Assembly (NCBI RefSeq): GCF_900111745.1
Contig: NZ_FOIJ01000009.1
Span: 62,001 to 126,000 of the forward strand
Direction: 5' to 3'
Length of the DNA: 64,000 bases
Source: Stigmatella erecta
Lineage (GTDB): Bacteria; Myxococcota; Myxococcia; Myxococcales; Myxococcaceae
The notes below the pieces were generated by a model. It did not search any database. It saw only the letters and a program-made list of their open reading frames with translations, and was not told the DNA's origin. Of the stretch, positions 1 to 64,000 are shown in pieces. The first letter of the stretch is position 1, and every line of letters begins with the position of its first letter. Position numbers and translations under genes: made by a program.

Positions 1-2
1 AG

Positions 3-1211
3 CTCTACAAGCAGCTGTTCATGGTCGCGGGCTTCGACCGGTACTTCCAGATCGTCAAGTGCTTCCGGGACGAGGACCTGCGCCTGGACCGGCAGCCGGA
101 GTTCACGCAGATCGACGTGGAGATGAGCTTCGTCAACCAGGACGACATCTTCACCATGATCGAAGGGCTCATCCAGAAGCTGTGGAAGGAAGTGCTCGGC
201 GTGGACGTGCCCACGCCGTTCATGCGGATGAACTTCGACGAGTCCATGGCGAAGTACGGCAACGACAAGCCGGACCTGCGCTTCGGGCTGGAGCACATCG
301 TCCTGACGGACCTCATCCGCGAGCACGGCGAGGGCGGCGGGGTGCCGCTCATCTGGGAGGCGGTGCAGCACAAGGGCATCGTCAAGGCCATGGTCATCCC
401 CGCGGACAAGCCGCTCAGCCGCGCCGAGTCCGACAAGCTGGAGGAGTTCGCCAAGCAGGCCGGCGCCCGGGGCCTGGCGCGCGCCAAGGTGGGCGAGGGC
501 GGGGAGTGGACGCAGTCGCCGCTGGCGAAGACGATCTCCCCCGCGCTGCGGCAGGCCATCAACCAGGCGTGCAACGCGAAGACGGGCGACCTCATCCTGT
601 TCCAGTTCGGCCGCGAGTCGCTGGTGCACACGGTGATGGCCAACCTGCGCGTGCACGTGGCCAAGAAGCTGGGCCTCATCCCCGAGTACGGCAGCGGCGG
701 CAACTGGCGCTTCCTGTGGGTCGTCAACCCGCCCCTGTTCGAGTACGACGAGGACTCCAAGACGTGGGCGGCCGCGCACCACGCCTTCACCCGGCCGCAC
801 GACGGGGACGTGCAGTACCTGCTGACGGATCCGGGCCGCGTGAAGTGCCACCGCTATGACGTGGTGCTCAACGGCTTCGAGATCGGCGGCGGCTCCATCC
901 GGCTCCATGATCCGAAGGTCCAGGCGGAGGTCTTCAAGGCGCTCGGCATCGAGGAGGAGGAGGCCCGGACGAAGTTCGGCTTCCTGCTGGACGCGCTCAA
1001 GTACGGCGCGCCGCCGCACGGTGGCATCGCCCTGGGCATGGACCGGCTCGTCATGCTGCTGACCGGCGCGGAGTCCCTGCGCGATGTGATTCCGTTCCCC
1101 AAGTCGAAGACGGGCACGGACCTGATGACGGGCGCCCCGGGCGAGGTGGATGACCGGCAGCTCAAGGAGGTCCACGTCCGCTCCGCGCCGCCTCCCGCGC
1201 CGCAGAAGTAG
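3..1211 (+). CDS. aspS: aspartyl-tRNA synthetase, 3' part (5' end outside window)
   Basis: Charges tRNA-Asp with aspartate in the cytoplasm. The frame is open from base 3, so the N-terminal anticodon-binding domain lies outside the window and about 402 residues are visible. The class II motif 2 region (FRDEDLRLDRQPEF) begins near visible residue 20, a bacterial-type GAD insertion follows, and motif 3 (GIALGMDRLVMLL) lies near the C-terminus, followed by the usual FPKSKTGTDLMTGAP tail. The GAD insertion marks it as bacterial-type AspRS rather than the archaeal/eukaryotic form. Whether it is the discriminating or non-discriminating type cannot be told from this part. The next gene starts 6 bases downstream. 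Confidence 0.97.
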   Translation, partial: LYKQLFMVAGFDRYFQIVKCFRDEDLRLDRQPEFTQIDVEMSFVNQDDIFTMIEGLIQKLWKEVLGVDVPTPFMRMNFDESMAKYGNDKPDLRFGLEHIVLTDLIREHGEGGGVPLIWEAVQHKGIVKAMVIPADKPLSRAESDKLEEFAKQAGARGLARAKVGEGGEWTQSPLAKTISPALRQAINQACNAKTGDLILFQFGRESLVHTVMANLRVHVAKKLGLIPEYGSGGNWRFLWVVNPPLFEYDEDSKTWAAAHHAFTRPHDGDVQYLLTDPGRVKCHRYDVVLNGFEIGGGSIRLHDPKVQAEVFKALGIEEEEARTKFGFLLDALKYGAPPHGGIALGMDRLVMLLTGAESLRDVIPFPKSKTGTDLMTGAPGEVDDRQLKEVHVRSAPPPAPQK

Positions 1212-1217
1212 GTCCCC

Positions 1218-2105
1218 ATGCGGGTTTCCATCGTCGATGCCTTCACCCGGACGCCGGGTGCGGGCAACCGCGCGGGCGTGGTGCTGGAGGCCGGGCACCT
1301 GGAGGCCGCGGAGATGCAGCGGATCGCCGCTTGTGTGGCGGCCTCGGAGACGGCCTTCGCTGTCTCTGGGCCGGCCGAGGGCCGGGTCCAGCTGCGCTAC
1401 TTCTCCCCTGGCAAGGAGATCGCCTTCTGCGGCCATGCGACCGTGGCGGCCCTCCACCTGATGAGCGAGCAGGGGCTGCTGCCGCGCCAGGGGGAGTGCC
1501 AGCTCGGCTGTGCCGCGGGCTCCTTCCGCGTCGAGCTGGAGCCCGTGGACGCGCGGCACAGCCGGGCCTGGATCGTCACGCCGCAGTACCCCTGGACGCC
1601 GAGCCCCCTGCCCCTCGAGACGCTGATGCCCCTGCTGGGGGGAACGGCGCGGATGGTGGACAGCTCGCTGCCGGTGCTGTTCTCGGGCCACAGCCTCTTC
1701 GTGCCCATGGCGCGCCGCGACGAGCTCTGGACGCTGAGCCCTCGGACGGGACCGCTGGCCGAGGCCACGGTGCGTCATGGCATCCAGGGGGTATTCCTGT
1801 TCACCCGGGAGACGGTGGAGGCTGGCCACGCGGCCCAGTCGCGCTACTTCGCACCGGCGGTGGGCATCCCCGAGGACCCCGTGACGGGCTCCGCCAGCGG
1901 GCTCCTGGCCAGCTACCTCATGACGCACGGCGTTCTGAAGGCGCCGGGCCCCGGGGAGCGGCTGCGCGCGCGGGTGGAGCAGGGGGATGCCATGGGCAAG
2001 CCGGGCCGGGTGGAGCTGGAGGCCCTGGGCGGCCCGGCCGGGGAAAGCCGGGTGCGCATCGGCGGGGTGGCGGTGACGGTGCTGGAGGGGGAGCTGCGCG
2101 CCTGA
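1218..2105 (+). CDS. PhzF family isomerase-like protein
   Basis: A 295-residue protein of the PhzF/diaminopimelate-epimerase fold. Family hallmarks are visible: the N-terminal VDAFTRTPGAGNRAGVV block, SETAF around residues 43-47 with the presumed catalytic Glu44, the CGHATVAALH loop near residue 75, and DPVTGSASG near residue 219. PhzF proper isomerises a phenazine precursor, but most family members have unknown substrates and no other phenazine genes are present. It lies 6 bases after aspS and may be co-transcribed. Family is sure; substrate is unknown. Confidence 0.9.
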   Translation: MRVSIVDAFTRTPGAGNRAGVVLEAGHLEAAEMQRIAACVAASETAFAVSGPAEGRVQLRYFSPGKEIAFCGHATVAALHLMSEQGLLPRQGECQLGCAAGSFRVELEPVDARHSRAWIVTPQYPWTPSPLPLETLMPLLGGTARMVDSSLPVLFSGHSLFVPMARRDELWTLSPRTGPLAEATVRHGIQGVFLFTRETVEAGHAAQSRYFAPAVGIPEDPVTGSASGLLASYLMTHGVLKAPGPGERLRARVEQGDAMGKPGRVELEALGGPAGESRVRIGGVAVTVLEGELRA

Positions 2106-2195
2106 GCCCCGGGGGCCCCTGAAGTGCGCTGGGCGTATCTCCGCGGGGTCAGGGTATGGTAACGCCCCGCTATCAGGCAGGAGGAGAGCGGCTGA

Positions 2196-3119
2196 ATGAA
2201 GACGTTCCTCGTGGTCAACCCGCGTAGCGCCGGGGGTCAGACGGGCAAGCGCTGGGCGGAGCTCTCCGCCCAGGTGAGCCGGGCCATCGGCGAGTTCGGG
2301 CACGGGTTCACCGAGGGCGCCATGGACGCGGCGCGGATTGCCCGGAAGGCCGTGCAGGAGGGCTACGAGTGCGTCGTCGCGGTGGGCGGGGACGGCACCA
2401 TCAACGAGGTGCTCAACGGCTTCTTCCACGAGGGGCGCGCCATCAACCCGCGCGCGGCCCTGGGCATCATCCCCCGGGGGACGGGGGGCGACTTCCGGCG
2501 CGCCTTCGGGTGGGACCTGGAGCTGGACTCGGCGCTGGCGCGGCTGCGCTCCGCGCACACGGAGCCCTTCGACGTGGGGTTCGTGGAGTACGTCAACCAC
2601 GAGGGCAAGCCGGAGCAGCGCTACTTCGCCAACATCGCCTCGTTCGGCGTGAGCGCGGTGGTGGCGCACGAGGTGAATACCAGCAGCAAGGCGCTGGGCG
2701 GGAACCTGAGCTTCATGTGGGGGACGGTGAAGGGGCTGGTCAAATATTCCGCGCCCAAGGTGCGCATCCGCGCGGATGCGGGCTCGCAGGATCCGGTGTC
2801 CGTCACCGTGGTGGCGGTGGCCAACGGGCGCTACTTCGGCAGCGGCATGTGCGTGGCGCCGGGCGCGCTGACGCACGATGGGCTCTTCGACGTCACCGTT
2901 TGGAGCGGCTACGGGCTGAATGACTTTCTCTTCAAGTCCAAGGGCATCTACAACGGCCAGCACGTGACGTGGAAGGGCACCCGGCAGCTCCAGTGCCGCT
3001 CGTTCGAGGCGGAGAGCGAGAATGGCCAGGAGGTGCTCATCGAGGTGGATGGAGAAGTGCCCGGCCGCCTGCCCGCGAGGATGACGATCCTGCCCGGGGC
3101 CATCCGGCTCAAGGTGTAA
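2196..3119 (+). CDS. diacylglycerol kinase-family lipid kinase (YegS/BmrU-like)
   Basis: Predicted to phosphorylate a lipid such as diacylglycerol using ATP. The 307-residue length is normal for the family. The nucleotide-binding GGDGT motif is at residues 64-68 (VGGDGTINEVLNGF), and GTGGDFRRAF near residue 96 is the second conserved block. The C-terminal part is the usual all-beta lipid kinase domain. A strong Shine-Dalgarno site (GGAGGAG, about 2180-2186) precedes the ATG. The real substrate (diacylglycerol, sphingosine-like or other lipid) is not readable from sequence. Confidence 0.92.
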   Translation: MKTFLVVNPRSAGGQTGKRWAELSAQVSRAIGEFGHGFTEGAMDAARIARKAVQEGYECVVAVGGDGTINEVLNGFFHEGRAINPRAALGIIPRGTGGDFRRAFGWDLELDSALARLRSAHTEPFDVGFVEYVNHEGKPEQRYFANIASFGVSAVVAHEVNTSSKALGGNLSFMWGTVKGLVKYSAPKVRIRADAGSQDPVSVTVVAVANGRYFGSGMCVAPGALTHDGLFDVTVWSGYGLNDFLFKSKGIYNGQHVTWKGTRQLQCRSFEAESENGQEVLIEVDGEVPGRLPARMTILPGAIRLKV

Positions 3120-3227
3120 CGCCTTCTCTGGACGGCAGCCAGGGGCCAGAGGGTTCTCTCTGGGGTTGAGCACTACCCAAGAGGAGGGGCTGACACAGAG
3201 AAACTCAAGGCGTAGGGTGGCCCTCAC

Positions 3228-4637
3228 ATGAGCGGCCTACCTCGACAGCCATGCCCGGAAGCTGCATCTCCAGATGCCCTCGTGCCTGGCACGGTGCTGG
3301 GGTCTTGGCGCCTGTCTGGGCGGGTGGGACGGGGCACGTACGGCGCCGTGTACCGAGTGGAGCAGGAGGGCGCAGCGGCAGTGGGGGCGCTGAAGCTGGC
3401 GCTGCATCCCAGGGACGAGCGATTCGAGCGGGAGGCGGAGCTGTTGTCGCGGATTCACCACCCCCGCGTGCCGAGGTTGCTGGGCCGGGGCGAATGGGTG
3501 GGGGGTCCTTGGAACATGCCGTACCCCTATCTGGTGATGGAATGGGTGGAGGGGATGCCCCTCTATGACTGGGCCCGCCTGCGGAGCCCCACCTCCCGGC
3601 AGGTCCTCCACGTCCTGGCCCAGCTGGCGCGAGCACTGGAGGCCACTCACAGGGCCAAGGGGCTCCACCGGGATATCAAGGGCGACAATGTCCGGGTGGG
3701 ACCGGCGGGAGAGGCCTGGTTGATGGACTTCGGATGCGGAACGTACGCGGGCGCTCGGCCATTGACGGAGGGGCCGCTGGCACCCGGGACGCGGCTTTAC
3801 CGGAGCCCCCAGGCATTGCGTCACCTGTGGACTCACCGGAAGCGAGGCGGTGCCTACGCGGCGAGTGCTGAGGACGACGTGTACGCGCTGGGCGTCCTGG
3901 CTTATCGGGTGGTGACGGGGACGTATCCGCCCCCCGGGACGGACCTGGAGGCGAAACAAGCCAGACGACAAGGCGGCAGGGCGGGACGTCCCCCCGCGCA
4001 CGTGCTCAATCGCTGGGTGAGCCCTGAACTGTCCGCGCTCATTGAGCGGATGCTGGCCGACCGGCCCGGTCAGAGAGGGGCTGCGAGCGAGTGGGCAGAG
4101 CTCCTGGAGCGGGTTGCCGCCAGGGCAGGGGTGGCCGCAGACCTTCCTCTGGAGGGTGCGGTGGAACGCATCGCTCCAGCGGTGCAAGCCGCCGCCCGCT
4201 CACGGGAGGTGCCCCAGCGGCGGGGAGGGACCCTGGCAGTTCCAGCGGGAGTCGTCGCAGGGGCCTACCTCGTGATGGCTTTGTCCGCTCCTTACATTCC
4301 GGATGAGTCGTGGATGGCCACGCCCGATGCGGGCCTGGAGGAGGGGAGGGTGGGGTTGGCGGACGCCGCGGCGGAGACCTCGTCTCTTTTCATGATTGGG
4401 CACGGCACTGCGGAGGCATCCCGCAGTGCCGTGGCGCTCGATATGCCAAAGGGTCCGCTCAAAGGACAGAAGCGGCCCCCGTGCCGTCCCCGATGGGAGG
4501 TCGAAGTCAACAAGGCGTGTTGGAGCCAGGTCGGAACGGTCTCCCCGCCCTGCGGCGCCGAAGGCTATGAGTGGAAAGGCTTTTGCTACATGCCAGTCAT
4601 TGCGCCCGAGAGGCCCAATACCTCGGATGGCCGGTAA
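3228..4637 (+). CDS. transmembrane Ser/Thr protein kinase with Cys-rich outer tail
   Basis: A 469-residue Hanks-type kinase. The glycine loop is GRVGRGTYGAVY (31-42), the ATP-anchoring lysine is probably Lys56, the catalytic loop HRDIKGDN is at 147-154 and DFG at 167-169, so all catalytic residues are present. A hydrophobic segment around 336-358 is the only membrane span, which places about 110 C-terminal residues outside the cytoplasm. That tail ends in a Cys/Trp-rich block (four Cys in about 45 residues, including PPCGAEGYEWKGFCY). Cys-rich tails of this kind resemble those of other myxobacterial kinases and may sense an envelope ligand (inference). The 3' end overlaps the convergent asnB gene by 52 bases. 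Confidence 0.9.
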   Translation: MSGLPRQPCPEAASPDALVPGTVLGSWRLSGRVGRGTYGAVYRVEQEGAAAVGALKLALHPRDERFEREAELLSRIHHPRVPRLLGRGEWVGGPWNMPYPYLVMEWVEGMPLYDWARLRSPTSRQVLHVLAQLARALEATHRAKGLHRDIKGDNVRVGPAGEAWLMDFGCGTYAGARPLTEGPLAPGTRLYRSPQALRHLWTHRKRGGAYAASAEDDVYALGVLAYRVVTGTYPPPGTDLEAKQARRQGGRAGRPPAHVLNRWVSPELSALIERMLADRPGQRGAASEWAELLERVAARAGVAADLPLEGAVERIAPAVQAAARSREVPQRRGGTLAVPAGVVAGAYLVMALSAPYIPDESWMATPDAGLEEGRVGLADAAAETSSLFMIGHGTAEASRSAVALDMPKGPLKGQKRPPCRPRWEVEVNKACWSQVGTVSPPCGAEGYEWKGFCYMPVIAPERPNTSDGR

Positions 4638-6460
4638 CTCCTCGCCTCCACTTTCACGCCGTAGTCCTCGAGCCACGCGTTGAACATCAACACCTGTTCC
4701 ATGGAAGGCCTCGCCCAGGAGGACGCATTCCCCAAGGGCTCCTGCGCGAGCAGTGGCCTCACCGGGGTTCCGGCCTTCTCCATCAGCCCGGTGAACTGCT
4801 GGTGCAGGAGGCGCGTGTACTCGGGATCCTTCGTGGAGGGGTAGGGGCTCTTGCGCCGCTCCAGCACGGACTTCGGCAGCAAGTCCGCCGCCGCCGCCCG
4901 CAGGAGGCTCTTCTCCCTGCCGTCGAAGGTCTTCATCGCCCAGGGAACGTTGAACAGGTACTCCACCAGGCGGTGGTCGCAGAACGGCACGCGCACCTCC
5001 AGACCCGTGGCCATGCTCGTGCGGTCCTTGCGGTCGAGGAGAATCTGCAGGAAGCGCGTGAGGTGCAGGTAGAACACCTCGCGCATGCGCCGCTCCAGCC
5101 CGGTCTCCCCCTCCAGCCGGGGCACCTCGGCGAGCGCCTCTTCGTAGCGCGCCTGGATGTATTCCTTCACGCCGAGCCGCCGCAGCAGGCCCGGCGCCAG
5201 GGCGTCCTGGAGCGAGCCAAAGAGATGCAACGCTGCGGTCTGCCACGGGAAGGTGGGGGCCGCGATGACCTGGGGATCATGGAACCAGGAGTAGCCGCCG
5301 AATACTTCGTCCGCCGACTCGCCGGAGAGCGCCACGGTGGAGTGCTGACGGATGGCGCGGAAGAGCAGGTACATCGACGGATCCATGTCCCCCATGCTGA
5401 TGGGCAGGTCCCTCGCGTGCAGCACGGCGGCACGGATGTGGGGCGCCGCGAGGTCGCCCGCCGACAGAACGATGTCGGTGTGGTGGGACTGAACATGCGC
5501 GGCCACGTCCTTCACGAAGGGCGCGTCGGGCGTGGCGCGTAACTCGTCGGGGGTGAAGTCCCGCGCGTTGTTGGCGAAGTCCACGGCGAACGAGCGCACG
5601 GGCCCGGCCCCCTGGGCGGTCAGGGCCCGCTGGGAAAGCGCGGTGATGACGCTGGAGTCCAGCCCCCCGGACAGCAGCGTGCACAGCGGAACATCGGCGA
5701 TGAGCTGGCGCGAGACGATGTCCTCGAGCAGCTTACGGACGGTGCGCACCGTGGTCTTCAGATCATCGGTGTGCGGCCATGCCGCGAGCTTCCAGTAGGC
5801 CCGCTCCCGGAGGCCGCCGCGCGTCACCGTCACCATGTGGCCCGGGCGCACCTCGCGCATGCCCCGGAAGATGGCCTCGCCCGGCGTCTTGATGAAGGAG
5901 AGCAGCTCGCGCAGGCCGTCCTCGTTCACCTCGGCCCGCACCTCCGGGTGCGCGAGAATCGCCTTGGGTTCCGAGCCGAACAGCACGCCGTGGGGCGTGG
6001 GCAGGTAGTACAGGGGCTTGATGCCCATGCGGTCGCGCACGAGCAGCAGCGCCTGTTCGCGCACGTCCCACAGGGCGAAGGCGAACATGCCATTGAGGCG
6101 CTCGGGGAGAGCGGTTCCCCAGTGCCGGTAGGCTTCGAGGACAACCTCGGTGTCGCTCTGCGTCCGGAACGAGTGGCCGAGCGACACGAGTTCCGCCCTC
6201 AGCTCCCGGAAGTTGTAGACCTCGCCGGTATAGACGAGCACCGCCGCGGTCTTGCCATTCTCCCCGGTGGTCATGGGCTGGCGTCCACCCTCGAGGTCGA
6301 TGATGGACAGGCGCCGGTGCCCCAGGGCGGCATGGGAGTCCAACCACAACCCGGAATCGTCAGGGCCCCGGTTGTGCAGTGTCTGCGTCATCCCCTCCGC
6401 GATGGCGCGCTCCCGTGTCAGGTTCCGCTCAAAGTCAATCCATCCCGCGATTCCGCACAT
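4586..6460 (-). CDS. asnB: asparagine synthase (glutamine-hydrolysing)
   Basis: Makes asparagine from aspartate, ATP and glutamine. The 624-residue protein begins MCGIAGWIDF, leaving Cys2 as the glutaminase nucleophile after Met removal, followed by NRGPDDSG and the class II amidotransferase domain. The C-terminal synthetase domain carries the pyrophosphate loop LLSGGLDSSV near residue 260 and later SGESADEVFGGY. It is close to the usual AsnB length. The gene stands alone on the minus strand and its last 52 bases overlap the 3' end of the kinase gene. Related amidotransferases in secondary metabolism look similar, but no such cluster is visible, so primary asparagine synthesis is the simplest reading. 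Confidence 0.94.
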   Translation of the reverse strand: MCGIAGWIDFERNLTRERAIAEGMTQTLHNRGPDDSGLWLDSHAALGHRRLSIIDLEGGRQPMTTGENGKTAAVLVYTGEVYNFRELRAELVSLGHSFRTQSDTEVVLEAYRHWGTALPERLNGMFAFALWDVREQALLLVRDRMGIKPLYYLPTPHGVLFGSEPKAILAHPEVRAEVNEDGLRELLSFIKTPGEAIFRGMREVRPGHMVTVTRGGLRERAYWKLAAWPHTDDLKTTVRTVRKLLEDIVSRQLIADVPLCTLLSGGLDSSVITALSQRALTAQGAGPVRSFAVDFANNARDFTPDELRATPDAPFVKDVAAHVQSHHTDIVLSAGDLAAPHIRAAVLHARDLPISMGDMDPSMYLLFRAIRQHSTVALSGESADEVFGGYSWFHDPQVIAAPTFPWQTAALHLFGSLQDALAPGLLRRLGVKEYIQARYEEALAEVPRLEGETGLERRMREVFYLHLTRFLQILLDRKDRTSMATGLEVRVPFCDHRLVEYLFNVPWAMKTFDGREKSLLRAAAADLLPKSVLERRKSPYPSTKDPEYTRLLHQQFTGLMEKAGTPVRPLLAQEPLGNASSWARPSMEQVLMFNAWLEDYGVKVEARSYRPSEVLGLSGAMTGM

Positions 6461-6655
6461 GCTTGCTCCCCCCCGGTCAGCCGTTGAGCCCGCAGCCGGT
6501 GGGGCCGCGGATCATCCACGTGGGAGGCGATAATCGTGTCCGGTGCGGCATGCATCGCGGAGTTCACGAACCCCGGGGAGGGTTGTGTGAAATCACGCAT
6601 GCCTAAGGCCAGCGATGTACCATGCTCCCTCCCTTTTTCGTGGATGGATGGACGC

Positions 6656-7159
6656 ATGCTTCGTACGGCCCTGACTGCACCCTGGTTGGCTCTGTTGTTC
6701 TTGGTTTCCACGGCATGTGCCCATGACGCGGCCCAGGGGACCGCCGCACAGGACGAGGCGGCGCTTCACGAACTCGTGGCGGTTCAGGCCGATGCCTGGA
6801 ACCGGGGCGATGCGGCGGTCTGGTCCAAGGACTTCACCGAAGACGCGACCTTCATCAACATCGTGGGAAGCGTTTTCGAGGGGCGTGCCCAGATCGAGGA
6901 GCGGCACGCCGCCATCTTCGCCACCGTCTTCAAGGGAAGCAAAACCCAGGTGACGGTGCAGAGGATCCTGTTTCCCGAGGCGGGCATCGCCGTGGTGGAT
7001 GCGGTCCACGAGGTGACGGGGCACACCCGGCTTCCTCCGGGAGTGCAGAACACCGAGGCCGGGCTGCTGCGAACCCGGATGCGGTACGTGATGAAGCGGA
7101 CCTCCGGGCAATGGAGGATTGTCGCGGGGCAGAACACGGACGTGAAACCCGCGCCCTGA
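6656..7159 (+). CDS. small lipoprotein with DUF4440/SnoaL-like (NTF2-fold) domain
   Basis: A 167-residue exported protein. The ATG at 6656 is chosen because it begins a clean signal peptide (MLRTALTAPWLALLFLVSTAC) ending at a plausible lipidated Cys; the reading frame is open upstream to 6536, but that extension would bury the signal. The mature part (LVAVQADAWNRGDAAVWSKDFTEDATFINI) is typical of the SgcJ/EcaC/DUF4440 group of NTF2-fold proteins, which form small cavities and sometimes bind or turn over small molecules. No catalytic role can be assigned. It is divergent from asnB across a 195-base gap. Confidence 0.8.
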   Translation: MLRTALTAPWLALLFLVSTACAHDAAQGTAAQDEAALHELVAVQADAWNRGDAAVWSKDFTEDATFINIVGSVFEGRAQIEERHAAIFATVFKGSKTQVTVQRILFPEAGIAVVDAVHEVTGHTRLPPGVQNTEAGLLRTRMRYVMKRTSGQWRIVAGQNTDVKPAP

Positions 7160-7165
7160 GGAAGG

Positions 7166-7205
7166 CCCTGCCTTGCCAGACAGGTCTTCCGTTGACAGGG
7201 CAGGG
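7166..7205 (+). terminator. possible stem-loop terminator
   Basis: CCCTGCC (7166-7172) pairs with GGCAGGG (7199-7205), just after the stop of the DUF4440-like gene. The following bases (GTTGT) are only weakly T-rich and the loop is long, so this is a tentative call. Confidence 0.35.
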
Positions 7206-7281
7206 GTTGTCCTGAAGAAGGTCATCTGGGAGACAGTGCCCCCTGCCGGTGGCTTGGTCTGCTTGGAGATGCGGCAGTCAG

Positions 7282-8877
7282 ATGCGTGGCATGACCAAGC
7301 TTTCTTTGTCCGTGGTGGTGGGTGCTCTCTGTCTTGTCAGTTGCGGTGAGGAGGCACCCCCGCCGGAGACCGTGGATCGCGAAACGCGCGTCAACGGCCA
7401 CATGGAGTCGCTGCGCGCGGACAGCGCGGCGCTCGAGGCTTTCCTCCGGGAGATGCCCAAGGGGGGCGATCTGCACTCCCATACCTCGGGGGCCATCACC
7501 ACCGAGAAGCTCATCCAGTGGGGGGCCGAGGATGGCGCGTGCGTGGATACCTCCACGTACGTGGCCAGCAATCCCTGCGCGAACAACACGGTCCCCCTCG
7601 CCAACGCGATGGGGGACAGCGCTTTCTACGCCCAGGTGCTCGGCGCCTGGTCGATGGAGGGCTTCTCCGGGCCGCTGCTCGATGCGCACCAGCACTTCTT
7701 CGACGCGTTTGGCAAATACGGCGCCGTGCAGACCGCGGCGCGGGGCGATGACATCTTCGCCGACGTCCTGTCCACCGCGGGCCGCAACCGGCAAATCTAC
7801 GTGGAGTTGATGCAGGGATTCGGTGCGGGCACGGGGGGCAACATCGCGATGCGCCTTTTCACCCCGGCCGATCCGTGGGACGCGGCGACGCTGCTGGCCA
7901 AGCGCGAGCAGATCCTCAATGATCCGGCCTTCCGGCCGGCGATCGAGGCCCAGGCCGCCAGCATCGCGGGGTTTCTGAGTGGCGCCCGCCAGCTCATGGG
8001 CTGTGGCACCGCCAACCCCGATCCCGGCTGTGACGTGGAGGTACGGCTGATCGCCTCGGCCAACCGCACGGCGGAGCGGGCCTCCGTGTTCGGCCAGTGG
8101 GTGTATGCCTATGAGCTGGCGCAGGTGGTGCCTGAGATGGTGGGCATCAACCTGGTCTCCCCGGAGGAGAACCCGAAGTCGCTCGCCTTCTACTCCGACG
8201 AGATGTTCGCCCTGGGCACGCTGGATGACTTCAATGACGGCCAGCCTGGCCGCAAGACCGTCCACATCTCCTTGCACGCGGGAGAGCTCATCCCCGAGGT
8301 GTTGCCGCCCGAGGCGCAGGGCCATCTGACCTTCCACATCCGCGAGGCCGTGGAGAAGGCTCACGCGGAGCGCATCGGCCACAGCGTGGACGTCATGCGC
8401 GAGACGGCGGGGGACGGGGCGGAGGACCTTCTGAGGGACATGCACGAGGCGGGGGTGATGGTGGAGATCTGCCTCACGTCGAACCGCGTTCTGCTCGGGG
8501 TCTCGGGCGCCCAGCACCCGCTCTCCAGGTATCTGGAGCAGGAGGTGCCCGTCACCCTGGCGACGGATGATCAGGGCATCCTGCGCGGGTCCATCACCGA
8601 GGAGTACGTCGCCGCCGCCACCGACCAGCGCCTGGACTACAAGACGCTGAAGTACATGGCGCGGGTCAGCCTGCAACACGCCTTCGTCGAGGGCGAGAGC
8701 CTCTGGACGGACCGCACCGCTTACGGGAAGCCGGTGAGCGACTGCGCCCAGGACGCGCTGGGGGCGGCGCAGGTCTCGGCCGCGTGCGAGCGCTACCTCT
8801 CCGCCCACAAGAAGGCCGGGCTCCAGTGGAAGCTGGAGGGCCAGTTGGCTGCCTTCGAGGATGGCATCGTGCAGTGA
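7282..8877 (+). CDS. adenosine deaminase-like metallohydrolase, predicted lipoprotein
   Basis: A protein of about 530 residues of the amidohydrolase superfamily that resembles adenosine deaminases of the ADA2/CECR1 kind. Metal and substrate motifs occur in order: DLHSHTSGAI (HxH), ISLHAGE, RIGHSVD and LATDDQGIL. The N-terminus (MTKLSLSVVVGALCLVSCGEE, with Cys in a lipobox) predicts export and lipid anchoring. The ATG at 7282 has GGAG 13 bases upstream; ATG 7291 is an equally good start, while the GTG at 7249 would spoil the signal. An exported nucleoside deaminase could scavenge purines from lysed prey (inference). Substrate specificity is uncertain. Confidence 0.82.
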   Translation: MRGMTKLSLSVVVGALCLVSCGEEAPPPETVDRETRVNGHMESLRADSAALEAFLREMPKGGDLHSHTSGAITTEKLIQWGAEDGACVDTSTYVASNPCANNTVPLANAMGDSAFYAQVLGAWSMEGFSGPLLDAHQHFFDAFGKYGAVQTAARGDDIFADVLSTAGRNRQIYVELMQGFGAGTGGNIAMRLFTPADPWDAATLLAKREQILNDPAFRPAIEAQAASIAGFLSGARQLMGCGTANPDPGCDVEVRLIASANRTAERASVFGQWVYAYELAQVVPEMVGINLVSPEENPKSLAFYSDEMFALGTLDDFNDGQPGRKTVHISLHAGELIPEVLPPEAQGHLTFHIREAVEKAHAERIGHSVDVMRETAGDGAEDLLRDMHEAGVMVEICLTSNRVLLGVSGAQHPLSRYLEQEVPVTLATDDQGILRGSITEEYVAAATDQRLDYKTLKYMARVSLQHAFVEGESLWTDRTAYGKPVSDCAQDALGAAQVSAACERYLSAHKKAGLQWKLEGQLAAFEDGIVQ

Positions 8878-8884
8878 GGCCCCG

Positions 8885-8903
8885 CCGCCCGTCTGAAGGG
8901 CGG
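8885..8903 (+). terminator. stem-loop after the deaminase-like gene
   Basis: CCGCCC (8885-8890) pairs with GGGCGG (8898-8903) around a 7-base loop, 8 bases after the stop codon. There is no T-tract, which is common for hairpins in very GC-rich genomes. Confidence 0.45.
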
Positions 8904-9011
8904 GCAGGCAACTCAGAGAGTTGGCTCATCCGGACCCAACCTGGTGCATTGTATGGGTACCCGCGTTAATCCCTGCGGGTACGCATCGTCTTGTGCCCGG
9001 TTGGAGCCGCC

Positions 9012-10037
9012 ATGCCCTCTCGAGAACCCTCGCAGCTGAACCTCTTCACCGGAGCCGTCTCCGAGCCGCCCCCGCGCCGCTCGCGCCGGGCGGAGCCCGT
9101 GGGGCCCGCGCCCGTCGCGGAGGACGTGCGCGCCCTGGGCGAGCGCTTGCCCGCGGGAATTCACCTGGGCACCTCCTCCTGGGCCTTTCCTGGCTGGACG
9201 GGCATCGTCTACGACCGGGAGGCAGCCCAGGCGACGCTGGCCCGCGAGGGACTGCTGGCTTACGCGCGCCACCCGGTCCTGCGCACGGTGGGGGTGGACC
9301 GGACCTTCTATGGCCCTGTCTCCTCCATCACCTTCTCCGAGTATGCCGAGCAGGTGCCGGAAGCCTTCCGCTTCCTGGTGAAGGCCCACGAGGTGTGCAC
9401 CCTGGCGCGTTACCCCGCCCACGAGCGCTACGGCGTTCACCGGGGCCAGCCCAATGACCGCTTCCTGAACGCCAGCTACGCCGCCGACATGGTGGTGGCG
9501 CCCTTCGTGGAGGGGCTGGGGGACAAGGCAGGGCCGCTCGTCTTTCAATTCCCGCCGCAGGACACGCGTGGATTTGGCGGCCCAGCGCGCTTCGTCGAGC
9601 GGCTCCACGCCTTCTTCGCGGCGCTGCCCCGGGGGCCGCTCTACGCGGTGGAGGTGCGCAACGAGGAGCTGCTCACGGAAGGCTTCGCCCAGGCGCTGGA
9701 GGAGCTCGGGGTGTGCCCCGTGCTGTCGGTGTGGCGGCAGATGCCGCCCGTGGTGCAGCAGGTGCTGCGCACGCGGGCGCTCTCCGCCCGGGCCCTGGTG
9801 GTCCGGTGGATGTTGCCGCCGCACCTGGGCTACGAGGAGGCCCGCGCCCGCTATGCCCCGTTCCACACGCTGGTGGATGAGGACACGGTGACCCGGGAAG
9901 CCCTGGCCGGGGTCTGTGCCGCCGCGACGCGCCAGGGGCTCCCGTCCTACGTCATCATCAACAACAAGGCCGAGGGCAGCGCGCCCCGGTCCGCGCTCAA
10001 GCTCGCCGCCAGTATTGATGCGGTGCTGAGCGGCTAG
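9012..10037 (+). CDS. DUF72 domain-containing protein
   Basis: A 341-residue cytoplasmic protein. The ATG at 9012 is preferred over an upstream in-frame TTG at 8991 because GGAG lies 5 bases before it. After a 45-residue basic, probably flexible N-terminus comes a DUF72 domain beginning HLGTSSWAFPGWTGIVYD. Typical family blocks follow, including VDRTFYGPVS, FRFLVKAHEVCT and GPLVFQFPP, ending with YVIINNKAEGSAP. DUF72 proteins have a TIM-barrel fold resembling xylose isomerase-like barrels, but their reaction is unknown. The gene stands alone between gaps. Confidence 0.88.
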   Translation: MPSREPSQLNLFTGAVSEPPPRRSRRAEPVGPAPVAEDVRALGERLPAGIHLGTSSWAFPGWTGIVYDREAAQATLAREGLLAYARHPVLRTVGVDRTFYGPVSSITFSEYAEQVPEAFRFLVKAHEVCTLARYPAHERYGVHRGQPNDRFLNASYAADMVVAPFVEGLGDKAGPLVFQFPPQDTRGFGGPARFVERLHAFFAALPRGPLYAVEVRNEELLTEGFAQALEELGVCPVLSVWRQMPPVVQQVLRTRALSARALVVRWMLPPHLGYEEARARYAPFHTLVDEDTVTREALAGVCAAATRQGLPSYVIINNKAEGSAPRSALKLAASIDAVLSG

Positions 10038-10107
10038 AAGGTTTCCTTTCGGGAGGGATTCACTCTCCCCAGCAGGTTGAGCACGGCTCTTGCTATGAGC
10101 CAGGGGC

Positions 10108-10398
10108 ATGAACCCTTTGATGATGGCAGCCCTCGTTGTGCAGCTCACGGCGACCGGTGGTGCCAGGGGGGGGCAGGGGAGCCTGCAGGCCCAGGAGAAG
10201 GTTTCTGGAAAGGATGTGGGCAAACATTTTTCCGCCCTGAGAACGGAAGTCTCCTCCCTCAGCCAGCAGTTTCGTGAGGCCAAGGAGCGCCGTCGCCTGG
10301 AGGCGGAGCGGAAGCAGCGGGAATCAGAGGGCTTTTATGAGCCGAAGGTCCAGCCCACCACCGTCGGAAGCCTCACCCCCCGAAGCCCCCTTCGATGA
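10108..10398 (+). CDS. small hypothetical protein overlapping the Smr gene
   Basis: A 96-residue reading frame with a short hydrophobic N-terminus (MNPLMMAALVVQLTATGG) that could be a signal peptide, followed by a charged, probably coiled-coil segment rich in Glu, Arg and Lys (REAKERRRLEAERKQRESEG). No family is recognised. AGGGG lies very close to the ATG. Its last 62 bases overlap the start of the Smr-domain gene in another frame, which suggests translational coupling if it is real. Confidence 0.45.
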   Translation: MNPLMMAALVVQLTATGGARGGQGSLQAQEKVSGKDVGKHFSALRTEVSSLSQQFREAKERRRLEAERKQRESEGFYEPKVQPTTVGSLTPRSPLR

Positions 10399-10705
10399 AG
10401 AGGTGGTCGAAATTCCCATCGATGGGAATCTCGATTTGCATGTTTTTCAGCCCCGGGAAGTCAAGGCGCTGATCATCGAGTACCTGTGGGCGTGCCGCCA
10501 GAAAGGCCTGCTGGACGTCCGCATCATCCACGGCAAGGGGACGGGAGCACTGCGAAAAACCGTACACAGTGTGCTACCCAAGTTATCCAGCGTGGAATCC
10601 TTCAGAACTGCGGAAGAGCGCGATGGCGGCTGGGGTGCCACCTGGGTGCGGCTCAAGCCCCTGGCGCCCGGTGAGGAGGACCCGGAGCCGCCCTCTGGCC
10701 CCTGA
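10337..10705 (+). CDS. Smr domain-containing protein
   Basis: A 122-residue protein that is mostly one Smr domain (the small MutS-related domain also found at the C-terminus of MutS2). The conserved DLHVFQP motif opens the domain and the loop IIHGKGTGALR contains the HGxGxG signature. Smr domains act as nicking endonucleases or RNA endonucleases and bind nucleic acid; which applies here is not visible. ATG 10337 is chosen because AGAGGG lies about 5 bases upstream; earlier in-frame codons would add a low-complexity tail. It runs toward the minus-strand helicase gene. Confidence 0.85.
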   Translation: MSRRSSPPPSEASPPEAPFDEEVVEIPIDGNLDLHVFQPREVKALIIEYLWACRQKGLLDVRIIHGKGTGALRKTVHSVLPKLSSVESFRTAEERDGGWGATWVRLKPLAPGEEDPEPPSGP

Positions 10706-10729
10706 GTCCCCGCCGCGCGGCTTTGCCCG

Positions 10730-13540
10730 TCAGCTCAGCCAGAAGTAAGCCGAGGCGATGAGGGAGCGTTTCTCCGTCACCTTGGCCTTCTGGGCCAGGT
10801 CCGCCAGCGCGCGGTCCTTGGCGGCGTAGCGCTTCTCCTCCTCGTTGCGCACCGAGGCCAGGCGCCGGCGGTAGTCCCGCTCCAGCCGGTCCGCGTGCGC
10901 CCGGGCCTTCACGCGCTCCGAGGGGTCCTCCGCCACGAGCACCCGCTTGCGCGCCTCCACCCACTGCTCGCGCGTGTGCTCCAGCGCCTCCCGCGACTCC
11001 AGGAGGCAGTCCTCGGCGTAGCGGTCCGCGCGCTCCTTGGCCAGATCCAGCTCCAGCGCGTTGCGGCGGTCGGCGGCCCGGAGCAGCTCGTCCTTGGCGG
11101 CCAGCAGGGCCTGCTCCTGCACCAGCGTGACGGAGACCGGCTCGGGCTGGCGGCGCTTCTCCTGCTTCGCGGCCAGCTTCACGAAGTGGGCCCCGTCGGC
11201 CAGCGGCAGCGCGCGGAACCCGCCGTCCCGGTCCTTCACCAGCACCAGGTGGACGAGCTTCTCCTCGGGCTTGAGGCCCGACAGCTCGAACTTGTAGGCG
11301 AACCACCAGCCCTCGCTGCCCGCCAGCCGCGCCAGCCGCGAGGGGAGCCCCGCCGCGTCGAGCTGCAGGTAGCTGATGGCCTCGTGCGCCCGGTCGCGGA
11401 CGGCATAGGCGGCCTTGGCCACCTGGAGCCGGCCCGAGGCGCGGCTGCCCAGCACGGAGCTGGTGAGGGCGCGCGCCTCCTGCTGCCTCTTGGCGAGCAC
11501 CTCCTTGGTCTGATCCCCGGCCACCCGCAGCCGCCGCCGCACGTCCCCGTCGAAGCGCTCCAGCACCACCGAGCGCATCTCCGTCATGCGCGTGCTGATG
11601 CGCTGCTCCATGTCCGAGCGCAGCTTGTCGAAGGCGGCGTTGATGTCGTCCGGGTGGCGGCAGGACTGGTAGATGTCCAGCACCCGCCGCTCGAAGTCCA
11701 CGCCGCTCTCCAGCGCCCCGAGGATTTCATCCGACGCGCCGAACACCCCGTCGAAGAGGTTCAGCTTCTTCTCCAGCAACTCGAACAGGCGCGCATCCGC
11801 CGCGTTCTGCCGGTTGAGGAAGTTGATGACGAGCACGTCCCGCTGCTGGCCATAGCGGTGGCACCGGCCGATGCGCTGCTCCACGCGCTGCGGGTTCCAC
11901 GGCAAGTCGTAGTTCACCACCAGGTTGCAGAACTGGAGGTTGAGCCCCTCGGCGCCCGCCTCGGTGCAGATGAGGATCTGCATGCGGTGGCGGAAGTCCT
12001 CCACCAGCGCGCGGCGCTCCTCGGGGGTGGAGGCCACGTCTCCGGACAGCAGGGAGATCTTCCCCCGGTAGCCGTTGTCCGACAGCAGGTTGAACAGGTA
12101 CTGCTGCGTGCGCTTGGACTCGGTGAAGATGAGCGCCTTCTCGGGCCACTGGTGGGCGCGCATCACCGTGAAGGTGCGGTCCAGCGCGCGCCGCAGCGCC
12201 TCGCCCTTGGCGTTCACCTTGATGGAGTCCGCGAGGTCCGCGTACTGCTTCAGCTCCCACATCTCGTTCTGGAGCGTGCGGATGTTGGCGGGCCGGGCCG
12301 GGTCGTCCGGCCACTCCTCGCCCTCCTCGGCGTACTGCTTCACCTCCTCGGGCTCGAAGAGGGCCAGGGCCTGGGCGCCCAGCTTCGCGGACTCCAGGCG
12401 CTTCTCCAGGTTCTCCGCGAGCTTTCGCAGGGTGGGCGCGATGGCGTAGGTGGAGGAGGCCAGGAGCTTGCGGTAGCACAGCGTGAGCAGCGTCTTCTTG
12501 CCCGGCTCGATGGCCGCCGCCTCCGAGCGGCGCAGGTACTCGCTCACCTTCTCGTAGAGGTCCTGCTCCTCGGGGGAGGGGGCGAAGTCCTCCACGATGC
12601 TGCGCCGGTTGGTGTAGCGCACGTACTCGCGCACCTGCCGCCGCAGCGTGCGCTGCACCATGGGCGCCAGCCGCTCCTTCAGCTCGGTGACGGCGTCCTC
12701 CTTGAGCCCGCCAGCCTCCGGGTCCACCTGGTAGCGGCTGCGGAAGGCGTGCTCGGGCCCGAGGATCTGCTCGTCCAGCAGGGACATCAGCCCGAACAGC
12801 TCCATCAGGTCATTCTGGAGCGGGGTGGCGGTGAGCAGCAGCTTGGGGCGGCCGCCGAGCGCGGCGCGCAGGGCCTGCCCCGTCTTGTGGCCCGCCTTGT
12901 AGACGTTGCGCAGCCGGTGCGCCTCGTCGATGACGACCACGTCCCAGGGAATCTCCGCCACCAGGGCGGCCCGGTTGGCGGCGAACGGGTGCGAGCAGAT
13001 GACGGGGAAGGGCTGATCAAAGCAGTTGCCGGTGGCGCGCACGGTGCGGCCGTCCACCATCACCGAGTCCAGGTCGAACTTCTCCCGCAGCTCGCTGTTC
13101 CACTGCGCGCGCAGCGTGGCCGGCGCGAGGATGAGGATGCGCGTCTTGCCCTCGGCCATGAGCTGGCCGATGACGAGCCCCGCCTCGATGGTCTTCCCCA
13201 GGCCCACCTCGTCGGCGAGCATGCAGCCGCCGCGCGACAGCGAGTCGAGGGCGAACATGGCCGCCTCGACCTGATGTGGATTGAGGTCCACCTTGGCCTC
13301 GGAGAGCGCACCGGCCAGCCGCTGGTGCGAGTCCCCGCTGCGCGCGGTGAGTTCCTCCGCGAGCAGCTGCTCGTGGAAGGGGGTGAGGGGCCGTTCGGGC
13401 TCCACCGCTCCTTGCACCACCGCCGCCGCCGAGACCTCGACTTCGACCTTCAAACCCCGTGCAACCTCCGCACCCAAGATGCGATCTCCATCCGTTCGCG
13501 GACGCACCGCCTCCAGTGGCGGGCGTTTGAAGCGGCGCAC
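10730..13540 (-). CDS. SNF2-family DEAD/DEAH helicase (HepA/RapA-like)
   Basis: A 936-residue ATP-dependent DNA translocase or helicase. RecA lobe 1 holds LADEVGLGKTIEAGLVI (Walker A), VIDEAHRLRN (DEAH) and LLTATPLQN; lobe 2 holds ICTEAGAEGLNLQFCN and QRIGRCHRYGQ. The C-terminal third is rich in Glu, Arg and Lys and is probably coiled coil. RapA/HepA recycles RNA polymerase, but similar stand-alone SNF2 proteins also occur in restriction or defence contexts, and no methylase or nuclease partner lies here. The start at 13540 is a GTG. It is a single-gene unit with 223 bases of leader. Confidence 0.87.
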   Translation of the reverse strand: MRRFKRPPLEAVRPRTDGDRILGAEVARGLKVEVEVSAAAVVQGAVEPERPLTPFHEQLLAEELTARSGDSHQRLAGALSEAKVDLNPHQVEAAMFALDSLSRGGCMLADEVGLGKTIEAGLVIGQLMAEGKTRILILAPATLRAQWNSELREKFDLDSVMVDGRTVRATGNCFDQPFPVICSHPFAANRAALVAEIPWDVVVIDEAHRLRNVYKAGHKTGQALRAALGGRPKLLLTATPLQNDLMELFGLMSLLDEQILGPEHAFRSRYQVDPEAGGLKEDAVTELKERLAPMVQRTLRRQVREYVRYTNRRSIVEDFAPSPEEQDLYEKVSEYLRRSEAAAIEPGKKTLLTLCYRKLLASSTYAIAPTLRKLAENLEKRLESAKLGAQALALFEPEEVKQYAEEGEEWPDDPARPANIRTLQNEMWELKQYADLADSIKVNAKGEALRRALDRTFTVMRAHQWPEKALIFTESKRTQQYLFNLLSDNGYRGKISLLSGDVASTPEERRALVEDFRHRMQILICTEAGAEGLNLQFCNLVVNYDLPWNPQRVEQRIGRCHRYGQQRDVLVINFLNRQNAADARLFELLEKKLNLFDGVFGASDEILGALESGVDFERRVLDIYQSCRHPDDINAAFDKLRSDMEQRISTRMTEMRSVVLERFDGDVRRRLRVAGDQTKEVLAKRQQEARALTSSVLGSRASGRLQVAKAAYAVRDRAHEAISYLQLDAAGLPSRLARLAGSEGWWFAYKFELSGLKPEEKLVHLVLVKDRDGGFRALPLADGAHFVKLAAKQEKRRQPEPVSVTLVQEQALLAAKDELLRAADRRNALELDLAKERADRYAEDCLLESREALEHTREQWVEARKRVLVAEDPSERVKARAHADRLERDYRRRLASVRNEEEKRYAAKDRALADLAQKAKVTEKRSLIASAYFWLS

Positions 13541-13763
13541 ATTCTATGGACGCCGATCGTGTGTAAAGGGGGTCTTCTCCGAGGCCGGAAAATCGGCTCC
13601 GGAGCGATTGGCACGTTTCTTCACCGGAAACGCGGCCGGAACATCTTTTCAGCGCCGTCCGCACAACGGACTTGACGGGAAGATTCGGCTGTCTCGCGGC
13701 GCTTCACGCGCCAGGACGGACAACGGAATCCGGGAGAACTTCTGCTTCGAAAGGCAATGGCGA

Positions 13764-15089
13764 TCAGAGCAGCCCGCGCGCCTTGACGTGCAGGTAGGTG
13801 TTGATGGCCGCGGCGCCGAAGCCCTGGGCGGGCGCCCGCACCACGAGCACGCCTGCGTCCCGCAGTGTGAGCGTGGTGCGCCGGGAGTCTTCCTCCAGGC
13901 GCGCGGCGGCTTGCCGGGTGTAGGCCTCCTGGGGAGAGCGGGGCACCTGGGTGGCGGCGGCCCGCAGGTCCTCGTCCCGCAGCGAGGCCACCACGGGCAG
14001 GTGGTGCGGGCGCAGCATGAGGGTGCGGGTCACCAGCGGGCCCGAGGCGCTGGGGTCCAACAGGTCCGTGAAGAGCACCACCAGGGTGCGGCGCGAGGTG
14101 CGCGCGAAGGCGAAGTCATAGGCCCGGCCGTAGTCGCTCTCCTCGAAGGAGGCCTCGGCGCGGTAGAGCGCCTCGGTGAGCAGGCGCAGGTGTTCGTGGC
14201 CCTTGCGCGGGGGCAGGTAGGTGCGCACCTCGCTGGCGAAGGCCAGCACGCCCACCAGGTCGCCCGCGTCCAGCCCCACCTTGGCCACGCGCAGCGCCGC
14301 GTCCACCGCGTGGTCCAGCTTGCGGCGGCCGTCCACCTGGCCCGCCATGTGTCGCCCGCAGTCGAGCAGCAGCAGCACGGGCTGGTTCCGCTCGGGCTGG
14401 TACACGCGCACCATGGTGCGGGAGCGCCGCGCGGAGGCCTTCCAGTCGATGGTGCGGTAGTCGTCTCCCAGGTGGTACTCGCGCAGGCTCTCGAACTCGC
14501 GGCCCTCGCCGGGCCGGCGCTGGGAGCGCTCGGAGGAGGCCTCCGAGGCGAGCGCCAGCGCCAGCGCCTCCTGGGTGAGCGCGGTGAGGTCCGGGTACAC
14601 CTTCACCGTCTGGGCCGCGGGCACGCGCACCTGGCGGGCGCACAGCCCCAGGGGTCCGGTGAGCCGCAGGTGCAGGTCTCCGAAGCGGAGGTCCCCCCGG
14701 GTGAGCGGGTGCACGGCATAGGTGAGCCGCAGGGCGCCCGCCTCCGGGGAGAGGGCGAAGGGGAGCCGGTGTCCCCGCACCTCCACGTCCGCCGGAGCCT
14801 CGTCCCGCACCTCGCCCTGGAGGGGGCCCGCGCGGTGGCCCGTGAGCTCCAGGTGGACGGGGTTGTCCACGCCCGAGCGGAGGATGGGCTCCAGCACGCG
14901 CCGGGCGTCCACCTCGGAGGCCCGGGGGGCGAGGAAGAAGTCCACCGCGCACAGCGCCAGGACCGCCACATCGAGCGCGAGCGCCAGCCAGGCGAACACG
15001 GGGCTGGCGACCGCCAAGGCCGCGGGCACGAGGGCCACGGCCAGCAGCGCCACGGCCAGCCCGGTGGGAACGGGGCGGCCGGGGCTCAC
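13764..15089 (-). CDS. DUF58 domain-containing protein
   Basis: A 441-residue membrane-associated protein. Two hydrophobic segments near the N-terminus (within residues 10-60) anchor it, a beta-rich region follows, and the DUF58 signature (REYHLGDDYRTIDWKASARR) leads into a vWA-like fold (VLLLLDCGRHMAG, later VVLFTDLLDP). DUF58 proteins partner with MoxR AAA+ ATPases as chaperone-like pairs. The first bases overlap the MoxR gene by 4 (ATGA on the minus strand), which confirms the partnership here. The client protein is unknown. Confidence 0.9.
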   Translation of the reverse strand: MSPGRPVPTGLAVALLAVALVPAALAVASPVFAWLALALDVAVLALCAVDFFLAPRASEVDARRVLEPILRSGVDNPVHLELTGHRAGPLQGEVRDEAPADVEVRGHRLPFALSPEAGALRLTYAVHPLTRGDLRFGDLHLRLTGPLGLCARQVRVPAAQTVKVYPDLTALTQEALALALASEASSERSQRRPGEGREFESLREYHLGDDYRTIDWKASARRSRTMVRVYQPERNQPVLLLLDCGRHMAGQVDGRRKLDHAVDAALRVAKVGLDAGDLVGVLAFASEVRTYLPPRKGHEHLRLLTEALYRAEASFEESDYGRAYDFAFARTSRRTLVVLFTDLLDPSASGPLVTRTLMLRPHHLPVVASLRDEDLRAAATQVPRSPQEAYTRQAAARLEEDSRRTTLTLRDAGVLVVRAPAQGFGAAAINTYLHVKARGLL

Positions 15090-16021
15090 CGGGGGACCTG
15101 GACCTGCTCCAGCGTCTGCTTCAGCACCTCGTCCGCGGTGACGCCCTCGACTTCGGCCTCGGCCTTGAGCAGGAGGCGGTGGTTGAGGACGCTGGGCACC
15201 ACGTCCTTCACGTCATCCGGGGTGACGAAGTCCGTGCCCCTCAAGGCCGCGCGGGCCTTGGCCGCCGCCAGCACCGCCTGCGCCGAGCGGGGCGAGGCCC
15301 CCAGGCGGATGCGGGGGTGGGCGCGCGTCTGGCGGATGAGCGTCACCACATAGGAGAGGATGGACTCGTCGCAGGTGACGCGGGCGGCCCGGAGCTGCAG
15401 CTCCGCGAGGGTGGGGGCCTCCAGCACGCGGTCCACCGTGGCGGGCTTTCCCTCGCGCTGGTGAAAGCCCCGCAGCATGGCCATCTCGGAGGCCGCCTCC
15501 GGGTAGCCCACGCGCACGCGCATGAGGAACCGGTCGAGCTGTGCCTCCGGCAGCGGGTAGGTGCCCTCCAGCTCCAGCGGGTTCTGGGTGGCCACCACGA
15601 AGAAGGGCGGCGGCAGGGGGTGGGTGACGCCGTCGATGGTGACCTGGCGCTCCTCCATGGCCTCCAGGAGCGCGGCCTGGGTCTTCGGCGGGGTGCGGTT
15701 GATTTCATCCGCGACCAGCACCTCGGTGAAGACGGGCCCGCGCATCAGCCGGAAGGCGTTGTCGGCGGGGTGGAAGACGTTCGTGCCGAGGATGTCGCTC
15801 GGCATCAGGTCCGGGGTGAACTGGACGCGGGTGAAGGCCAGGCCCAGCGCGGAGGCCATGCTGCGCGCGGTGAGCGTCTTGGCCACGCCGGGCACGCCCT
15901 CCAGCAGCACGTGGCCCCGCGCGAGGAAGGCGGTCACCAGGTCCGCGATGACGTGGGGCTGGCCGAGCACCGTGGCTTCGAGCGCCGCGGTGAGGCGGGA
16001 CAGGGGCGTGTTGCTGGACAT
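15086..16021 (-). CDS. MoxR family AAA+ ATPase
   Basis: A 311-residue AAA+ ATPase. Walker A is GVPGVAKT around residues 43-50, Walker B is VLVADEINR near residue 105, and the sensor region FFVVATQNPLELEGTYPLPEAQ follows; this order is characteristic of MoxR. Such ATPases remodel or activate client proteins together with DUF58/vWA partners. The ORF starts 1 base after the stop of the zinc-ribbon gene and overlaps the DUF58 gene by 4 bases, so the three form one tightly coupled operon transcribed leftward. Confidence 0.93.
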   Translation of the reverse strand: MSSNTPLSRLTAALEATVLGQPHVIADLVTAFLARGHVLLEGVPGVAKTLTARSMASALGLAFTRVQFTPDLMPSDILGTNVFHPADNAFRLMRGPVFTEVLVADEINRTPPKTQAALLEAMEERQVTIDGVTHPLPPPFFVVATQNPLELEGTYPLPEAQLDRFLMRVRVGYPEAASEMAMLRGFHQREGKPATVDRVLEAPTLAELQLRAARVTCDESILSYVVTLIRQTRAHPRIRLGASPRSAQAVLAAAKARAALRGTDFVTPDDVKDVVPSVLNHRLLLKAEAEVEGVTADEVLKQTLEQVQVPR

Positions 16022-16022
16022 C

Positions 16023-17033
16023 TTACGAGCGCTCCTTCAGCCCCATCAGCGAGCCCGTCAGCGCCCCGATGGCGCCCAGCAGGGCCAGGAACACGCCGAA
16101 GCTGGCCGAGGAGTTCTCCACCATCTGGTTGCCGATGGGGGAGGCCACCACGGTGGAGTCGCTGGCGAGCCGGATGGCGATGAGGGTGAAGAAGATGCAG
16201 AAGACCGACACCCCGAGCTGCACCACCCAGGGGGCCAGCGGGTGGAGGCTCGGCAGGGTCCGGCGCACCCGCACGGCGATGGCGGCGATGATGGCGGCGC
16301 CTCCCACCAGCGCCACCGCGCCGATGCTCAGCAGCCCCAGGATTTCTCCATCCTCGGCCGTCTCCTTCCAGGGCAGGAAGCAGGAGATGATGATGGCTGC
16401 GGCGCCCGCGAAGGTGATCTTGTCCGAGCGCGTCAGCTCCCCCACGAACGCGCGCGCATCGCTGATGACCTCCTCGGGGGCGACGATCTTCCCGGTGTGG
16501 TGGTAGGCGCCGGCGCTCGAGGAAGAAGGGGGCAGGAGCGGCTTGCGCGGATCCGCGTCATCCAGCTCGGCTTCGGGCTCGGCCTCCGGGGGCGGCGCCG
16601 GGGCCCTCCGGGCGGTGGGCACGGAGCGGGAAGGGGGCCGGGACGGCGGAGGCCGGGACGGGGAGCGGCTCGGGGCGATGTCCTTCACGCTCTTGATCTG
16701 GGTCGCATCCTCCGGCGGGGCGCCATCCTGGGGTGGGACCGAGGCGCGGGCACCCGTCCGGTTCGCCGTGGGCCGCGCGCCGGTTTTTCCCGCGGCGGAG
16801 CCTGCACCGCCCCGCGCGTTCGTGGAGACCCTGCCCGAGGCGGCCGGACGCCGGGCCGGGCGCGGTGGGGGCGCGGACTGCCGCGGGTCCTCTCCGGCTC
16901 CCGTGACGTCGTCGTCGTCATTGCTTCCCGCGGGGTGCTCCGAGGACAGGAAGGATGCGTCGATGATGTAGTCGCACTTGGGGCAGATGGACGTGCCATC
17001 CGCGACCTGGGTGCCACAACCAGGGCAATTCAG
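16023..17033 (-). CDS. zinc-ribbon membrane protein, probable CTG start
   Basis: A protein of about 336 residues. The N-terminus is a zinc ribbon with Cys at 3, 6, 17 and 20 (NCPGCGTQVADGTSICPKC). A long Pro/Ala/Arg-rich, probably disordered linker follows, then about four membrane spans in the last 130 residues. No ATG or GTG precedes the ribbon at a sensible distance. The codon CTG at 17031-17033 has AAGGAG ending 8 bases upstream and gives a start exactly at the ribbon, so CTG initiation is proposed; the nearest canonical alternative is TTG at 17090, which lacks a Shine-Dalgarno site. It is the first gene of the MoxR/DUF58 operon and is probably its membrane client or scaffold (inference). 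Confidence 0.75.
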   Translation of the reverse strand: MNCPGCGTQVADGTSICPKCDYIIDASFLSSEHPAGSNDDDDVTGAGEDPRQSAPPPRPARRPAASGRVSTNARGGAGSAAGKTGARPTANRTGARASVPPQDGAPPEDATQIKSVKDIAPSRSPSRPPPSRPPSRSVPTARRAPAPPPEAEPEAELDDADPRKPLLPPSSSSAGAYHHTGKIVAPEEVISDARAFVGELTRSDKITFAGAAAIIISCFLPWKETAEDGEILGLLSIGAVALVGGAAIIAAIAVRVRRTLPSLHPLAPWVVQLGVSVFCIFFTLIAIRLASDSTVVASPIGNQMVENSSASFGVFLALLGAIGALTGSLMGLKERS

Positions 17034-17150
17034 GGCCAGCGCTCCTTGCCAGGAAGACGGTCGCCCATCTTCGGGGGACGCCCTGCTCAAGTCAAACGGC
17101 TTGCGGCCTAACCCCTGGATTTCAGCGGGCTTTTGGCCTACGTCCCGGGC

Positions 17151-19214
17151 ATGCTCCCCTGGCTCTCGCGGCTGTGCGTCTGCGTCGTGGCGCTGCTCCT
17201 TCCCGTGGCGTGTGTCCGTGCGGTGGCGCCGCCCGGCGCAGGGGACCGCGAGGCCCTGGCCCAGGTGGAGGACTGGGAGGACCGCCGCTCGCTGGGGGAC
17301 GGGCAGCTCGTGGCCTGGGCCGGGGGCGAGCGCGGCACCGCCGTGCGCATTCGTGCCCTGAGGGCCCTGGCGCGCATTCAGGATGCCACCACGCTCGAGG
17401 TCATCCTCGCGGGGCTTGCCGCCGCCGAGCCGTCCGTCCGGGAAGAGGCCGCCTTTGCCTCGGGCGAGCTGGCCTTCTCCTGGGAGCCGTTGCCGGAGGC
17501 GCTGAAAGCCCGGCTGACGGAGGCGCTGCGCGCGGCCGAGGCGAAGGAGCAGGACGAGGGGGTCCAGCGGGCCCTGCTGGAGGCCTTCAGCAAGCTGGGG
17601 ACGCCGGGAGCGATCCAGCGGCTCATCGAGCGGCTGACGGAGGAGCGCGGCCGCGCGGGGAGGGCCGCGCTGGCGCTGGGCGTGTCGGGACGCCGGGGCG
17701 TTTCGCTCGCGGAGGTGCCGCTGGAACCCGTGAAGGCGTTGCTCGGGGCGGAGCAGCCCGTGGAGACGCGCTATGGGGCGGCCTACCTGCTGGTTTACGT
17801 GAAGCGGCCCGAGGCGCTGGCGCCGTTGCGGCACTGCCTGTCGGACGCGGATCCCGACGTCCGGGCCCTGTGTGCGAAGGGCTTCGGGGAAGGGGGAGGA
17901 CCGGAGGAGCTGGCGGCCCTGGCGCGTCTGTTGGCGGACCCCACGCCCCGCGTGGCGGCGGAAGCGGCGCGCACGCTGAGCCGGTGGGCCTCGGCGTGCA
18001 GCACCGAGTGCGCACCCCTGGAGGCCCTGGGCACCTTGCGCCAGGAGGCCCGGCGCGTGGCCTCGGGCGCGTCCGCGTCCGCACATGCGATTCTGGCGGT
18101 GGCCCAGCAGGGGTTGCCCCGGGCGGGACGGCCCGTGCTGGAGGCGTTGCGCCGCGCGCTGGCGGAGGCAGGGCCACCCGTCTCGGAGACCGCGGCCGAT
18201 GACGTGGCGTGGCTCGACTGCCGGCTCGCCGCGGCGATGGACCGGCAGACCGGGGCCCTCGCACAGGTGTTGTCCTGTGGGGGCGGACGGATTTCCGAGG
18301 AGCGGCGGTGGGCGCTGGGCTTGCGTGAGTTGGCGCAGGCCCAGGGGCCCGAGGGCGCCCCGAGCGCGGTGCCGGGATTGAGTCACCCGGATGCGAGGGT
18401 GCGGCTGGCCGCCCTGGACGCGGTGGGGGCCCGCCCGGTTCCCGAGGCCGTGGCGCCCGTGCGGGCCCTCTTGAAAGGGGACGATGCGGTGGTGGCGGGC
18501 ATGGCGGCGGCCACGGTGGGGAAGATGAAGGTTCTCGAGGCCCTCCCCGAGGTCCATGCCCTGGCGGCCCGGGTGCCCCAGGAGCCGGACCTGGCGGAGC
18601 CCGTGGCGGGAGCGCTCGTGGCGCTGGAGGGCAAGGCCGCCGAGCCCGTGCTGCGCGGGTGGCTGGCACATCCCCACGCCAACGTGCGCCGCGTGGCGAC
18701 GGAGGCCCTCACGGGGCTGACGGGCCAGCCCGTGCGTTCCGCGCGCGTGGAATCTCCGCGGGGGACCCGCAGGCCACCCACCGCACCCGCGGGCGCCACG
18801 TTGATCTTCCGTACCCGCAAGGGGGACATCACCGTCGCGCTGGATGCCGCCCAGGCGCCCCTCACTTCGGGCAACCTCCATGGGCTGGCTCGCCAGGGGT
18901 ACTTCCGCGGGGTGACGTTCCACCGCGTGGTGCCCGATTTCGTCGCGCAGGGAGGCGATCCGCGAGGCGACGGGGAGGGCGGGCCCGGCTACTCCATCCG
19001 CTGCGAGATGACGCGCCGGGCTTACCGGCGGGGCGTCATCGGCATGGCGCTGGCGGGCAAGGACACCGGGGGCAGCCAGTTCTTTTTCACCCACGCGCCG
19101 CAGCCACACCTGGATGGCCGGTACACCGCCTTTGGCGAGGTGACGGCGGGCATGGAGGTGGTGGACGCCTTGCTCGAAGGCGACGTCATCCTGGAGGTCC
19201 GGACGGAGCCCTGA
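17151..19214 (+). CDS. HEAT-repeat lipoprotein fused to a cyclophilin (peptidyl-prolyl isomerase)
   Basis: A 687-residue protein. The ATG at 17151 begins a signal peptide (MLPWLSRLCVCVVALLLPVAC) ending in a lipobox-like LPVAC; an upstream in-frame TTG at 17133 is less likely. Residues about 30-540 are alpha-helical HEAT-like repeats, with recurring LARLLADPTPRVAAEAART-type units. From about residue 549 there is a cyclophilin domain: IFRTRKGDITVALD, FHRVVPDFVAQGGDP and GSQFFFTHAPQPHLDG, with the catalytic Arg in FHRVVPDF. It probably isomerises prolines in envelope proteins held by the HEAT scaffold (inference). Divergent from the zinc-ribbon operon. Confidence 0.88.
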   Translation: MLPWLSRLCVCVVALLLPVACVRAVAPPGAGDREALAQVEDWEDRRSLGDGQLVAWAGGERGTAVRIRALRALARIQDATTLEVILAGLAAAEPSVREEAAFASGELAFSWEPLPEALKARLTEALRAAEAKEQDEGVQRALLEAFSKLGTPGAIQRLIERLTEERGRAGRAALALGVSGRRGVSLAEVPLEPVKALLGAEQPVETRYGAAYLLVYVKRPEALAPLRHCLSDADPDVRALCAKGFGEGGGPEELAALARLLADPTPRVAAEAARTLSRWASACSTECAPLEALGTLRQEARRVASGASASAHAILAVAQQGLPRAGRPVLEALRRALAEAGPPVSETAADDVAWLDCRLAAAMDRQTGALAQVLSCGGGRISEERRWALGLRELAQAQGPEGAPSAVPGLSHPDARVRLAALDAVGARPVPEAVAPVRALLKGDDAVVAGMAAATVGKMKVLEALPEVHALAARVPQEPDLAEPVAGALVALEGKAAEPVLRGWLAHPHANVRRVATEALTGLTGQPVRSARVESPRGTRRPPTAPAGATLIFRTRKGDITVALDAAQAPLTSGNLHGLARQGYFRGVTFHRVVPDFVAQGGDPRGDGEGGPGYSIRCEMTRRAYRRGVIGMALAGKDTGGSQFFFTHAPQPHLDGRYTAFGEVTAGMEVVDALLEGDVILEVRTEP

Positions 19215-19222
19215 GCGCGGGC

Positions 19223-20326
19223 TCAGGTGCCGGTGGCGAGCGCGGGCACGTGGAGCGGGGTGCCAAAGCGCCGCAGCTCACTGGCCTCCATGGCTTCCAC
19301 TTCGGAGCGGATGCGCAGCCACTCCTCGTCGGGAACCCGGAGGAACGCCTCGGCGAGCACCGGATCGAACTGCGTGCCCGCGCAGCGCTGGATTTCATCC
19401 TTGGCCACCTGCAGCGGCCGGCCCTTGCGGTAGGGCCGGTCCGAGGTGATGGCATCCAGGGTGTCCACGATGGCGAAGATGCGCGCGCCCATGACGATGG
19501 ACTTGCCGGAGAGCTTCTCGGGATAGCCCTTGCCGTCCCAGCGCTCCTGGTGCTGCAGGACGATGAGCGAGGCGTCGTGCAGGTAGGGAATCTTCGCGAG
19601 CATCCGGTATCCGAACTCCGGGTGCTTGCGCATCTCCTCCCATTCCTCGGGCGTCAGCGGCCCCGGCTTGAGGAGGATGGAGTCGCGCACGCCAATCTTG
19701 CCGATGTCATGCAGCAGCGCGCCCTGCTCGACGATGTCCAGCGCCACGCCCGTGAGGCCGCTCTCCTGCGCCAGCCGCCGCGCATAGAGCGAGACGCGCC
19801 GCGAGTGCCACTGGGTCTCGGTGTCCCGGTAGTCCAGGGCGCTGATGAGCCCATCGAGCAGCCCCGTGGTGCGCTCCACCACGTGGCGCTCCAGGCTCTG
19901 GTTGATGACGGTCAGCTCCTCGTTCTTCTCGGCCACCTCGCGCGTGAGCCGGGCGTTGGTCTCCACCAGCCGGTAGTGCTCGAACGCCTGGCGCACGCTG
20001 CTCGTCAGGTCCGGCAACGTCCAGGGCTTGCCCAGCAGCCGGTAGACTTCCCCCCGGTTGACGGCCTCCGAGGCGGTGCGGAAATCGGCGGCGGCCGTGA
20101 GCATCAGCCGCACCGCGCGGGGGTTCTTCTCCCGGAGCGCGCTCAGCAGCTCGATGCCATTGAGATAGGGCATCATGAAGTCCGTGAGGACGACCTGAAA
20201 CCCCTCCTCCCGGGCGGCTTGGACGGGATCGCTGTGGGTGACGACGTCGTACCCCTCTGCCACGAAGATGCGGGAGAGCGCGGCGAGGATGCGCACGTCG
20301 TCATCCACCACGAGGATGCGGTCCAT
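19223..20326 (-). CDS. response regulator with HD-GYP phosphodiesterase domain
   Basis: A 367-residue RpfG-like protein. The receiver domain (1-120) has acidic residues at 8-10, phosphoacceptor Asp49 (VVLTDFMMP) and a conserved Lys (LLGKPW). A short helical linker leads to an HD-GYP domain with LLHDIGKIGVRD near residue 206, HPEFGYRML, and HQERWDGKGYP, which are the metal and GYP signatures. Such proteins hydrolyse cyclic di-GMP to GMP under control of a histidine kinase; none is adjacent. It converges on the HEAT-cyclophilin gene with an 8-base gap. Confidence 0.93.
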   Translation of the reverse strand: MDRILVVDDDVRILAALSRIFVAEGYDVVTHSDPVQAAREEGFQVVLTDFMMPYLNGIELLSALREKNPRAVRLMLTAAADFRTASEAVNRGEVYRLLGKPWTLPDLTSSVRQAFEHYRLVETNARLTREVAEKNEELTVINQSLERHVVERTTGLLDGLISALDYRDTETQWHSRRVSLYARRLAQESGLTGVALDIVEQGALLHDIGKIGVRDSILLKPGPLTPEEWEEMRKHPEFGYRMLAKIPYLHDASLIVLQHQERWDGKGYPEKLSGKSIVMGARIFAIVDTLDAITSDRPYRKGRPLQVAKDEIQRCAGTQFDPVLAEAFLRVPDEEWLRIRSEVEAMEASELRRFGTPLHVPALATGT

Positions 20327-20500
20327 TGTTCACGGGCTCCGAGGGGAGAGGGAGTGCCTGGAGCCGTCTTTATACACGTCTTCACTCAGCCTCAGACAGA
20401 CCCCCCAGGCCGTGCGATTTGCCGCGTCCCCCCTGCCTTCAATCCGTGGAAATCATTGGAGGGCTTCTTTGCCCGGAGGTCCGTATCAACCAACTGGCGC

Positions 20501-20529
20501 TTGCCTGCCCCAGTGGGGTGGTTTATGGT
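20501..20529 (+). promoter_or_regulatory. candidate promoter for the DapB-like/MaoC operon
   Basis: TTGCCT (20501-20506) and TATGGT (20524-20529) are separated by 17 bases, each matching 4 of 6 sigma-70 consensus positions, about 55 bases before the ATG at 20583. The spacer contains the small inverted repeat CCCCAGTGGGG. The GGAGAG ribosome site lies just before the start. Confidence 0.4.
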
Positions 20530-20582
20530 GCGCCAAGGCCCGTTTTTTAAGCCTAACCCCTTGAATTCTGGAGAGTTCTCCG

Positions 20583-21584
20583 ATGGCGAAAGTGCCCACA
20601 GGGCCCGTCCCGGTGGTGATCATGGGGCTTGGCTTCATCGGGCAGGAGATCGCCCGGGCGGCGCTTGCTTCCTCGGAGGTCGAGCTCATTGGCGCGGTGG
20701 ACACCCACCCCCAGCTCGTGGGCCGCCCCCTGTCGGAGGTGCTTGGCCAGCCGGCCGGCAAGCTGAAGATCTCCGAGTCGCTGGAGAAGGCCGTGGGGCG
20801 GCGCAAGGGCACCGTGCTCCTGCACGCCACGGGCTCCCGGCTGCCGCTGATCATGCCGCAGCTGCTGGAGGCGCTGAAGCTGGGCCTGCCGGTGGTGTCC
20901 ACCTGCGAGGAGCTGGCGTTTCCGTTCCTCAAGCACCCGGAGCTGGCCGAGCAGCTCGATCAGGCGGCGCAGGAGGCGGGCGTGGCGGTGCTGGGCACGG
21001 GCGTGAACCCGGGCTTCCTGATGGACCGGCTGGTGGCCACGGTGGGGCAGGCGTGCGGCCCGGTCCGGCGCGTCACCGTGACGCGGGTGGTGGATGCGCG
21101 CACGCGGCGCGAGGCGCTGCAGCGCAAGGTGGGGGCGGGGCTGTCGGAGGAGGAGTTCTTCGAGCTGGTGGACAAGGAGCAGCTCGGCCACGTGGGCCTG
21201 CTCGAGTCGGCGGCGCTCTGCGCGCTGGGGCTGGGGCTGGACTGTGACGACTACGAGGAGGAGGTCGCCCCGGTGTTCGCCGAGGAGGACATCTCCGGCG
21301 GGGCGTTTGCCGTGCGCCAGGGGCGCGTGGCGGGCATGTACCAGTCCGTGGTGGGGTTCGAGGAAGGGCAGGAGCGGGTCAGGCTGGAGCTGACCATCGC
21401 CGTGGGGGCCGAGGAGCCCAAGGACCGCATCGAGATCGACGCGGATCCACGGCTGGTTGTGGAGATCCCGGGGGGAGTGGCGGGGGACCGGGCCACCGCG
21501 CATACGCTGGTGAACGCCGCGCCACGATTGACGGCCGCCGAGGCCGGGCTGCTGACCGTCCTCGAGCTTCCAGCCGGCCGCTGA
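20583..21584 (+). CDS. DapB-like NAD(P)-dependent oxidoreductase (amine dehydrogenase type)
   Basis: A 333-residue dehydrogenase with an N-terminal Rossmann fold (VVIMGLGFIGQEIA, residues about 11-24) of the dihydrodipicolinate reductase superfamily. It lacks the typical DapB C-terminal signature and is longer, more like NAD(P)H-dependent amine dehydrogenases such as 2,4-diaminopentanoate dehydrogenase. Conserved blocks HATGSRLP and GTGVNPGFLMD line the active site. It is followed 17 bases later by two MaoC hydratase genes, so it may work on an acyl-CoA or amino-acid catabolic intermediate (inference). The exact substrate is unknown. Confidence 0.8.
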   Translation: MAKVPTGPVPVVIMGLGFIGQEIARAALASSEVELIGAVDTHPQLVGRPLSEVLGQPAGKLKISESLEKAVGRRKGTVLLHATGSRLPLIMPQLLEALKLGLPVVSTCEELAFPFLKHPELAEQLDQAAQEAGVAVLGTGVNPGFLMDRLVATVGQACGPVRRVTVTRVVDARTRREALQRKVGAGLSEEEFFELVDKEQLGHVGLLESAALCALGLGLDCDDYEEEVAPVFAEEDISGGAFAVRQGRVAGMYQSVVGFEEGQERVRLELTIAVGAEEPKDRIEIDADPRLVVEIPGGVAGDRATAHTLVNAAPRLTAAEAGLLTVLELPAGR

Positions 21585-21601
21585 GAGTCAACGGAGGGGC
21601 A

Positions 21602-22051
21602 ATGTTGGACAAGAATGCGATCGGCCGTCTGTCGCCGCCGACGCTCAATGAGGTCGAGAAGGGTGCCATCCGGCGGTTCGCCGAGGCGCTCGGCGATTAC
21701 AACCCCATCTACTACGACGAGGAGTACGCCCGGGCTTCGGGGTATCCCACCATCGTGGCGCCACCCACGTTCCCCGCGTCGTTCCACTCCGCGGCGGACC
21801 TGCGCGAGCTGCTCGGGGTCGGCATCAAGAGCCTGCTGCATGCCGAGCAGGGCTTCGAGTACGAGCGGCCCATCTTCGCCGGGGACCGCATCTACGTGGC
21901 CACCAAGGTGGCCGACGTGCTCGAGCGCTCGGGGCCCGCGGGCAAGATGGACGTCGCGGTCATCGAGGACGAGGGCCGGGACGAGGAGGGAAACCTCGTC
22001 TTCCGCGCCCGCCGCACCCTCATCGTCCGCGCAGCCAAGGAGAACGCCTGA
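21602..22051 (+). CDS. MaoC-like hydratase, N-terminal-type subunit
   Basis: A 149-residue hot-dog-fold protein resembling the HadA/FAS1-type dehydratase half (FAEALGDYNPIYYDEEYARASGYPTIVAPPT at residues 22-52, split here only by its own loop). In related systems this non-catalytic subunit binds the acyl chain while a partner supplies catalysis. Its stop codon overlaps the start of the next gene (21602-22051 and 22051-22698 share a base), so the two are co-translated and should form a heterodimeric (R)-3-hydroxyacyl dehydratase/hydratase. Confidence 0.87.
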   Translation: MLDKNAIGRLSPPTLNEVEKGAIRRFAEALGDYNPIYYDEEYARASGYPTIVAPPTFPASFHSAADLRELLGVGIKSLLHAEQGFEYERPIFAGDRIYVATKVADVLERSGPAGKMDVAVIEDEGRDEEGNLVFRARRTLIVRAAKENA

Positions 22052-22698
22052 TGCCCGCGCGCAAGCTCTACTTCGAAGCCATCCGCGTCGGCGACGAGCT
22101 GCCAGCGCTCGCCAAGGCGCCGGTGGACCGTGTCCAGCTGTCCCGCTACGCGGGCGCCAGCGGCGACTACAACCCCGTGCACGTGGACGAGGTGTACGCC
22201 AAGAGCGTGGGCATGCCCTCCGTGTACGCGCCCGGCATGCTCATCATGGGCATGCTGGGCCAGCTCATCAGCGACTGGGCACGCGGCGGCCAGCTGCGCC
22301 GCTACGGCGTGCGCTTCATCAAGATGGTGTGGCCGGGCGACACCGTCGTCTGCAAGGGCCGGGTGAGCGACCGGCACGGCTCGGGCGGCCGCTACTTCGT
22401 CGAGATCGACCTGTGGGCGGAGAACCAACGCGGCGAGCTGCTCATGAAGGGGCAGGCGGCCATCCAGCTCTTCTACTCGCTGGAGGATGAGAACCGGCAG
22501 CGCTCCGGCCAGAGCCCCATCGTCGTGGAGGTGCCGCGCGAGAGCATTCTCGCCCCCGGCGCCACCCCGGACAGCGCCCCAGCGGCACCGGCCGAGGAGA
22601 CAGGGGCCAAGAAGGCGCCCGGCTCCAAGAAGTCCGCGAAGACGGCCACCGAGCCCTCCAGCCCGGACACAGAGGGCACCAAGAAGCACAAGAAGTGA
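22051..22698 (+). CDS. MaoC-like (R)-hydratase/dehydratase, catalytic subunit
   Basis: A 215-residue hot-dog protein. The hydratase-2 signature YAGASGDYNPVHVD (about residues 31-44) carries the catalytic Asp and His. The domain ends near residue 145; the remaining 70 residues are a Lys/Ala/Pro-rich tail (for example APAAPAEETGAKKAPG) with no recognisable fold, ending KKHKK. It would hydrate enoyl-CoA or dehydrate (R)-3-hydroxyacyl groups with the preceding subunit. A hairpin follows the stop. Confidence 0.87.
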   Translation: MPARKLYFEAIRVGDELPALAKAPVDRVQLSRYAGASGDYNPVHVDEVYAKSVGMPSVYAPGMLIMGMLGQLISDWARGGQLRRYGVRFIKMVWPGDTVVCKGRVSDRHGSGGRYFVEIDLWAENQRGELLMKGQAAIQLFYSLEDENRQRSGQSPIVVEVPRESILAPGATPDSAPAAPAEETGAKKAPGSKKSAKTATEPSSPDTEGTKKHKK

Positions 22699-22718
22699 CA
22701 GACCCCAGCAGGCGGGAA

Positions 22719-22737
22719 GGGGCGGTTTGACCGCCCC
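22719..22737 (+). terminator. stem-loop terminator after the MaoC pair
   Basis: GGGGCGG (22719-22725) and CCGCCCC (22731-22737) form a perfect 7-base-pair stem around TTTGA, 21 bases after the stop codon. No T-tract follows. Confidence 0.55.
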
Positions 22738-22760
22738 TCAACGCGAGGCGTCACTTCCGG

Positions 22761-22788
22761 TTGACTCTCGAATCAATCGACGTAAAGT
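22761..22788 (+). promoter_or_regulatory. candidate sigma-70 promoter of the acyl-CoA dehydrogenase gene
   Basis: TTGACT (22761-22766, 5 of 6) and TAAAGT (22783-22788, 4 of 6) are 16 bases apart and lie about 80 bases before the ATG at 22866. Confidence 0.5.
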
Positions 22789-22812
22789 TTCCGGTGTCCC
22801 AGGGCGCCGCTG

Positions 22813-22827
22813 ACACATGTGTGTACA
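22813..22827. promoter_or_regulatory. palindromic operator candidate
   Basis: The perfect palindrome ACACATGTGT (22813-22822) runs directly into TGTACA (22822-22827). It sits about 25 bases downstream of the -10 candidate in the leader of the acyl-CoA dehydrogenase gene, a common place for a TetR- or FadR-like repressor site. Confidence 0.4.
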
Positions 22828-22865
22828 TGGCCAAGCAGCGAGCCCCTTCATGACGGGGAGAAGCC

Positions 22866-24710
22866 ATGTCCGCCGGAATCAACCACTACAAGACCGACCT
22901 TCGAGAGATCTTCTTCACCCTCTTCGAGCAATTTGGCGTTGGCCAGCTCTTGGGCCAGGCCCCCTTCGAGGCCTGGGGCCCGGATGAGGCGAAGGCGGTG
23001 CTCGAGGCCACCTACCGCTTCGCCAAGGAAGTGCTGGGGCCTCTGAACGCCTCGGCGGACCGGGAAGGCTGCCGGGTGGAGAACGGCTCGGTCCTCACGC
23101 CCAAGGGCTTCAAGGAGGCCTGGAAGCAGCTCTATGAGCAGGGCTTCAAGACGGTCGGTGTGAGCACGGACCACGGCGGCCAGGGCGGGCCGATGATGCT
23201 GCAGATGGCCGTGGAGGAGATGCTCTGCGGGGCCAACACTGCCTTCAACATGTACCCGGGGCTGGCCTACGGCGCGGCGGAGGTGCTGGCCGAGTGCGGC
23301 ACCCCCGAGCAGAAGCACCAGTACGTGGAGAAGATGCAGAATGGCACCTGGGGCGGCACCATGTGCCTCACGGAGCCGCAGGCGGGCTCGGACGTGGGCG
23401 CGGCCAAGTCCACGGCCCGCCGCAACCCGGACGGCACCTACAACATCCGGGGAACCAAGATTTTCATCTCCGCGGGAGACCATGATCTCACCGAGAACAT
23501 CATCCACCTGGTGCTGGCGCGCGTGGAGGGGGCCTCGGTGGGCACCAAGGGCCTGTCGCTGTTCATCGTCCCCAAGCTGCGCCTCAATGCGGATGGCTCC
23601 CCGGGCCAGCCCAACGACGTGACGCTGGGCTCCATCGAGCACAAGATGGGCATCAATGGCTCGGCCACATGTGTGCTCAACTTTGGCGAGAACGACGCGT
23701 GCGTGGGCGAGCTCGTGGGCAGTGTCGAGCACGTCGGCATGAGCCAGATGTTCAAGCTGATGAACGGGGCGCGCATCGCCGTGGGCACCCAGGGCGTGGC
23801 GCTGGCCTCGGCGGCCTATTACAACGCGCTCGACTACGCGAAGGAGCGCAAGCAGGGCGGCAACTTCACCAAGTGGAAGGACCCCTCCTCGCCCCGCGTG
23901 CCCATCATCGAGCACCCGGACGTGCGCCGCATGCTGCTGGAGATGAAGTCGCACGTGGAGGGCATCCGCGCGCTCATCTTCAAGCTGGCGATGCACACGG
24001 ACAAGGCGCGGCAGCTCGCGGGCAAGGACGATGACAAGGCGGCCTACCACCGCGGCCAGGTGGAGGTGCTCACCCCGCTGGTGAAGGCGTATGGCTCGGA
24101 CCAGGCCTTCCGCTTGTGCGCCCAGGCCATTCAGATCTACGGCGGCGCGGGCTTCTGCAAGGACTACCCGGTGGAGCAGTACTGCCGCGACTCGAAGATT
24201 TTCTCCATTTACGAGGGCACCAACCACATCCAGGCCATGGACCTGGTGGGCCGCAAGCTGGGCCAGGCCGGCGGCTCGTACTTCCAGCAGTTCATGGAGG
24301 ACGTGGGCGGCTTCATCGAGGCCAACCGAGACCACAAGACGTTCGGCACCGAGGTGAAGGCGCTGGCGGCGGCCCAGGAAGGGCTGATGTCGAGCGCGAT
24401 GGCGCTGCTGGGCTGGTCGCAGGACCCGGCCAAGACGCAGCTCATCCCCCTGTCGGCCAACCGCTTCCTGCAGATGATGTCCGAGGTGGCCGTGGGCTGG
24501 CTGCTGCTGGACGCGGCGGTGCTGGCGGAGAAGTCCATGGCGGGCCTCTCCGAGAGCAACCCGGACCGGGCCTTCTACGAGGGCAAGAAGTGGAGCGCCC
24601 TGTGGTACGCGCGCAACGTGCTGCCCACCGTGGAGCAGTCCGCGCGGCTGATGGCGCTCGAGGACGCCTCGCCGATGGACATCCCGGACGCCGCCTTCTC
24701 GGCGGTCTAA
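22866..24710 (+). CDS. acyl-CoA dehydrogenase (long FadE-type with C-terminal extension)
   Basis: A 614-residue flavoprotein that introduces the 2,3 double bond in fatty acyl-CoA. The FAD/substrate region MCLTEPQAGSDVGAAK and the motif YEGTNHIQAMDL, with probable catalytic base Glu450, are both visible. The extra C-terminal domain of about 130 residues matches the long acyl-CoA dehydrogenase subfamily rather than the roughly 390-residue classical enzymes. It has its own promoter and operator candidates and is flanked by terminator-like stems, so it is probably a single-gene unit. Chain-length preference cannot be read. Confidence 0.93.
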   Translation: MSAGINHYKTDLREIFFTLFEQFGVGQLLGQAPFEAWGPDEAKAVLEATYRFAKEVLGPLNASADREGCRVENGSVLTPKGFKEAWKQLYEQGFKTVGVSTDHGGQGGPMMLQMAVEEMLCGANTAFNMYPGLAYGAAEVLAECGTPEQKHQYVEKMQNGTWGGTMCLTEPQAGSDVGAAKSTARRNPDGTYNIRGTKIFISAGDHDLTENIIHLVLARVEGASVGTKGLSLFIVPKLRLNADGSPGQPNDVTLGSIEHKMGINGSATCVLNFGENDACVGELVGSVEHVGMSQMFKLMNGARIAVGTQGVALASAAYYNALDYAKERKQGGNFTKWKDPSSPRVPIIEHPDVRRMLLEMKSHVEGIRALIFKLAMHTDKARQLAGKDDDKAAYHRGQVEVLTPLVKAYGSDQAFRLCAQAIQIYGGAGFCKDYPVEQYCRDSKIFSIYEGTNHIQAMDLVGRKLGQAGGSYFQQFMEDVGGFIEANRDHKTFGTEVKALAAAQEGLMSSAMALLGWSQDPAKTQLIPLSANRFLQMMSEVAVGWLLLDAAVLAEKSMAGLSESNPDRAFYEGKKWSALWYARNVLPTVEQSARLMALEDASPMDIPDAAFSAV

Positions 24711-24731
24711 CCCGAGTGTGGTCCTGAACGG

Positions 24732-24759
24732 GCCCCGCTTCCTCCTGGGGAGGCGGGGC
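24732..24759 (+). terminator. stem-loop terminator of the acyl-CoA dehydrogenase gene
   Basis: GCCCCGC (24732-24738) pairs with GCGGGGC (24753-24759), extended inward by CTCC/GGAG with a bulge, 22 bases after the stop. Confidence 0.55.
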
Positions 24760-24809
24760 TCGGCCGTTTCCAGGGGGCGGACCGGAGCGCTAAGGTGCCC
24801 GCCGCGCCC

Positions 24810-25547
24810 ATGAACCTCTCACCGCCCGTCACGCCCCCTTCTCAGGTCATCCGGGTCCTGAGGGAACTTGGCTACGCCGTCCTCAGCCGCGAGGGGCTGT
24901 GTGAGCGGGTGGGAACCCCGGCCGCCGCGCTCGATGCGCTGCGGCCCACGTGGGACGCGCTGCCCGCCGACACCTACCTGCGCGATGGGGGCCGCTACCG
25001 CTCGCGCCGCCACGCGTGCTTCATCGTGGAGGGCGAGGCCGTCACCGCCGTGCCACCCCGGCCACACTGGCAGCCCGTCGAATACAACGCGCTGCACGGC
25101 GGGCTGGAGCGCTGGTTCGAGCCGATGCTCCCCGGTGTCGTCACCCAGGAGCCCTGGAGGCAGCTGCTGCGGGGGCTCGCCGCGTGCTGCTCGGAGCTGA
25201 AGGGGGCTCAGCCCTGGTATGTCGAAGCGCACCAGTTCCGCATCGACACGGCGGATGGCATCGGCCGGCCGACGCCGGAGGGCGCCCACCGGGATGGCGT
25301 GGACTTCGTCGCCGTGCTGCTGGTGGGGCGCGAGGGCATCAAGGGGGGCGAGACGCGCGTGTTCGAGGCCGAGGGCCCGCGCGGCATCCGCTTCACGCTG
25401 ACCGAGCCCTGGTCCGCGCTGCTGCTGGATGACGAGCGGGTCATCCACGAGAGCACCCCCATCCAGCCGCTGGCGGAGCGGGGCCACCGGGACACGCTGG
25501 TGCTGACCTTCCGCGCCAGGGCGTTCCAGGGCCCCTCGGCCCCGTGA
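24810..25547 (+). CDS. 2-oxoglutarate/Fe(II)-dependent oxygenase family protein
   Basis: A 245-residue protein of the 2OG-Fe dioxygenase family that includes BsmA-like proteins. The facial triad is visible: His160 and Asp162 in GAHRDGVDF and His213 in RVIHES; the Arg in HRDTLVLTFR would bind 2-oxoglutarate. ATG 24810 is used; a GTG 15 bases upstream is an alternative. Members hydroxylate free amino acids or similar small molecules, but the substrate here is unknown. It converges on aroG with a 10-base gap. Confidence 0.8.
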   Translation: MNLSPPVTPPSQVIRVLRELGYAVLSREGLCERVGTPAAALDALRPTWDALPADTYLRDGGRYRSRRHACFIVEGEAVTAVPPRPHWQPVEYNALHGGLERWFEPMLPGVVTQEPWRQLLRGLAACCSELKGAQPWYVEAHQFRIDTADGIGRPTPEGAHRDGVDFVAVLLVGREGIKGGETRVFEAEGPRGIRFTLTEPWSALLLDDERVIHESTPIQPLAERGHRDTLVLTFRARAFQGPSAP

Positions 25548-25557
25548 GCGCGCCGCG

Positions 25558-26637
25558 CTACCGGCGCTCCGTGCGCCGTGAGGGCAGGGCCTCGCGCAAC
25601 ACCTTGTGCGCGCTGCGCAGCGCCTCCTCGGTGGTGGCCCAGTCCACGCACGCGTCGGTCACCGAGCAGCCGTAGCGCAGCTTCGACAGGTCCGCGGGGA
25701 TGGGCTGGTTGCCGGCCTCCAGGAAGCTCTCGACCATCAGGCCCACCACGGAGCGGTTGCCGTCGCGGATCTGATGCACCACATCCCGCATCACCAGCGG
25801 CTGCAGCTCCGGCTTCTTCCAGGAGTTGGCGTGGGAGCAGTCCACCACGACGTTGCAGGGCAGCTTGGCCTTGGTGAGGGCCTGCTCGGCCAGGGCGATG
25901 GACACCGTGTCGTAGTTGGGACGCCCGCCGCCGCCGCGCAGCACCAGGTGGCTGAACGCGTTGCCGCCCGTGCGGATGATGGCCGCCTCGCCCTTCTCGT
26001 TCAGCCCCAGGAAGCTGTGGGGGTGCGAGGCGGAGAGGATGCCGTTGATGGCCGCGTCCAGCGCGCCGTCCGTCCCGTTCTTGAAGCCCACGGGCGTCGA
26101 CAGCCCCGAGGCCATCTCGCGGTGCGTCTGCGACTCCGCGGTGCGCGCGCCAATCGCGGTCCAGGAGATCAAATCGCCGTAGTACTGCGGCGCGATGGGG
26201 TCCAACGCCTCGGTCGCCGCGGGCAGGCCCAGCTCGGCCACGTCCCGCAGGAAGCGGCGGCCCCGCTCCATGCCCTCCTCGATGTGGAACGAGTCGTCCA
26301 TCCGCGGATCATTGATGAAGCCCTTCCAGCCCGTGGAGGTGCGCGGCTTCTCGAAGTAGACGCGCATCACCACCTGGATGGACTCCCGCACCTCGTCGGC
26401 GAGCCGCTTCAGCCGGCGCGCGTAGTCGAGGCCTGCCTCCGGATCATGAATGGAGCAGGGGCCCACGATGACGAACACCCGCGGATCCTTGCGGTTCAGG
26501 ATGTCCATCAGCGAGCGGCGGCCGGCCAGCACGGCCTCGGCGGCGCGCTCGGTCAGCGGCACCCGCTCCTTGATTTCAGCGGGCGAGGGCATGTGGTCGA
26601 AACCAACGACATTCAAATTTTCTGTGCGAGCGGTCAT
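25558..26637 (-). CDS. aroG: 3-deoxy-7-phosphoheptulonate synthase, class I
   Basis: First enzyme of the shikimate pathway: condenses phosphoenolpyruvate with erythrose 4-phosphate. The 359-residue length and blocks VIVGPCSIHDPEAGLDYARR, RVYFEKPRTSTGWKGFINDP and LPCNVVVDCSHANSWKKP are those of the AroF/G/H group. An N-terminal extension of about 40 residues fits the feedback-regulated form; which aromatic amino acid inhibits it cannot be told. It is downstream of exbBD on the same strand, but a 114-base gap with a prominent inverted repeat suggests its own control. Confidence 0.95.
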   Translation of the reverse strand: MTARTENLNVVGFDHMPSPAEIKERVPLTERAAEAVLAGRRSLMDILNRKDPRVFVIVGPCSIHDPEAGLDYARRLKRLADEVRESIQVVMRVYFEKPRTSTGWKGFINDPRMDDSFHIEEGMERGRRFLRDVAELGLPAATEALDPIAPQYYGDLISWTAIGARTAESQTHREMASGLSTPVGFKNGTDGALDAAINGILSASHPHSFLGLNEKGEAAIIRTGGNAFSHLVLRGGGGRPNYDTVSIALAEQALTKAKLPCNVVVDCSHANSWKKPELQPLVMRDVVHQIRDGNRSVVGLMVESFLEAGNQPIPADLSKLRYGCSVTDACVDWATTEEALRSAHKVLREALPSRRTERR

Positions 26638-26686
26638 GGCGGTCCCTCATCTTTGCCGAGGGAACGGGCTGGATTCCAAGGATTTA

Positions 26687-26708
26687 CAGCGTTTCATTGT
26701 AAACGCTG
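26687..26708. promoter_or_regulatory. inverted repeat in the exbD-aroG gap
   Basis: CAGCGTTT (26687-26694) and AAACGCTG (26701-26708) form a perfect 8-base inverted repeat around 6 bases. An overlapping second symmetry, TTTACA (26683-26688) with TGTAAA (26698-26703), is centred about 4 bases away. It lies about 50 bases before the aroG start on the minus strand and could be an operator, an exbD terminator, or a leader hairpin. Confidence 0.45.
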
Positions 26709-26751
26709 GAACCCTGGCCCCCTGGGTCGCTGCCTACCCGGCGTGAGGGGC

Positions 26752-27204
26752 TTACTCGCCCTCGCGCACCCCGATGGCGAGCTGCGCCAGGCCGGCCCGC
26801 TTGGCCAGCTCCATCACCTGCACGACGGTGCCGTGGGACACGCCCTCGTCCGCCTGGACGATGACGACGGTGTCCGGGTTGCCGGCCTTGGCCTTGTCGA
26901 AGGCCGCGCGCAGCTCATCCTCGGTGACGGTGTTGCCGCCGAGCACGTACTGCCCGTTGGCGAGCACGGCCACCGACAGGTCCGTGGAGCGCGCGGTGAC
27001 GTCCGCGGCGCCGCCCTTGGGCAGGTTCACCTTGAGGCCCGCCTTGGCGCCGCCCCCGGGCCCCTGCTGCACGATGACGGTGCTGGTCACCATGAAGATG
27101 ATGAGCAGCACCAGGAAGAGGTCCGTGAGCGGGGTGATGTTGATCTCCGCGAAGACCCCCTCGCTGCCCTCATCGTCGTTTCCCGGTATTTTTCCCATCG
27201 CCAT
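26752..27204 (-). CDS. exbD: ExbD/TolR family biopolymer transport protein
   Basis: A 150-residue inner-membrane protein that, with an ExbB-type motor, uses proton motive force to energise the outer membrane. One N-terminal membrane span carries the conserved Asp (INITPLTDLFLVLLIIFMV, residues about 22-40). The C-terminal periplasmic domain (VVIVQADEGVSHGTVVQVME) is typical. It follows the ExbB gene by 15 bases. No TonB or TolA-like partner is adjacent, so ExbD, TolR or another energiser role remains open. Confidence 0.9.
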   Translation of the reverse strand: MAMGKIPGNDDEGSEGVFAEINITPLTDLFLVLLIIFMVTSTVIVQQGPGGGAKAGLKVNLPKGGAADVTARSTDLSVAVLANGQYVLGGNTVTEDELRAAFDKAKAGNPDTVVIVQADEGVSHGTVVQVMELAKRAGLAQLAIGVREGE

Positions 27205-27219
27205 GCGCAGGTCCTCGGC

Positions 27220-27915
27220 TCAGACGGGGGGGGCATCGCCCCGGGCGGGGGGCTCGGGCAGGGGGGCGCTCGCGGTGGGGCGCTCGCGGAGCAGCTCCAC
27301 GAACTCGTCGCCCAGCAGGCGCAGCTCCACGAGCACCCGGGCCAGGCGCGCCTGGAAGTAGTTGTAGAAGACCATCGCCATCACGGCCACGAGGATGCCC
27401 ACGGCGGTGGCGATCAGCGCCTCGGAGATGCCTGTCATCACCGTGGCGGTGCCGCCGGTGCCCCCGGCATCCACGTCCAGCCCCAGGTCCTTGAAGGAGC
27501 GCATGATGCCGGCCACGGTGCCGAACAGGCCCACGAAGGGGGCCAGCGAGCCAATGGTGGCCAGCAGCCACAGGTTGCGCCGCAGCCGCAGCCCCACCTG
27601 GGCCCGCTCCCGCTCCACGGCCGACTCCACGCCGCCCCCGGTGAGCTTGGCGCGCTCCAGCCGGTCGAACCCGGCCAGGAAGATGTCCGCCACGGCGGCC
27701 TTCGAGCGCTCGGCGGCGGTGCGGGCCGCCGCCAGGTCGCCCCGGAGCAGGTGCTTGTGAACGGTTTCTCCGAGGACGCGCGAGTTCTCGCTCACCCCCC
27801 AGAGGGCGATGATGCGCTCGATGGCGACCCCCAGCGCCACGACGGAGGCGAGCAGGAGGATGGCCATGGTGACGCCGCCAAGGCGCAGGTAGTGGAGAAG
27901 TTCGGTCAGGCTCAT
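27220..27915 (-). CDS. exbB: MotA/TolQ/ExbB proton channel family protein
   Basis: A 231-residue membrane protein with an N-terminal span (VTMAILLLASVVALGVAIERI) and two more spans around the conserved block WLLATIGSLAPFVGLFGTVAGIMRSF, which is diagnostic of TolQ/ExbB. It forms the pentameric proton channel with the downstream ExbD. The C-terminus is cytoplasmic and Pro/Ala-rich. It starts 43 bases from the divergent lipoprotein gene, so both promoters must lie in or near that gap. Confidence 0.92.
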   Translation of the reverse strand: MSLTELLHYLRLGGVTMAILLLASVVALGVAIERIIALWGVSENSRVLGETVHKHLLRGDLAAARTAAERSKAAVADIFLAGFDRLERAKLTGGGVESAVERERAQVGLRLRRNLWLLATIGSLAPFVGLFGTVAGIMRSFKDLGLDVDAGGTGGTATVMTGISEALIATAVGILVAVMAMVFYNYFQARLARVLVELRLLGDEFVELLRERPTASAPLPEPPARGDAPPV

Positions 27916-27958
27916 GGAAAAGTGGCCAGGAGGCTCGGCCAGGACCGAGACTTAAGCC

Positions 27959-28786
27959 ATGAACCGCGCAGCCGCAGCAATCTTCCTGGTGGCCGTTTGT
28001 TCGGGGTGCCCCAAGCGCATCGAGTTTGGTCCCGAGGGGCGCATCGAGGATCCCGAAGCCCTCTTCCAGGTGACGTCCCAGGCACAGGCCAACGTCGTGA
28101 CGCTCCAGGGGGACGCGAAAATCCGGGTGGCGTCCCCCCAGGGCAACGGCACCTTGTCCCTGTTCGTGGCCATCTCCCGGCCGAGCCTGGTTCACCTGGA
28201 GAGTTCTGATTTCTTCAACCGGCCGGTGGCGGCGCTCGTGTCGGATGGCCAACGCTTCGGGCTCTACCAGACGGAGGGCAACGTGTTTTATCAGGGGCCC
28301 GCGAGCCCCGAGAACGTCTCCCGGTTTCTCCCGGTGGTGCTGCCGAGCGAGGAGCTGGTGGCCTTGATGCTTGGACAGGTGCCGTTCATCCCCGCCGAGC
28401 GCAAGACGCTGGCGCTGGATGCGGACCAGCGCCTCTATGTGCTCACGCTCTACCGGGGCGAGGTGACGCAGACGCTCTACATCCACCCGAAGCACCGCCG
28501 CGTGGTGCGCAGCGAGGTGCGGGGCGGGCGGGGGTACGACTTGTTCTTCGAGGACTTCAAGCAGAGGGGAAATCAGGTCTTCCCCACCCAGGTGGAGCTG
28601 AAGGCGGAGGTGGCCCAGACGGAGCTGCGGCTGAGCTACAGCGATGTGACGCTCAACGCGCCGCCGGATCTGACCCTCTTCGAACTGGCTCCGCCCGAGG
28701 GAGCGCGCGTGGTAGAGGTGGACGCGCGGGGCCGGGAGGTGGCTCCCGCGCCTCCCCCCCCGGAGGGGGGACCGCCCGGCGCGTGA
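27959..28786 (+). CDS. outer-membrane-type lipoprotein (DUF4292/LolB-like)
   Basis: A 275-residue exported protein. MNRAAAAIFLVAVCSGC gives a signal peptide with candidate lipidated Cys17. The mature region (VTLQGDAKIRVASPQGNGTLSLFVAISRPSLVHLES) is a beta-rich fold like LolA/LolB and DUF4292 lipoproteins that bind acyl chains. The last 30 residues are Pro/Glu-rich. It may carry lipoproteins or other lipids across the periplasm (inference). Divergent from exbB. Confidence 0.75.
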   Translation: MNRAAAAIFLVAVCSGCPKRIEFGPEGRIEDPEALFQVTSQAQANVVTLQGDAKIRVASPQGNGTLSLFVAISRPSLVHLESSDFFNRPVAALVSDGQRFGLYQTEGNVFYQGPASPENVSRFLPVVLPSEELVALMLGQVPFIPAERKTLALDADQRLYVLTLYRGEVTQTLYIHPKHRRVVRSEVRGGRGYDLFFEDFKQRGNQVFPTQVELKAEVAQTELRLSYSDVTLNAPPDLTLFELAPPEGARVVEVDARGREVAPAPPPPEGGPPGA

Positions 28787-28878
28787 AGCCCTCCGTGGCC
28801 GGAAATGCGATGCAAAGCCCGAACTGGGTTTAACATGGAGACTTGACGGGGACCCAGGACTTCCCCCCCGGATGCGAC

Positions 28879-29631
28879 ATGGCACAGATCAAGCTTGGCG
28901 AACTGCTGATCAAAGCGAACGTGCTCCAGGAGAGCCAGCTCAAGGCCGCGCTGGCGGAGCAGGCGAAGTGGGGCGGCAAGCTGGGAGAGATCCTGGTGCG
29001 CATGAGCCTGGTGTCCGAGGACATCCTGGTCCGGGCCCTGTCCAAGCAGCTGAACATCCCCGCGGTGAACCTGGACGCGGTGCAGATGATTCCTCCGCAC
29101 GTGCGCGCCAAGATTCCGGCGCAGACGGCGCGCGACTTCGCGGTGTTGCCGTTGCAGCTCCGGGATGACGGCAAGACGCTGGTGGTGGCGGTGGCCGATC
29201 CGCTCAACGTGCGCCACCTGGACGAGCTGCGCGCCATCGCCCGGTGCCGCATCGTGCCCAACGTGGCGGGCCGCACGTCCATCGCGCGCGCCTTCGCCCG
29301 GCTGTACGAGGACGGCGGGGAGCTGGGGGACGCGGACACCAACTTCAAGGTCATGGACGCCCAGGGCCGCACCCTGGTCAAGAACATGAAGGACGTGGAC
29401 GGCTCGGCCGCGGCGGCTCAGGCGGCGCCCGCGGCCCGGCCCGCGCCCCCGGCCCGGCCCTCGACGGAGACCCCGGCGGTCCGCCCCAGCTCGGGCAGCC
29501 CCGCCGAGCTGCTGAAGACGGTGGAAGAGGTCCAGCGCAAGGAGGTCGCCGCGCTCAAGGCCATGGTGGAGCTGCTCATCGAGAAGGGCATCTTCACGCG
29601 GGAGGAGTACATCGCCAAGGTCAAGCGGTAG
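28879..29631 (+). CDS. MshEN/GspE-N domain protein, first of a tandem pair
   Basis: A 250-residue protein without a motor ATPase domain. Residues 4-57 hold two copies of the MshEN pattern (KLGELLIKANVLQES then KLGEILVRMSLVSED), the motif that in MshE binds cyclic di-GMP; the region to about residue 150 matches the T2SS GspE N-terminal fold. A Pro/Ala linker follows and the last 35 residues are an amphipathic helix pair ending EYIAKVKR. ATG 28879 places the start at the domain. With the next gene it forms a duplicated pair, spaced 9 bases apart. Confidence 0.82.
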   Translation: MAQIKLGELLIKANVLQESQLKAALAEQAKWGGKLGEILVRMSLVSEDILVRALSKQLNIPAVNLDAVQMIPPHVRAKIPAQTARDFAVLPLQLRDDGKTLVVAVADPLNVRHLDELRAIARCRIVPNVAGRTSIARAFARLYEDGGELGDADTNFKVMDAQGRTLVKNMKDVDGSAAAAQAAPAARPAPPARPSTETPAVRPSSGSPAELLKTVEEVQRKEVAALKAMVELLIEKGIFTREEYIAKVKR

Positions 29632-29640
29632 GCTCTGCCC

Positions 29641-30600
29641 ATGCGCAAGAAGATCGGCGAACTGCTCGTCGAGTCCGGGGCCGTGACGGAGGCGCAGGTG
29701 CGCACCGCCATGGCCCAGAAGCGGAACTACGGCAAGGGCCAGCGGCTGGGCTCGGTGATGGTGTCGATGGGCCTCATCACGCCCGCGCAGCTCGCGCGGT
29801 GCCTGGCGGCCCAGTTCGACATGCCCTTCGTGGAGCTGCCGGAGATTTCTCCGCAGGTGACGGCGCTGCTGTCGATGGACTTCCAGGCCGAGCACCGCAT
29901 TGTCCCGTTCCGTCTGGAGGGGGAGGGCAAGTCCGAGCGGTTGCACGTGGCCGTGGAGGACCCCCGGGACGTGGCGCTGGTGGATGAGCTGCGCTTCCAG
30001 GTCCGCAAGCCGCTGCGCGTGTACGTGGCCGCCTCGGATGACATCGACAACGCGCTCGTCCAGGCCCGGGGGGAGCGGCTGGATATCGTCCAGGCCACCT
30101 TCCTGGAAGAGGATGGCGAGGGGCCGATGCGCATCGAGCGGGGCGCCGACGCGGTCCAGGGCGCGTGGGCCTCCGAGGGCCGTCCCCCCGCGGCCCGCTC
30201 CGCGCCGCCCGTCTTGACGCCCGCCCCCGCCCTGCCGCCGCCTCCGCCCAAGGAGACGAGCGCGGACTTCATCGATGACCTGCTCGGGACCGGGCCCCGC
30301 GCGAAGGACCGGCCGCCGCCCCCGCCTCCGGAGGATCCGGGCCTGCCCCGGGTGCCGGTGGTGGTGTTCGGAGGCGCCGCGAAGAACGTCAAACCCCCGG
30401 AGCCCAACCGCCCGCCGAACTTCTCCGAGGAGGACCTGCAGGTGCTCGACAACCTCGAGCGGCTGTCCAAGGGCGAGGAGCCGGTCACCGTCACCCAGAA
30501 GGTGATGCCCGCGCAGATGGTGGCGGCCCTCATCCGGCTGCTCATCCAGAAGGGTGTCATCCAGGAGCAGGAGTTCCTGGACGAGCTGGTGCGGAAGTAA
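29641..30600 (+). CDS. MshEN/GspE-N domain protein, second of a tandem pair
   Basis: A 319-residue relative of the preceding product. Two MshEN-like units (KIGELLVESGAVTEAQ and RLGSVMVSMGLITPAQ, with an Ile in place of one Leu) are followed by the GspE-N fold to about residue 140. The linker is long and Pro-rich (PPPPPKETSADF-like). The C-terminus again has a conserved helix (MVAALIRLLIQKGVIQEQEFLDELVRK). No ATPase domain is present, so these are adapters or sensors rather than secretion motors. An ABC transporter gene follows after 39 bases. Confidence 0.82.
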   Translation: MRKKIGELLVESGAVTEAQVRTAMAQKRNYGKGQRLGSVMVSMGLITPAQLARCLAAQFDMPFVELPEISPQVTALLSMDFQAEHRIVPFRLEGEGKSERLHVAVEDPRDVALVDELRFQVRKPLRVYVAASDDIDNALVQARGERLDIVQATFLEEDGEGPMRIERGADAVQGAWASEGRPPAARSAPPVLTPAPALPPPPPKETSADFIDDLLGTGPRAKDRPPPPPPEDPGLPRVPVVVFGGAAKNVKPPEPNRPPNFSEEDLQVLDNLERLSKGEEPVTVTQKVMPAQMVAALIRLLIQKGVIQEQEFLDELVRK

Positions 30601-30639
30601 GCGGGCCGCCGGGCTGTTCTCCTGCTCCGAGCCCTGTCC

Positions 30640-31632
30640 ATGCCCGAGCCCCTTCTCGACGTCCGAGGCCTGCAGACCCGGTTCTCCGTGGAGGGGGGCC
30701 CGGTGATGGCCGTGGACGGGGTGTCCTTCTCTATTCCCGCCGGGGGCACCCTGGGGGTGGTGGGGGAGAGCGGCTGCGGCAAGAGCGTCACCGCCCTGTC
30801 CGTGATGCGGCTGGTGCCGGAGCCGCCGGGCCAGGTGGTGGGCGGGGAGATCCGCTTCCGGGGCCAGAACCTGCTCGCCCTCTCCGAGGAGGAGATGCGC
30901 CGCGTCCGGGGCAACCGCCTGGCCATGGTCTTCCAGGAGCCGATGACGTCGCTCAACCCCGTGTACCGGGTGGGCGGGCAGATCGCCGAGCCTCTGCGGC
31001 TGCACCAGGGGCTGGACCGGAAGCAGGCGCGGGCGCGCGCCGTGGAGCTGCTGCGCCAGGTGGGCATCCCCGCGCCGGAGCAGCGCGTGGAGGCCTACCC
31101 CCACCAGCTGTCGGGGGGCATGCGCCAGCGGGTGATGATCGCCATGGCCCTGGCGTGCGGCCCGGAGCTGCTCATCGCGGACGAGCCCACCACGGCGCTG
31201 GATGTGACGATCCAGGCGCAGATCCTCGACTTGCTCAAGCGCCTGCAGGCCGAGCGCGGGATGGCGGTGATGCTCATCACCCATGATCTCGGCGTGGTGG
31301 CGGAGAGCTGTGACGCGGTGGTGGTGATGTACGCCGGCCGCGTGGTGGAGCAGGCCCCGGTGAAGGCGCTCTTTGCCCGGCCCGCCCACCCGTACACGGC
31401 GGGGCTGCTGCGCTCCATCCCCTCCTTTCAGGACGTGGCGGGGGGAGGGGAGCGCAGGCGCCTGAGGGCCATCCCCGGCATGGTGCCCAGCCTGCGCCGC
31501 CTGCCGGGAGGCTGCCGCTTCCGGGAGCGCTGTGACCGGGCGCTCCCCGTCTGCGCCCAGGTGGACCCGCCCCTGGAGCTCAAGCGGGAGGGCCAGTCGG
31601 CCGCCTGCCACAACCCGGTGCCCACGCCATGA
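30640..31632 (+). CDS. dppD: peptide/nickel-type ABC transporter ATP-binding protein
   Basis: A 330-residue ATPase of the DppD/OppD group. Walker A is GESGCGKS near residue 45, the signature is [15 protein letters not shown], Walker B is [12 protein letters not shown], and the oligopeptide-type C-terminal block ends in a Cys cluster ([14 protein letters not shown]) that can bind an iron-sulfur cluster. It is co-translated with the following ATPase (ATGA overlap at 31629). The permeases and binding protein of the importer are not in the window. Confidence 0.9.
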
Positions 31633-32645
31633 GCGGCCCCCTGCTTCAGGTGCGCGAGGTGAAGACGCACTTCCCGGTGCGCGGAGGGCTGCTGGGCCGC
31701 GTGCAGGGCACGGTGAAGGCCGTGGACGGCGTGAGCTTCGAGGTCCTGCGCGGCGAGACGCTCGGGCTGGTGGGGGAGAGCGGCTGTGGCAAGAGCACCC
31801 TGGGCCGGAGCCTGCTGCGGCTCATCGAGCCCACTTCGGGCTCCATCCGCTTCGAGGGCGAGGAGCTGACGGGCCTGGCCCCGGGGCGGATGCGCGCCCT
31901 GCGCCGGCGCATGCAGCTCATCTTCCAGGATCCCTATGCCTCGCTGAACCCACGCCTGACGGTGCGGGAGCTCATCGGCGAGCCGTTCGCCATCCACGGG
32001 CTGGCCCAGGGCCGGGAGCGCGAGGAGAAGGTGCTCGCGCTGGTGGAGCTGATGGGGCTGCCGCGCGAGGCGATGGACCGCTACCCCCACGAGTTCTCCG
32101 GCGGCCAGCGTCAGCGCATTGGCATCGCGCGCTCCATCGCCCTGCGGCCGGACCTGGTCATCGCCGACGAGCCCATCAGCGCGCTCGACGTGTCCATCCA
32201 GGCGCAGATCATCAACCTGCTGGTGGACCTGCAGCGCGAGCTGAAGCTCACCTACGTCTTCATCGCGCACGACTTGAAGATCGTGGAGTACATCTCCACG
32301 CGCGTGGCAGTGATGTACCTGGGCAAGATCGTCGAGCTAGCCCGCGCCGAGGACCTGTACCGCCGTCCCCGCCACCCGTACACCCAGGCCTTGCTGTCCG
32401 CCGTGCCGGTGCCTGACCCCGAGCACCCGCGCAAGCGCATCCTGCTCCAGGGCGATGTGCCCTCGCCCCTGGCGCCGCCCCCCGGGTGTGCCTTCCACCC
32501 GCGCTGCCCCCATGCCTTCGAGCGCTGCCGCCGCGAGACGCCCCCGCTCTATGCCCTGGAGGGAGGCCACACGGCGGCGTGCTTCCTGGCGGAGCCCGAG
32601 GCCCGCCCGGCTCCCGCGGCCCCCCCCGTGACAGGAGGTCCCTGA
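31629..32645 (+). CDS. dppF: peptide/nickel-type ABC transporter ATP-binding protein
   Basis: A 338-residue ATPase of the DppF/OppF group, the heterodimer partner of the preceding gene. Motifs are GESGCGKST (Walker A), [18 protein letters not shown] (signature) and [12 protein letters not shown] (Walker B), with a C-terminal [14 protein letters not shown] cluster. It starts with an ATG that overlaps the previous stop by 4 bases. Substrate could be di- or oligopeptides; without the binding protein this cannot be decided. Confidence 0.9.
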
Positions 32646-32646
32646 G

Positions 32647-33054
32647 GTGTTCTGGCTCAGCCACCACCGGGAAGAGGAGTTCAACCGCACCTACGTGGTG
32701 GGAGGGGTCCGCCTGTGCGCGCGCTGTCTGGGCACCTACCCCGTTCTGCTCGCCGTCCTGGGGGGGCTCTTCGGGCTCCGGGCGCCCCTGGACTGGGTGT
32801 GGGATGTGCCCGCCGTGCTCGGCCTCACGCTGCCAGCCCTGGTGGACTGGGCCGTGGGGCGCTTCCGGCCCGCGGGGGGCCACAACGCGGTGCGCACCCT
32901 GACGGGGGTGCTCCTGGGCGTGGCGCTCGGCCGGTCTCTCTACGTTCATGTGCAGCGCCCGCTGCCCACCGTGTTATGGGCGCAAGCAGCGCTGGTGACA
33001 GCGGTCGCGCTGCCTGTCATTCTCGCTACTTACCGAAGGCCACGGCCCGGCTAG
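32647..33054 (+). CDS. DUF2085 family membrane protein
   Basis: A 135-residue protein starting at GTG 32647, 1 base after the previous stop. The N-terminal SHHREEEFNRTYVVGGVRLCARCLGTYP holds the conserved His and CxxC of DUF2085, and about three membrane spans follow (IHxx-type small membrane protein). The function of the family is unknown; the Cys pair may bind metal. It is likely in the same transcript as dppDF. Confidence 0.8.
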   Translation: MFWLSHHREEEFNRTYVVGGVRLCARCLGTYPVLLAVLGGLFGLRAPLDWVWDVPAVLGLTLPALVDWAVGRFRPAGGHNAVRTLTGVLLGVALGRSLYVHVQRPLPTVLWAQAALVTAVALPVILATYRRPRPG

Positions 33055-33110
33055 ACCCAACGCTCCCCTGAACCGTTGAAGACAGCGGTGGCAGGGAAGG
33101 GAAGGAGCCG

Positions 33111-33761
33111 GTGGCTTGCGAGGGAGTCTTGGGACCGGAAACCTCAGACGAGGGGCTGATGCTCGCGTTTCAAGCGGGAGACGCTCGCGCGTTCGAGGCA
33201 CTGGTGCGCAGGCACCGGATGCCGGTCTTCAACTTCATCCTCCGGTTCACCGGGCATCCCGCCCGGGCCGAGGATGTGTTGCAAGAGACGTGGTTGAAGG
33301 TGGTTCGCAACGCCCGGGATTACAAGCCGCGGGCCAAGTTCACGACCTGGCTCTACACGATCGCGAGGAACCTCTGCGTGGACAGCGCTCGCAAAGAGAG
33401 TTACCGGCAAGCCGCCTCGCTGGAGGCGCCCGCGGGCGGTGGGGCCGGTGCCGAGGAGGGCCGCTCCCTGGGCGAGGCCCTGCCGGACACGGGCATGGGC
33501 CCGGAGCGGGGCGCCTACAACGCGCGCGTCCGGCCGTTGCTGTCCCGCGCGTTGGCCAGCCTCCCGGAAGAGCAGCGCGAGGTCTTCGTCTTGCGTGAGT
33601 ACAGCGGCATTGCCTTCAAGGACATCGCGGAGGTGACGGGCGTCTCCGAGAACACGGTGAAGAGCCGGATGCGCTACGCCCTGGAGGGGCTGCGCCGGCG
33701 GTTGACGGAGCTGGGGGTGGACGGGGACCTGGCCGACGATGGAAAGACGGTGGCGGGATGA
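33111..33761 (+). CDS. ECF-type RNA polymerase sigma factor
   Basis: A 216-residue sigma-70 group 4 factor. Region 2 (FEALVRRHRMPVFNFILRFT, then AEDVLQETWLKVVRNA) binds the -10 element and region 4 (LPEEQREVFVLREYSGIAFK, GVSENTVKSRMRYALEGLRRRL) the -35. The insert between them and the last 25 residues are longer than usual. The start is GTG 33111 with GGAAGGAG just upstream. It overlaps the following anti-sigma gene (ATGA at 33758), so the pair is co-translated; adjacent Tad genes are candidate targets (inference). Confidence 0.93.
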   Translation: MACEGVLGPETSDEGLMLAFQAGDARAFEALVRRHRMPVFNFILRFTGHPARAEDVLQETWLKVVRNARDYKPRAKFTTWLYTIARNLCVDSARKESYRQAASLEAPAGGGAGAEEGRSLGEALPDTGMGPERGAYNARVRPLLSRALASLPEEQREVFVLREYSGIAFKDIAEVTGVSENTVKSRMRYALEGLRRRLTELGVDGDLADDGKTVAG

Positions 33762-34966
33762 AGCCCCAGAACCCCCATGCCCACGAGGACCGGCTCCTCG
33801 ACTTCGCCTATGGCGAGCTCTCTGCCCAGGAGACCCGCGCGGTGCAGTCTCACCTGGAGGGCTGTCCGCGGTGCAGCGAGGCCCTGGCCAGCATCCGCGG
33901 CGTCCGCTCGGCCTTCTCACAGCTCGGCATGGAGCCCGCGCCCGAGGCGGGCCTGGACTCGCTGCTGGCCTACGCCCAGCAGTCCGCCCGCGGCATGGCC
34001 CAGGGCCCCTCGCCCAAGCAGAGCCTGTGGCGGCGGTTGACGGTCCCGGTCATGGGCATCGCCTCGGTGTGCGTCTTTGGCCTCATCACGCTCCGGGTGA
34101 GCGAGCAGGTGAACCTCCAGCCCGAGTTCGCCCAGGCTCAGAAGACGGTGGCCGCCCCGATGGCCGAGGACGCTCCGCCGCCCGCGGACCTGGCCTTGCC
34201 CAGTGCCGCGCCCGTGCCCGGGGCCCTCGCGGAGCCGCAGATGCCCCAGAGCGCCCGGGGCGCCCGGCGGGAGTCGGCCCGGGAGGTCCCCGAGCTGAAG
34301 AAGAAGATGGAGAAAGCCGACTGGGCGCTGAGGGGCAAGGGGGGCACGGCCTCCAAGGCCAAGGAACGCTTGGCCGAGGGAAACGCCGCGAGTGACTCGT
34401 TCGGGATGGCCGCGGATGACGAGGGGCCCCTTCCTCCGCCTCCGGCCCCCGTGGCTGCCGCTGCGCCCATGCCTCTCCAAGAGGAAGCCGACACGGCGCC
34501 CGAGCCTGCTCCCTACGGCAAGGACGCGGCGTATGGTGCCCCCCCGTCCTCGTCGCTGCGCTTGAACGAGGAGCGGTCCCGTCAGTCCAAGTCCAAGCCC
34601 CCCGCCTCCAAGCCCGTGGCCTCCGTGGGGGCTCTCTCGCCCGCCAAGCAGGCCCCCTCCGAGACCGAGATGTCCCAGCAGGCCACCGTGGCCCGCCAGG
34701 ACAATAAGCGCGTCCTCGAAGCTTCCTTGCTGCGCGAGGCCCTCGCGGATGGGGCCACGGGGGAGGAGCGCTGGAGCCTGCTGGCCCGTCTCTGTGACGC
34801 GGAGTTCGCCCTGGGCCGCCGCGCGGCCGCCATCGAGGCGTGCTCCCTGGTCCTGAAAGAAGCGCCTGACTCCCCGTCCGGGCAGCAGGCCCGCCGCCGC
34901 TTGCTTCAGGAGGCTCCCGCCCAGCCAGGCAAGGACAAGGCCTCGGCCCCCGTCCCCGCGCCATGA
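33758..34966 (+). CDS. zinc-finger anti-sigma factor with TPR-like outer domain
   Basis: A 402-residue membrane protein. The N-terminus (HEDRLLDFAYGELSAQETRA, then SHLEGCPRC) is a zf-HC2/ASD fold with the HxxxCxxC zinc motif that would sequester the preceding sigma factor. A single span lies around residues 95-115 (LTVPVMGIASVCVFGLITL). The outside part is Ala/Pro-rich and ends in a helical TPR-like block (RWSLLARLCDAEFALGRRAA). Release of the sigma factor by an envelope signal is the family mechanism; what is sensed is unknown. Confidence 0.87.
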   Translation: MKPQNPHAHEDRLLDFAYGELSAQETRAVQSHLEGCPRCSEALASIRGVRSAFSQLGMEPAPEAGLDSLLAYAQQSARGMAQGPSPKQSLWRRLTVPVMGIASVCVFGLITLRVSEQVNLQPEFAQAQKTVAAPMAEDAPPPADLALPSAAPVPGALAEPQMPQSARGARRESAREVPELKKKMEKADWALRGKGGTASKAKERLAEGNAASDSFGMAADDEGPLPPPPAPVAAAAPMPLQEEADTAPEPAPYGKDAAYGAPPSSSLRLNEERSRQSKSKPPASKPVASVGALSPAKQAPSETEMSQQATVARQDNKRVLEASLLREALADGATGEERWSLLARLCDAEFALGRRAAAIEACSLVLKEAPDSPSGQQARRRLLQEAPAQPGKDKASAPVPAP

Positions 34967-35012
34967 GCCCAGGCCAAATGACCGATGCAACTCCCGTTCC
35001 GGTCCCGGGATA

Positions 35013-35990
35013 ATGGGGCTCATGTCTTCAGGGGTGTCGCGTCGGGAGTCGGGGCAGGCCGCGGTGGAAGCTGCGCTGATCATGCCGCTCATGGTCTTCA
35101 TGACCCTGGGCATCGTGCAGCTCACGATGATCCAGCACGCGAAGCTGATGACGGAGTACGCCGCGTATCAGGCGGCGCGCGCGGGCAGCGTGTGGAACGG
35201 CAACAACGAGCGGATGCACGACGCGGCCATTGTCGCCCTGCTGCCGACGATGGGCCGCACGGACTCGCTGGCCACCCTGGCCACCACCTGGGGCATGCAC
35301 CAGCTCTACGACGAGGCCCTGCGCCGGCTCGCGTGGGGCGCCTCGGGGGTCCAGCCGCCCGCGTCCTTCAACGGCTCCAACCTCTTCGGGATGATCCGGG
35401 TGGACACCATCAACCCGGCGTATTTCACCCCCATCGACACCATCTGGAAGCTGCGCGAGGGGTACAACTGGAAGGAGCTGGACTTCGACGGGGCCGCCAG
35501 CTACCCGGAAGTCCCGGCGCTGGAGGACAACCTCCGCAAGTTCTTCAACCTGCCCGAGCCGGATGACGCGGAGACGGTCTACCGCAAGGCCACCCGGCTG
35601 ACGATCCGCCTGCGCTACTGGTACGAGCTGCGCGTGCCGTTCGCCAACTGGGTCATCTTCACCGCCTGGTACGCCTCCAACGCGCGCGTGGCCCTGTCGG
35701 GCGCCATCGACCGGCCCACGCTGGCCAAGACCAACATGCTCAACCCCAACGCGGACATCGAGGCCCTCAAGGGCATGGCCCGGGGGATTTCCCACGAGCG
35801 GGGCTACAACAGCGTCTACCCCCCGGAGATGTGGGTGCTCTGGGGGCTGGCCAACGGCAGCATTCCCCTCGTCTCCAACGTGGTGGGCAAGCGCTACTTC
35901 CTGCCGCTCACGGCCACATACACCCTGCGCATGCAGTCCAACTTCCACCGCAAGTGGATCCTCCACCTCAACCCGGATTGGGGCCTGTAG
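35013..35990 (+). CDS. TadE-like pilus-assembly protein
   Basis: A 325-residue bitopic protein. The N-terminus (RRESGQAAVEAALIMPLMVF) keeps the TadE/prepilin pattern: Gly14, then Glu at +5, followed by a hydrophobic stretch. The rest, about 290 residues, is extracytoplasmic and rich in Trp/Tyr, without a recognised domain, and much longer than ordinary TadE (about 180-200). The ATG at 35013 is used; ATG 35022 is an alternative. First gene of the Tad-like set after the sigma/anti-sigma pair. Confidence 0.78.
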   Translation: MGLMSSGVSRRESGQAAVEAALIMPLMVFMTLGIVQLTMIQHAKLMTEYAAYQAARAGSVWNGNNERMHDAAIVALLPTMGRTDSLATLATTWGMHQLYDEALRRLAWGASGVQPPASFNGSNLFGMIRVDTINPAYFTPIDTIWKLREGYNWKELDFDGAASYPEVPALEDNLRKFFNLPEPDDAETVYRKATRLTIRLRYWYELRVPFANWVIFTAWYASNARVALSGAIDRPTLAKTNMLNPNADIEALKGMARGISHERGYNSVYPPEMWVLWGLANGSIPLVSNVVGKRYFLPLTATYTLRMQSNFHRKWILHLNPDWGL

Positions 35991-35993
35991 ACC

Positions 35994-38084
35994 ATGTTGA
36001 CCCGGGTTCTTCGTCAGAGCATGCAGCGCCAGGAGGGCCAGGCCCTCGTGATGGCCGCGTTGATGGTGCTGGTGCTGGCCATCGCGGTGGCCACCACCGT
36101 GAACATCGGCCACACCGTGCACGAGCGCGTCCGGCTGCAGAACACGGCCGACGCGGCCGCCTACTCCATGGCGGCCATGGAGGCGCGCGCGTTCAACTTC
36201 TACGCCTACGCCAACCGCACCCAGGTTTCCCACTACGTCTCGGCCATGATGTGGCAGTCGCTGCTGTCACTCATCTACTTCGCCGAGGCCTTCATCACCG
36301 ACATCTACGGGTTCATGCGGACCCTCAACCCCTGCTCGGGCGATGCCGATGGGCTCTTCTGGAAGGTGGCCTGTCCCATCCTCAAGAAGCTGCCCTACGT
36401 GGGCATGATCCTCACGGTGATCGACAAGTTCATGGGCGTCTTCAAGATGCTCATCCAAGGCTTCCAGACGGTGCTGCGCACGTTGAACCCCGACAAGCTC
36501 ATCGGGCGCTTCGTGATACCGACCCACCGGGTGCTCAACGGGGTGATGTTCTTCGCCTCCCAGTCGGTGATGGCCTCCACCCTCACGCACGTGGCGCAGA
36601 CCACCGACACGGTCATCTACGCCAACGACAAGAACGTGGACCCGAAGCTGGGCCAGCTCGCCGCGGGCGCGATGAGCCTGTGCCTGTTCGACCAGGCCCA
36701 CTTCCGCGAGGCGGGCACCCGCCCCCTCGACGTGGACAAGGGCGGGGTGGGGCGCAATCCCTTCACCCCCATCGATCCCACCAAGTGGCGGCACTCGGAC
36801 AAAGAGGCGCGGGCCAAGCGCGCCATGGCCACCATCACCAATGGCACGCGCTATGGCTGTGACGCGAACGGCGGCGCCTGCCCCGAGGGGTTCATCACCT
36901 CCCGCAAGCTCGGGGACCTCATCCCCTTACCCGATGGCCTGGGCGTCATCCGCGATCTGCTCAACTCGGACATCGACACCCCCGTCTTCAGCTTCGGCAA
37001 GTACGGGCAGACCCGGTTCCTCACCTACAACAACCCCAGCGCCGCGAAGATCCGCAAGACCAACAAGCCGTACGATCCGCGCAACACGATCCGGGACTGG
37101 AACGACGGCATCGAGCCCACGCTCGGCGCGCTGGCCCAGGGCGACAACCTGGGCTCCGATGACCTCTACTGGATCAAATTCGGTCCGGCGAACTTCCCGG
37201 GGCTGCGCAATCCCCTGGCTTGCCGGGACAGCGACAACCCCCGCGAGTGTTGGGGCGACCCGCGCAAGGGCTACAAGGAGGGCAAGAGCGACTACCTGCC
37301 GTTCAAGCACCCGACGAAGACCAGCATCTGGGCGATGAACGAGTCCGAGGGCTCCCACGAGAACGGGGGCGTGCACTGGCGCGTCCACCACACCACGCTG
37401 CCCACGGGAGACTCCTGGAAGCACGTGTACCGGCCGAGTGGCCCCGAGTCCGAGGTGGGCGTGCACCGGGAAGAGGTGTGCGCGATCGAGGTGGCCGGGA
37501 TCTGCCCGCCGCTCGCCCCCAAGATGGACGTCTTCACCGCCAACGTGATGCCCGCCGAGGATGGCAACCACCCCTGGAAGGGGCTCGTGCCGTTCATGCA
37601 CTTCGAGCCCGGCCAGTATGGGGACACGTGCGGCGGGGCGCCCGACTCCGAGAATGCCGCCGAGCGCTACAAGCACGACTTCAACCAGCCCTCCACCTGG
37701 GTGCTGCTCCACAAGACGCCCGAGCAGGTGACGAACGCGGGGGGCGCGGATTACGCCGGCACTGGCTCCAACGCGCCCGCGCTCCTGAACGACGAGGGCA
37801 AGGTGCAGTGGCGCTTCAGCGCCACCACGCCCACGCTGGAGATGCAGAACAAGCGGATGAAGTTCTTGTCCGTCATCGAGGGGCTCAATGTCGTCGCCCG
37901 CGGGCAGACGTACTACCACCGCCCCGGCAACTGGGCCGAGCATCCCAACTTCTTCAACCCGTACTGGCGCCCGCGTCTCGCGTCCGTCTACCAGGGGCGG
38001 CACACCCTGCCGTTCGTGGGACAGATGGTGGACAAGCTGCCCGGCGTATTGAAGGACATGCCGCAGAAGGTCATCACCCATTGA
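35994..38084 (+). CDS. TadG-like large pilus-assembly protein
   Basis: A 696-residue bitopic protein. The N-terminal EGQALVMAALMVLVLAIAVATTVNIG is a TadG-like transmembrane anchor (hydrophobic from about residue 16), though the +5 Glu of the TadE pattern is Met here. The outer region (AAAYSMAAMEARAFNFYAYA and beyond) is rich in aromatic residues and Asp/Asn/Pro and has no vWA motif, unlike many TadG proteins. It starts 3 bases after the previous stop and its stop overlaps the next start (TTGA), so the genes are coupled. Confidence 0.75.
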   Translation: MLTRVLRQSMQRQEGQALVMAALMVLVLAIAVATTVNIGHTVHERVRLQNTADAAAYSMAAMEARAFNFYAYANRTQVSHYVSAMMWQSLLSLIYFAEAFITDIYGFMRTLNPCSGDADGLFWKVACPILKKLPYVGMILTVIDKFMGVFKMLIQGFQTVLRTLNPDKLIGRFVIPTHRVLNGVMFFASQSVMASTLTHVAQTTDTVIYANDKNVDPKLGQLAAGAMSLCLFDQAHFREAGTRPLDVDKGGVGRNPFTPIDPTKWRHSDKEARAKRAMATITNGTRYGCDANGGACPEGFITSRKLGDLIPLPDGLGVIRDLLNSDIDTPVFSFGKYGQTRFLTYNNPSAAKIRKTNKPYDPRNTIRDWNDGIEPTLGALAQGDNLGSDDLYWIKFGPANFPGLRNPLACRDSDNPRECWGDPRKGYKEGKSDYLPFKHPTKTSIWAMNESEGSHENGGVHWRVHHTTLPTGDSWKHVYRPSGPESEVGVHREEVCAIEVAGICPPLAPKMDVFTANVMPAEDGNHPWKGLVPFMHFEPGQYGDTCGGAPDSENAAERYKHDFNQPSTWVLLHKTPEQVTNAGGADYAGTGSNAPALLNDEGKVQWRFSATTPTLEMQNKRMKFLSVIEGLNVVARGQTYYHRPGNWAEHPNFFNPYWRPRLASVYQGRHTLPFVGQMVDKLPGVLKDMPQKVITH

Positions 38085-39271
38085 GCCCCCTGCGCCCATC
38101 CGCCCGCCGCGGCGCGGCCACGGTCGAGTTCGCCCTCATCGTCCCGGTGCTGGTGGCGATCCTGATGTTCAGCATGTACCTCACCGAGCTGGTGCGGGCG
38201 AAGCTCAAGCTCCAGGAGCTGGCGCGCTACGCGGCCTGGGAGATGACGAGCTACACCCTGAGCGACTTCGCCAAGGCCAAGCACGCCGAGGCCTTCGAGC
38301 TGGCCCAGCGCGAGGCCATGGCCGAGGCGCTCGAGCGCTACAAGGACATGGACTCCGTGGAGCCCAACGCCCTGCCGGGCAACTTCGTCGCCCGGTACGC
38401 CGACGTGAAGGGGACGCTCGCCAACGAAGAGATCGGCTTCTTCGAGAAGGGGCTGGTGCTCGGTAACTCGGACGAGGGGTTGGCAAGCGAAGTGGTGGGC
38501 GCGCTGAACCGCGCCGGCAATGGGATGCTGGGGGAGTGGGACTTCAACACCAAGGGCTGGGTGACCTCGGACGTGAGCATGCGCTTCAACAACGTGCTCC
38601 TGCCCAAGAACTACTTGGACGAGGGCACGCCGCACGGCTTCTTCCAGGCGGACATGTTCGGAGGCCAGCAGCTGGACAGCCTGGCGCTCCGGAGCCGCTA
38701 CTCCTTGTACGCGGATGCCTGGACGATGGAGGACGGCGGCGACGCGGTCATCCGGGGACGGCGCGCGGGCGCGCACCGGGGCGGCAGCGAGGACATGCCC
38801 CATGGCATCTACCAGCAGGTCAGCCGCATGGTGTTCCTGGGCGTCCACGACGAGCTCACCGAGCATGTGGGGATCCTCGCCAAGGTCGAGCAGTTCATCC
38901 GCCAGGTGACCCCGGCGTTCCTGGGCACCTTCGTCGTCTCGCACAACTACGGCCCCACCCCCTCCGGGGAGGACGAGGAGTGGAGCCGTGACTGCATCGG
39001 ACCCCAGACGGGCGTGGAGGCCTACCCGGCCAATGCCGAGGGCGGGCTCAACAACCTGGACAAGTTCTCCCAGCTCGACTGGCCCCGGCCCAAGTGCTTC
39101 GACACCGCGCCCTTCCGGGACCAGCCCTACGAGCGCTCGCAGTACATCAAGATCTTCCAGGCCCGCGGGGACTACTTCATGGGCTGCAAGAACGCGCAGT
39201 CCGATGACCCTTCCGCGCCCAGGGTGTCCCACCGGGGGGATGAGAACCTCAATGTGGTCAACTGCGAGTAG
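38081..39271 (+). CDS. second TadE-like pilus-assembly protein (TTG start)
   Basis: A 396-residue bitopic protein. The TTG at 38081 overlaps the previous stop as TTGA and puts the anchor at the N-terminus: RRGAATVEFALIVPVLVAIL keeps Gly11, Glu +5 and Phe +6 of the TadE signature. The outside domain (about 360 residues) is soluble-looking, includes segments such as FNTKGWVTSDVSMRFNNVLL, and has Cys near its end. Its 3' end overlaps the following gene by 20 bases. Larger frames upstream are not used because the anchor would be internal. Confidence 0.78.
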   Translation: MSPLRPSARRGAATVEFALIVPVLVAILMFSMYLTELVRAKLKLQELARYAAWEMTSYTLSDFAKAKHAEAFELAQREAMAEALERYKDMDSVEPNALPGNFVARYADVKGTLANEEIGFFEKGLVLGNSDEGLASEVVGALNRAGNGMLGEWDFNTKGWVTSDVSMRFNNVLLPKNYLDEGTPHGFFQADMFGGQQLDSLALRSRYSLYADAWTMEDGGDAVIRGRRAGAHRGGSEDMPHGIYQQVSRMVFLGVHDELTEHVGILAKVEQFIRQVTPAFLGTFVVSHNYGPTPSGEDEEWSRDCIGPQTGVEAYPANAEGGLNNLDKFSQLDWPRPKCFDTAPFRDQPYERSQYIKIFQARGDYFMGCKNAQSDDPSAPRVSHRGDENLNVVNCE

Positions 39272-40052
39272 CGCGCTCCACCGGCTGGGGCTCCTCGGGG
39301 TGTTGCTGGTGGCGCTCACCGCGGGCGCCGAGCAGGAACTGCCCGTCTACCCGGGGGCCGTGCACACCCGCATCGGCAAGGACCTCGTCATCGCCGGTGA
39401 GTACTACCGGCTGGCCTACTTCACCACGGACGACTCGATGGAAAAGGTGGCGGGCTACTTCGAGAAGCACTGGCGCGGCCTGGGCTACCCCACGGTGGTG
39501 GAAGGGGACCTGCGCGAGGAGGCCGTGGTGTCCGCGCTCTACACGCGCGAGGGGCTGCAGCGCGGCGTGGTGCTGCGCAGGCACCTGGGCAAGACGGTGG
39601 GCTTCTCGGCGCTGAGGGACCTGTGGGTCCGCGCCCCGCGCAAGGAGGCGCCCGGCCTGGTGAAGTTGGAGGGCACGCTGTTCAGCCAGGACATCACCAC
39701 GCGGGATGACCCGGGCGGCTCGCGCAGCCGCTCCTCGCTCGTGAAGGGCACACTGGACGCGGTGCGCCAGCAGGTGTCCGAGGGGTTGACGCGGCAGGGC
39801 TTCGCGCTGGTCCGCCAGACGGGCGGAAAGCTGGGCGGCGAGGAGCGCTTCACCCTGGAGCATGCCCGGAACGGGGAGCAGGTGGTCACCACCCTCAGCC
39901 GGGTGGATGGCGAAACGACCGCGCTGCTGCAGATGTGGCTGGGCTCGGACCGCCCGGATGCCGTGCCCAATGATGAGGCCGTGCGCCAGAGCCGGCAGGC
40001 CTGGGAGCAGCAGCAGAAGGCGGCACAGTCCCGCCCGGGGAGCGCGCCATGA
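39252..40052 (+). CDS. secreted protein of the Tad island (unknown)
   Basis: A 266-residue exported protein with signal peptide MWSTASSALHRLGLLGVLLV and probable cleavage after ALTAGA. The mature part starts EQELPVYPGAVHTRIGKDLV and contains YYRLAYFTTDDSMEKVAGYF. No family is recognised. It overlaps the previous gene by 20 bases and the next by 4 (ATGA), so it belongs to the same translation unit. A periplasmic or cell-surface role in pilus assembly is inferred only from context. Confidence 0.65.
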   Translation: MWSTASSALHRLGLLGVLLVALTAGAEQELPVYPGAVHTRIGKDLVIAGEYYRLAYFTTDDSMEKVAGYFEKHWRGLGYPTVVEGDLREEAVVSALYTREGLQRGVVLRRHLGKTVGFSALRDLWVRAPRKEAPGLVKLEGTLFSQDITTRDDPGGSRSRSSLVKGTLDAVRQQVSEGLTRQGFALVRQTGGKLGGEERFTLEHARNGEQVVTTLSRVDGETTALLQMWLGSDRPDAVPNDEAVRQSRQAWEQQQKAAQSRPGSAP

Positions 40053-40807
40053 AGGCCTGGGTGCTGATGGGGTTTCTGCTCGGCGCGGCGTCCGCCTCGG
40101 CGGCCATGCCCGGCAAGTCCTTGCTGGACCACATGGCCAAGGGGCTGCGCACCACCCAGGTGGGAGACTGGGTGACGTACCGGCTCGATGGCGGGGGCGC
40201 CCGGGTTCATTACTGGCGCCTGGCGGTGGTGGGCGAGGAGAAGGACCGGCTCGGGCGCGATGCGCTCTGGGTGGAGATGGAGATGGGCACCCACCCGGCG
40301 ATGCGCGCCCCCCTGTCGCAGATCCGCATGCTGGTGGCGCGCGGGCAGGGGGGGGCTTTCGATGCCGGAGGGGTGACCCGCCTCATCGCCGCGATGGGCT
40401 TCGACCGGCCGCAGGAGTACTCCCCCGAGGCGCTCGAACAGGTGCTCGCCAAGCGCCCGCCGCGTCCCCAGGCCGCGCCGGCCCCGGGTGGGCCTTCCGC
40501 GACGGTGGTGCGCTCGGGGGCGGAGACGCGCCTGATGACGCCCGCGGGGACGGTGACGGCCGTTCCCATCGAGGTCGTCTACCGGAGCACGGTCATCAAG
40601 CGCACCTGGCTGAGCCGGGAGATTCCCATCCTCCAACTGGTCAAGATCGAGATTCCCCGCATCGCCCACGCCCTGGAGGCCGTGGAGTACGGCGTGGATG
40701 CCAAGCCGCGCATGCTTTTGCCGGACGCGAAGACACCGCAGGTGCGTCTGGAGTATGTGGACAAGGCATTCCCGCAGCTCCCCTGGCTGGAGGAAGAAGC
40801 CCCATGA
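40049..40807 (+). CDS. secreted protein of the Tad island (unknown)
   Basis: A 252-residue protein with signal peptide MKAWVLMGFLLGAASASAA. The mature part holds a beta-rich segment (TQVGDWVTYRLDGGGARVHY) and a C-terminal block LEYVDKAFPQLPWLEEEAP. No family is recognised. It is joined by ATGA overlaps to both neighbours (40049 and 40804), directly before the Flp-type pilin gene. It may be a pilotin-like or assembly factor (inference). Confidence 0.65.
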   Translation: MKAWVLMGFLLGAASASAAMPGKSLLDHMAKGLRTTQVGDWVTYRLDGGGARVHYWRLAVVGEEKDRLGRDALWVEMEMGTHPAMRAPLSQIRMLVARGQGGAFDAGGVTRLIAAMGFDRPQEYSPEALEQVLAKRPPRPQAAPAPGGPSATVVRSGAETRLMTPAGTVTAVPIEVVYRSTVIKRTWLSREIPILQLVKIEIPRIAHALEAVEYGVDAKPRMLLPDAKTPQVRLEYVDKAFPQLPWLEEEAP

Positions 40808-41037
40808 AGTCCCCCCCGACGCCGCGCCGTTCCTTGCGCCGCCACCGCGCGCGGGGGCAGGCCATGCTCGAGTACTCCATGCTCAACTGGGTCCTGCTCG
40901 TGGCGCTCGTCATCGGCGCCTCGGTCAAGATCAAGTGGAGCGAGGATCAGCAGATGAACGTCGTCGACCTGTTCCTCCGGTCGTACCAAGTCTATTACGA
41001 CTCCTATTACTTCGTGCTGAACCTGCCGTTCCCGTGA
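40804..41037 (+). CDS. Flp-type (type IVb) pilin-like protein
   Basis: A 77-residue protein with the exact prepilin hallmark: Gly18 followed by Gln-Ala-Met-Leu-Glu-Tyr, so Glu +5 and Tyr +6 (GQAMLEYSMLNWVLLVALVIG). The basic leader of 17 residues and a hydrophobic stretch at 25-44 complete the Flp layout; the mature pilin would be about 59 residues, ending SYYFVLNLPFP. It is probably the structural subunit of the Tad pilus of this island. It overlaps both neighbours by 4 bases. Confidence 0.83.
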   Translation: MKSPPTPRRSLRRHRARGQAMLEYSMLNWVLLVALVIGASVKIKWSEDQQMNVVDLFLRSYQVYYDSYYFVLNLPFP

Positions 41038-41774
41038 CCGGGCGTCCGGCGGCTTCCGGGCGGTCTCCCGCCGCGCTGCGGTGGCTTCATGCCCTTGTCT
41101 TTTTCGGCTTCGCCGCGGGGACCGTGGCCGCCGCCCTTCCAGACTGGCGGCACCTCCTCTCCGCGCTGCGGGTGCCCTACCACCTGGGAACTCCTCCCCG
41201 GCCCGTGTTGCTGCTCGGCTCGGTCCTGGCGGGGGCAGGGGGGGCGTGGCTGGTGTGGGCTCTTGCCCGGGGCCGCTCCGCGCCCCTGATGGCCTCCTGG
41301 CTCATCCTCGGGGGAGGCGTCAGCGCCGTGCTCGGTGCCGCGGGAAGCCCCCCGCCAGAGTCCCCGTCCGAATCGGCCTTCAACGTCGCGCTGATCCAGT
41401 GGGGCCAACGGGTACAGGTGGCCATGGTGGGCGAGCTTCAGACACGGGGCGAGGTCCCCACCGGGGAGGCGCCATGGCGCGCCGCGCTCGAGCGCGCCGG
41501 GACGGCCCGGATCCCCGTGAGAGGCCCAGGCTTCCGGCAGGTTCCCCCCCAGGCCCTCCGGACCGCGTCGCCGGAGGAAAAGCCGGAGCCCCTCGTCCCG
41601 GGGGCGCTGCTCGTCTATGTCTCCCCGGATGGTGCCGCCTTCGAGCTGCGGCTCGTGGGGCTCCAGGGGGGGCAGCCGGCCGTACTCCGGGACGACACCG
41701 GGGCGATCCTCGTCCTGCGGGGCCTCTACAACCCCGACCTGCCCGAGGCCCCGCGAATCCAACTCCCGGAGTAG
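41034..41774 (+). CDS. membrane protein of the Tad island (unknown)
   Basis: A 246-residue protein starting at GTG 41034 (GTGA overlap with the pilin stop). About three spans occur in the first 100 residues (WLHALVFFGFAAGTVAAALP, PRPVLLLGSVLAGAGGAWLV, LMASWLILGGGVSAVLGAAG), followed by a soluble C-terminal domain with PLVPGALLVYVSPDGAAFEL. No family is recognised. It ends the first coupled block of the island; a gap of about 195 bases follows. Confidence 0.6.
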   Translation: MTGRPAASGRSPAALRWLHALVFFGFAAGTVAAALPDWRHLLSALRVPYHLGTPPRPVLLLGSVLAGAGGAWLVWALARGRSAPLMASWLILGGGVSAVLGAAGSPPPESPSESAFNVALIQWGQRVQVAMVGELQTRGEVPTGEAPWRAALERAGTARIPVRGPGFRQVPPQALRTASPEEKPEPLVPGALLVYVSPDGAAFELRLVGLQGGQPAVLRDDTGAILVLRGLYNPDLPEAPRIQLPE

Positions 41775-41872
41775 GTGCACGGGCAGACCACCGGGTACAC
41801 CCTCCAGGCGTCCAGACGAGGTGTCGACGCCTCGAATGTCGAGGAGTTACGCGGGCGTTCAGTGCGACAGTT

Positions 41873-41902
41873 TTGACACTCAGTAGAGCCGGCGGGTAGC
41901 AT
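41873..41902 (+). promoter_or_regulatory. candidate sigma-70 promoter before cpaB
   Basis: TTGACA (41873-41878, perfect) and TAGCAT (41897-41902, 4 of 6) are 18 bases apart, 68 bases before the cpaB ATG, in the only sizeable gap of the Tad island. The cpaB-tadB-tadC-FHA genes may form a second transcript. Confidence 0.5.
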
Positions 41903-41970
41903 CTCACCCGGTTTGGGCGCGCTTCGTGCCCCAGTTATCCGACTCCCTCGCCAGTCAGAGGTTCCGAGCA

Positions 41971-42783
41971 ATGCTGAAGGGAAAGACCCCGCTTGTTGTC
42001 GCACTCGTGCTGGGCCTGCTGGCCGGTATCGTTGCCTACTCGGCCATCAAGAAGAAGGAAGCCGACGTGCGCCGCGGCTGGAACCTGGTCCCCGTGGTGG
42101 TGGCGGCCCAGGACATTCCCGAAGGCACCGTCATCTCCTTCGAGATGATCTCCCAGCGCTCGGTGCCCGAGCAGTTCGTCACCTCCTCGGTGGTGAAGCC
42201 GGACTCGGCCAACTACGTGGTGAACCAGAAGGTGCTCGTGCCGCTGCAGGCCGGCGACCCACTGCTCTGGAGCCAGTTCGAGACGACCAAGGCCGCCGAG
42301 CGCCTGTCCACCAAGGTGCAGAAGAAGGGCCGCGCGGTCACCATCGAGGCCAAGTCCACCACCTCCGTGGGCGGCTGGATCCGGCCCAACGATCACGTGG
42401 ATGTCATCGGCACCTTCCGCGATCCGCAGACGAACGAGAACGTGGCGGTGACGCTGCTCCAGAACGTCATCGTGCTGGCCACCGGTAAGATCACCGGCAC
42501 CACGAACGTGAACCTCATCCCGGAGAACCAGCGCGACTACTCGAACATCTCGCTGCTGGTCATCCCAGAGGAGGCGGAGATCCTGGTGCTGGGCTCGGAG
42601 CTGGGCAACCTGACGCTCTCCTTGCGCAACGAGGACGACGTGGACCTCATCGAGGAGCGCGGCCGCGCCACCATCAGCACGCTGCTGTCCGGCGAGCGCA
42701 CCCGCGTGCTGGAGCAGAAGCGCCGGGAAATCATCCAGATCATCAAGGGCGCGGGCGAGAAGAACGCGACCGCCCAGCCGTGA
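41971..42783 (+). CDS. cpaB: CpaB/RcpC-like pilus assembly protein
   Basis: A 270-residue protein with one N-terminal span (KTPLVVALVLGLLAGIVAYS) and a SAF-like domain (VVVAAQDIPEGTVISFEMIS), then a periplasmic region with TVSVGGWIRPND-type repeats. CpaB sits at the inner face of the outer-membrane channel in Tad systems. ATG 41971 is chosen for the anchor; GTG 41926 would add 15 residues. The secretin partner (CpaC) is not in the window. Confidence 0.88.
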   Translation: MLKGKTPLVVALVLGLLAGIVAYSAIKKKEADVRRGWNLVPVVVAAQDIPEGTVISFEMISQRSVPEQFVTSSVVKPDSANYVVNQKVLVPLQAGDPLLWSQFETTKAAERLSTKVQKKGRAVTIEAKSTTSVGGWIRPNDHVDVIGTFRDPQTNENVAVTLLQNVIVLATGKITGTTNVNLIPENQRDYSNISLLVIPEEAEILVLGSELGNLTLSLRNEDDVDLIEERGRATISTLLSGERTRVLEQKRREIIQIIKGAGEKNATAQP

Positions 42784-42833
42784 TGTCCGCGTCCACCGCC
42801 TTGCGTCCAGCCCGCTAGAGGGAACGTTCGCGC

Positions 42834-43679
42834 ATGCTGCCAGGAATTGTCCTCCTCCTCGTTACCGCCTCGGTCTTCTTCTTCAGCCTGGTGATCTTCA
42901 CCGTGCTCGCGAAGGCCTACGAGCAATATCAGGAGCGCTACGTCGCCAAGTCGATGAACGACTTGAGCGACATGTTCCTGTTCATCGACCCGCGGCAGAT
43001 GTTGATCCTCAACATCGCGTCGATGTGCCTTCTGGGCATTCTGTCCTACATCGTCTTCAACCCCATCATGTGCGTGGGGGCCACCATCTTCGGCTTCTTC
43101 CTGCCGATGCTGCTGGTGAAGTACTACCGCAAGCGCCGCATCAAGAAGTTCAACGTGCAACTGGTGGACGCGCTGCAAGCCATGGCCAACGCCTTCAAGG
43201 CGGGCCTCACGTTCCCTCAGGCCATCGAGCACGTGGCGCGCGAGGCAATGCCGCCGCTGTCGCAGGAGTTCGGCCTGTTCGTGAAGGAAGTGAAGCTGGG
43301 CGTGCCCCTGGAAGAGGGGCTCATCAACATGGGCAAGCGCGTGGGCAGTGACGACCTGGAGCTGGTCGTGGTGTCCACCAACATCTCGCGCCAGCTGGGT
43401 GGCAACATGGCGGAGATGTTCGAGACCATCTCCATGGTGATCCGCGAGCGCTTCCGCCTGGAGGGGAAGATCGACGCGCTCACCTCCCAGGGCAAGCTGC
43501 AGGGGTGGATCGTCGCGTCCATGCCCGCGATCCTGGGCATGGTGCTCAACTCGATGCGGCCCGACCTGATGGAGCCGATGATGGACCACATGTTCGGCTA
43601 CGTGCTGGTGACCGTTATCGCCATCATGGAAATCCTCGGCATCTTGATCATCCGCCGCATCGTCAACATCGACATCTAA
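42834..43679 (+). CDS. tadB: TadB-like inner-membrane platform protein
   Basis: A 281-residue type II secretion F-family protein. Three to four spans flank the conserved cytoplasmic segment (FNVQLVDALQAMANAFKAGL, TFPQAIEHVA); the C-terminal LMEPMMDHMFGYVLVTVIAI is typical of TadB. It forms the pilus assembly platform with TadC. AGAGGGA precedes the ATG. It is followed 10 bases later by the tadC-like gene. Confidence 0.88.
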   Translation: MLPGIVLLLVTASVFFFSLVIFTVLAKAYEQYQERYVAKSMNDLSDMFLFIDPRQMLILNIASMCLLGILSYIVFNPIMCVGATIFGFFLPMLLVKYYRKRRIKKFNVQLVDALQAMANAFKAGLTFPQAIEHVAREAMPPLSQEFGLFVKEVKLGVPLEEGLINMGKRVGSDDLELVVVSTNISRQLGGNMAEMFETISMVIRERFRLEGKIDALTSQGKLQGWIVASMPAILGMVLNSMRPDLMEPMMDHMFGYVLVTVIAIMEILGILIIRRIVNIDI

Positions 43680-43689
43680 GGAGGCGGCC

Positions 43690-44580
43690 GTGCAGGACAT
43701 CTTCACTTCCATCCTGCTGGCCGGCGCGGCGATGTTCGCCGCCGCGGCAGCGGGCTTTCTCGGTCTCGGCATCTACAACAACTTCTTCCAGGGCTTCGTC
43801 TCCGAGGTCGCGGAGGAGTCCGCGGGCGGCATGCGCGGCGCGGGCTCGGTGGCCATCCGCAAGATGGGCGCCATGAACCGGCGCATCATGTGGCCGGGCT
43901 ACGAGTCCAAGATGCGCCGCAACCTCATCAAGGCCGGCGACCCTCAGGGCTACAAGCCCGAGGACATCATGGCCCTGCAGGAGATTGGCCTGGTGATCGG
44001 GCTGCTCATCGGACTGTTCGCCGCCAGCGCCCTGTCCCAGAACCTGGCGTGGTCGCTCACGGCCGCCCTGTTCGGCCTGTACTACCCGATGATCTGGGTG
44101 AACGATCAGGTGAAGAAGCGCCACCTGGCCATCTCCCGGGCGCTGCCCTACAACCTGGACCTGCTGACGCTGTCGGTGGAGGCCGGTTTGGACTTCACTG
44201 CGGCGCTCTCCAAGGTGGTGGAGAAGGGCAAGGCCGGCCCGCTCAAGGAGGAGATGGCGATCGTCCTCAAGCAGCTGAAGATGGGCAAGACGCGCGAGGA
44301 GGCCCTCAAGGCGATGATCCTCCGGGTGGACCTGCCGCCGCTCACCACCTTCGTCACCGCGCTCATCCAGGCGGACAAGATGGGCACCAGCCTCGGCAAG
44401 GTGCTGCGCATCCAGTCCACGCAGATGCGCATCGACCGCACGCAGCGCGCCGAGAAGCTGGCGGGCGAGGCGCCGGTGAAGATGCTCTTCCCGCTCATCG
44501 CCTGCATCTTCCCCACGGTGTTCATGGTGCTCTTCGGGCCCATCGTCTTCCAGTTCATGTTCGGCAACGTCGGAGGATAG
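43690..44580 (+). CDS. tadC: TadC-like inner-membrane platform protein
   Basis: A 296-residue F-family protein starting at GTG 43690, with AAGGAGG just upstream. It has an N-terminal span, the conserved core RALPYNLDLLTLSVEAGLDF followed by TAALSKVVEKG, and C-terminal spans (LIACIFPTVFMVLFGPIVFQ). It pairs with TadB. Its TAG stop is followed directly, in the same frame, by an FHA-protein frame. Confidence 0.88.
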   Translation: MQDIFTSILLAGAAMFAAAAAGFLGLGIYNNFFQGFVSEVAEESAGGMRGAGSVAIRKMGAMNRRIMWPGYESKMRRNLIKAGDPQGYKPEDIMALQEIGLVIGLLIGLFAASALSQNLAWSLTAALFGLYYPMIWVNDQVKKRHLAISRALPYNLDLLTLSVEAGLDFTAALSKVVEKGKAGPLKEEMAIVLKQLKMGKTREEALKAMILRVDLPPLTTFVTALIQADKMGTSLGKVLRIQSTQMRIDRTQRAEKLAGEAPVKMLFPLIACIFPTVFMVLFGPIVFQFMFGNVGG

Positions 44581-44583
44581 GCC

Positions 44584-46128
44584 CTGGGGGTCCGGCTGCT
44601 CATCGCGAGAGGGCCCCAGGAAGGGCAGGAGATCTCCTTCGACGAGGATGAGGTGCGGATCGGCCGCGCCGCCGAGAACGAGATCGTCCTGCACGAGCAC
44701 GGTGTGTCCCGCCGCCACCTGCGCATCCTCGCGCGGGGCGGCAAGCACTTCGTGGTGGAGCTGGGCAGCGCCAACGGCACCCTGCTCAACGGCAAGCCGC
44801 TGCCCCAGCAGAAGGAGCAGGAGCTGCGGGGCGGGGACCGGCTCGTGGTGGGGCCGGTGGAGTTCGTCTTTACCCCGCTGGCCCCGGCGCCCCCCGTGGT
44901 GGTGCCTCCGCCCCAGGCCCCGAAGGGCCCGCCGGAGCGACCCACGGCCCGGCTGACCCGCGCCCAGACCGAGCAGGAGATGCGCGTCATCGAGGCGGAG
45001 GACACGGGGCCGCACCGCACCGTCACCGAGGAGGTGTTGATTCCGGAGGAGCCCGGGCCTTCCCGGAGGCTTCCGGGCAATGCCCCCACCCTCATCGAGA
45101 TGCCCCTGCCGCTGCGCACCGCGCGGCCCCCCGTGCCCGCGCCCGCGCGCCCCGCCGCGAAGCCGGTGCCCGGGACGATGTCCGCCGCCGAGCGGGCCCG
45201 CCTCCGCCGGCAGATGGGCAAGACGCTGGGTGGGCAGCTCCGGCTGGCCTGGGGCCAGCTCTCCCCCCGGGGCAAGGTGCTCGCGGGCGGGGCCGCGGTG
45301 CTGCTCGTGGGGACGATTGCCGTCATGCTCGCGGTGGTGTTCCGGCCCGAGGGGAGCTTCCGCCCGCTGGGGCCGGAGCCCTCGGTGCTGAGCCTCCGGC
45401 CCCTGACCGAGTCCTTCGGGCTGGGGGAAGGGGTGGCGTGGACACGCCCGGACCTCAAGACGTTCGAGTTCGAGTTTGTCTCGCCCACCCGCGCGGTGGT
45501 GGTGCTGCACTACCAGGCCAGCCTCGTCTCCGAGGAAGAGGTGAGCATCAGCCTCAACGGCGTTCAGCAGGGCTGGGTGCCCCCGGATACCGCCACCGCC
45601 GCCGAGCGGGAGATCGAACAGCTGCTCGCCATTCCGCTGCTCAAGCGCAGCGAGCGCAACCAGATCGTCTTCGACAACGTGCTCAACCCCCCGGGCCGGG
45701 AAGCTTGGCGGATCTGGAACGTGTATGTGGAGGTCATCCCCGTGCCCGAGCTGCCCCCCGAGCAGCTCCTGGCCAAGGCGCGCAAGGAGGAGGGCCAGGG
45801 GCGGCGCTTCCGGGAGCTGCGGGATGTGGGCTCGGACAACCTCTTCAAGGCCTGGAAGGCCTACCGCTCCGCCTGGCTGACCCTGGAGGCGCTGGACGAG
45901 AAGCCGGAGCTGTACCAGGACGTCCGCCATGCCCTCATGCAGACGGGCGCCGAGTTGGACCAGCAGTGCCGCAAGTTGATGCTCGATTTCCAGCGCAGCG
46001 TGCAGTTCCGGGATGGCGACCGGGCGTTGTTCACCGTGGAGGAAGTCAAGAGGCGCTTCCCTACCACCGAGCATCGCTGCCACAATCTCGCCATCGAGAA
46101 GGCTGTCGAGTACGGCTTGCCGATGTAG
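44584..46128 (+). CDS. FHA-domain membrane protein, probable CTG start
   Basis: A protein of about 514 residues. The FHA domain spans about residues 5-80, with the phosphothreonine-binding blocks VRIGRAAEN, GVSRRHL and SANGTLLNG. The frame has no ATG; GTG 44653 would cut off the first strands of the FHA fold. CTG 44584 is preceded by GGAGG (44572-44576) with 7 bases of spacing, so CTG initiation is proposed. A Pro-rich linker, one span near residues 230-253 (GKVLAGGAAVLLVGTIAV), and a 260-residue outer domain follow. FHA proteins bind phosphorylated partners, so kinase control of the Tad apparatus is suggested (inference). Confidence 0.8.
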   Translation: MGVRLLIARGPQEGQEISFDEDEVRIGRAAENEIVLHEHGVSRRHLRILARGGKHFVVELGSANGTLLNGKPLPQQKEQELRGGDRLVVGPVEFVFTPLAPAPPVVVPPPQAPKGPPERPTARLTRAQTEQEMRVIEAEDTGPHRTVTEEVLIPEEPGPSRRLPGNAPTLIEMPLPLRTARPPVPAPARPAAKPVPGTMSAAERARLRRQMGKTLGGQLRLAWGQLSPRGKVLAGGAAVLLVGTIAVMLAVVFRPEGSFRPLGPEPSVLSLRPLTESFGLGEGVAWTRPDLKTFEFEFVSPTRAVVVLHYQASLVSEEEVSISLNGVQQGWVPPDTATAAEREIEQLLAIPLLKRSERNQIVFDNVLNPPGREAWRIWNVYVEVIPVPELPPEQLLAKARKEEGQGRRFRELRDVGSDNLFKAWKAYRSAWLTLEALDEKPELYQDVRHALMQTGAELDQQCRKLMLDFQRSVQFRDGDRALFTVEEVKRRFPTTEHRCHNLAIEKAVEYGLPM

Positions 46129-46167
46129 GCTCGTACCCCCCGTATTTGCAGGAAGTGGTGACTCATC

Positions 46168-47913
46168 ATGTCGAACTCTCCTCCGCCGCGCAGAAGGCCC
46201 TCGGCCTCTGGCAGTTCCTCCGGCGGCGCTCCGGGTGGGACCGGGACGCAGCGGCCCGCGCGCAGAACGGGCGCGTCCACGCCCTCCCGGGCGCCTTCCC
46301 CGTCCTCGGGTGCCGCCAAGCTGATGGTGTCCGCCGGGCCCATGGAGGGAGAGGAGTTCGTGCTGCTGGAGGAGGAGTACGTCGTCGGGCGCTCCAAGGA
46401 CGCGGCCATCTGCATCCAGGACTCCTCCGTCTCGCGCAACCACATCCTGCTGCGCCGCGATGACAGCGGGTGGAGGGTCAGCGACCTGGGCTCCGGCAAC
46501 GGCACCCTCGTCAACGGTGAGCAGATCACCGACGAGGTGCCGCTGGGCAACGGGGACATCATCACCCTGGGCGACACCGAGGTGACGTTCGCCGACATGT
46601 CGAACGCGACGATGATGGTGCCCATCGCGCCCGCGCCCTCGCGTCCGCGCCCCTCCGCCGGGGCCGCCGGGGCCGTGCCCGCCCGGACCGATCGCGTCCG
46701 CTCGTCCCGGGCCACGCCGCCCAAGCCGGTGGACCCCGTCGAGGCGCGCAAGAAGAAGATCCTCATGGGGGCCATTGGAGGCGTGGCCCTGCTGGCGGTG
46801 CTGGGGCTCGTGGCCCTGCAGGTCCGCCAGGGCAATCTGGCCGCCCAGCGCCAGAACCAGGCCCGGCTCGAGGCCGACCGCCGCGCCCAGCTCGGGGGCA
46901 TCTTCCAGGAGGCCAAGAACCTGGTGCGCGAGGGCCGCTGGATCGAAGCCCGGGACAAGCTCCTGGAGCTCCAGTCGATGGATCCCGAGATGGGCGGCCT
47001 GAAGGACTACCTGGACCGGGCCGAGAAGGAGATTCCCAACCAGAAGCACCTCACGGCGGCCGACACCGCGCTCAAGGAGAAGAAGCTGGGCGTGGCCAAG
47101 GCGGAGCTGGCCAAGGTGACGCAGGACACGCAGATGTTCGAGCAGGTGAGCCTGCTCAAGCGCAACCTCCGGGACGCCGGCGACGCGCAGGCCCGCGAGG
47201 CGCGCAAGCTGCTGGATCAGAAGCAGCTCGATGAGGCCAAGCGCATCACCGACGATGTGCTGGCGGCCTTCGAGTCGCACCGCGACGCGAAGCTGCTCAA
47301 CGAGGAGGCCGTGCGGCTCATCGAGGTCCGCGACCGGCCGCCCCCGCCGCCGCCCCCGCCCAATCCCGGCAAGCCCTGGGAGCAGGGCGTCACCCGCTTC
47401 GTCGATGGAGACCTGTCGGGCGCGGTGGCGCTCATCAACACGTGCGTCGCCAAGGCGCCCAAGTGCAAGACCATCCTCAAGGACATGACGGAGTTCGGCT
47501 CCCTCTACAAGCGGATGGAGGACCTGGATGCCAAGGGGCTGTCGCGCCTGCTCGCGCTGGACAAGGACATCACCGAGGGCCGTGGGCCCAGCACCATGGC
47601 GCGCAACGCCGGCACGCGCGCGGCGAACATCTTCTACAAGAGCGCCTCGAGCGCGAAGACGTCGGGCCAGTGGGCGCGCGCCGTGGAGTACGCGCGCCGC
47701 ACGCTCCAGGCGGATCCCGGCCACGTGGGCGCCACCAACCTGCTCAGCGACTTGAGGGGCAAGGCGAAGGACATCTACATGCAGGCCTACGCCCTCAAGG
47801 ACGCCAACCCCGAGGACGCCATCCCGAAGTTCAAGGAGGTCATCTTGATGACGCCGCCGGATGACGAGGTGCACGGGAAGGCGAAGACCTGGCTCGAGAA
47901 GATCTCCAAATGA
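46168..47913 (+). CDS. FHA-domain membrane protein with TPR-like outer region
   Basis: A 581-residue protein. After a basic N-terminus, the FHA domain at about 50-135 has YVVGRSKDAAICIQ, VSRNHILL and GNGTLVNGE. One span lies near residues 197-216 (ILMGAIGGVALLAVLGLVAL). The outer region is helical with repeat character (EARDKLLELQSMDPEM, KLGVAKAELAKVTQ) and a Pro-rich break (PPPPPPPPNPGKP). The start ATG 46168 follows a 39-base gap. Last gene of the Tad-like island; it overlaps xseA by 4 bases (ATGA). Confidence 0.85.
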   Translation: MSNSPPPRRRPSASGSSSGGAPGGTGTQRPARRTGASTPSRAPSPSSGAAKLMVSAGPMEGEEFVLLEEEYVVGRSKDAAICIQDSSVSRNHILLRRDDSGWRVSDLGSGNGTLVNGEQITDEVPLGNGDIITLGDTEVTFADMSNATMMVPIAPAPSRPRPSAGAAGAVPARTDRVRSSRATPPKPVDPVEARKKKILMGAIGGVALLAVLGLVALQVRQGNLAAQRQNQARLEADRRAQLGGIFQEAKNLVREGRWIEARDKLLELQSMDPEMGGLKDYLDRAEKEIPNQKHLTAADTALKEKKLGVAKAELAKVTQDTQMFEQVSLLKRNLRDAGDAQAREARKLLDQKQLDEAKRITDDVLAAFESHRDAKLLNEEAVRLIEVRDRPPPPPPPPNPGKPWEQGVTRFVDGDLSGAVALINTCVAKAPKCKTILKDMTEFGSLYKRMEDLDAKGLSRLLALDKDITEGRGPSTMARNAGTRAANIFYKSASSAKTSGQWARAVEYARRTLQADPGHVGATNLLSDLRGKAKDIYMQAYALKDANPEDAIPKFKEVILMTPPDDEVHGKAKTWLEKISK

Positions 47914-49631
47914 AGCGGCGCCGGGGGACGGCGGGAGAGGGGCCGCCCGAGGAGCCGGGGCAGGGGGATCTGTTCGGCGGCGTCCTCGCGCCCCTGCCCG
48001 CGCCGGGGGCCTCCAGCAAGGAGCCGCTCCCGGAGAAGGCCGTTGCGACCGTGAAGCTTCCGGAGCCTGCGGCCGGGGTGCCGGCGCTCCTGCCCTCGCT
48101 GCCCGGGGCTCCGCCGCGTGCGGCGCGGTCCGTGCTGTCGGTGGGCGAGCTCACGCGCCAGCTCAAGGAGACCATCGAGTCGCGCTACCCGCGGGTCATC
48201 GTCCGCGGGGAGGTCTCCGGCTTCCGGGGCGCCAACGCGCGAGGCCACCTCTACTTCTCGTTGAAGGACGTGGAAGCCTCCATCGATGCGAAGGTGTGGG
48301 CCTCCCAGGCCGCCCGGATGCGCTTTGCCCTCCGGGATGGCCTGGAGGTGGTGGCCGAGGGCAGCGTGGATGTGTACGCGCCCCAGGGGCGCTACAGCCT
48401 CATCGTCCAGAAGCTGGAGCCGGTGGGGGAGGGCGCGCTCGCGCTGGCCTTCGAGCAGCTCAAGGAGCGGCTCGCGGCCGAGGGGCTCATCGGCAGCCGC
48501 CGCATCCGCCCGCCCCGTCCGCTGCCCTTCCTGCCCCGGCGCATCGGCGTGGTGACGAGCCGCACGGGCGCGGCGCTCCAGGACTTCCTGCGCGTGTTGT
48601 CCTCGCGCCACCCGCGCATGAGCGTGCTGGTGTGTGATGCGCGCGTGCAGGGCGAGGGCTCCGCGGCGGAGGTGGCCCGCGCCATCGCGCGCCTGGGCCG
48701 CACGGACGTGGACGTCATCGTCGTCACCCGCGGCGGGGGCTCGGTCGAGGATCTCTGGACGTTCAACGAGGAGGCCGTGGCGCGGGCCATTCACGCCTCG
48801 CCGGTGCCGGTGGTGTCGGCCATCGGGCACGAGATCGACTTCACCATCTCGGACTTCGTGGCGGACTACCGGGCGCCCACCCCGAGCGCCGCGGCGGAGC
48901 GCCTGGCCCCGGTGCTCAGCGATCTGGAGCTGACGCTGGACACCCATGCCGCGCGCCTGCGCCAGGCGGCGGAGCGCCGGTTGCTGGAGCTGCGCGAGCG
49001 CCAGGGGCACCTGGCCGGGAGGCTGGTGGACCCCCGTCGGCGCCTGGGCCAGGAGCGCCTGCACCTGTCCGAGCAGCTCGAGGAGATGATGCGCGCCCTG
49101 CGCCCCGCGCTGCGCATGAAGCGCGAGGCGCTCCGGGGGCTGCAGGAGCGGCTCCAGCGGGCCCGTCCCCAGGCCCGCCTGGGCGAACAGCGGGCCCACC
49201 TGCTGCAGCTGTCGGCCCGGCTCCAGGAGGCGCTGCGGCAGGGTGTCGCCGCCCGGCGGGCGGAGCTGGCCAAGGGACGGCTGGGGCTGGAGCGGGCCTC
49301 GCCCACCCTGCGGGTGGCCTCGGAGCGGGCCCGGGTGGCCGCCCACAGGGCCCGCCTGCTTGCCTTCCAGGCCCAGGTGCTCTCCGAGTCTCAGTCCCGC
49401 TTCCAGCGGCTGGCGGCGCAGCTCGATGCGCTGAGCCCGCTGAAGGTCATGTCTCGGGGCTATGCCGTCACCTTCCGGAAGAGCGATGGGGCGGTGGTGC
49501 GTTCCATCTCCGACGTGCAGCCGGGCACGCTGCTGGGCATCAAGTTCGCCCATAACGGCGCCCGGACGCTCGGTGGTTGCGAGGAAGTCGAGGCCACCGT
49601 CACCGCCGTGAAGGGGCCCACGGACTGCTGA
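47910..49631 (+). CDS. xseA: exodeoxyribonuclease VII large subunit
   Basis: Degrades single-stranded DNA with the XseB subunit. A 573-residue protein; after an unusually long Pro/Gly-rich N-terminal extension of about 75 residues the OB-fold opens with LSVGELTRQLKETIESRYPR. The catalytic block GVVTSRTGAALQDFL and VDVIVVTRGGGSVEDLWTFN are canonical. The C-terminal helical region binds XseB. The start overlaps the preceding FHA gene by 4 bases, though this gene heads the housekeeping xse-isp-dxs block. Confidence 0.95.
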   Translation: MKRRRGTAGEGPPEEPGQGDLFGGVLAPLPAPGASSKEPLPEKAVATVKLPEPAAGVPALLPSLPGAPPRAARSVLSVGELTRQLKETIESRYPRVIVRGEVSGFRGANARGHLYFSLKDVEASIDAKVWASQAARMRFALRDGLEVVAEGSVDVYAPQGRYSLIVQKLEPVGEGALALAFEQLKERLAAEGLIGSRRIRPPRPLPFLPRRIGVVTSRTGAALQDFLRVLSSRHPRMSVLVCDARVQGEGSAAEVARAIARLGRTDVDVIVVTRGGGSVEDLWTFNEEAVARAIHASPVPVVSAIGHEIDFTISDFVADYRAPTPSAAAERLAPVLSDLELTLDTHAARLRQAAERRLLELRERQGHLAGRLVDPRRRLGQERLHLSEQLEEMMRALRPALRMKREALRGLQERLQRARPQARLGEQRAHLLQLSARLQEALRQGVAARRAELAKGRLGLERASPTLRVASERARVAAHRARLLAFQAQVLSESQSRFQRLAAQLDALSPLKVMSRGYAVTFRKSDGAVVRSISDVQPGTLLGIKFAHNGARTLGGCEEVEATVTAVKGPTDC

Positions 49632-49715
49632 CGGGAGTACAGTCCAGGCTGGCCCCGGGCAAGGGTGTCCTTTAGAGTCCCGCGCCCAATCTTCACGGTG
49701 GTGGAGGAGTCGGAC

Positions 49716-50039
49716 GTGGCGAAGTCAAAGGTGGTGGAGGAGCCAGCACCGGAGCAGTACGGGGATGTGGTGGCCCGGCTGGAGGAGATGGTGGGGAAGC
49801 TGGAGGGCGGCTCGCTGTCGCTGGAGGAGTCCCTCAAGGCCTTCGAGGAGGGCATCCGCCTGGTGCGCCGGGGCGAGAAGCTCCTCAACGAGGCGGAGCA
49901 GCGCATCGAGCAGCTCCTGGTGGACGAGGAGGGCCGCGACACCGTCGCCCCCCTGTCCGCGCCCGCCCGTCCGGCCTCCGCCGCGGTCCCCAAGCCCGCC
50001 GTGGCGAAGGGCCCTCCGGAAGACGACGTTCCGTTTTGA
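49716..50039 (+). CDS. xseB: exodeoxyribonuclease VII small subunit
   Basis: A 107-residue partner of XseA. The family core is [20 protein letters not shown] followed by [20 protein letters not shown] (about 15-55). The GTG at 49716 is chosen because GGAGGAG (49703-49709) lies 6 bases upstream; GTG 49665 would add 17 residues without this site. The C-terminal 40 residues are Pro/Ala-rich and extend beyond the usual 80-residue size. Confidence 0.9.
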
Positions 50040-50059
50040 GAGAAGCCCCTGGGAGCGCC

Positions 50060-50458
50060 ATGGAGATGCCCCGAATCATCATCGTCGATGACGACCGCGA
50101 TACGCGGGAGCTGCTCTCGATGGCGCTCGAAGTGGAAGGCTTCGATGTGTCGAGCGCGGCCAACGGCCTGCGGTTGATCTCCTCGCTGCAACTGCGGCGC
50201 CCGCACCTCATCCTCCTGGACGTGAACATGTCCTGGATCGACGGGTTCGAGCTGTGCAAGGCGGTGAAGAAGAACGAGAGCTTCCGGGACATCCCCGTCA
50301 TCTTCATCAGCGGACGGGGCGAGCCGGAGGACCGGCGCCGGGGGATGGAGGCGGGGGCCGCCGACTACTTCGTCAAGCCCCTGGACCTCAACAAGCTCAT
50401 CCTTCGCATCCGTCAGCTGATACCGTCCCCCGAGCCCGAGGAGAGTGAACGTTCATGA
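50060..50458 (+). CDS. single-domain response regulator
   Basis: A 132-residue CheY-like receiver. The acidic pocket is at IIIVDDDRDTRE, the phosphoacceptor Asp is in LILLDVNMSWIDG, and the conserved Lys is in YFVKPLDLNK. No output domain follows, so it must act by binding another protein. ATG 50060 has GGGAG at 50051-50055. It sits between xseB and ispA, an unusual insertion in this normally tight block, and overlaps ispA by 4 bases. Its partner kinase is unknown. Confidence 0.9.
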   Translation: MEMPRIIIVDDDRDTRELLSMALEVEGFDVSSAANGLRLISSLQLRRPHLILLDVNMSWIDGFELCKAVKKNESFRDIPVIFISGRGEPEDRRRGMEAGAADYFVKPLDLNKLILRIRQLIPSPEPEESERS

Positions 50459-51348
50459 GCACCTTTGATCTGGAGTCCTTTCTCGCCACCCAGCAGGCTC
50501 GCGTCGAGGCCTTGTTGAAGGCCCGGGCCGACCGGCTGGAGCCCGCGGGAACGCCCCCGCGCCTGGCGGAGTCGATGCGCTACTCGCTGCTGGCGGGGGG
50601 CAAGCGCCTGCGGCCGGTGCTGTGCCTGACGTTCGCGGAGGCCACCTCCCGGCAGAGCACCACGCTGGGCCCGGTCGAGGACGCGGCGTGCGCGGTGGAG
50701 TACATCCACACCTACTCGCTGGTGCATGACGACCTGCCGTCCATGGACAACGACGACCTGCGCCGGGGCCGCCCCACCAACCACAAGGTGTATGGCGAGG
50801 GGCTGGCGCTGCTCGCGGGCGACGCGCTCCTGACGGAGGCCTTCACGCTGCTGGGCTCGGGGCCGGAGGCGGTCCGCGGGCTGCTGTGCGGAGAGCTGGC
50901 CCAGGCCGCGGGCGCGGCGGGCATGGTGGGCGGACAGGTGCTGGATGTGGCCGAGGACCGGCCCGCGCACCTGGACTACCTCACGCGCCTTCACCGGATG
51001 AAGACCGGGGCGCTGCTGCGCGCCTCCTGCCGCATGGGCGTGCTGGGCGCCGGGGGCAGCGCGGATGCGCTCGCCCGGGCGACCACCTATGGCGATGCCA
51101 TCGGCCTGGCCTTCCAGATCGCCGACGACATCCTGGACGTGACGGCGACCGCCGAGGCGCTGGGCAAGCCCGTGGGGGCAGACTCGGCCGCGGGCCGCTT
51201 CACCTTCCCGGCGGTGGTGGGCATGGAGGCCTCCCGGAAGATGGCCGCGGACAAGGTGGCCGAGGCGGTGGCCGCCGTGGAGCCGCTGGAAGGGGCGGGG
51301 GGGCCGCTGGCGGCGCTCGCCCGCTACGTGGTGGAGCGGAGGTCGTGA
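50455..51348 (+). CDS. ispA: polyprenyl diphosphate synthase, probably farnesyl diphosphate synthase
   Basis: Condenses IPP with DMAPP/GPP to FPP. A 297-residue protein; the first Asp-rich motif sits in YSLVHDDLPSMDNDDLRRG, very like E. coli IspA with the same two-residue insertion, and the second is QIADDILD. This similarity favours a C15 product, though chain length cannot be proved. The product would feed squalene synthase at 61698. It overlaps the response regulator and dxs genes by 4 bases each. Confidence 0.93.
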   Translation: MSTFDLESFLATQQARVEALLKARADRLEPAGTPPRLAESMRYSLLAGGKRLRPVLCLTFAEATSRQSTTLGPVEDAACAVEYIHTYSLVHDDLPSMDNDDLRRGRPTNHKVYGEGLALLAGDALLTEAFTLLGSGPEAVRGLLCGELAQAAGAAGMVGGQVLDVAEDRPAHLDYLTRLHRMKTGALLRASCRMGVLGAGGSADALARATTYGDAIGLAFQIADDILDVTATAEALGKPVGADSAAGRFTFPAVVGMEASRKMAADKVAEAVAAVEPLEGAGGPLAALARYVVERRS

Positions 51349-53096
51349 CGGGGCTCCTCCCGCGAATTCACTCGCCCGCGGACGTCCGGAGTCTTCCCGA
51401 GTCCGACCTGCCGCGGCTGTGCGAGGAGCTCCGGGAGGAGATCATCACCGTGTGTGGCCGCGTGGGCGGCCACCTGGGCGCCTCCCTGGGGGCCGTGGAG
51501 CTGGTGGTAGGACTGCACCGGGTGTTCCACTCCCCCCAGGACGCGCTGCTCTTCGATGTGGGGCACCAGGCCTATGCGCACAAGCTGCTCACGGGGCGGC
51601 GCGAGCGCATGGGCACGCTCCGGCAGGCCGGGGGCATCGCGCCCTTCCTGGATCCGCGCGAGAGCCCCCTGGACGCGCTCGCCGCAGGCCACTCCTGCAC
51701 CGCCGTCTCCGCCGCGCTGGGCATGCTCCAGGGCCGGCGCCAGCTGGGCCGCACCGGGCACGTGGTGGCCGTGCTGGGCGATGGGGCGCTCACCGGTGGG
51801 CTGTCCTTCGAGGGACTGAACAACGCGGGCGGCTCGCACCTGCCGCTGGTGGTGCTGCTCAACGACAACCAGATGTCCATCTCGGCCAACGTGGGCGCCA
51901 TTCCGGCGCTCCTGCGCACCCGGCAGGCCCGCGCCTTCTTCGAGGCCCTGGGCTTCACCTACCTGGGGCCGGTGGATGGGCATGACCTGGGCGCGCTGCT
52001 GCCGGTGCTGCGCGAGGCGCGCCAGTCCTCCCGGCCGGTGGTGGTGCACGCGATGACCCAGAAGGGCCGCGGCTTTCCCCCCGCGGAGGCGGACACGCAG
52101 ACGCGAGGCCACGCCATGGGCCCCTATGAGTGGCGGGCTGGGAAGCTCGTGCGCTCGCGCGGCGGCCAGCGCACCTTCAGCGAGGCCTTCGCCGCCGCCC
52201 TGGATGACGCCATGGCCGTGGACCCTCGCGTGGTGGTGGTGACGCCCGCCATGCTGGAGGGCTCCGCGCTGGTGGAGCTGAAGGCCCGCTATCCGGACCG
52301 CGTGCACGACGTGGGCATCGCCGAGCAGCACGCCGTCACCTTCTGCGCGGGGCTGGCGGCCGCGGGGGCGCGGCCCGTGTGCGCCATCTACTCCACCTTT
52401 CTTCAGCGCGCGTTCGACCAGGTGGTCCACGACGTGTGCCTGCCCGGGCTGCCCGTCCTCTTCGCGGTGGACCGGGCGGGGCTCGTGGGGGCGGACGGCG
52501 CCACGCACCAGGGGACGTACGACGTCTCATCCCTCCGGGCGCTGCCGGGGCTGTCCTTGATGGCGCCGGTGGTGGGGGAGGACCTGGCGCCCATGCTGGC
52601 CAACGCGCTCGCGGCGCCCGGGCCCAGCGTCATCCGCTTTCCCCGGGGCACCTTGCCCGCGCTGCCGCCGGAGCTGCGCGCGGCCGGGACGGGCTCCGCG
52701 CAGGGGGCCCGCTGGTTGCGCCGGGCCGAGTCGCCGCGGCTCACCCTGGTGGCCCTGGGGCCGCTGGTCCTGGCCGCGCTGGAGGCCGCCCAAGGCGAGC
52801 CCGGCTGGAGCGTGCTGGATGCGCGCTGGGTGAGCCCGCTGGATGTGCCCGCCCTGCTGGAGGCCGCGGCGTGTGGGCACGTGGTGGTGGTGGAGGAGGG
52901 GACCGTGCGCGGCGGGCTGGGCAGCGCGGTGCTGGAGCTCTACGCCATGCACGGGCTCTCCCCGCGCGTGCGGCTGATGGGCCTGCCCGATGCCTTCGTG
53001 CCCCATGGGGATGCGCGGACCCAGCGCTCGGAGCTGGGGCTGGATGCCGCGGGGATGCGGCAGGCCGGGAGGGCCCTGCTGGAGATGGGACGATGA
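51345..53096 (+). CDS. dxs: 1-deoxy-D-xylulose-5-phosphate synthase
   Basis: First step of the MEP isoprenoid pathway, using thiamine diphosphate to join pyruvate and glyceraldehyde 3-phosphate. The start is GTG 51345 (GTGA overlap with ispA). The 583-residue protein has GGHLGASLGAVELVVGLH, the TPP motif GDGALTGGLSFEGLNNAG, NDNQMSIS and AEQHAVTFCAGLAAAG. It is about 35 residues shorter than E. coli Dxs, with loops trimmed, but all domains are present. Confidence 0.95.
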   Translation: MTGLLPRIHSPADVRSLPESDLPRLCEELREEIITVCGRVGGHLGASLGAVELVVGLHRVFHSPQDALLFDVGHQAYAHKLLTGRRERMGTLRQAGGIAPFLDPRESPLDALAAGHSCTAVSAALGMLQGRRQLGRTGHVVAVLGDGALTGGLSFEGLNNAGGSHLPLVVLLNDNQMSISANVGAIPALLRTRQARAFFEALGFTYLGPVDGHDLGALLPVLREARQSSRPVVVHAMTQKGRGFPPAEADTQTRGHAMGPYEWRAGKLVRSRGGQRTFSEAFAAALDDAMAVDPRVVVVTPAMLEGSALVELKARYPDRVHDVGIAEQHAVTFCAGLAAAGARPVCAIYSTFLQRAFDQVVHDVCLPGLPVLFAVDRAGLVGADGATHQGTYDVSSLRALPGLSLMAPVVGEDLAPMLANALAAPGPSVIRFPRGTLPALPPELRAAGTGSAQGARWLRRAESPRLTLVALGPLVLAALEAAQGEPGWSVLDARWVSPLDVPALLEAAACGHVVVVEEGTVRGGLGSAVLELYAMHGLSPRVRLMGLPDAFVPHGDARTQRSELGLDAAGMRQAGRALLEMGR

Positions 53097-53833
53097 AGCC
53101 TCGCAAGGAGCGCCTGGACGTGCTGGTGGTGGAGCGGGGGCTGGCCGAGTCCCGCACGAAGGCGCAGGCGCTCATCCTCGCCGGCCAGGTGGTGGTGGGC
53201 GACCAGCGCGTGGACAAGCCCGGGGCGCTGGTGCCCGTGGAGGCCGAGATGCGCCTCAAGGGCGAGGTGCTCCCCTACGTCTCGCGCGGTGGCCTCAAGC
53301 TCAAGGCGGCCATCGATCGCTTCGGGCTGGATGTGCGCGGCAAGGTGGGCGCGGACATTGGCGCCAGCACCGGAGGCTTCACCGACTGCCTGCTCCAGGA
53401 AGGCGCGGTGCGCGTGCACGCCATCGACGTGGGGTACGGCCAGCTCCACGAGAAGTTGCGGACCGATGCGCGGGTGCGCTCGCGCGAGCGCGTCAACGCG
53501 CGCTACCTCACCGCCGAGGACTTGCCCGAGAAGGCCGGCGTCATCGTCATCGACGTGAGCTTCATCTCGCTCACCCAGGTGCTGCCCTCCGTGCTGCCGT
53601 TCCTGGAGAAGGGCGGGCTGCTCGTGGCCCTGGTGAAGCCTCAGTTCGAGGTGGGGCGGGAGAACATCGGCAAGGGCGGCGTGGTGCGGGACACGGAAGC
53701 CCGCCAGTCGGCCATCGACGCGGTGGTGGCCTTTGCCCGGGAGCAGGGGCTCACGGTGCGCGGGCTGATGGACTGCCCCGTGCCTGGGCCCGCGGGCAAC
53801 GTGGAAGCGCTCCTCGTCGCGCACAGCGATTGA
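53093..53833 (+). CDS. tlyA: TlyA family rRNA methyltransferase/hemolysin
   Basis: A 246-residue protein with an N-terminal S4 RNA-binding domain (LDVLVVERGLAESRTKAQAL) and an FtsJ-like methyltransferase domain with the SAM motif GADIGASTGGFTDCLLQEGA and VIDVSFISLTQVLP. TlyA methylates 2'-OH of ribose in rRNA; the hemolysin name is historical. ATG 53093 overlaps dxs by 4 bases, ending the co-translated ispA-dxs-tlyA block. Confidence 0.93.
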   Translation: MKPRKERLDVLVVERGLAESRTKAQALILAGQVVVGDQRVDKPGALVPVEAEMRLKGEVLPYVSRGGLKLKAAIDRFGLDVRGKVGADIGASTGGFTDCLLQEGAVRVHAIDVGYGQLHEKLRTDARVRSRERVNARYLTAEDLPEKAGVIVIDVSFISLTQVLPSVLPFLEKGGLLVALVKPQFEVGRENIGKGGVVRDTEARQSAIDAVVAFAREQGLTVRGLMDCPVPGPAGNVEALLVAHSD

Positions 53834-53909
53834 CTAATCCCTCTCAGGCACTACCCTCCGGCGGCGGTTGACAGCCCGTCTCACAGCCGTTCCGCCTTGG
53901 AGGGAATAC

Positions 53910-54896
53910 ATGCGCTTCGTGAAGAACTTGTTCAGGGCTTGTGCCATGTCCGTGCTCATGGTGTCGGCGGTTTCCTCGGCGGCCGATGTCAAGATTGGCT
54001 TCGTCGTCAAACAGCCCGAGGAGCCCTGGTTCCAGGACGAGTGGAAGTTCGCGGACGTGGCGGCGAAGGAGAAGGGCTTCACCCTGGTGAAGATTGGCGC
54101 CGAGGACGGCGAGAAGGCGCTGTCCGCCATCGACAACCTGGGGGCGCAGGGCGCTCAGGGCGTCATCATCTGCACGCCGGACGTGAAGCTGGGGCCGGGC
54201 CTGGTGGCGCGCGCCACCTCCAACCAGCTCAAGCTGATGACGGTGGATGACCGGCTGGTGAACAGCAAGGGCAAGCCGCTGGAGAACGTGCCGCACATGG
54301 GCATCTCCGCCACCAAGATTGGCGAGGCCGTGGGGCAGGCCATCGTGGAGCAGATCAAGGCGCGCGGCTGGAACATGAAGGACGTGGGTGCCATCCGCGT
54401 CTCGTATGATCAGCTTCCCACCGCGAAGGATCGCGTCGAGGGCGCCATCGCCGTGCTGAAGCAGAACGGCTTCGTGGCCTCGAACATCTTCGATGCGCCC
54501 CAGAGCAAGACGGACACCGAGGCTGCGCTCAATGCCGCCAGCGTGGTGCTCAACAAGAACGCCGGCATCAAGAAGTGGGTGGCCTTTGGCCTCAATGACG
54601 AGGCGGTGCTCGGCGCCGTCCGGGCCTCGGAGGCCGCGGGCTTGAAGGCCGCGGATGTCGTCGCGGTGGGCATCGGCGGTTCGGACTCGGCCATCAACGA
54701 GTTCAAGAAGCCCAGCCCCACGGGCTTCTACGGCAGCATCATCATCTCGCCCAAGCGCCACGGCTACGAGACGGCCCTGAACATGTACAACTGGGTGACG
54801 GCGAACAAGGAGCCGGAGAAGCTCATCCTCACCTCCGGCAAGCTGGCCACGCGCGAGTCCTACCAGGCGGTGCGCAAGGAGCTGGGCCTCCAGTAA
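53910..54896 (+). CDS. araF: sugar ABC transporter substrate-binding protein (L-arabinose type)
   Basis: A 328-residue periplasmic binding protein with signal peptide MRFVKNLFRACAMSVLMVSA and cleavage near SSA-AD. The mature start DVKIGFVVKQPEEPWFQDEW is characteristic of AraF, as is MGISATKIGEAVGQAIVEQI. GGAGGG lies 6 bases before ATG 53910; an upstream frame at 53868 is not needed. It is the first gene of a complete three-gene importer. L-arabinose is the family substrate but galactose-type sugars cannot be excluded. Confidence 0.9.
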   Translation: MRFVKNLFRACAMSVLMVSAVSSAADVKIGFVVKQPEEPWFQDEWKFADVAAKEKGFTLVKIGAEDGEKALSAIDNLGAQGAQGVIICTPDVKLGPGLVARATSNQLKLMTVDDRLVNSKGKPLENVPHMGISATKIGEAVGQAIVEQIKARGWNMKDVGAIRVSYDQLPTAKDRVEGAIAVLKQNGFVASNIFDAPQSKTDTEAALNAASVVLNKNAGIKKWVAFGLNDEAVLGAVRASEAAGLKAADVVAVGIGGSDSAINEFKKPSPTGFYGSIIISPKRHGYETALNMYNWVTANKEPEKLILTSGKLATRESYQAVRKELGLQ

Positions 54897-54917
54897 GCAC
54901 GGACTTGTGGGAGGCAC

Positions 54918-56417
54918 ATGGCACCGTTTCTCGAGTTCACGAACATCACCAAGAGCTTCCCCGGCGTCCGGGCCCTCAAGGAGCTGAGCTTCTCGGTGCC
55001 GCCCGGACGGGTCATTGGTCTGCTGGGCGAGAACGGTGCGGGCAAGTCCACGCTCATCAAGATTCTCGGGGGGGATTACACCCCCGAGACGGGTGAGCTG
55101 CGCATCGGGGGAAAGGCCCACCGCTTTTCCTCCACGCGCGATTCGATCGCCGCCGGGGTGACGGTCGTCCACCAGGAGCTTCAGCTCGTGCCGGAGCTGA
55201 CGGTGGCCGAGAACCTCATGCTGGGCCGCTTCCCGTCCCGCTTCGGGGTCGTCCGCTACGGGGAGCTGTTCGCCAAGGTCGGCGCGGTGCTGCGCGAGGC
55301 GGGCATCGAGGTGGATCCCCGGGCCAAGGTCGCGGACCTGTCCCTGGGCACCCGGCAGATGGTGGAGATCGCCAAGGCGGCCATCTTCGACGCCTCGGTC
55401 ATCGCCCTGGATGAGCCCACCTCCTCGCTCTCCGCGCACGAGAGCGAGGTGCTCTTCCGGCTGGTGAACCGGCTGCGCGCGGCCGGCAAGGTCATCCTCT
55501 ATGTCTCGCACCGGCTGGATGAGATCTTCCGCCTGTGTGATGGCTGCGTCGTGCTGCGCGATGGCCGGCTCGTGGCCCAGCACGACACCCTGGAGGGGCT
55601 GACGCGCGAGACGCTGGTGCGCGAGATGGTGGGCCGCGAGATTCAAGACATCTGGGGCTGGCGGCCCCGGACCCCGGGGGCGGTGCGGCTCTCCGTGTCG
55701 GGGCTGGAGGGCTCGCGCCTGACGGCCCCTACGGGCTTCGAGGTGCGCGCCGGGGAGATCCTGGGCCTTTTCGGGCTGGTGGGCGCGGGCCGCAGCGAGC
55801 TGGCGCGGCTGCTGTATGGCGCGGACCCGCGCGCCGCGGGCGAGGTGCGCATCGATGGGGTTCCGGTGCGGATCCACCACCCGCGGCAAGCGGTGCGCGC
55901 GGGCCTGGTGCTGTGCCCGGAGGACCGCAAGGCCGACGGCATCCTCCAGGGCCAGCCGGTGGAGGCGAACATCGCCATCTCCTCGCGCCGCCACTTCTCG
56001 CCCTTCGGCATCCTGAACACGCGGAGGGAAGGGGAGATGGCCGACCGCTTCATCCAGCGGCTCGGGGTGCGCACGCCTTCGCGCGAGCAGGCCATCGAGA
56101 ACCTGTCGGGCGGCAACCAGCAGAAGGTCATCCTTTCGCGCTGGCTGTCCGAGGAGGGCATCAAGGTCTTCATCGTGGATGAGCCCACGCGCGGCATCGA
56201 CGTGGGGGCCAAGAGTGAAATCTACGAGGTGCTCTATGGCCTGGCGGAGCAGGGCATCGCGCTCATCGTCATCTCCAGCGAGCTGCCCGAGGTGATGGGC
56301 ATCAGCGACCGCATCGCGGTGATGTGCGGCGGCCGCATCGCCGCGGAGTTTCAACGCCCCGGCTTCTCCGAGGAGAAGATCCTGGCGGCAGCGCTGCCCG
56401 ACCGGACGGCGGCTTGA
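54918..56417 (+). CDS. araG: sugar ABC transporter ATP-binding protein (AraG-like)
   Basis: A 499-residue double ABC ATPase. The first cassette has GLLGENGAGKSTLIKIL, LSLGTRQMVEIAKA and VIALDEPTSSL; the second has the usual degenerate Walker A GLVGAGRSEL with LSGGNQQKVILSRWL and IVDEPTRGIDVGAKSEI. This arrangement is specific to monosaccharide importers. It follows araF by 21 bases and precedes the permease gene by 11. Confidence 0.93.
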   Translation: MAPFLEFTNITKSFPGVRALKELSFSVPPGRVIGLLGENGAGKSTLIKILGGDYTPETGELRIGGKAHRFSSTRDSIAAGVTVVHQELQLVPELTVAENLMLGRFPSRFGVVRYGELFAKVGAVLREAGIEVDPRAKVADLSLGTRQMVEIAKAAIFDASVIALDEPTSSLSAHESEVLFRLVNRLRAAGKVILYVSHRLDEIFRLCDGCVVLRDGRLVAQHDTLEGLTRETLVREMVGREIQDIWGWRPRTPGAVRLSVSGLEGSRLTAPTGFEVRAGEILGLFGLVGAGRSELARLLYGADPRAAGEVRIDGVPVRIHHPRQAVRAGLVLCPEDRKADGILQGQPVEANIAISSRRHFSPFGILNTRREGEMADRFIQRLGVRTPSREQAIENLSGGNQQKVILSRWLSEEGIKVFIVDEPTRGIDVGAKSEIYEVLYGLAEQGIALIVISSELPEVMGISDRIAVMCGGRIAAEFQRPGFSEEKILAAALPDRTAA

Positions 56418-56428
56418 GAGGATTGGGA

Positions 56429-57379
56429 ATGGATCGCTTGAAAAGGGCCGTGCTCGGTGAACAGGGGCTCGTCATCCTGTTCCTGCTGGCCCTCGGCATC
56501 GTGTGCCTCACCGTGCCCAGCTTCATGACGCAGCGGAACATCCTCGGCCTGCTCCAGTCCGTGGTGACCATTGGCATCGTCGCCTGCACGATGATGCTGT
56601 GTCTGGCCTCGCGGGACTTCGATCTGTCCGTGGGCTCCACGGTGGCCTTCGCCGGCATGGTCGCGGTGATGGTGTCCAACAGCACCGAGAACCTGCTCCT
56701 GGGCATCCTGGCGGCCTTGGCGGCCGGCGTCGTGGTGGGCGCCATCAACGGCGTGGTGATTGCCAAGCTGCGCATCAACGCCCTCATCACCACGCTGGCC
56801 ACGATGCAGATCGTCCGCGGCTCGGCGCTGATTGCCTCCGACGGCCGCGCGGTGGGCGTGGATGATGAGGCCTACTTCGACATCGCGCTGACGGCGCCGC
56901 TGGGCATTCCGGTGCCGGTGCTCGTCATGGTGCTCTGCTTCGCCCTCTTTGGCTTCGTGCTCAACCGCACCGTCTTCGGGCGCAACACGCTGGCAATTGG
57001 CGGCAACCCGGATGCCTCGCGCCTCGCGGGCGTCAACGTGGGCTCCATCCGCATCTGGATCTTCACGCTCCAGGGCCTGCTGTGCGCGGTGGCGGGGATT
57101 CTCTTGTCCTCGCGCATTACCAGCGGCCAGCCGAATGCTGCTCAGGGACTGGAGCTGTCGGTCATTTCCGCCTGCGTGCTGGGCGGCGTGTCCCTGGCGG
57201 GCGGACGCGCGGCGATCTCCGGCGTGCTGGTGGGCGTGCTCATCATGGGCATCGCGGAGAACGTGATGAACCTGATGAACATCCAGGCGTTCTACCAGTA
57301 CGTGGTGCGCGGGGTGATTCTCCTGCTCGCCGTGCTGCTCGACAACCTGCGCACCCGTGCGACGGGCCGACGGCTCTAA
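56429..57379 (+). CDS. araH: sugar ABC transporter permease (AraH-like)
   Basis: A 316-residue integral membrane protein with about 8-10 spans. Characteristic segments are ASRDFDLSVGSTVAFAGMVA, GAINGVVIAKLRINALITTL, and the terminal GVLIMGIAENVMNLMNIQAF. It forms the channel for AraF/AraG. ATG 56429 lies 11 bases after araG. No regulator or arabinose catabolic gene is in the window. Confidence 0.92.
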   Translation: MDRLKRAVLGEQGLVILFLLALGIVCLTVPSFMTQRNILGLLQSVVTIGIVACTMMLCLASRDFDLSVGSTVAFAGMVAVMVSNSTENLLLGILAALAAGVVVGAINGVVIAKLRINALITTLATMQIVRGSALIASDGRAVGVDDEAYFDIALTAPLGIPVPVLVMVLCFALFGFVLNRTVFGRNTLAIGGNPDASRLAGVNVGSIRIWIFTLQGLLCAVAGILLSSRITSGQPNAAQGLELSVISACVLGGVSLAGGRAAISGVLVGVLIMGIAENVMNLMNIQAFYQYVVRGVILLLAVLLDNLRTRATGRRL

Positions 57380-57410
57380 GCCCGCCTGTGGTCTTGGCAG
57401 AGTTTGAGGG

Positions 57411-59210
57411 TTATGGCCATCGTCGAACAGCCAAGGCGCTCCACTCGCGCGGCAAGCGCGCTTCCCCGGGTTTCGAACCCTCATGCTTGATTGTGAGGCC
57501 CGTCTGGTCCCCCAGCACGAAGCACACCGGGACACGGCGCCCATTCGGCAGGAGAGCTTCGGTATAGCGGCCCAAGACCGCCTCCGGTCCCTCCTTCGTG
57601 AGGCCTTCTGTCCAGAGTTGCCCGTACAGGAGGGTGCTGTCAGGGAGCGGGCCTGTCCACTCGTACTTCACTACGCGGCTGACGACGGGGCCGGCGCTGT
57701 AGGTGCCCACTTGTTGGTTTGTGCCTGGCTGGTTGATGTCGATGACGACGCGGTAGCCAGCACCCTTGAATAAGTTCATTGCTTCCATGCTTCGGACAGT
57801 GTCTTGGGGGCAGTCCTCGGGCAGGGGCCGCACTTGGGCCGCAGGGCAGCCAACGCTGAAGGCGGCGCACAACCAAGCTGCGGCGGCCCTGGCGGGCCAG
57901 GAGTTGCTAAGGGGGAACATGAGCGGGCTTCCTTTCTCGGATGCAGCGTGGGCAATCGAGTCTGCGGGAGAGCGCCACTCCCACCACGCAGTGAAAAGGG
58001 CAAGGCCCAGCAGGAGCGGGCCCGCCACGAGGGCGATTCGTCGCCACCACTTCTTGCGTCGGGCGGCTTTCGCATTGACGGTCTCCAACTCCGTCGCCAT
58101 CTCCTTGAAAGTGGCAGAAACCTGCTCAAAGAGTTGCTCGTTGGAGAGTTCTTCCGCTTTTTGCTTTTGAACCTTCTTGACCCGGCGATCCGTCTCCTGC
58201 CTGTGGAGGCGGATCTCCTCCACCTCGTCTTGGGTCATGGGGGCAGGCCCTTCGGGAGACAGCACCAGCCGTACCTTCCAGGCCTTCTTGGTGCGCTCCT
58301 TGGCTGCATCCCACAGCGTTTGGTGGAGCGCCTCGGCACTTTCGTAGCGGTACTCCGGCAACTTCTCGAGCAATCGCATGACAATGCGGCTGAGCGGCTC
58401 AGGCACCTCTGGGTTCATGCGGTGGGGCGCGCGAGGGATGACGGTTTGAATCGCCGTCAGCAACTCCTCCGCCGTCAGCCGAGGATCGAAGGGCCAGCAG
58501 TTCGTGAGTGCCTCGTACATGAAGACGCCCAACTGGTAGAGGTCGCCCGCCACACCCACTTCGAACCGGGCCCCCTGCTTCCATGTGCCCTCGCGGAGGA
58601 AGGTGACGCACTCGGGGGGCAGCAAGTGCGGCGTTCCTGGAGCCAGGCCCACCGTGAGGGTGGATGCACCTGGCAGCCACGCGCTGCCCAGATCCACCAT
58701 CGTCGGCTTGCCGTCCGGGCCAACGATGACGTGCTCACTCTTGAAGTCCCGGATGAGGATGCGGCGGCGGTGCAAGCGGCCCACGGCGCGCACCACTTCG
58801 AGGAAGATGTCCACGAGCTGGGCTGCGTTGGGCCGGGTGCGCTCGCGCCAGTCATGGAAGGGCTCGCCGGCAACATAGTCGGTGACGATGTAGATGTAGC
58901 CTTTGGTGGAGTGGGGCCACCTGTCCACGGCGCGCATGTTGGGCAGGCCGGGGAGGCTGGTGTTGGCCATCAGGGTGGCGGCCTCGTGGCGCATCCGCCC
59001 ATCCACCTGCCGCTGCTCCAGCGCCTTCTCGGGTGTGTCCGGGGTTAGCTCCGAGGCAGGCCTGATCGCCATCTTCAGCGTGAATAACTCCCCATCGCGC
59101 TCGGCCTTGAATGCGTGGCCGAAGTTGCCGCTGCCCAATGACTCGATAATGCGCCAGGGGCCTACCATGTCTCCCGGCTTGAGGTGGTCCGGGTGAAGGG
59201 CGTCCGTCAT
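57411..59210 (-). CDS. degenerate Ser/Thr kinase fused to a lipoprotein-like tail
   Basis: A 599-residue protein. The kinase fold keeps the glycine loop LGSGNFGHAF (25-34), Lys46, Glu76 and catalytic Asp155, but the loop reads IRDFKSEH (HRD His is Ile153 and the metal-binding Asn is His160) and DFG is DLG (173-175). Activity may be weak or absent. A coiled-coil region (about 325-385) and a span at 392-410 follow. From Met431 the sequence looks like a separate lipoprotein (MFPLSNSWPARAAAAW, then FSVGC), and an internal ribosome site AAAGGAAG lies 7 bases before that ATG (57918-57920). It is downstream of the DUF2381 gene by 13 bases. Confidence 0.85.
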   Translation of the reverse strand: MTDALHPDHLKPGDMVGPWRIIESLGSGNFGHAFKAERDGELFTLKMAIRPASELTPDTPEKALEQRQVDGRMRHEAATLMANTSLPGLPNMRAVDRWPHSTKGYIYIVTDYVAGEPFHDWRERTRPNAAQLVDIFLEVVRAVGRLHRRRILIRDFKSEHVIVGPDGKPTMVDLGSAWLPGASTLTVGLAPGTPHLLPPECVTFLREGTWKQGARFEVGVAGDLYQLGVFMYEALTNCWPFDPRLTAEELLTAIQTVIPRAPHRMNPEVPEPLSRIVMRLLEKLPEYRYESAEALHQTLWDAAKERTKKAWKVRLVLSPEGPAPMTQDEVEEIRLHRQETDRRVKKVQKQKAEELSNEQLFEQVSATFKEMATELETVNAKAARRKKWWRRIALVAGPLLLGLALFTAWWEWRSPADSIAHAASEKGSPLMFPLSNSWPARAAAAWLCAAFSVGCPAAQVRPLPEDCPQDTVRSMEAMNLFKGAGYRVVIDINQPGTNQQVGTYSAGPVVSRVVKYEWTGPLPDSTLLYGQLWTEGLTKEGPEAVLGRYTEALLPNGRRVPVCFVLGDQTGLTIKHEGSKPGEARLPREWSALAVRRWP

Positions 59211-59223
59211 GGGCGGGGGGGTC

Positions 59224-60108
59224 CTACTGCGCCAGAAGATTGAAGGAAAGGCGCCGCTGGACGCTGGCGTCCTCCAGTTCCACGCTGAATGCTCTTCCGG
59301 TAGACCAGGGGGGCGCCTTCATCTCCAGCACCACCAGCCCCGCTTCGCCCGGCGCCAGCTGTTCCTGCTTCGTGTGCACGGAGAACACCTCCACCGGAGC
59401 ACCTGTCGCGCTGGTGATGCGTGCCTTCCCCGCCACCCAGCGCTTCTGGCCCGGAAGGTTGCGCAGCCGGATAGCTATCAATGTCGAGGACGCGCCTTCG
59501 TAACCAATGCTCTCCACCACAGTCAAGCCGCTCCCGTTTGCTGTGGCCTGCGTGATGAAGAACTCCAAGGGATTCATCTTCTTACCAAGCCACTCGGAGA
59601 GAACGAGCCCGGCGGGACCGCTTTCCGCGTACCGAGTCTTGAGTTCCTCCAACTCTGCTTCCTTCTGAGTGAGGGCCGCGAGCAGAGCCTCGGGGGTGTT
59701 CGCCCGCCTATCGACCTCCACCTTGCCGTCCATCACGTCCGCCTTGGAGACGACGGCTAGAACGGCCTTTGTGGGCAGAGCCCTGTCTTTAAATCCGACC
59801 TGCATGATGAGCCGCTCACCCGGACCCAAGTCCGTGAAGGGCTCAATCGAGAGGATGCGGTCGCCAACATCCACCCATTTGAAGCGGGTTCGATCCATCA
59901 CGAGGCTGTCCCGGTCCAGGGGCCCGTTGAAGGCCACCGTGGTGAGGTTGCCCGCAGCCACGTACAACTCGGGGATGGGCTCCGTAGGTGTTGTGGGCAG
60001 CGCGGCGCGCCGATCCTGGCGCTGCCGGGCGGGGGGCTGGGACTGGGCGGTGGCCCTGTTCGCCACCAGCAGAAGGGTGAGGAGTAGCCACCTCGTGAGT
60101 AGTACCAA
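59224..60108 (-). CDS. DUF2381 family secreted protein
   Basis: A 294-residue exported protein of a myxobacteria-specific family (DUF2381/TIGR02268). It starts at TTG 60106-60108, with GGAGG about 10 bases upstream, and has a signal peptide ending near ANRATA. The beta-rich mature part includes ELYVAAGNLTTVAFNGPLDR, LSIEPFTDLGPGERLIMQVG and the C-terminal VELEDASVQRRLSFNLLAQ. The function is unknown. It lies 13 bases upstream of the degenerate kinase gene on the same strand; such pairing hints that the two act together at the envelope (inference). Confidence 0.8.
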   Translation of the reverse strand: MVLLTRWLLLTLLLVANRATAQSQPPARQRQDRRAALPTTPTEPIPELYVAAGNLTTVAFNGPLDRDSLVMDRTRFKWVDVGDRILSIEPFTDLGPGERLIMQVGFKDRALPTKAVLAVVSKADVMDGKVEVDRRANTPEALLAALTQKEAELEELKTRYAESGPAGLVLSEWLGKKMNPLEFFITQATANGSGLTVVESIGYEGASSTLIAIRLRNLPGQKRWVAGKARITSATGAPVEVFSVHTKQEQLAPGEAGLVVLEMKAPPWSTGRAFSVELEDASVQRRLSFNLLAQ

Positions 60109-60259
60109 TGCAGCAAAACCTCCGAGGTCTCTACCCTAACAAATCTGCGGTATTGTCGTGCGACGCTGGTACTCCCTGGTGAGGACTACCCGGGCAGAGC
60201 TACATCGGCGCTCGTGCTCCTCCCCGTGGGCCCTCTCGCATTTGACCAGGCCGTCCCCG

Positions 60260-61639
60260 TTACCGGCGCCACTCCCGGCCGGCGGAGAAGGCCGTGAAGG
60301 CGTCCTCCAGGCCTCCCCGTGCCGAGCCCTGCAGATGGGGAAGGGCGGAGGTCACCAGGCCCGTGCCCGCGCGCATCAGCGTCTCGAAGTCCCGGCGCTG
60401 GTGGCTGAAGGCCTCCGACGTCAGCGCGCCGATGCCGTAGCCCACCACGCGCATGTACTCGCGCGCCATGACCCACATGCGCGTCTCGCGCGTGGACAGC
60501 AGCTCCATGGAGTTGCGCCCGCCCGTGGTGCTCTCCTCCCAATAGCGGAGCAGTCCCGTCCGCAACGCGTCCATGTCCTCGCGCTGGATGGAGAACGCCT
60601 GATAGAGCGCAGAAGCCATGGCGATGCGCGTGCGCTGGGCGGACCGGCGGCGCTGCACGTACCGGCGCAGGGCGCGCGGCACGTTGCCCAGGCTCTCGCG
60701 CAGTGACTGCTGGAGCGCCATGGCGTCGCTGATACCCGAGGCCATCCCACTGGCGCTCACTGGGTGGCAGCACCCCGCCGCGTCTCCCACGAGCACCACC
60801 CGGCCCTGCGTCACCCGGTGGGGCAGGCGCGTGTCATTCGAGGCCATCCGCGGTGTTTCCCGCTCCAGCGCTTCCAGGATGGCGCCCCGCAGGGGCTGGG
60901 GCACGCCGTTGAGAAGCTCCGGGGAGGCATGCAGTTGCTGTGCGGTCGAGCCCAGGGGGATGTCCACCATCACGCGCGCCACGCCCTCCTCGATGGCGTA
61001 GGCGAGCACCGGGGCATTGCCCCCGATGAAGATGTGCCCATGGCTCGCGTGGGGCAGGGCGCGCGCGTCCACCGTCACCCCCACCATGCTGGAGAGCCGC
61101 TCGTACCGCTCCTGGATGCCCAGGAGCTTGCGGACGAACGAGTTGCGCCCATCCGCCGCCACCAGCAGAGGTGTGCGCACCTGCCGCCGTTCCCCACCGC
61201 AGACCGCCGTGAACTCGACGCCCTCGGCATCGTTGCGGTGCAGCTCGGTGAGCCGCGTCTTGCGCCACACGGTGACGCGCGGCAGCCGCTCGACGGCCTC
61301 CAGCAGGCTCGACACGAAACGCGCGTGTTCCAGCGACAGCCCCCGGCTCGAACCGTTGTAGGTCAGCTGCGTGGTGCGCTGCTCGCGCCGGGTGTCCACC
61401 ACGGCGAAGCCCAGGACAGGCTGGCCCGCGCAGGCCTCCAGCGCGGACCCGAATCCCAGCGTGCGCAAGTCTTCCACGCCTGGCGGGTGGAGCAGCTCTC
61501 CGGCGAGCTGCTTGCCGCGGTCTTGCCCGGCATCCACAAGAAGAACTGAATGGCCCAATTGTGACAATGCCGCCGCGCTTGCACAGCCCGCCGGGCCTGC
61601 CCCGATGATGACCACGTCCGTATTCAAGAAGCTCCCCAT
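60260..61639 (-). CDS. squalene monooxygenase (squalene epoxidase)
   Basis: Converts squalene to 2,3-oxidosqualene with FAD, O2 and a reductase. A 459-residue flavoprotein: VIIGAGPAGCASA (10-22) binds ADP of FAD, GELLHPPGVEDLRTLGFG aligns with the GExLQPGG block of squalene epoxidases, and VVLVGDAAGCCHPVSASGMA is the GD/substrate motif. Geranylgeranyl reductases and other FAD monooxygenases are related, but the divergent squalene synthase and the oxidosqualene cyclase make epoxidase the best reading. No N-terminal membrane helix is seen; the C-terminus may associate with membrane. Oxygen is required, so sterol synthesis here is aerobic. Confidence 0.85.
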   Translation of the reverse strand: MGSFLNTDVVIIGAGPAGCASAAALSQLGHSVLLVDAGQDRGKQLAGELLHPPGVEDLRTLGFGSALEACAGQPVLGFAVVDTRREQRTTQLTYNGSSRGLSLEHARFVSSLLEAVERLPRVTVWRKTRLTELHRNDAEGVEFTAVCGGERRQVRTPLLVAADGRNSFVRKLLGIQERYERLSSMVGVTVDARALPHASHGHIFIGGNAPVLAYAIEEGVARVMVDIPLGSTAQQLHASPELLNGVPQPLRGAILEALERETPRMASNDTRLPHRVTQGRVVLVGDAAGCCHPVSASGMASGISDAMALQQSLRESLGNVPRALRRYVQRRRSAQRTRIAMASALYQAFSIQREDMDALRTGLLRYWEESTTGGRNSMELLSTRETRMWVMAREYMRVVGYGIGALTSEAFSHQRRDFETLMRAGTGLVTSALPHLQGSARGGLEDAFTAFSAGREWRR

Positions 61640-61697
61640 AGCCGCTGCTCACTGCTATAGCGCAATTTTGCCCGTTCTTCTCCACGGGCGGCACATC

Positions 61698-62747
61698 ATG
61701 AGCAACCCTGAAGCCTTCTGCCGCGAGGCGCTGCCCGAGGTCTCTCGGACCTTCGCCCTCAACATCCCGGTTCTCCCCGAGCCGTTGGATCTCGTTGTTA
61801 CCGTGGGTTACCTCCTCTGCCGGATCGTCGATACGATCGAGGACGAGGCAACCTGCAGCGCCGCGCAGCGCGCCCAGCTCCTCTCGCGCTTCGCCCACTT
61901 CGTGGAACTCCCCGAGGGGTGGCGCCACGAGGTGCCGCGCTATATCGCCGAGGTGGAGCAGTGGCTGCGGCCCTCCGTGCCGGCGCCCGAGGCGCGGCTG
62001 CTGCGCCGCACGGGCACCGTGCTGGAGACCTTCGCGGCCCTGCCCCGGTGGACCCAGCCTCCCATCGTGCGCTGTGTGCGCGCCATGGCCGACGGCATGG
62101 GTGATGTGAGCCGCCAGCTCGAGCTGGTCCCGCCCGCCAGTGGCCTGAAGGATCTGGAGGCTACATTGACCTACTGCTACTACGTGGCGGGCACGGTCGG
62201 AGAAATGCTGACGGATCTTTTCATTGGGTTTGCGCCTCAGCTCGCGCCCCAGGGAGAGACGCTCCGGGCGCTGGCCCCCGCGTTCGGACGGGCCCTGCAG
62301 CTCATCAACATCCTCAAGGATGTCCGCGAGGATTTGGAGCGAGGCTATTGCTGGCTTCCCCAGACCCTCATGTCGGCGCATGGGCTCACCGCGCCCACGC
62401 TCTTGAAGCCTGAGAATCGGGGACGGGCGGTGGCGATGCACAACGAGCTCATCGCCGTGGCCCGGCGCGAGGCGGACATCTCGCTGGAGTACGCGCTGCG
62501 CCTGCCCGTGGAGGAGCCGGGCCTGCGGCTGTTCTGTCTGTTGCCCCTGTTCTTCGCGGTGCTTACGCTCTCGCGGCTGGAGAACAACCCCGCCGTGTTC
62601 GAGCCCACGCCGGTGAAGATCAGCCGCGCCTCCGTGCAGGAGATCATCCTGCTTACCCAGCGCAACGTCGCGTCGGATCCGGCGCTGCGGGCGATCTACC
62701 AGCAATGCCTGTCAGGAGCCCTCCAGCCGGAAGCCCTGACGTCATGA
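61698..62747 (+). CDS. squalene synthase
   Basis: Joins two FPP molecules to squalene via presqualene diphosphate. A 349-residue trans-isoprenyl synthase: SRTFALNIPVLP near residue 16, first Asp-rich motif DTIEDE (45-50), YCYYVAGTVGEMLTDLF and second motif DVRED (208-212) match squalene synthases more than phytoene synthases. The start ATG 61698 is used because earlier in-frame codons run into the divergent squalene monooxygenase gene. The stop overlaps the cyclase ATG (ATGA), so the two are co-translated. A phytoene-synthase role is possible but the context opposes it. Confidence 0.87.
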   Translation: MSNPEAFCREALPEVSRTFALNIPVLPEPLDLVVTVGYLLCRIVDTIEDEATCSAAQRAQLLSRFAHFVELPEGWRHEVPRYIAEVEQWLRPSVPAPEARLLRRTGTVLETFAALPRWTQPPIVRCVRAMADGMGDVSRQLELVPPASGLKDLEATLTYCYYVAGTVGEMLTDLFIGFAPQLAPQGETLRALAPAFGRALQLINILKDVREDLERGYCWLPQTLMSAHGLTAPTLLKPENRGRAVAMHNELIAVARREADISLEYALRLPVEEPGLRLFCLLPLFFAVLTLSRLENNPAVFEPTPVKISRASVQEIILLTQRNVASDPALRAIYQQCLSGALQPEALTS

Positions 62748-64000
62748 GCGCCACCGCCGAGGTTCGCACTCCCCGGTCCGAGCCTGTCATTCAGCGCGGG
62801 TTGGAGGTGCTGGCCTCGACCCAGGACGCGGAGGGCTCGTGGTACGGGGACTACGGCGGGCCGCAGTTCCTCATCCCCATCTATGTCGCCGGACTGCACG
62901 TGATGGGGCGTGTCCCGGAGCCTGCTCAGCGCGAGGGGCTCGTGGCGTACCTGCGCCGCCACCAGAACGCCGATGGGGGCTGGGGACTGGATGTCGAGTC
63001 GCCCAGCCAGGTGTTCACCTCGGTGCTCAACTACGTGGCCCTCCGGCTCATGGGGGTGGCGGAGGACGACCCGAGGCTGAGAAGGGCCCGGCAGTGGTTC
63101 CTGCCCCGGGGCGGCGCGCTGGCCAGTGGCGCGTGGGGGAAGATCATCCTCGCGCTCTTGGGGCTGTACGAGTACCGCGGCCTGCAGCCGGTGCCCCCGG
63201 AGCTGTGGCTCCTGCCCGAGTCGCTGCCCGTCCATCCGTCCCGGCTCTGGTGCCATTGCCGCATGGTGTACCTGCCCATGAGCTGGCTCTATGGGCGCAA
63301 GGCCCGGGCCCCCGAGTCGCCGCTGCTCGCCGCCCTCCGGCGGGAGATCTTCGACGGGGATTACGCGCAGGTGGACTGGACGGCCGCGCGCGAGCGCGTG
63401 TCGCCGACGGATGTCTATACGCCGCGCACGGTGTGGCTCAAGGCCGCCAACCAGCTCATGCTGGGCTATGAGCGGGTGGCGGGGAAGCAGCTCCGGGAGC
63501 GCGCGCTTGGCTTCGCGCTGGAGCAGATCCGCGCCGAGGACGAGGCGACGCACTACATCTGCATCGGCCCCATCAACAAAGTGCTCAACATGGTGGTGTG
63601 GCACTTCGTCAACCCGGAGGGGCCCGAGGTGCGCGCCCACCTGGAGCGGCTGCCGGACTACTTCTACGAGGCGGCTGACGGCATCAAGATGAACGGCTAC
63701 AACTCCTCGGAGTTGTGGGACACGGCCTTCGCCGTCCAGGCGGTGGTGGCCACTGGCGCCTCGGAGGCCACCCGGCCCATGCTGGCGGAGGCCGCCCGGT
63801 TCATCGAGGCCAACCAGGTGCTCGAGGACACGCGCGAGCCCGCGCGCTTCTACCGCCACCCCAGCAAGGGTGGCTGGCCCTTCAGTACGCGAGAGCATGG
63901 CTGGCCCATCAGCGACTGCACGGCGGAGGGGCTCAAGGCCTGTCTCGCCCTGGAGCCCCTGGGGCTCAACCGCGTGCCCGAGGCCCGGCTTCAGGACGCG
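62744..64000 (+). CDS. oxidosqualene cyclase, cycloartenol-synthase type (3' end outside window)
   Basis: Cyclises 2,3-oxidosqualene to a protosterol. 419 residues are visible and the frame is still open at base 64000; roughly a third is missing. It has a QW repeat (QNADGGWGLDV), the eukaryote-like blocks LWCHCRMVYLPMSWLYG and YICIGPINKVLNMVVW, and the catalytic motif DCTAE at 391-395 instead of the DDTA of squalene-hopene cyclases. Three product-determining positions are Tyr319 (GYNSSELWDT), His385 and Ile389 (HGWPISDCTAE), the combination of plant cycloartenol synthases; lanosterol synthases have Thr, Cys/Gln and Val. Cycloartenol is therefore predicted (inference from known residues). Confidence 0.9.
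   Translation, partial: MSATAEVRTPRSEPVIQRGLEVLASTQDAEGSWYGDYGGPQFLIPIYVAGLHVMGRVPEPAQREGLVAYLRRHQNADGGWGLDVESPSQVFTSVLNYVALRLMGVAEDDPRLRRARQWFLPRGGALASGAWGKIILALLGLYEYRGLQPVPPELWLLPESLPVHPSRLWCHCRMVYLPMSWLYGRKARAPESPLLAALRREIFDGDYAQVDWTAARERVSPTDVYTPRTVWLKAANQLMLGYERVAGKQLRERALGFALEQIRAEDEATHYICIGPINKVLNMVVWHFVNPEGPEVRAHLERLPDYFYEAADGIKMNGYNSSELWDTAFAVQAVVATGASEATRPMLAEAARFIEANQVLEDTREPARFYRHPSKGGWPFSTREHGWPISDCTAEGLKACLALEPLGLNRVPEARLQDA

Follow-up and report, generated by a model that had tools for sequence, protein, structure and literature searches.

A Hanks-type kinase gene of Stigmatella erecta that probably contains a separately started lipoprotein gene in its own reading frame

The DNA analysed here, referred to below as the window, is a 64,000-nucleotide stretch of the Stigmatella erecta genome (assembly GCF_900111745.1, contig NZ_FOIJ01000009.1, positions 62,001 to 126,000). 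Its reverse strand, on which the kinase gene, its parts and the DUF2381 gene upstream all lie, carries an ORF of 599 amino acids at positions 57411–59210, with no internal stop across the 599 codons. The ORF encodes a protein kinase domain (residues 21–297, 58320–59150), a transmembrane (TM) segment, TM1 (about residues 392–410, 57981–58037), which also appears as a hydrophobic segment in relatives, a linker (residues 411–430, 57921–57980) and a lipoprotein-like tail. Upstream of the kinase lies a DUF2381/TIGR02268 gene (59224–60108; PF09544, E = 2.4e-49; TIGR02268, E = 7.2e-43), the stop codon of which is separated from the kinase ATG by 13 nt. By eye, the N-terminus of its product is hydrophobic. 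The neighbouring regions at 50886–57379 and 60260–64000, judged by eye, contain genes that we take to be those for 1-deoxyxylulose-5-phosphate synthase, a TlyA-like methyltransferase and isoprenoid/squalene metabolism. A sugar ABC transporter was also recognised by eye among the neighbours in the window, and its permease matches PF02653.

The tail begins with a putative internal start codon in the kinase frame. The first-pass annotation had pointed to Met431 (ATG, 57918–57920) as the opening of a 169-residue lipoprotein-like segment with a Cys in the motif FSVGC, and to a ribosome-binding sequence 7 nt upstream of it; translation of the ORF and inspection of the DNA bear out both. The sequence AAAGGAAG is found at 57928–57935, 7 nt from the ATG. 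The AAAGGA within it, the putative internal Shine–Dalgarno (SD) sequence, lies in the 3′ half of the linker and corresponds to codons Lys426–Gly427 (57930–57935), and the AAGGA core (57930–57934) is spaced from the ATG by 9 nt. The nested ORF runs from 57920 to 57411 including the stop codon, and its 169-codon coding part covers 57414–57920. It would encode a pro-lipoprotein with a predicted type II signal peptide (residues 431–454, 57849–57920), a lipobox Cys (Cys455 of the long ORF, residue 25 of the nested ORF; 57846–57848) and a mature domain of 145 amino acids (57414–57848) with two more conserved cysteines, Cys467 and Cys563.

Relatives were collected by their tails. The search with the window tail gave matches in 54 of 144 genomes; when a 40-row alignment was used to search 145 genomes of the order, 64 matched, the window's genome being counted in both. 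All tail-bearing genomes belong to one family, and they represent 8 of 55 genera in the first search and 8 of 46 in the second. The named relatives that were found number three, on contigs of Hyalangium versicolor. The window's genome has at least 16 tail matches, one of them weak, and nine of them are fused to a kinase; for some genomes, such copy numbers are lower bounds. Loci taken from 48 genomes gave 156 distinct tails, of which 136 have a kinase match within the same ORF; among the remaining 20 are several from damaged copies or from the ends of contigs. Two sets of fused ORFs were used for counting. The first is an alignment of 74 rows, comprising 75 distinct fused ORFs minus L045, a copy in which a deletion cuts both kinase and tail; L039 and L045 are rearranged copies. 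The second set, of 132 ORFs, includes all 74 aligned ones and consists of the 136 fused ORFs minus one with a low tail score and minus L045, L175 and L188, where the search pattern found no lipobox Cys. Four loci with a kinase split by a frameshift (L038, L040, L042 and L043) were retained in the counts.

The kinase domain scores 68 bits against PF00069 (E = 1.1e-18), well above the cut-off of 31.7, as expected of a Hanks-type Ser/Thr kinase, and Lys46, Asp155 (the HRD Asp) and Asp173 (the DFG Asp) are all present. The catalytic loop of the window kinase, IRDFKSEH, has neither the HRD His, replaced by Ile153, nor the catalytic Asn, replaced by His160, both of which belong to the Hanks-type pattern. 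Residue 160 is Asn in 53 of the 74 aligned ORFs and His in 17, and residue 153 is Ile in 17 (the window being counted in each 17). These changes in the catalytic loop possibly alter the activity of the window kinase, so we assign it to the domain family and leave its activity as uncertain. The model for PASTA kinases, NF033483, matches over residues 81–411 only, with E = 1.6e-27 and 96.7 bits against a curated cut-off of 450, and the window tail has no Pfam PASTA match; the protein does not qualify as a PASTA kinase.

The short product reads as a lipoprotein precursor with Cys455 as the lipobox Cys. It has Arg441 followed by a hydrophobic stretch, in keeping with the n-region and h-region of a signal peptide, and FSVGC fits, by inspection, the PROSITE-like lipoprotein pattern. 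The whole pattern fits 103 of the 132 internal products and fails in 29. All 132 have G, A or S immediately before the lipobox Cys, and at least one Lys or Arg stands ahead of the hydrophobic stretch in 122, with none in the other 10. Cys455, Cys467 and Cys563 are each present in 74/74 aligned fused ORFs. This invariance was counted on the 74 fused rows, as the rows of a second alignment were partly chosen by the Cys; the invariance of Met1 in that second alignment is an artefact of chosen starts with the first GTG read as M. Three invariant cysteines would suit an oxidising compartment.

The tail belongs to no named family in the databases searched. Pfam gave no family for the window tail or for 40 tails (the latter up to E = 0.01), and the one NCBIfam match to the tail (E = 0.16) is far below the cut-off. 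A profile search of solved structures returned three kringle chains at E = 0.29, which we regard as chance, and a kringle identity was rejected. An AlphaFold2 model of the tail computed with four sequences has a mean pLDDT of 34.5.

The DNA around the internal start is conserved at the level of codons. Among the 74 aligned fused ORFs, the codon in the Met431 column is GTG in 66, ATG in 7 and CTC in one, which has an ATG one codon earlier; in relatives the residue is thus mostly Val, not Met. Five and four codons upstream of the start, Lys426 is encoded by AAA in 60 of 68 Lys rows, against a fraction of at most 0.13 in nine other conserved Lys columns, and Gly427 by GGA in 61 of 61 Gly rows, against at most 0.27 in 38 other Gly columns. 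Over the entire length of the same ORFs, AAA accounts for 13.5% of the codons for Lys and GGA for 14.5% of those for Gly. Rows with other residues have AGA (5) or GAG (1) at position 426, and GAA (9), GAG (3) or GAC (1) at position 427. A conserved SD sequence and start codon inside an ORF, as expected of genes with in-frame internal initiation, are therefore present in this family.

The codon pattern is retained when close relatives are removed. In 44 representatives sharing less than 80% identity there are 31 AAA, 34 GGA, 39 GTG and 4 ATG codons at the respective positions, with control columns at or below 0.14 (Lys) and 0.32 (Gly), and the pattern persists in 28 representatives below 70%. 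The 15 representatives below 60% have AAA in 9 and AAG in 4, GGA in 8 and GAA or GAG in 6, and GTG in 14 and ATG in one (control columns at most 0.33 for Lys and 0.45 for Gly). Among the nine below 50%, GGA occurs in 4 and does not exceed the top control column (0.83). In a subfamily with the motif xVKRxP, which overlaps the 74 ORFs in part, the Val is encoded by GTG in 26 of 26 members, preceded by AAGGAA in 17 and AAAGAA in 9, and more distant members have GGAGAAGGA-like stretches followed by ATG. The start codon and SD are thus kept in fused relatives despite differing neighbouring sequence. The codon bias, calculated for 559 ten-residue segments, peaks in those starting at residues 418–420. 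The most biased single column of 517 assessed is that of residue 412 (ACA in 29 of 30 Thr rows), with 427 and 426 next; as this top column lies away from the SD, another influence at the DNA level is at work nearby. Residues 407–413 of the kinase ORF (57972–57992) form a second patch of odd codon conservation in relatives.

The strength of the SD and the structure of the mRNA were assessed in the 132 ORFs. Used as a stand-alone test of each ORF, the duplex energy with the anti-SD is weak: just 13 ORFs lack an equal or stronger in-frame ATG/GTG elsewhere, and p = 0.05 against synonymous shuffles is reached in one (median p = 0.31). Taken together, the sites do differ from controls. The best SD energy is −6 or lower in 61% of the 132 segments before the Cys vs. 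25% of 660 control segments, and an SD motif score of at least 6 was obtained for 108/132 internal starts vs. 45/396 controls, for which the selection rule was identical; the motif was derived from this kinase–lipoprotein family and applied to both. Three of the 132 internal starts have a poor SD motif (score 4). The predicted mRNA structure is weaker around the internal start, where the mean MFE of 40-nt segments changes from about −12 to −4.6; the MFE at internal starts is −7.0 vs. −10.6 for synonymous shuffles (z = +1.21), with controls at z = −0.30. The window's own AUG lies in an unpaired stretch, and the fold around it is ordinary (z = 0.62). Conservation across relatives exceeds chance, and the site in the window, judged alone, is unremarkable.

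A hydrophobic TM segment of 19 residues (mean hydropathy of at least 1.6) is found ahead of the internal start in 128 of the 132 relatives. The linker between this segment and the start occurs in 36 different lengths, the shortest being 9 and the longest 77 residues. The 4488 linker codons contain no stop in the coding frame, which in part follows from counting fused ORFs, and 96 and 30 stops in the other two forward frames. The GC3 of the linker is 0.72 vs. 0.85 for the kinase, so codon selection in the linker looks weaker. Of the loci where the strand of the tail also carries a kinase match, within the tail ORF or ahead of it, 136 have the two in frame and 4 out of frame (L032, L033, L044 and L122), and random linker lengths would be expected to put about two thirds of loci out of frame. 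It therefore appears from these frames that the long kinase form is also under selection. The SD and start remain in three of the out-of-frame loci (L033, L044 and L122); in L032 the very next codon after the GTG is TAG. At L036 and L037 (L195), in two genomes, a TM stub seems by eye to continue in frame into the lipoprotein, a kinase match being absent, and at L036/L195 this arrangement is preceded by a DUF2381 gene.

Homologues of the tail also occur as free-standing genes. In the window's genome, three loci (L189, L190 and L191) have tail homologues placed directly after DUF2381 genes with no kinase between. L189 has two tail-family genes in tandem (6358–7405) after a DUF2381 gene (PF09544, E = 6.4e-80), the homologue at L190 was matched by phmmer, and the DUF2381 gene at L191 matches PF09544 with E = 5.4e-80. 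These lipoproteins resemble the window tail in being homologous by the tail profile and in adjoining a DUF2381 gene, and differ from it in having an ORF of their own and no kinase. The simplest history, we infer, would be a DUF2381–lipoprotein pair joined by an incoming kinase. Ancestrally, a separate lipoprotein gene would have followed the DUF2381 gene; a kinase gene would then have come between the two, with its frame running through the lipoprotein gene, which would retain its own start inside the kinase frame. The first-pass annotation had offered loss of a stop codon between two genes as one explanation of the long ORF. Since free-standing homologues exist, gene fusion is plausible as ancestry; a recent stop-codon loss in the window's genome as the sole explanation is ruled out, as the fusion is family-wide (136 of 156 distinct tails).

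The arrangement is best explained, with good confidence, as a nested in-frame gene, in which selection maintains two products of one ORF: the membrane kinase, and a lipoprotein that has its own start and the same sequence as the kinase tail. This reading follows from the conservation of the SD and the start codon, the weak mRNA structure, the retention of the lipobox Cys and the open frame, and the keeping of start and SD codons in fused relatives lends support to the earlier suggestion that one ORF yields two products. That two products are actually translated, along with their lipidation, membrane topology, ancestry and function, is inferred. The first-pass annotation had held that a tail always fused in homologues, with no internal start used, would speak against two products; the first of these points holds for most tails, whereas the internal start has been kept across relatives.

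The alternative that holds up best is that the tail exists solely as the end of the long kinase. The second hydrophobic stretch would then be an element of the membrane or linker part, and the DNA resembling an SD would play no role in translation. The presence of 136 of 156 distinct tails in an ORF with a kinase match, the TM segment before the tail in 128 of 132 and the unexceptional SD energy of single ORFs all agree with this view. It leaves unexplained, however, GGA in 61 of 61 and AAA in 60 of 68 rows, the GTG/ATG column, the dip in mRNA structure and the SD and start surviving in L033, L044 and L122, and we consider it unlikely. Conservation of the junction DNA might instead reflect gene conversion or recombination between paralogues, or some DNA element other than a ribosome site. 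Genomes with up to at least 25 scored tail matches, the position of residue 412 (ACA in 29/30) as the most biased column and rearranged copies such as L039 and L045 are compatible with such processes. Nevertheless, the SD and start codons are still kept among 15 representatives below 60% identity, divergent subfamilies that encode other residues keep a purine-rich stretch before ATG/GTG, and such processes do not predict the weak mRNA structure, which makes this explanation very improbable. There is just as little to be said for proteolysis, that is, for a short lipoprotein cut from the long protein at the internal lipobox with no new translation start: within the long form the lipobox Cys is indeed conserved, but proteolysis would not select synonymous codons, SD or ATG/GTG, and with TM1 upstream the orientation of the lipobox would be wrong for processing by standard signal peptidase II.

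Under the nested-gene reading, translation from the first start would give the kinase, in which a cytoplasmic kinase domain is followed by one TM helix, the linker and the domain of the tail. Initiation at a second site in the same frame, at AAGGA, 9 nt and ATG/GTG, would produce only the tail, with a lipoprotein signal peptide at its N-terminus. After export and lipidation on Cys455, the short product would be held in the envelope by its anchor, where the kinase-borne and free copies of the tail domain could meet. The free lipoprotein may be a partner, a ligand carrier or a competitor of the kinase sensor, along with the DUF2381 protein. Tentatively, a large family of such two-in-one genes for signalling may exist in myxobacteria: the sensor domain of the membrane kinase would also be made as a free lipoprotein, the shared DNA would fix the identity of the two, and this would serve matched recognition between the sensor and an envelope lipoprotein. 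Such recognition might take the form of a built-in competitor or of a self-recognition pair diversified over many paralogues.

If the reading is correct, annotation of the long ORF only would miss the short products, and nine fused ORFs are present in the genome of the window alone. The idea of two products is unusually easy to test, given the GTG start in most aligned members. As this GTG (66 of 74) reads as Val in the kinase, a single synonymous change from GTG to GTC would abolish the start and leave the kinase unaltered.

Small subunits related to Cas11b are encoded by separate genes in other systems. Cas11b itself, according to an excerpt of PMC11899642, is made by internal in-frame translation from cas8b with a possible SD. 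Like the window's putative short form, it is a C-terminal part made again from a start inside a larger ORF; as far as that excerpt describes it, it serves a CRISPR interference complex, whereas the window's short form would be exported and lipidated. Literature searches for DUF2381 and TIGR02268 returned no papers, and those on ribosome profiling or translation starts in Myxococcus returned papers off topic by title and the opening of the abstract. Among the literature matches listed, judged on partial texts, there was no nested kinase–lipoprotein gene, and the match on internal translation concerned clpB in Leptospira. PASTA-type and other transmembrane Hanks-type kinases share with the window protein a kinase domain, one TM segment and a C-terminal domain. 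The window tail differs from that of PASTA-type kinases in having no PASTA domain or named family and in probably being encoded also as a nested lipoprotein. Excerpts of two sources describe bacterial proteins with shorter products from internal or alternative starts, namely the N-terminal proteoforms CheA-S and IF2 beta (PMC11005335) and HBP35 (PMC2907840). These resemble the proposed lipoprotein in being shorter products, some of them differently located. In those excerpts, the short forms lose a signal or stay cytoplasmic, whereas the short form encoded in the window would gain a signal peptide exposed at its N-terminus. If so, one reading frame would give the same domain two fates, attached to a kinase and free as a lipoprotein, and, unlike the nested and truncated products compared here from partial texts, the shorter form would be the one that gains a targeting signal.
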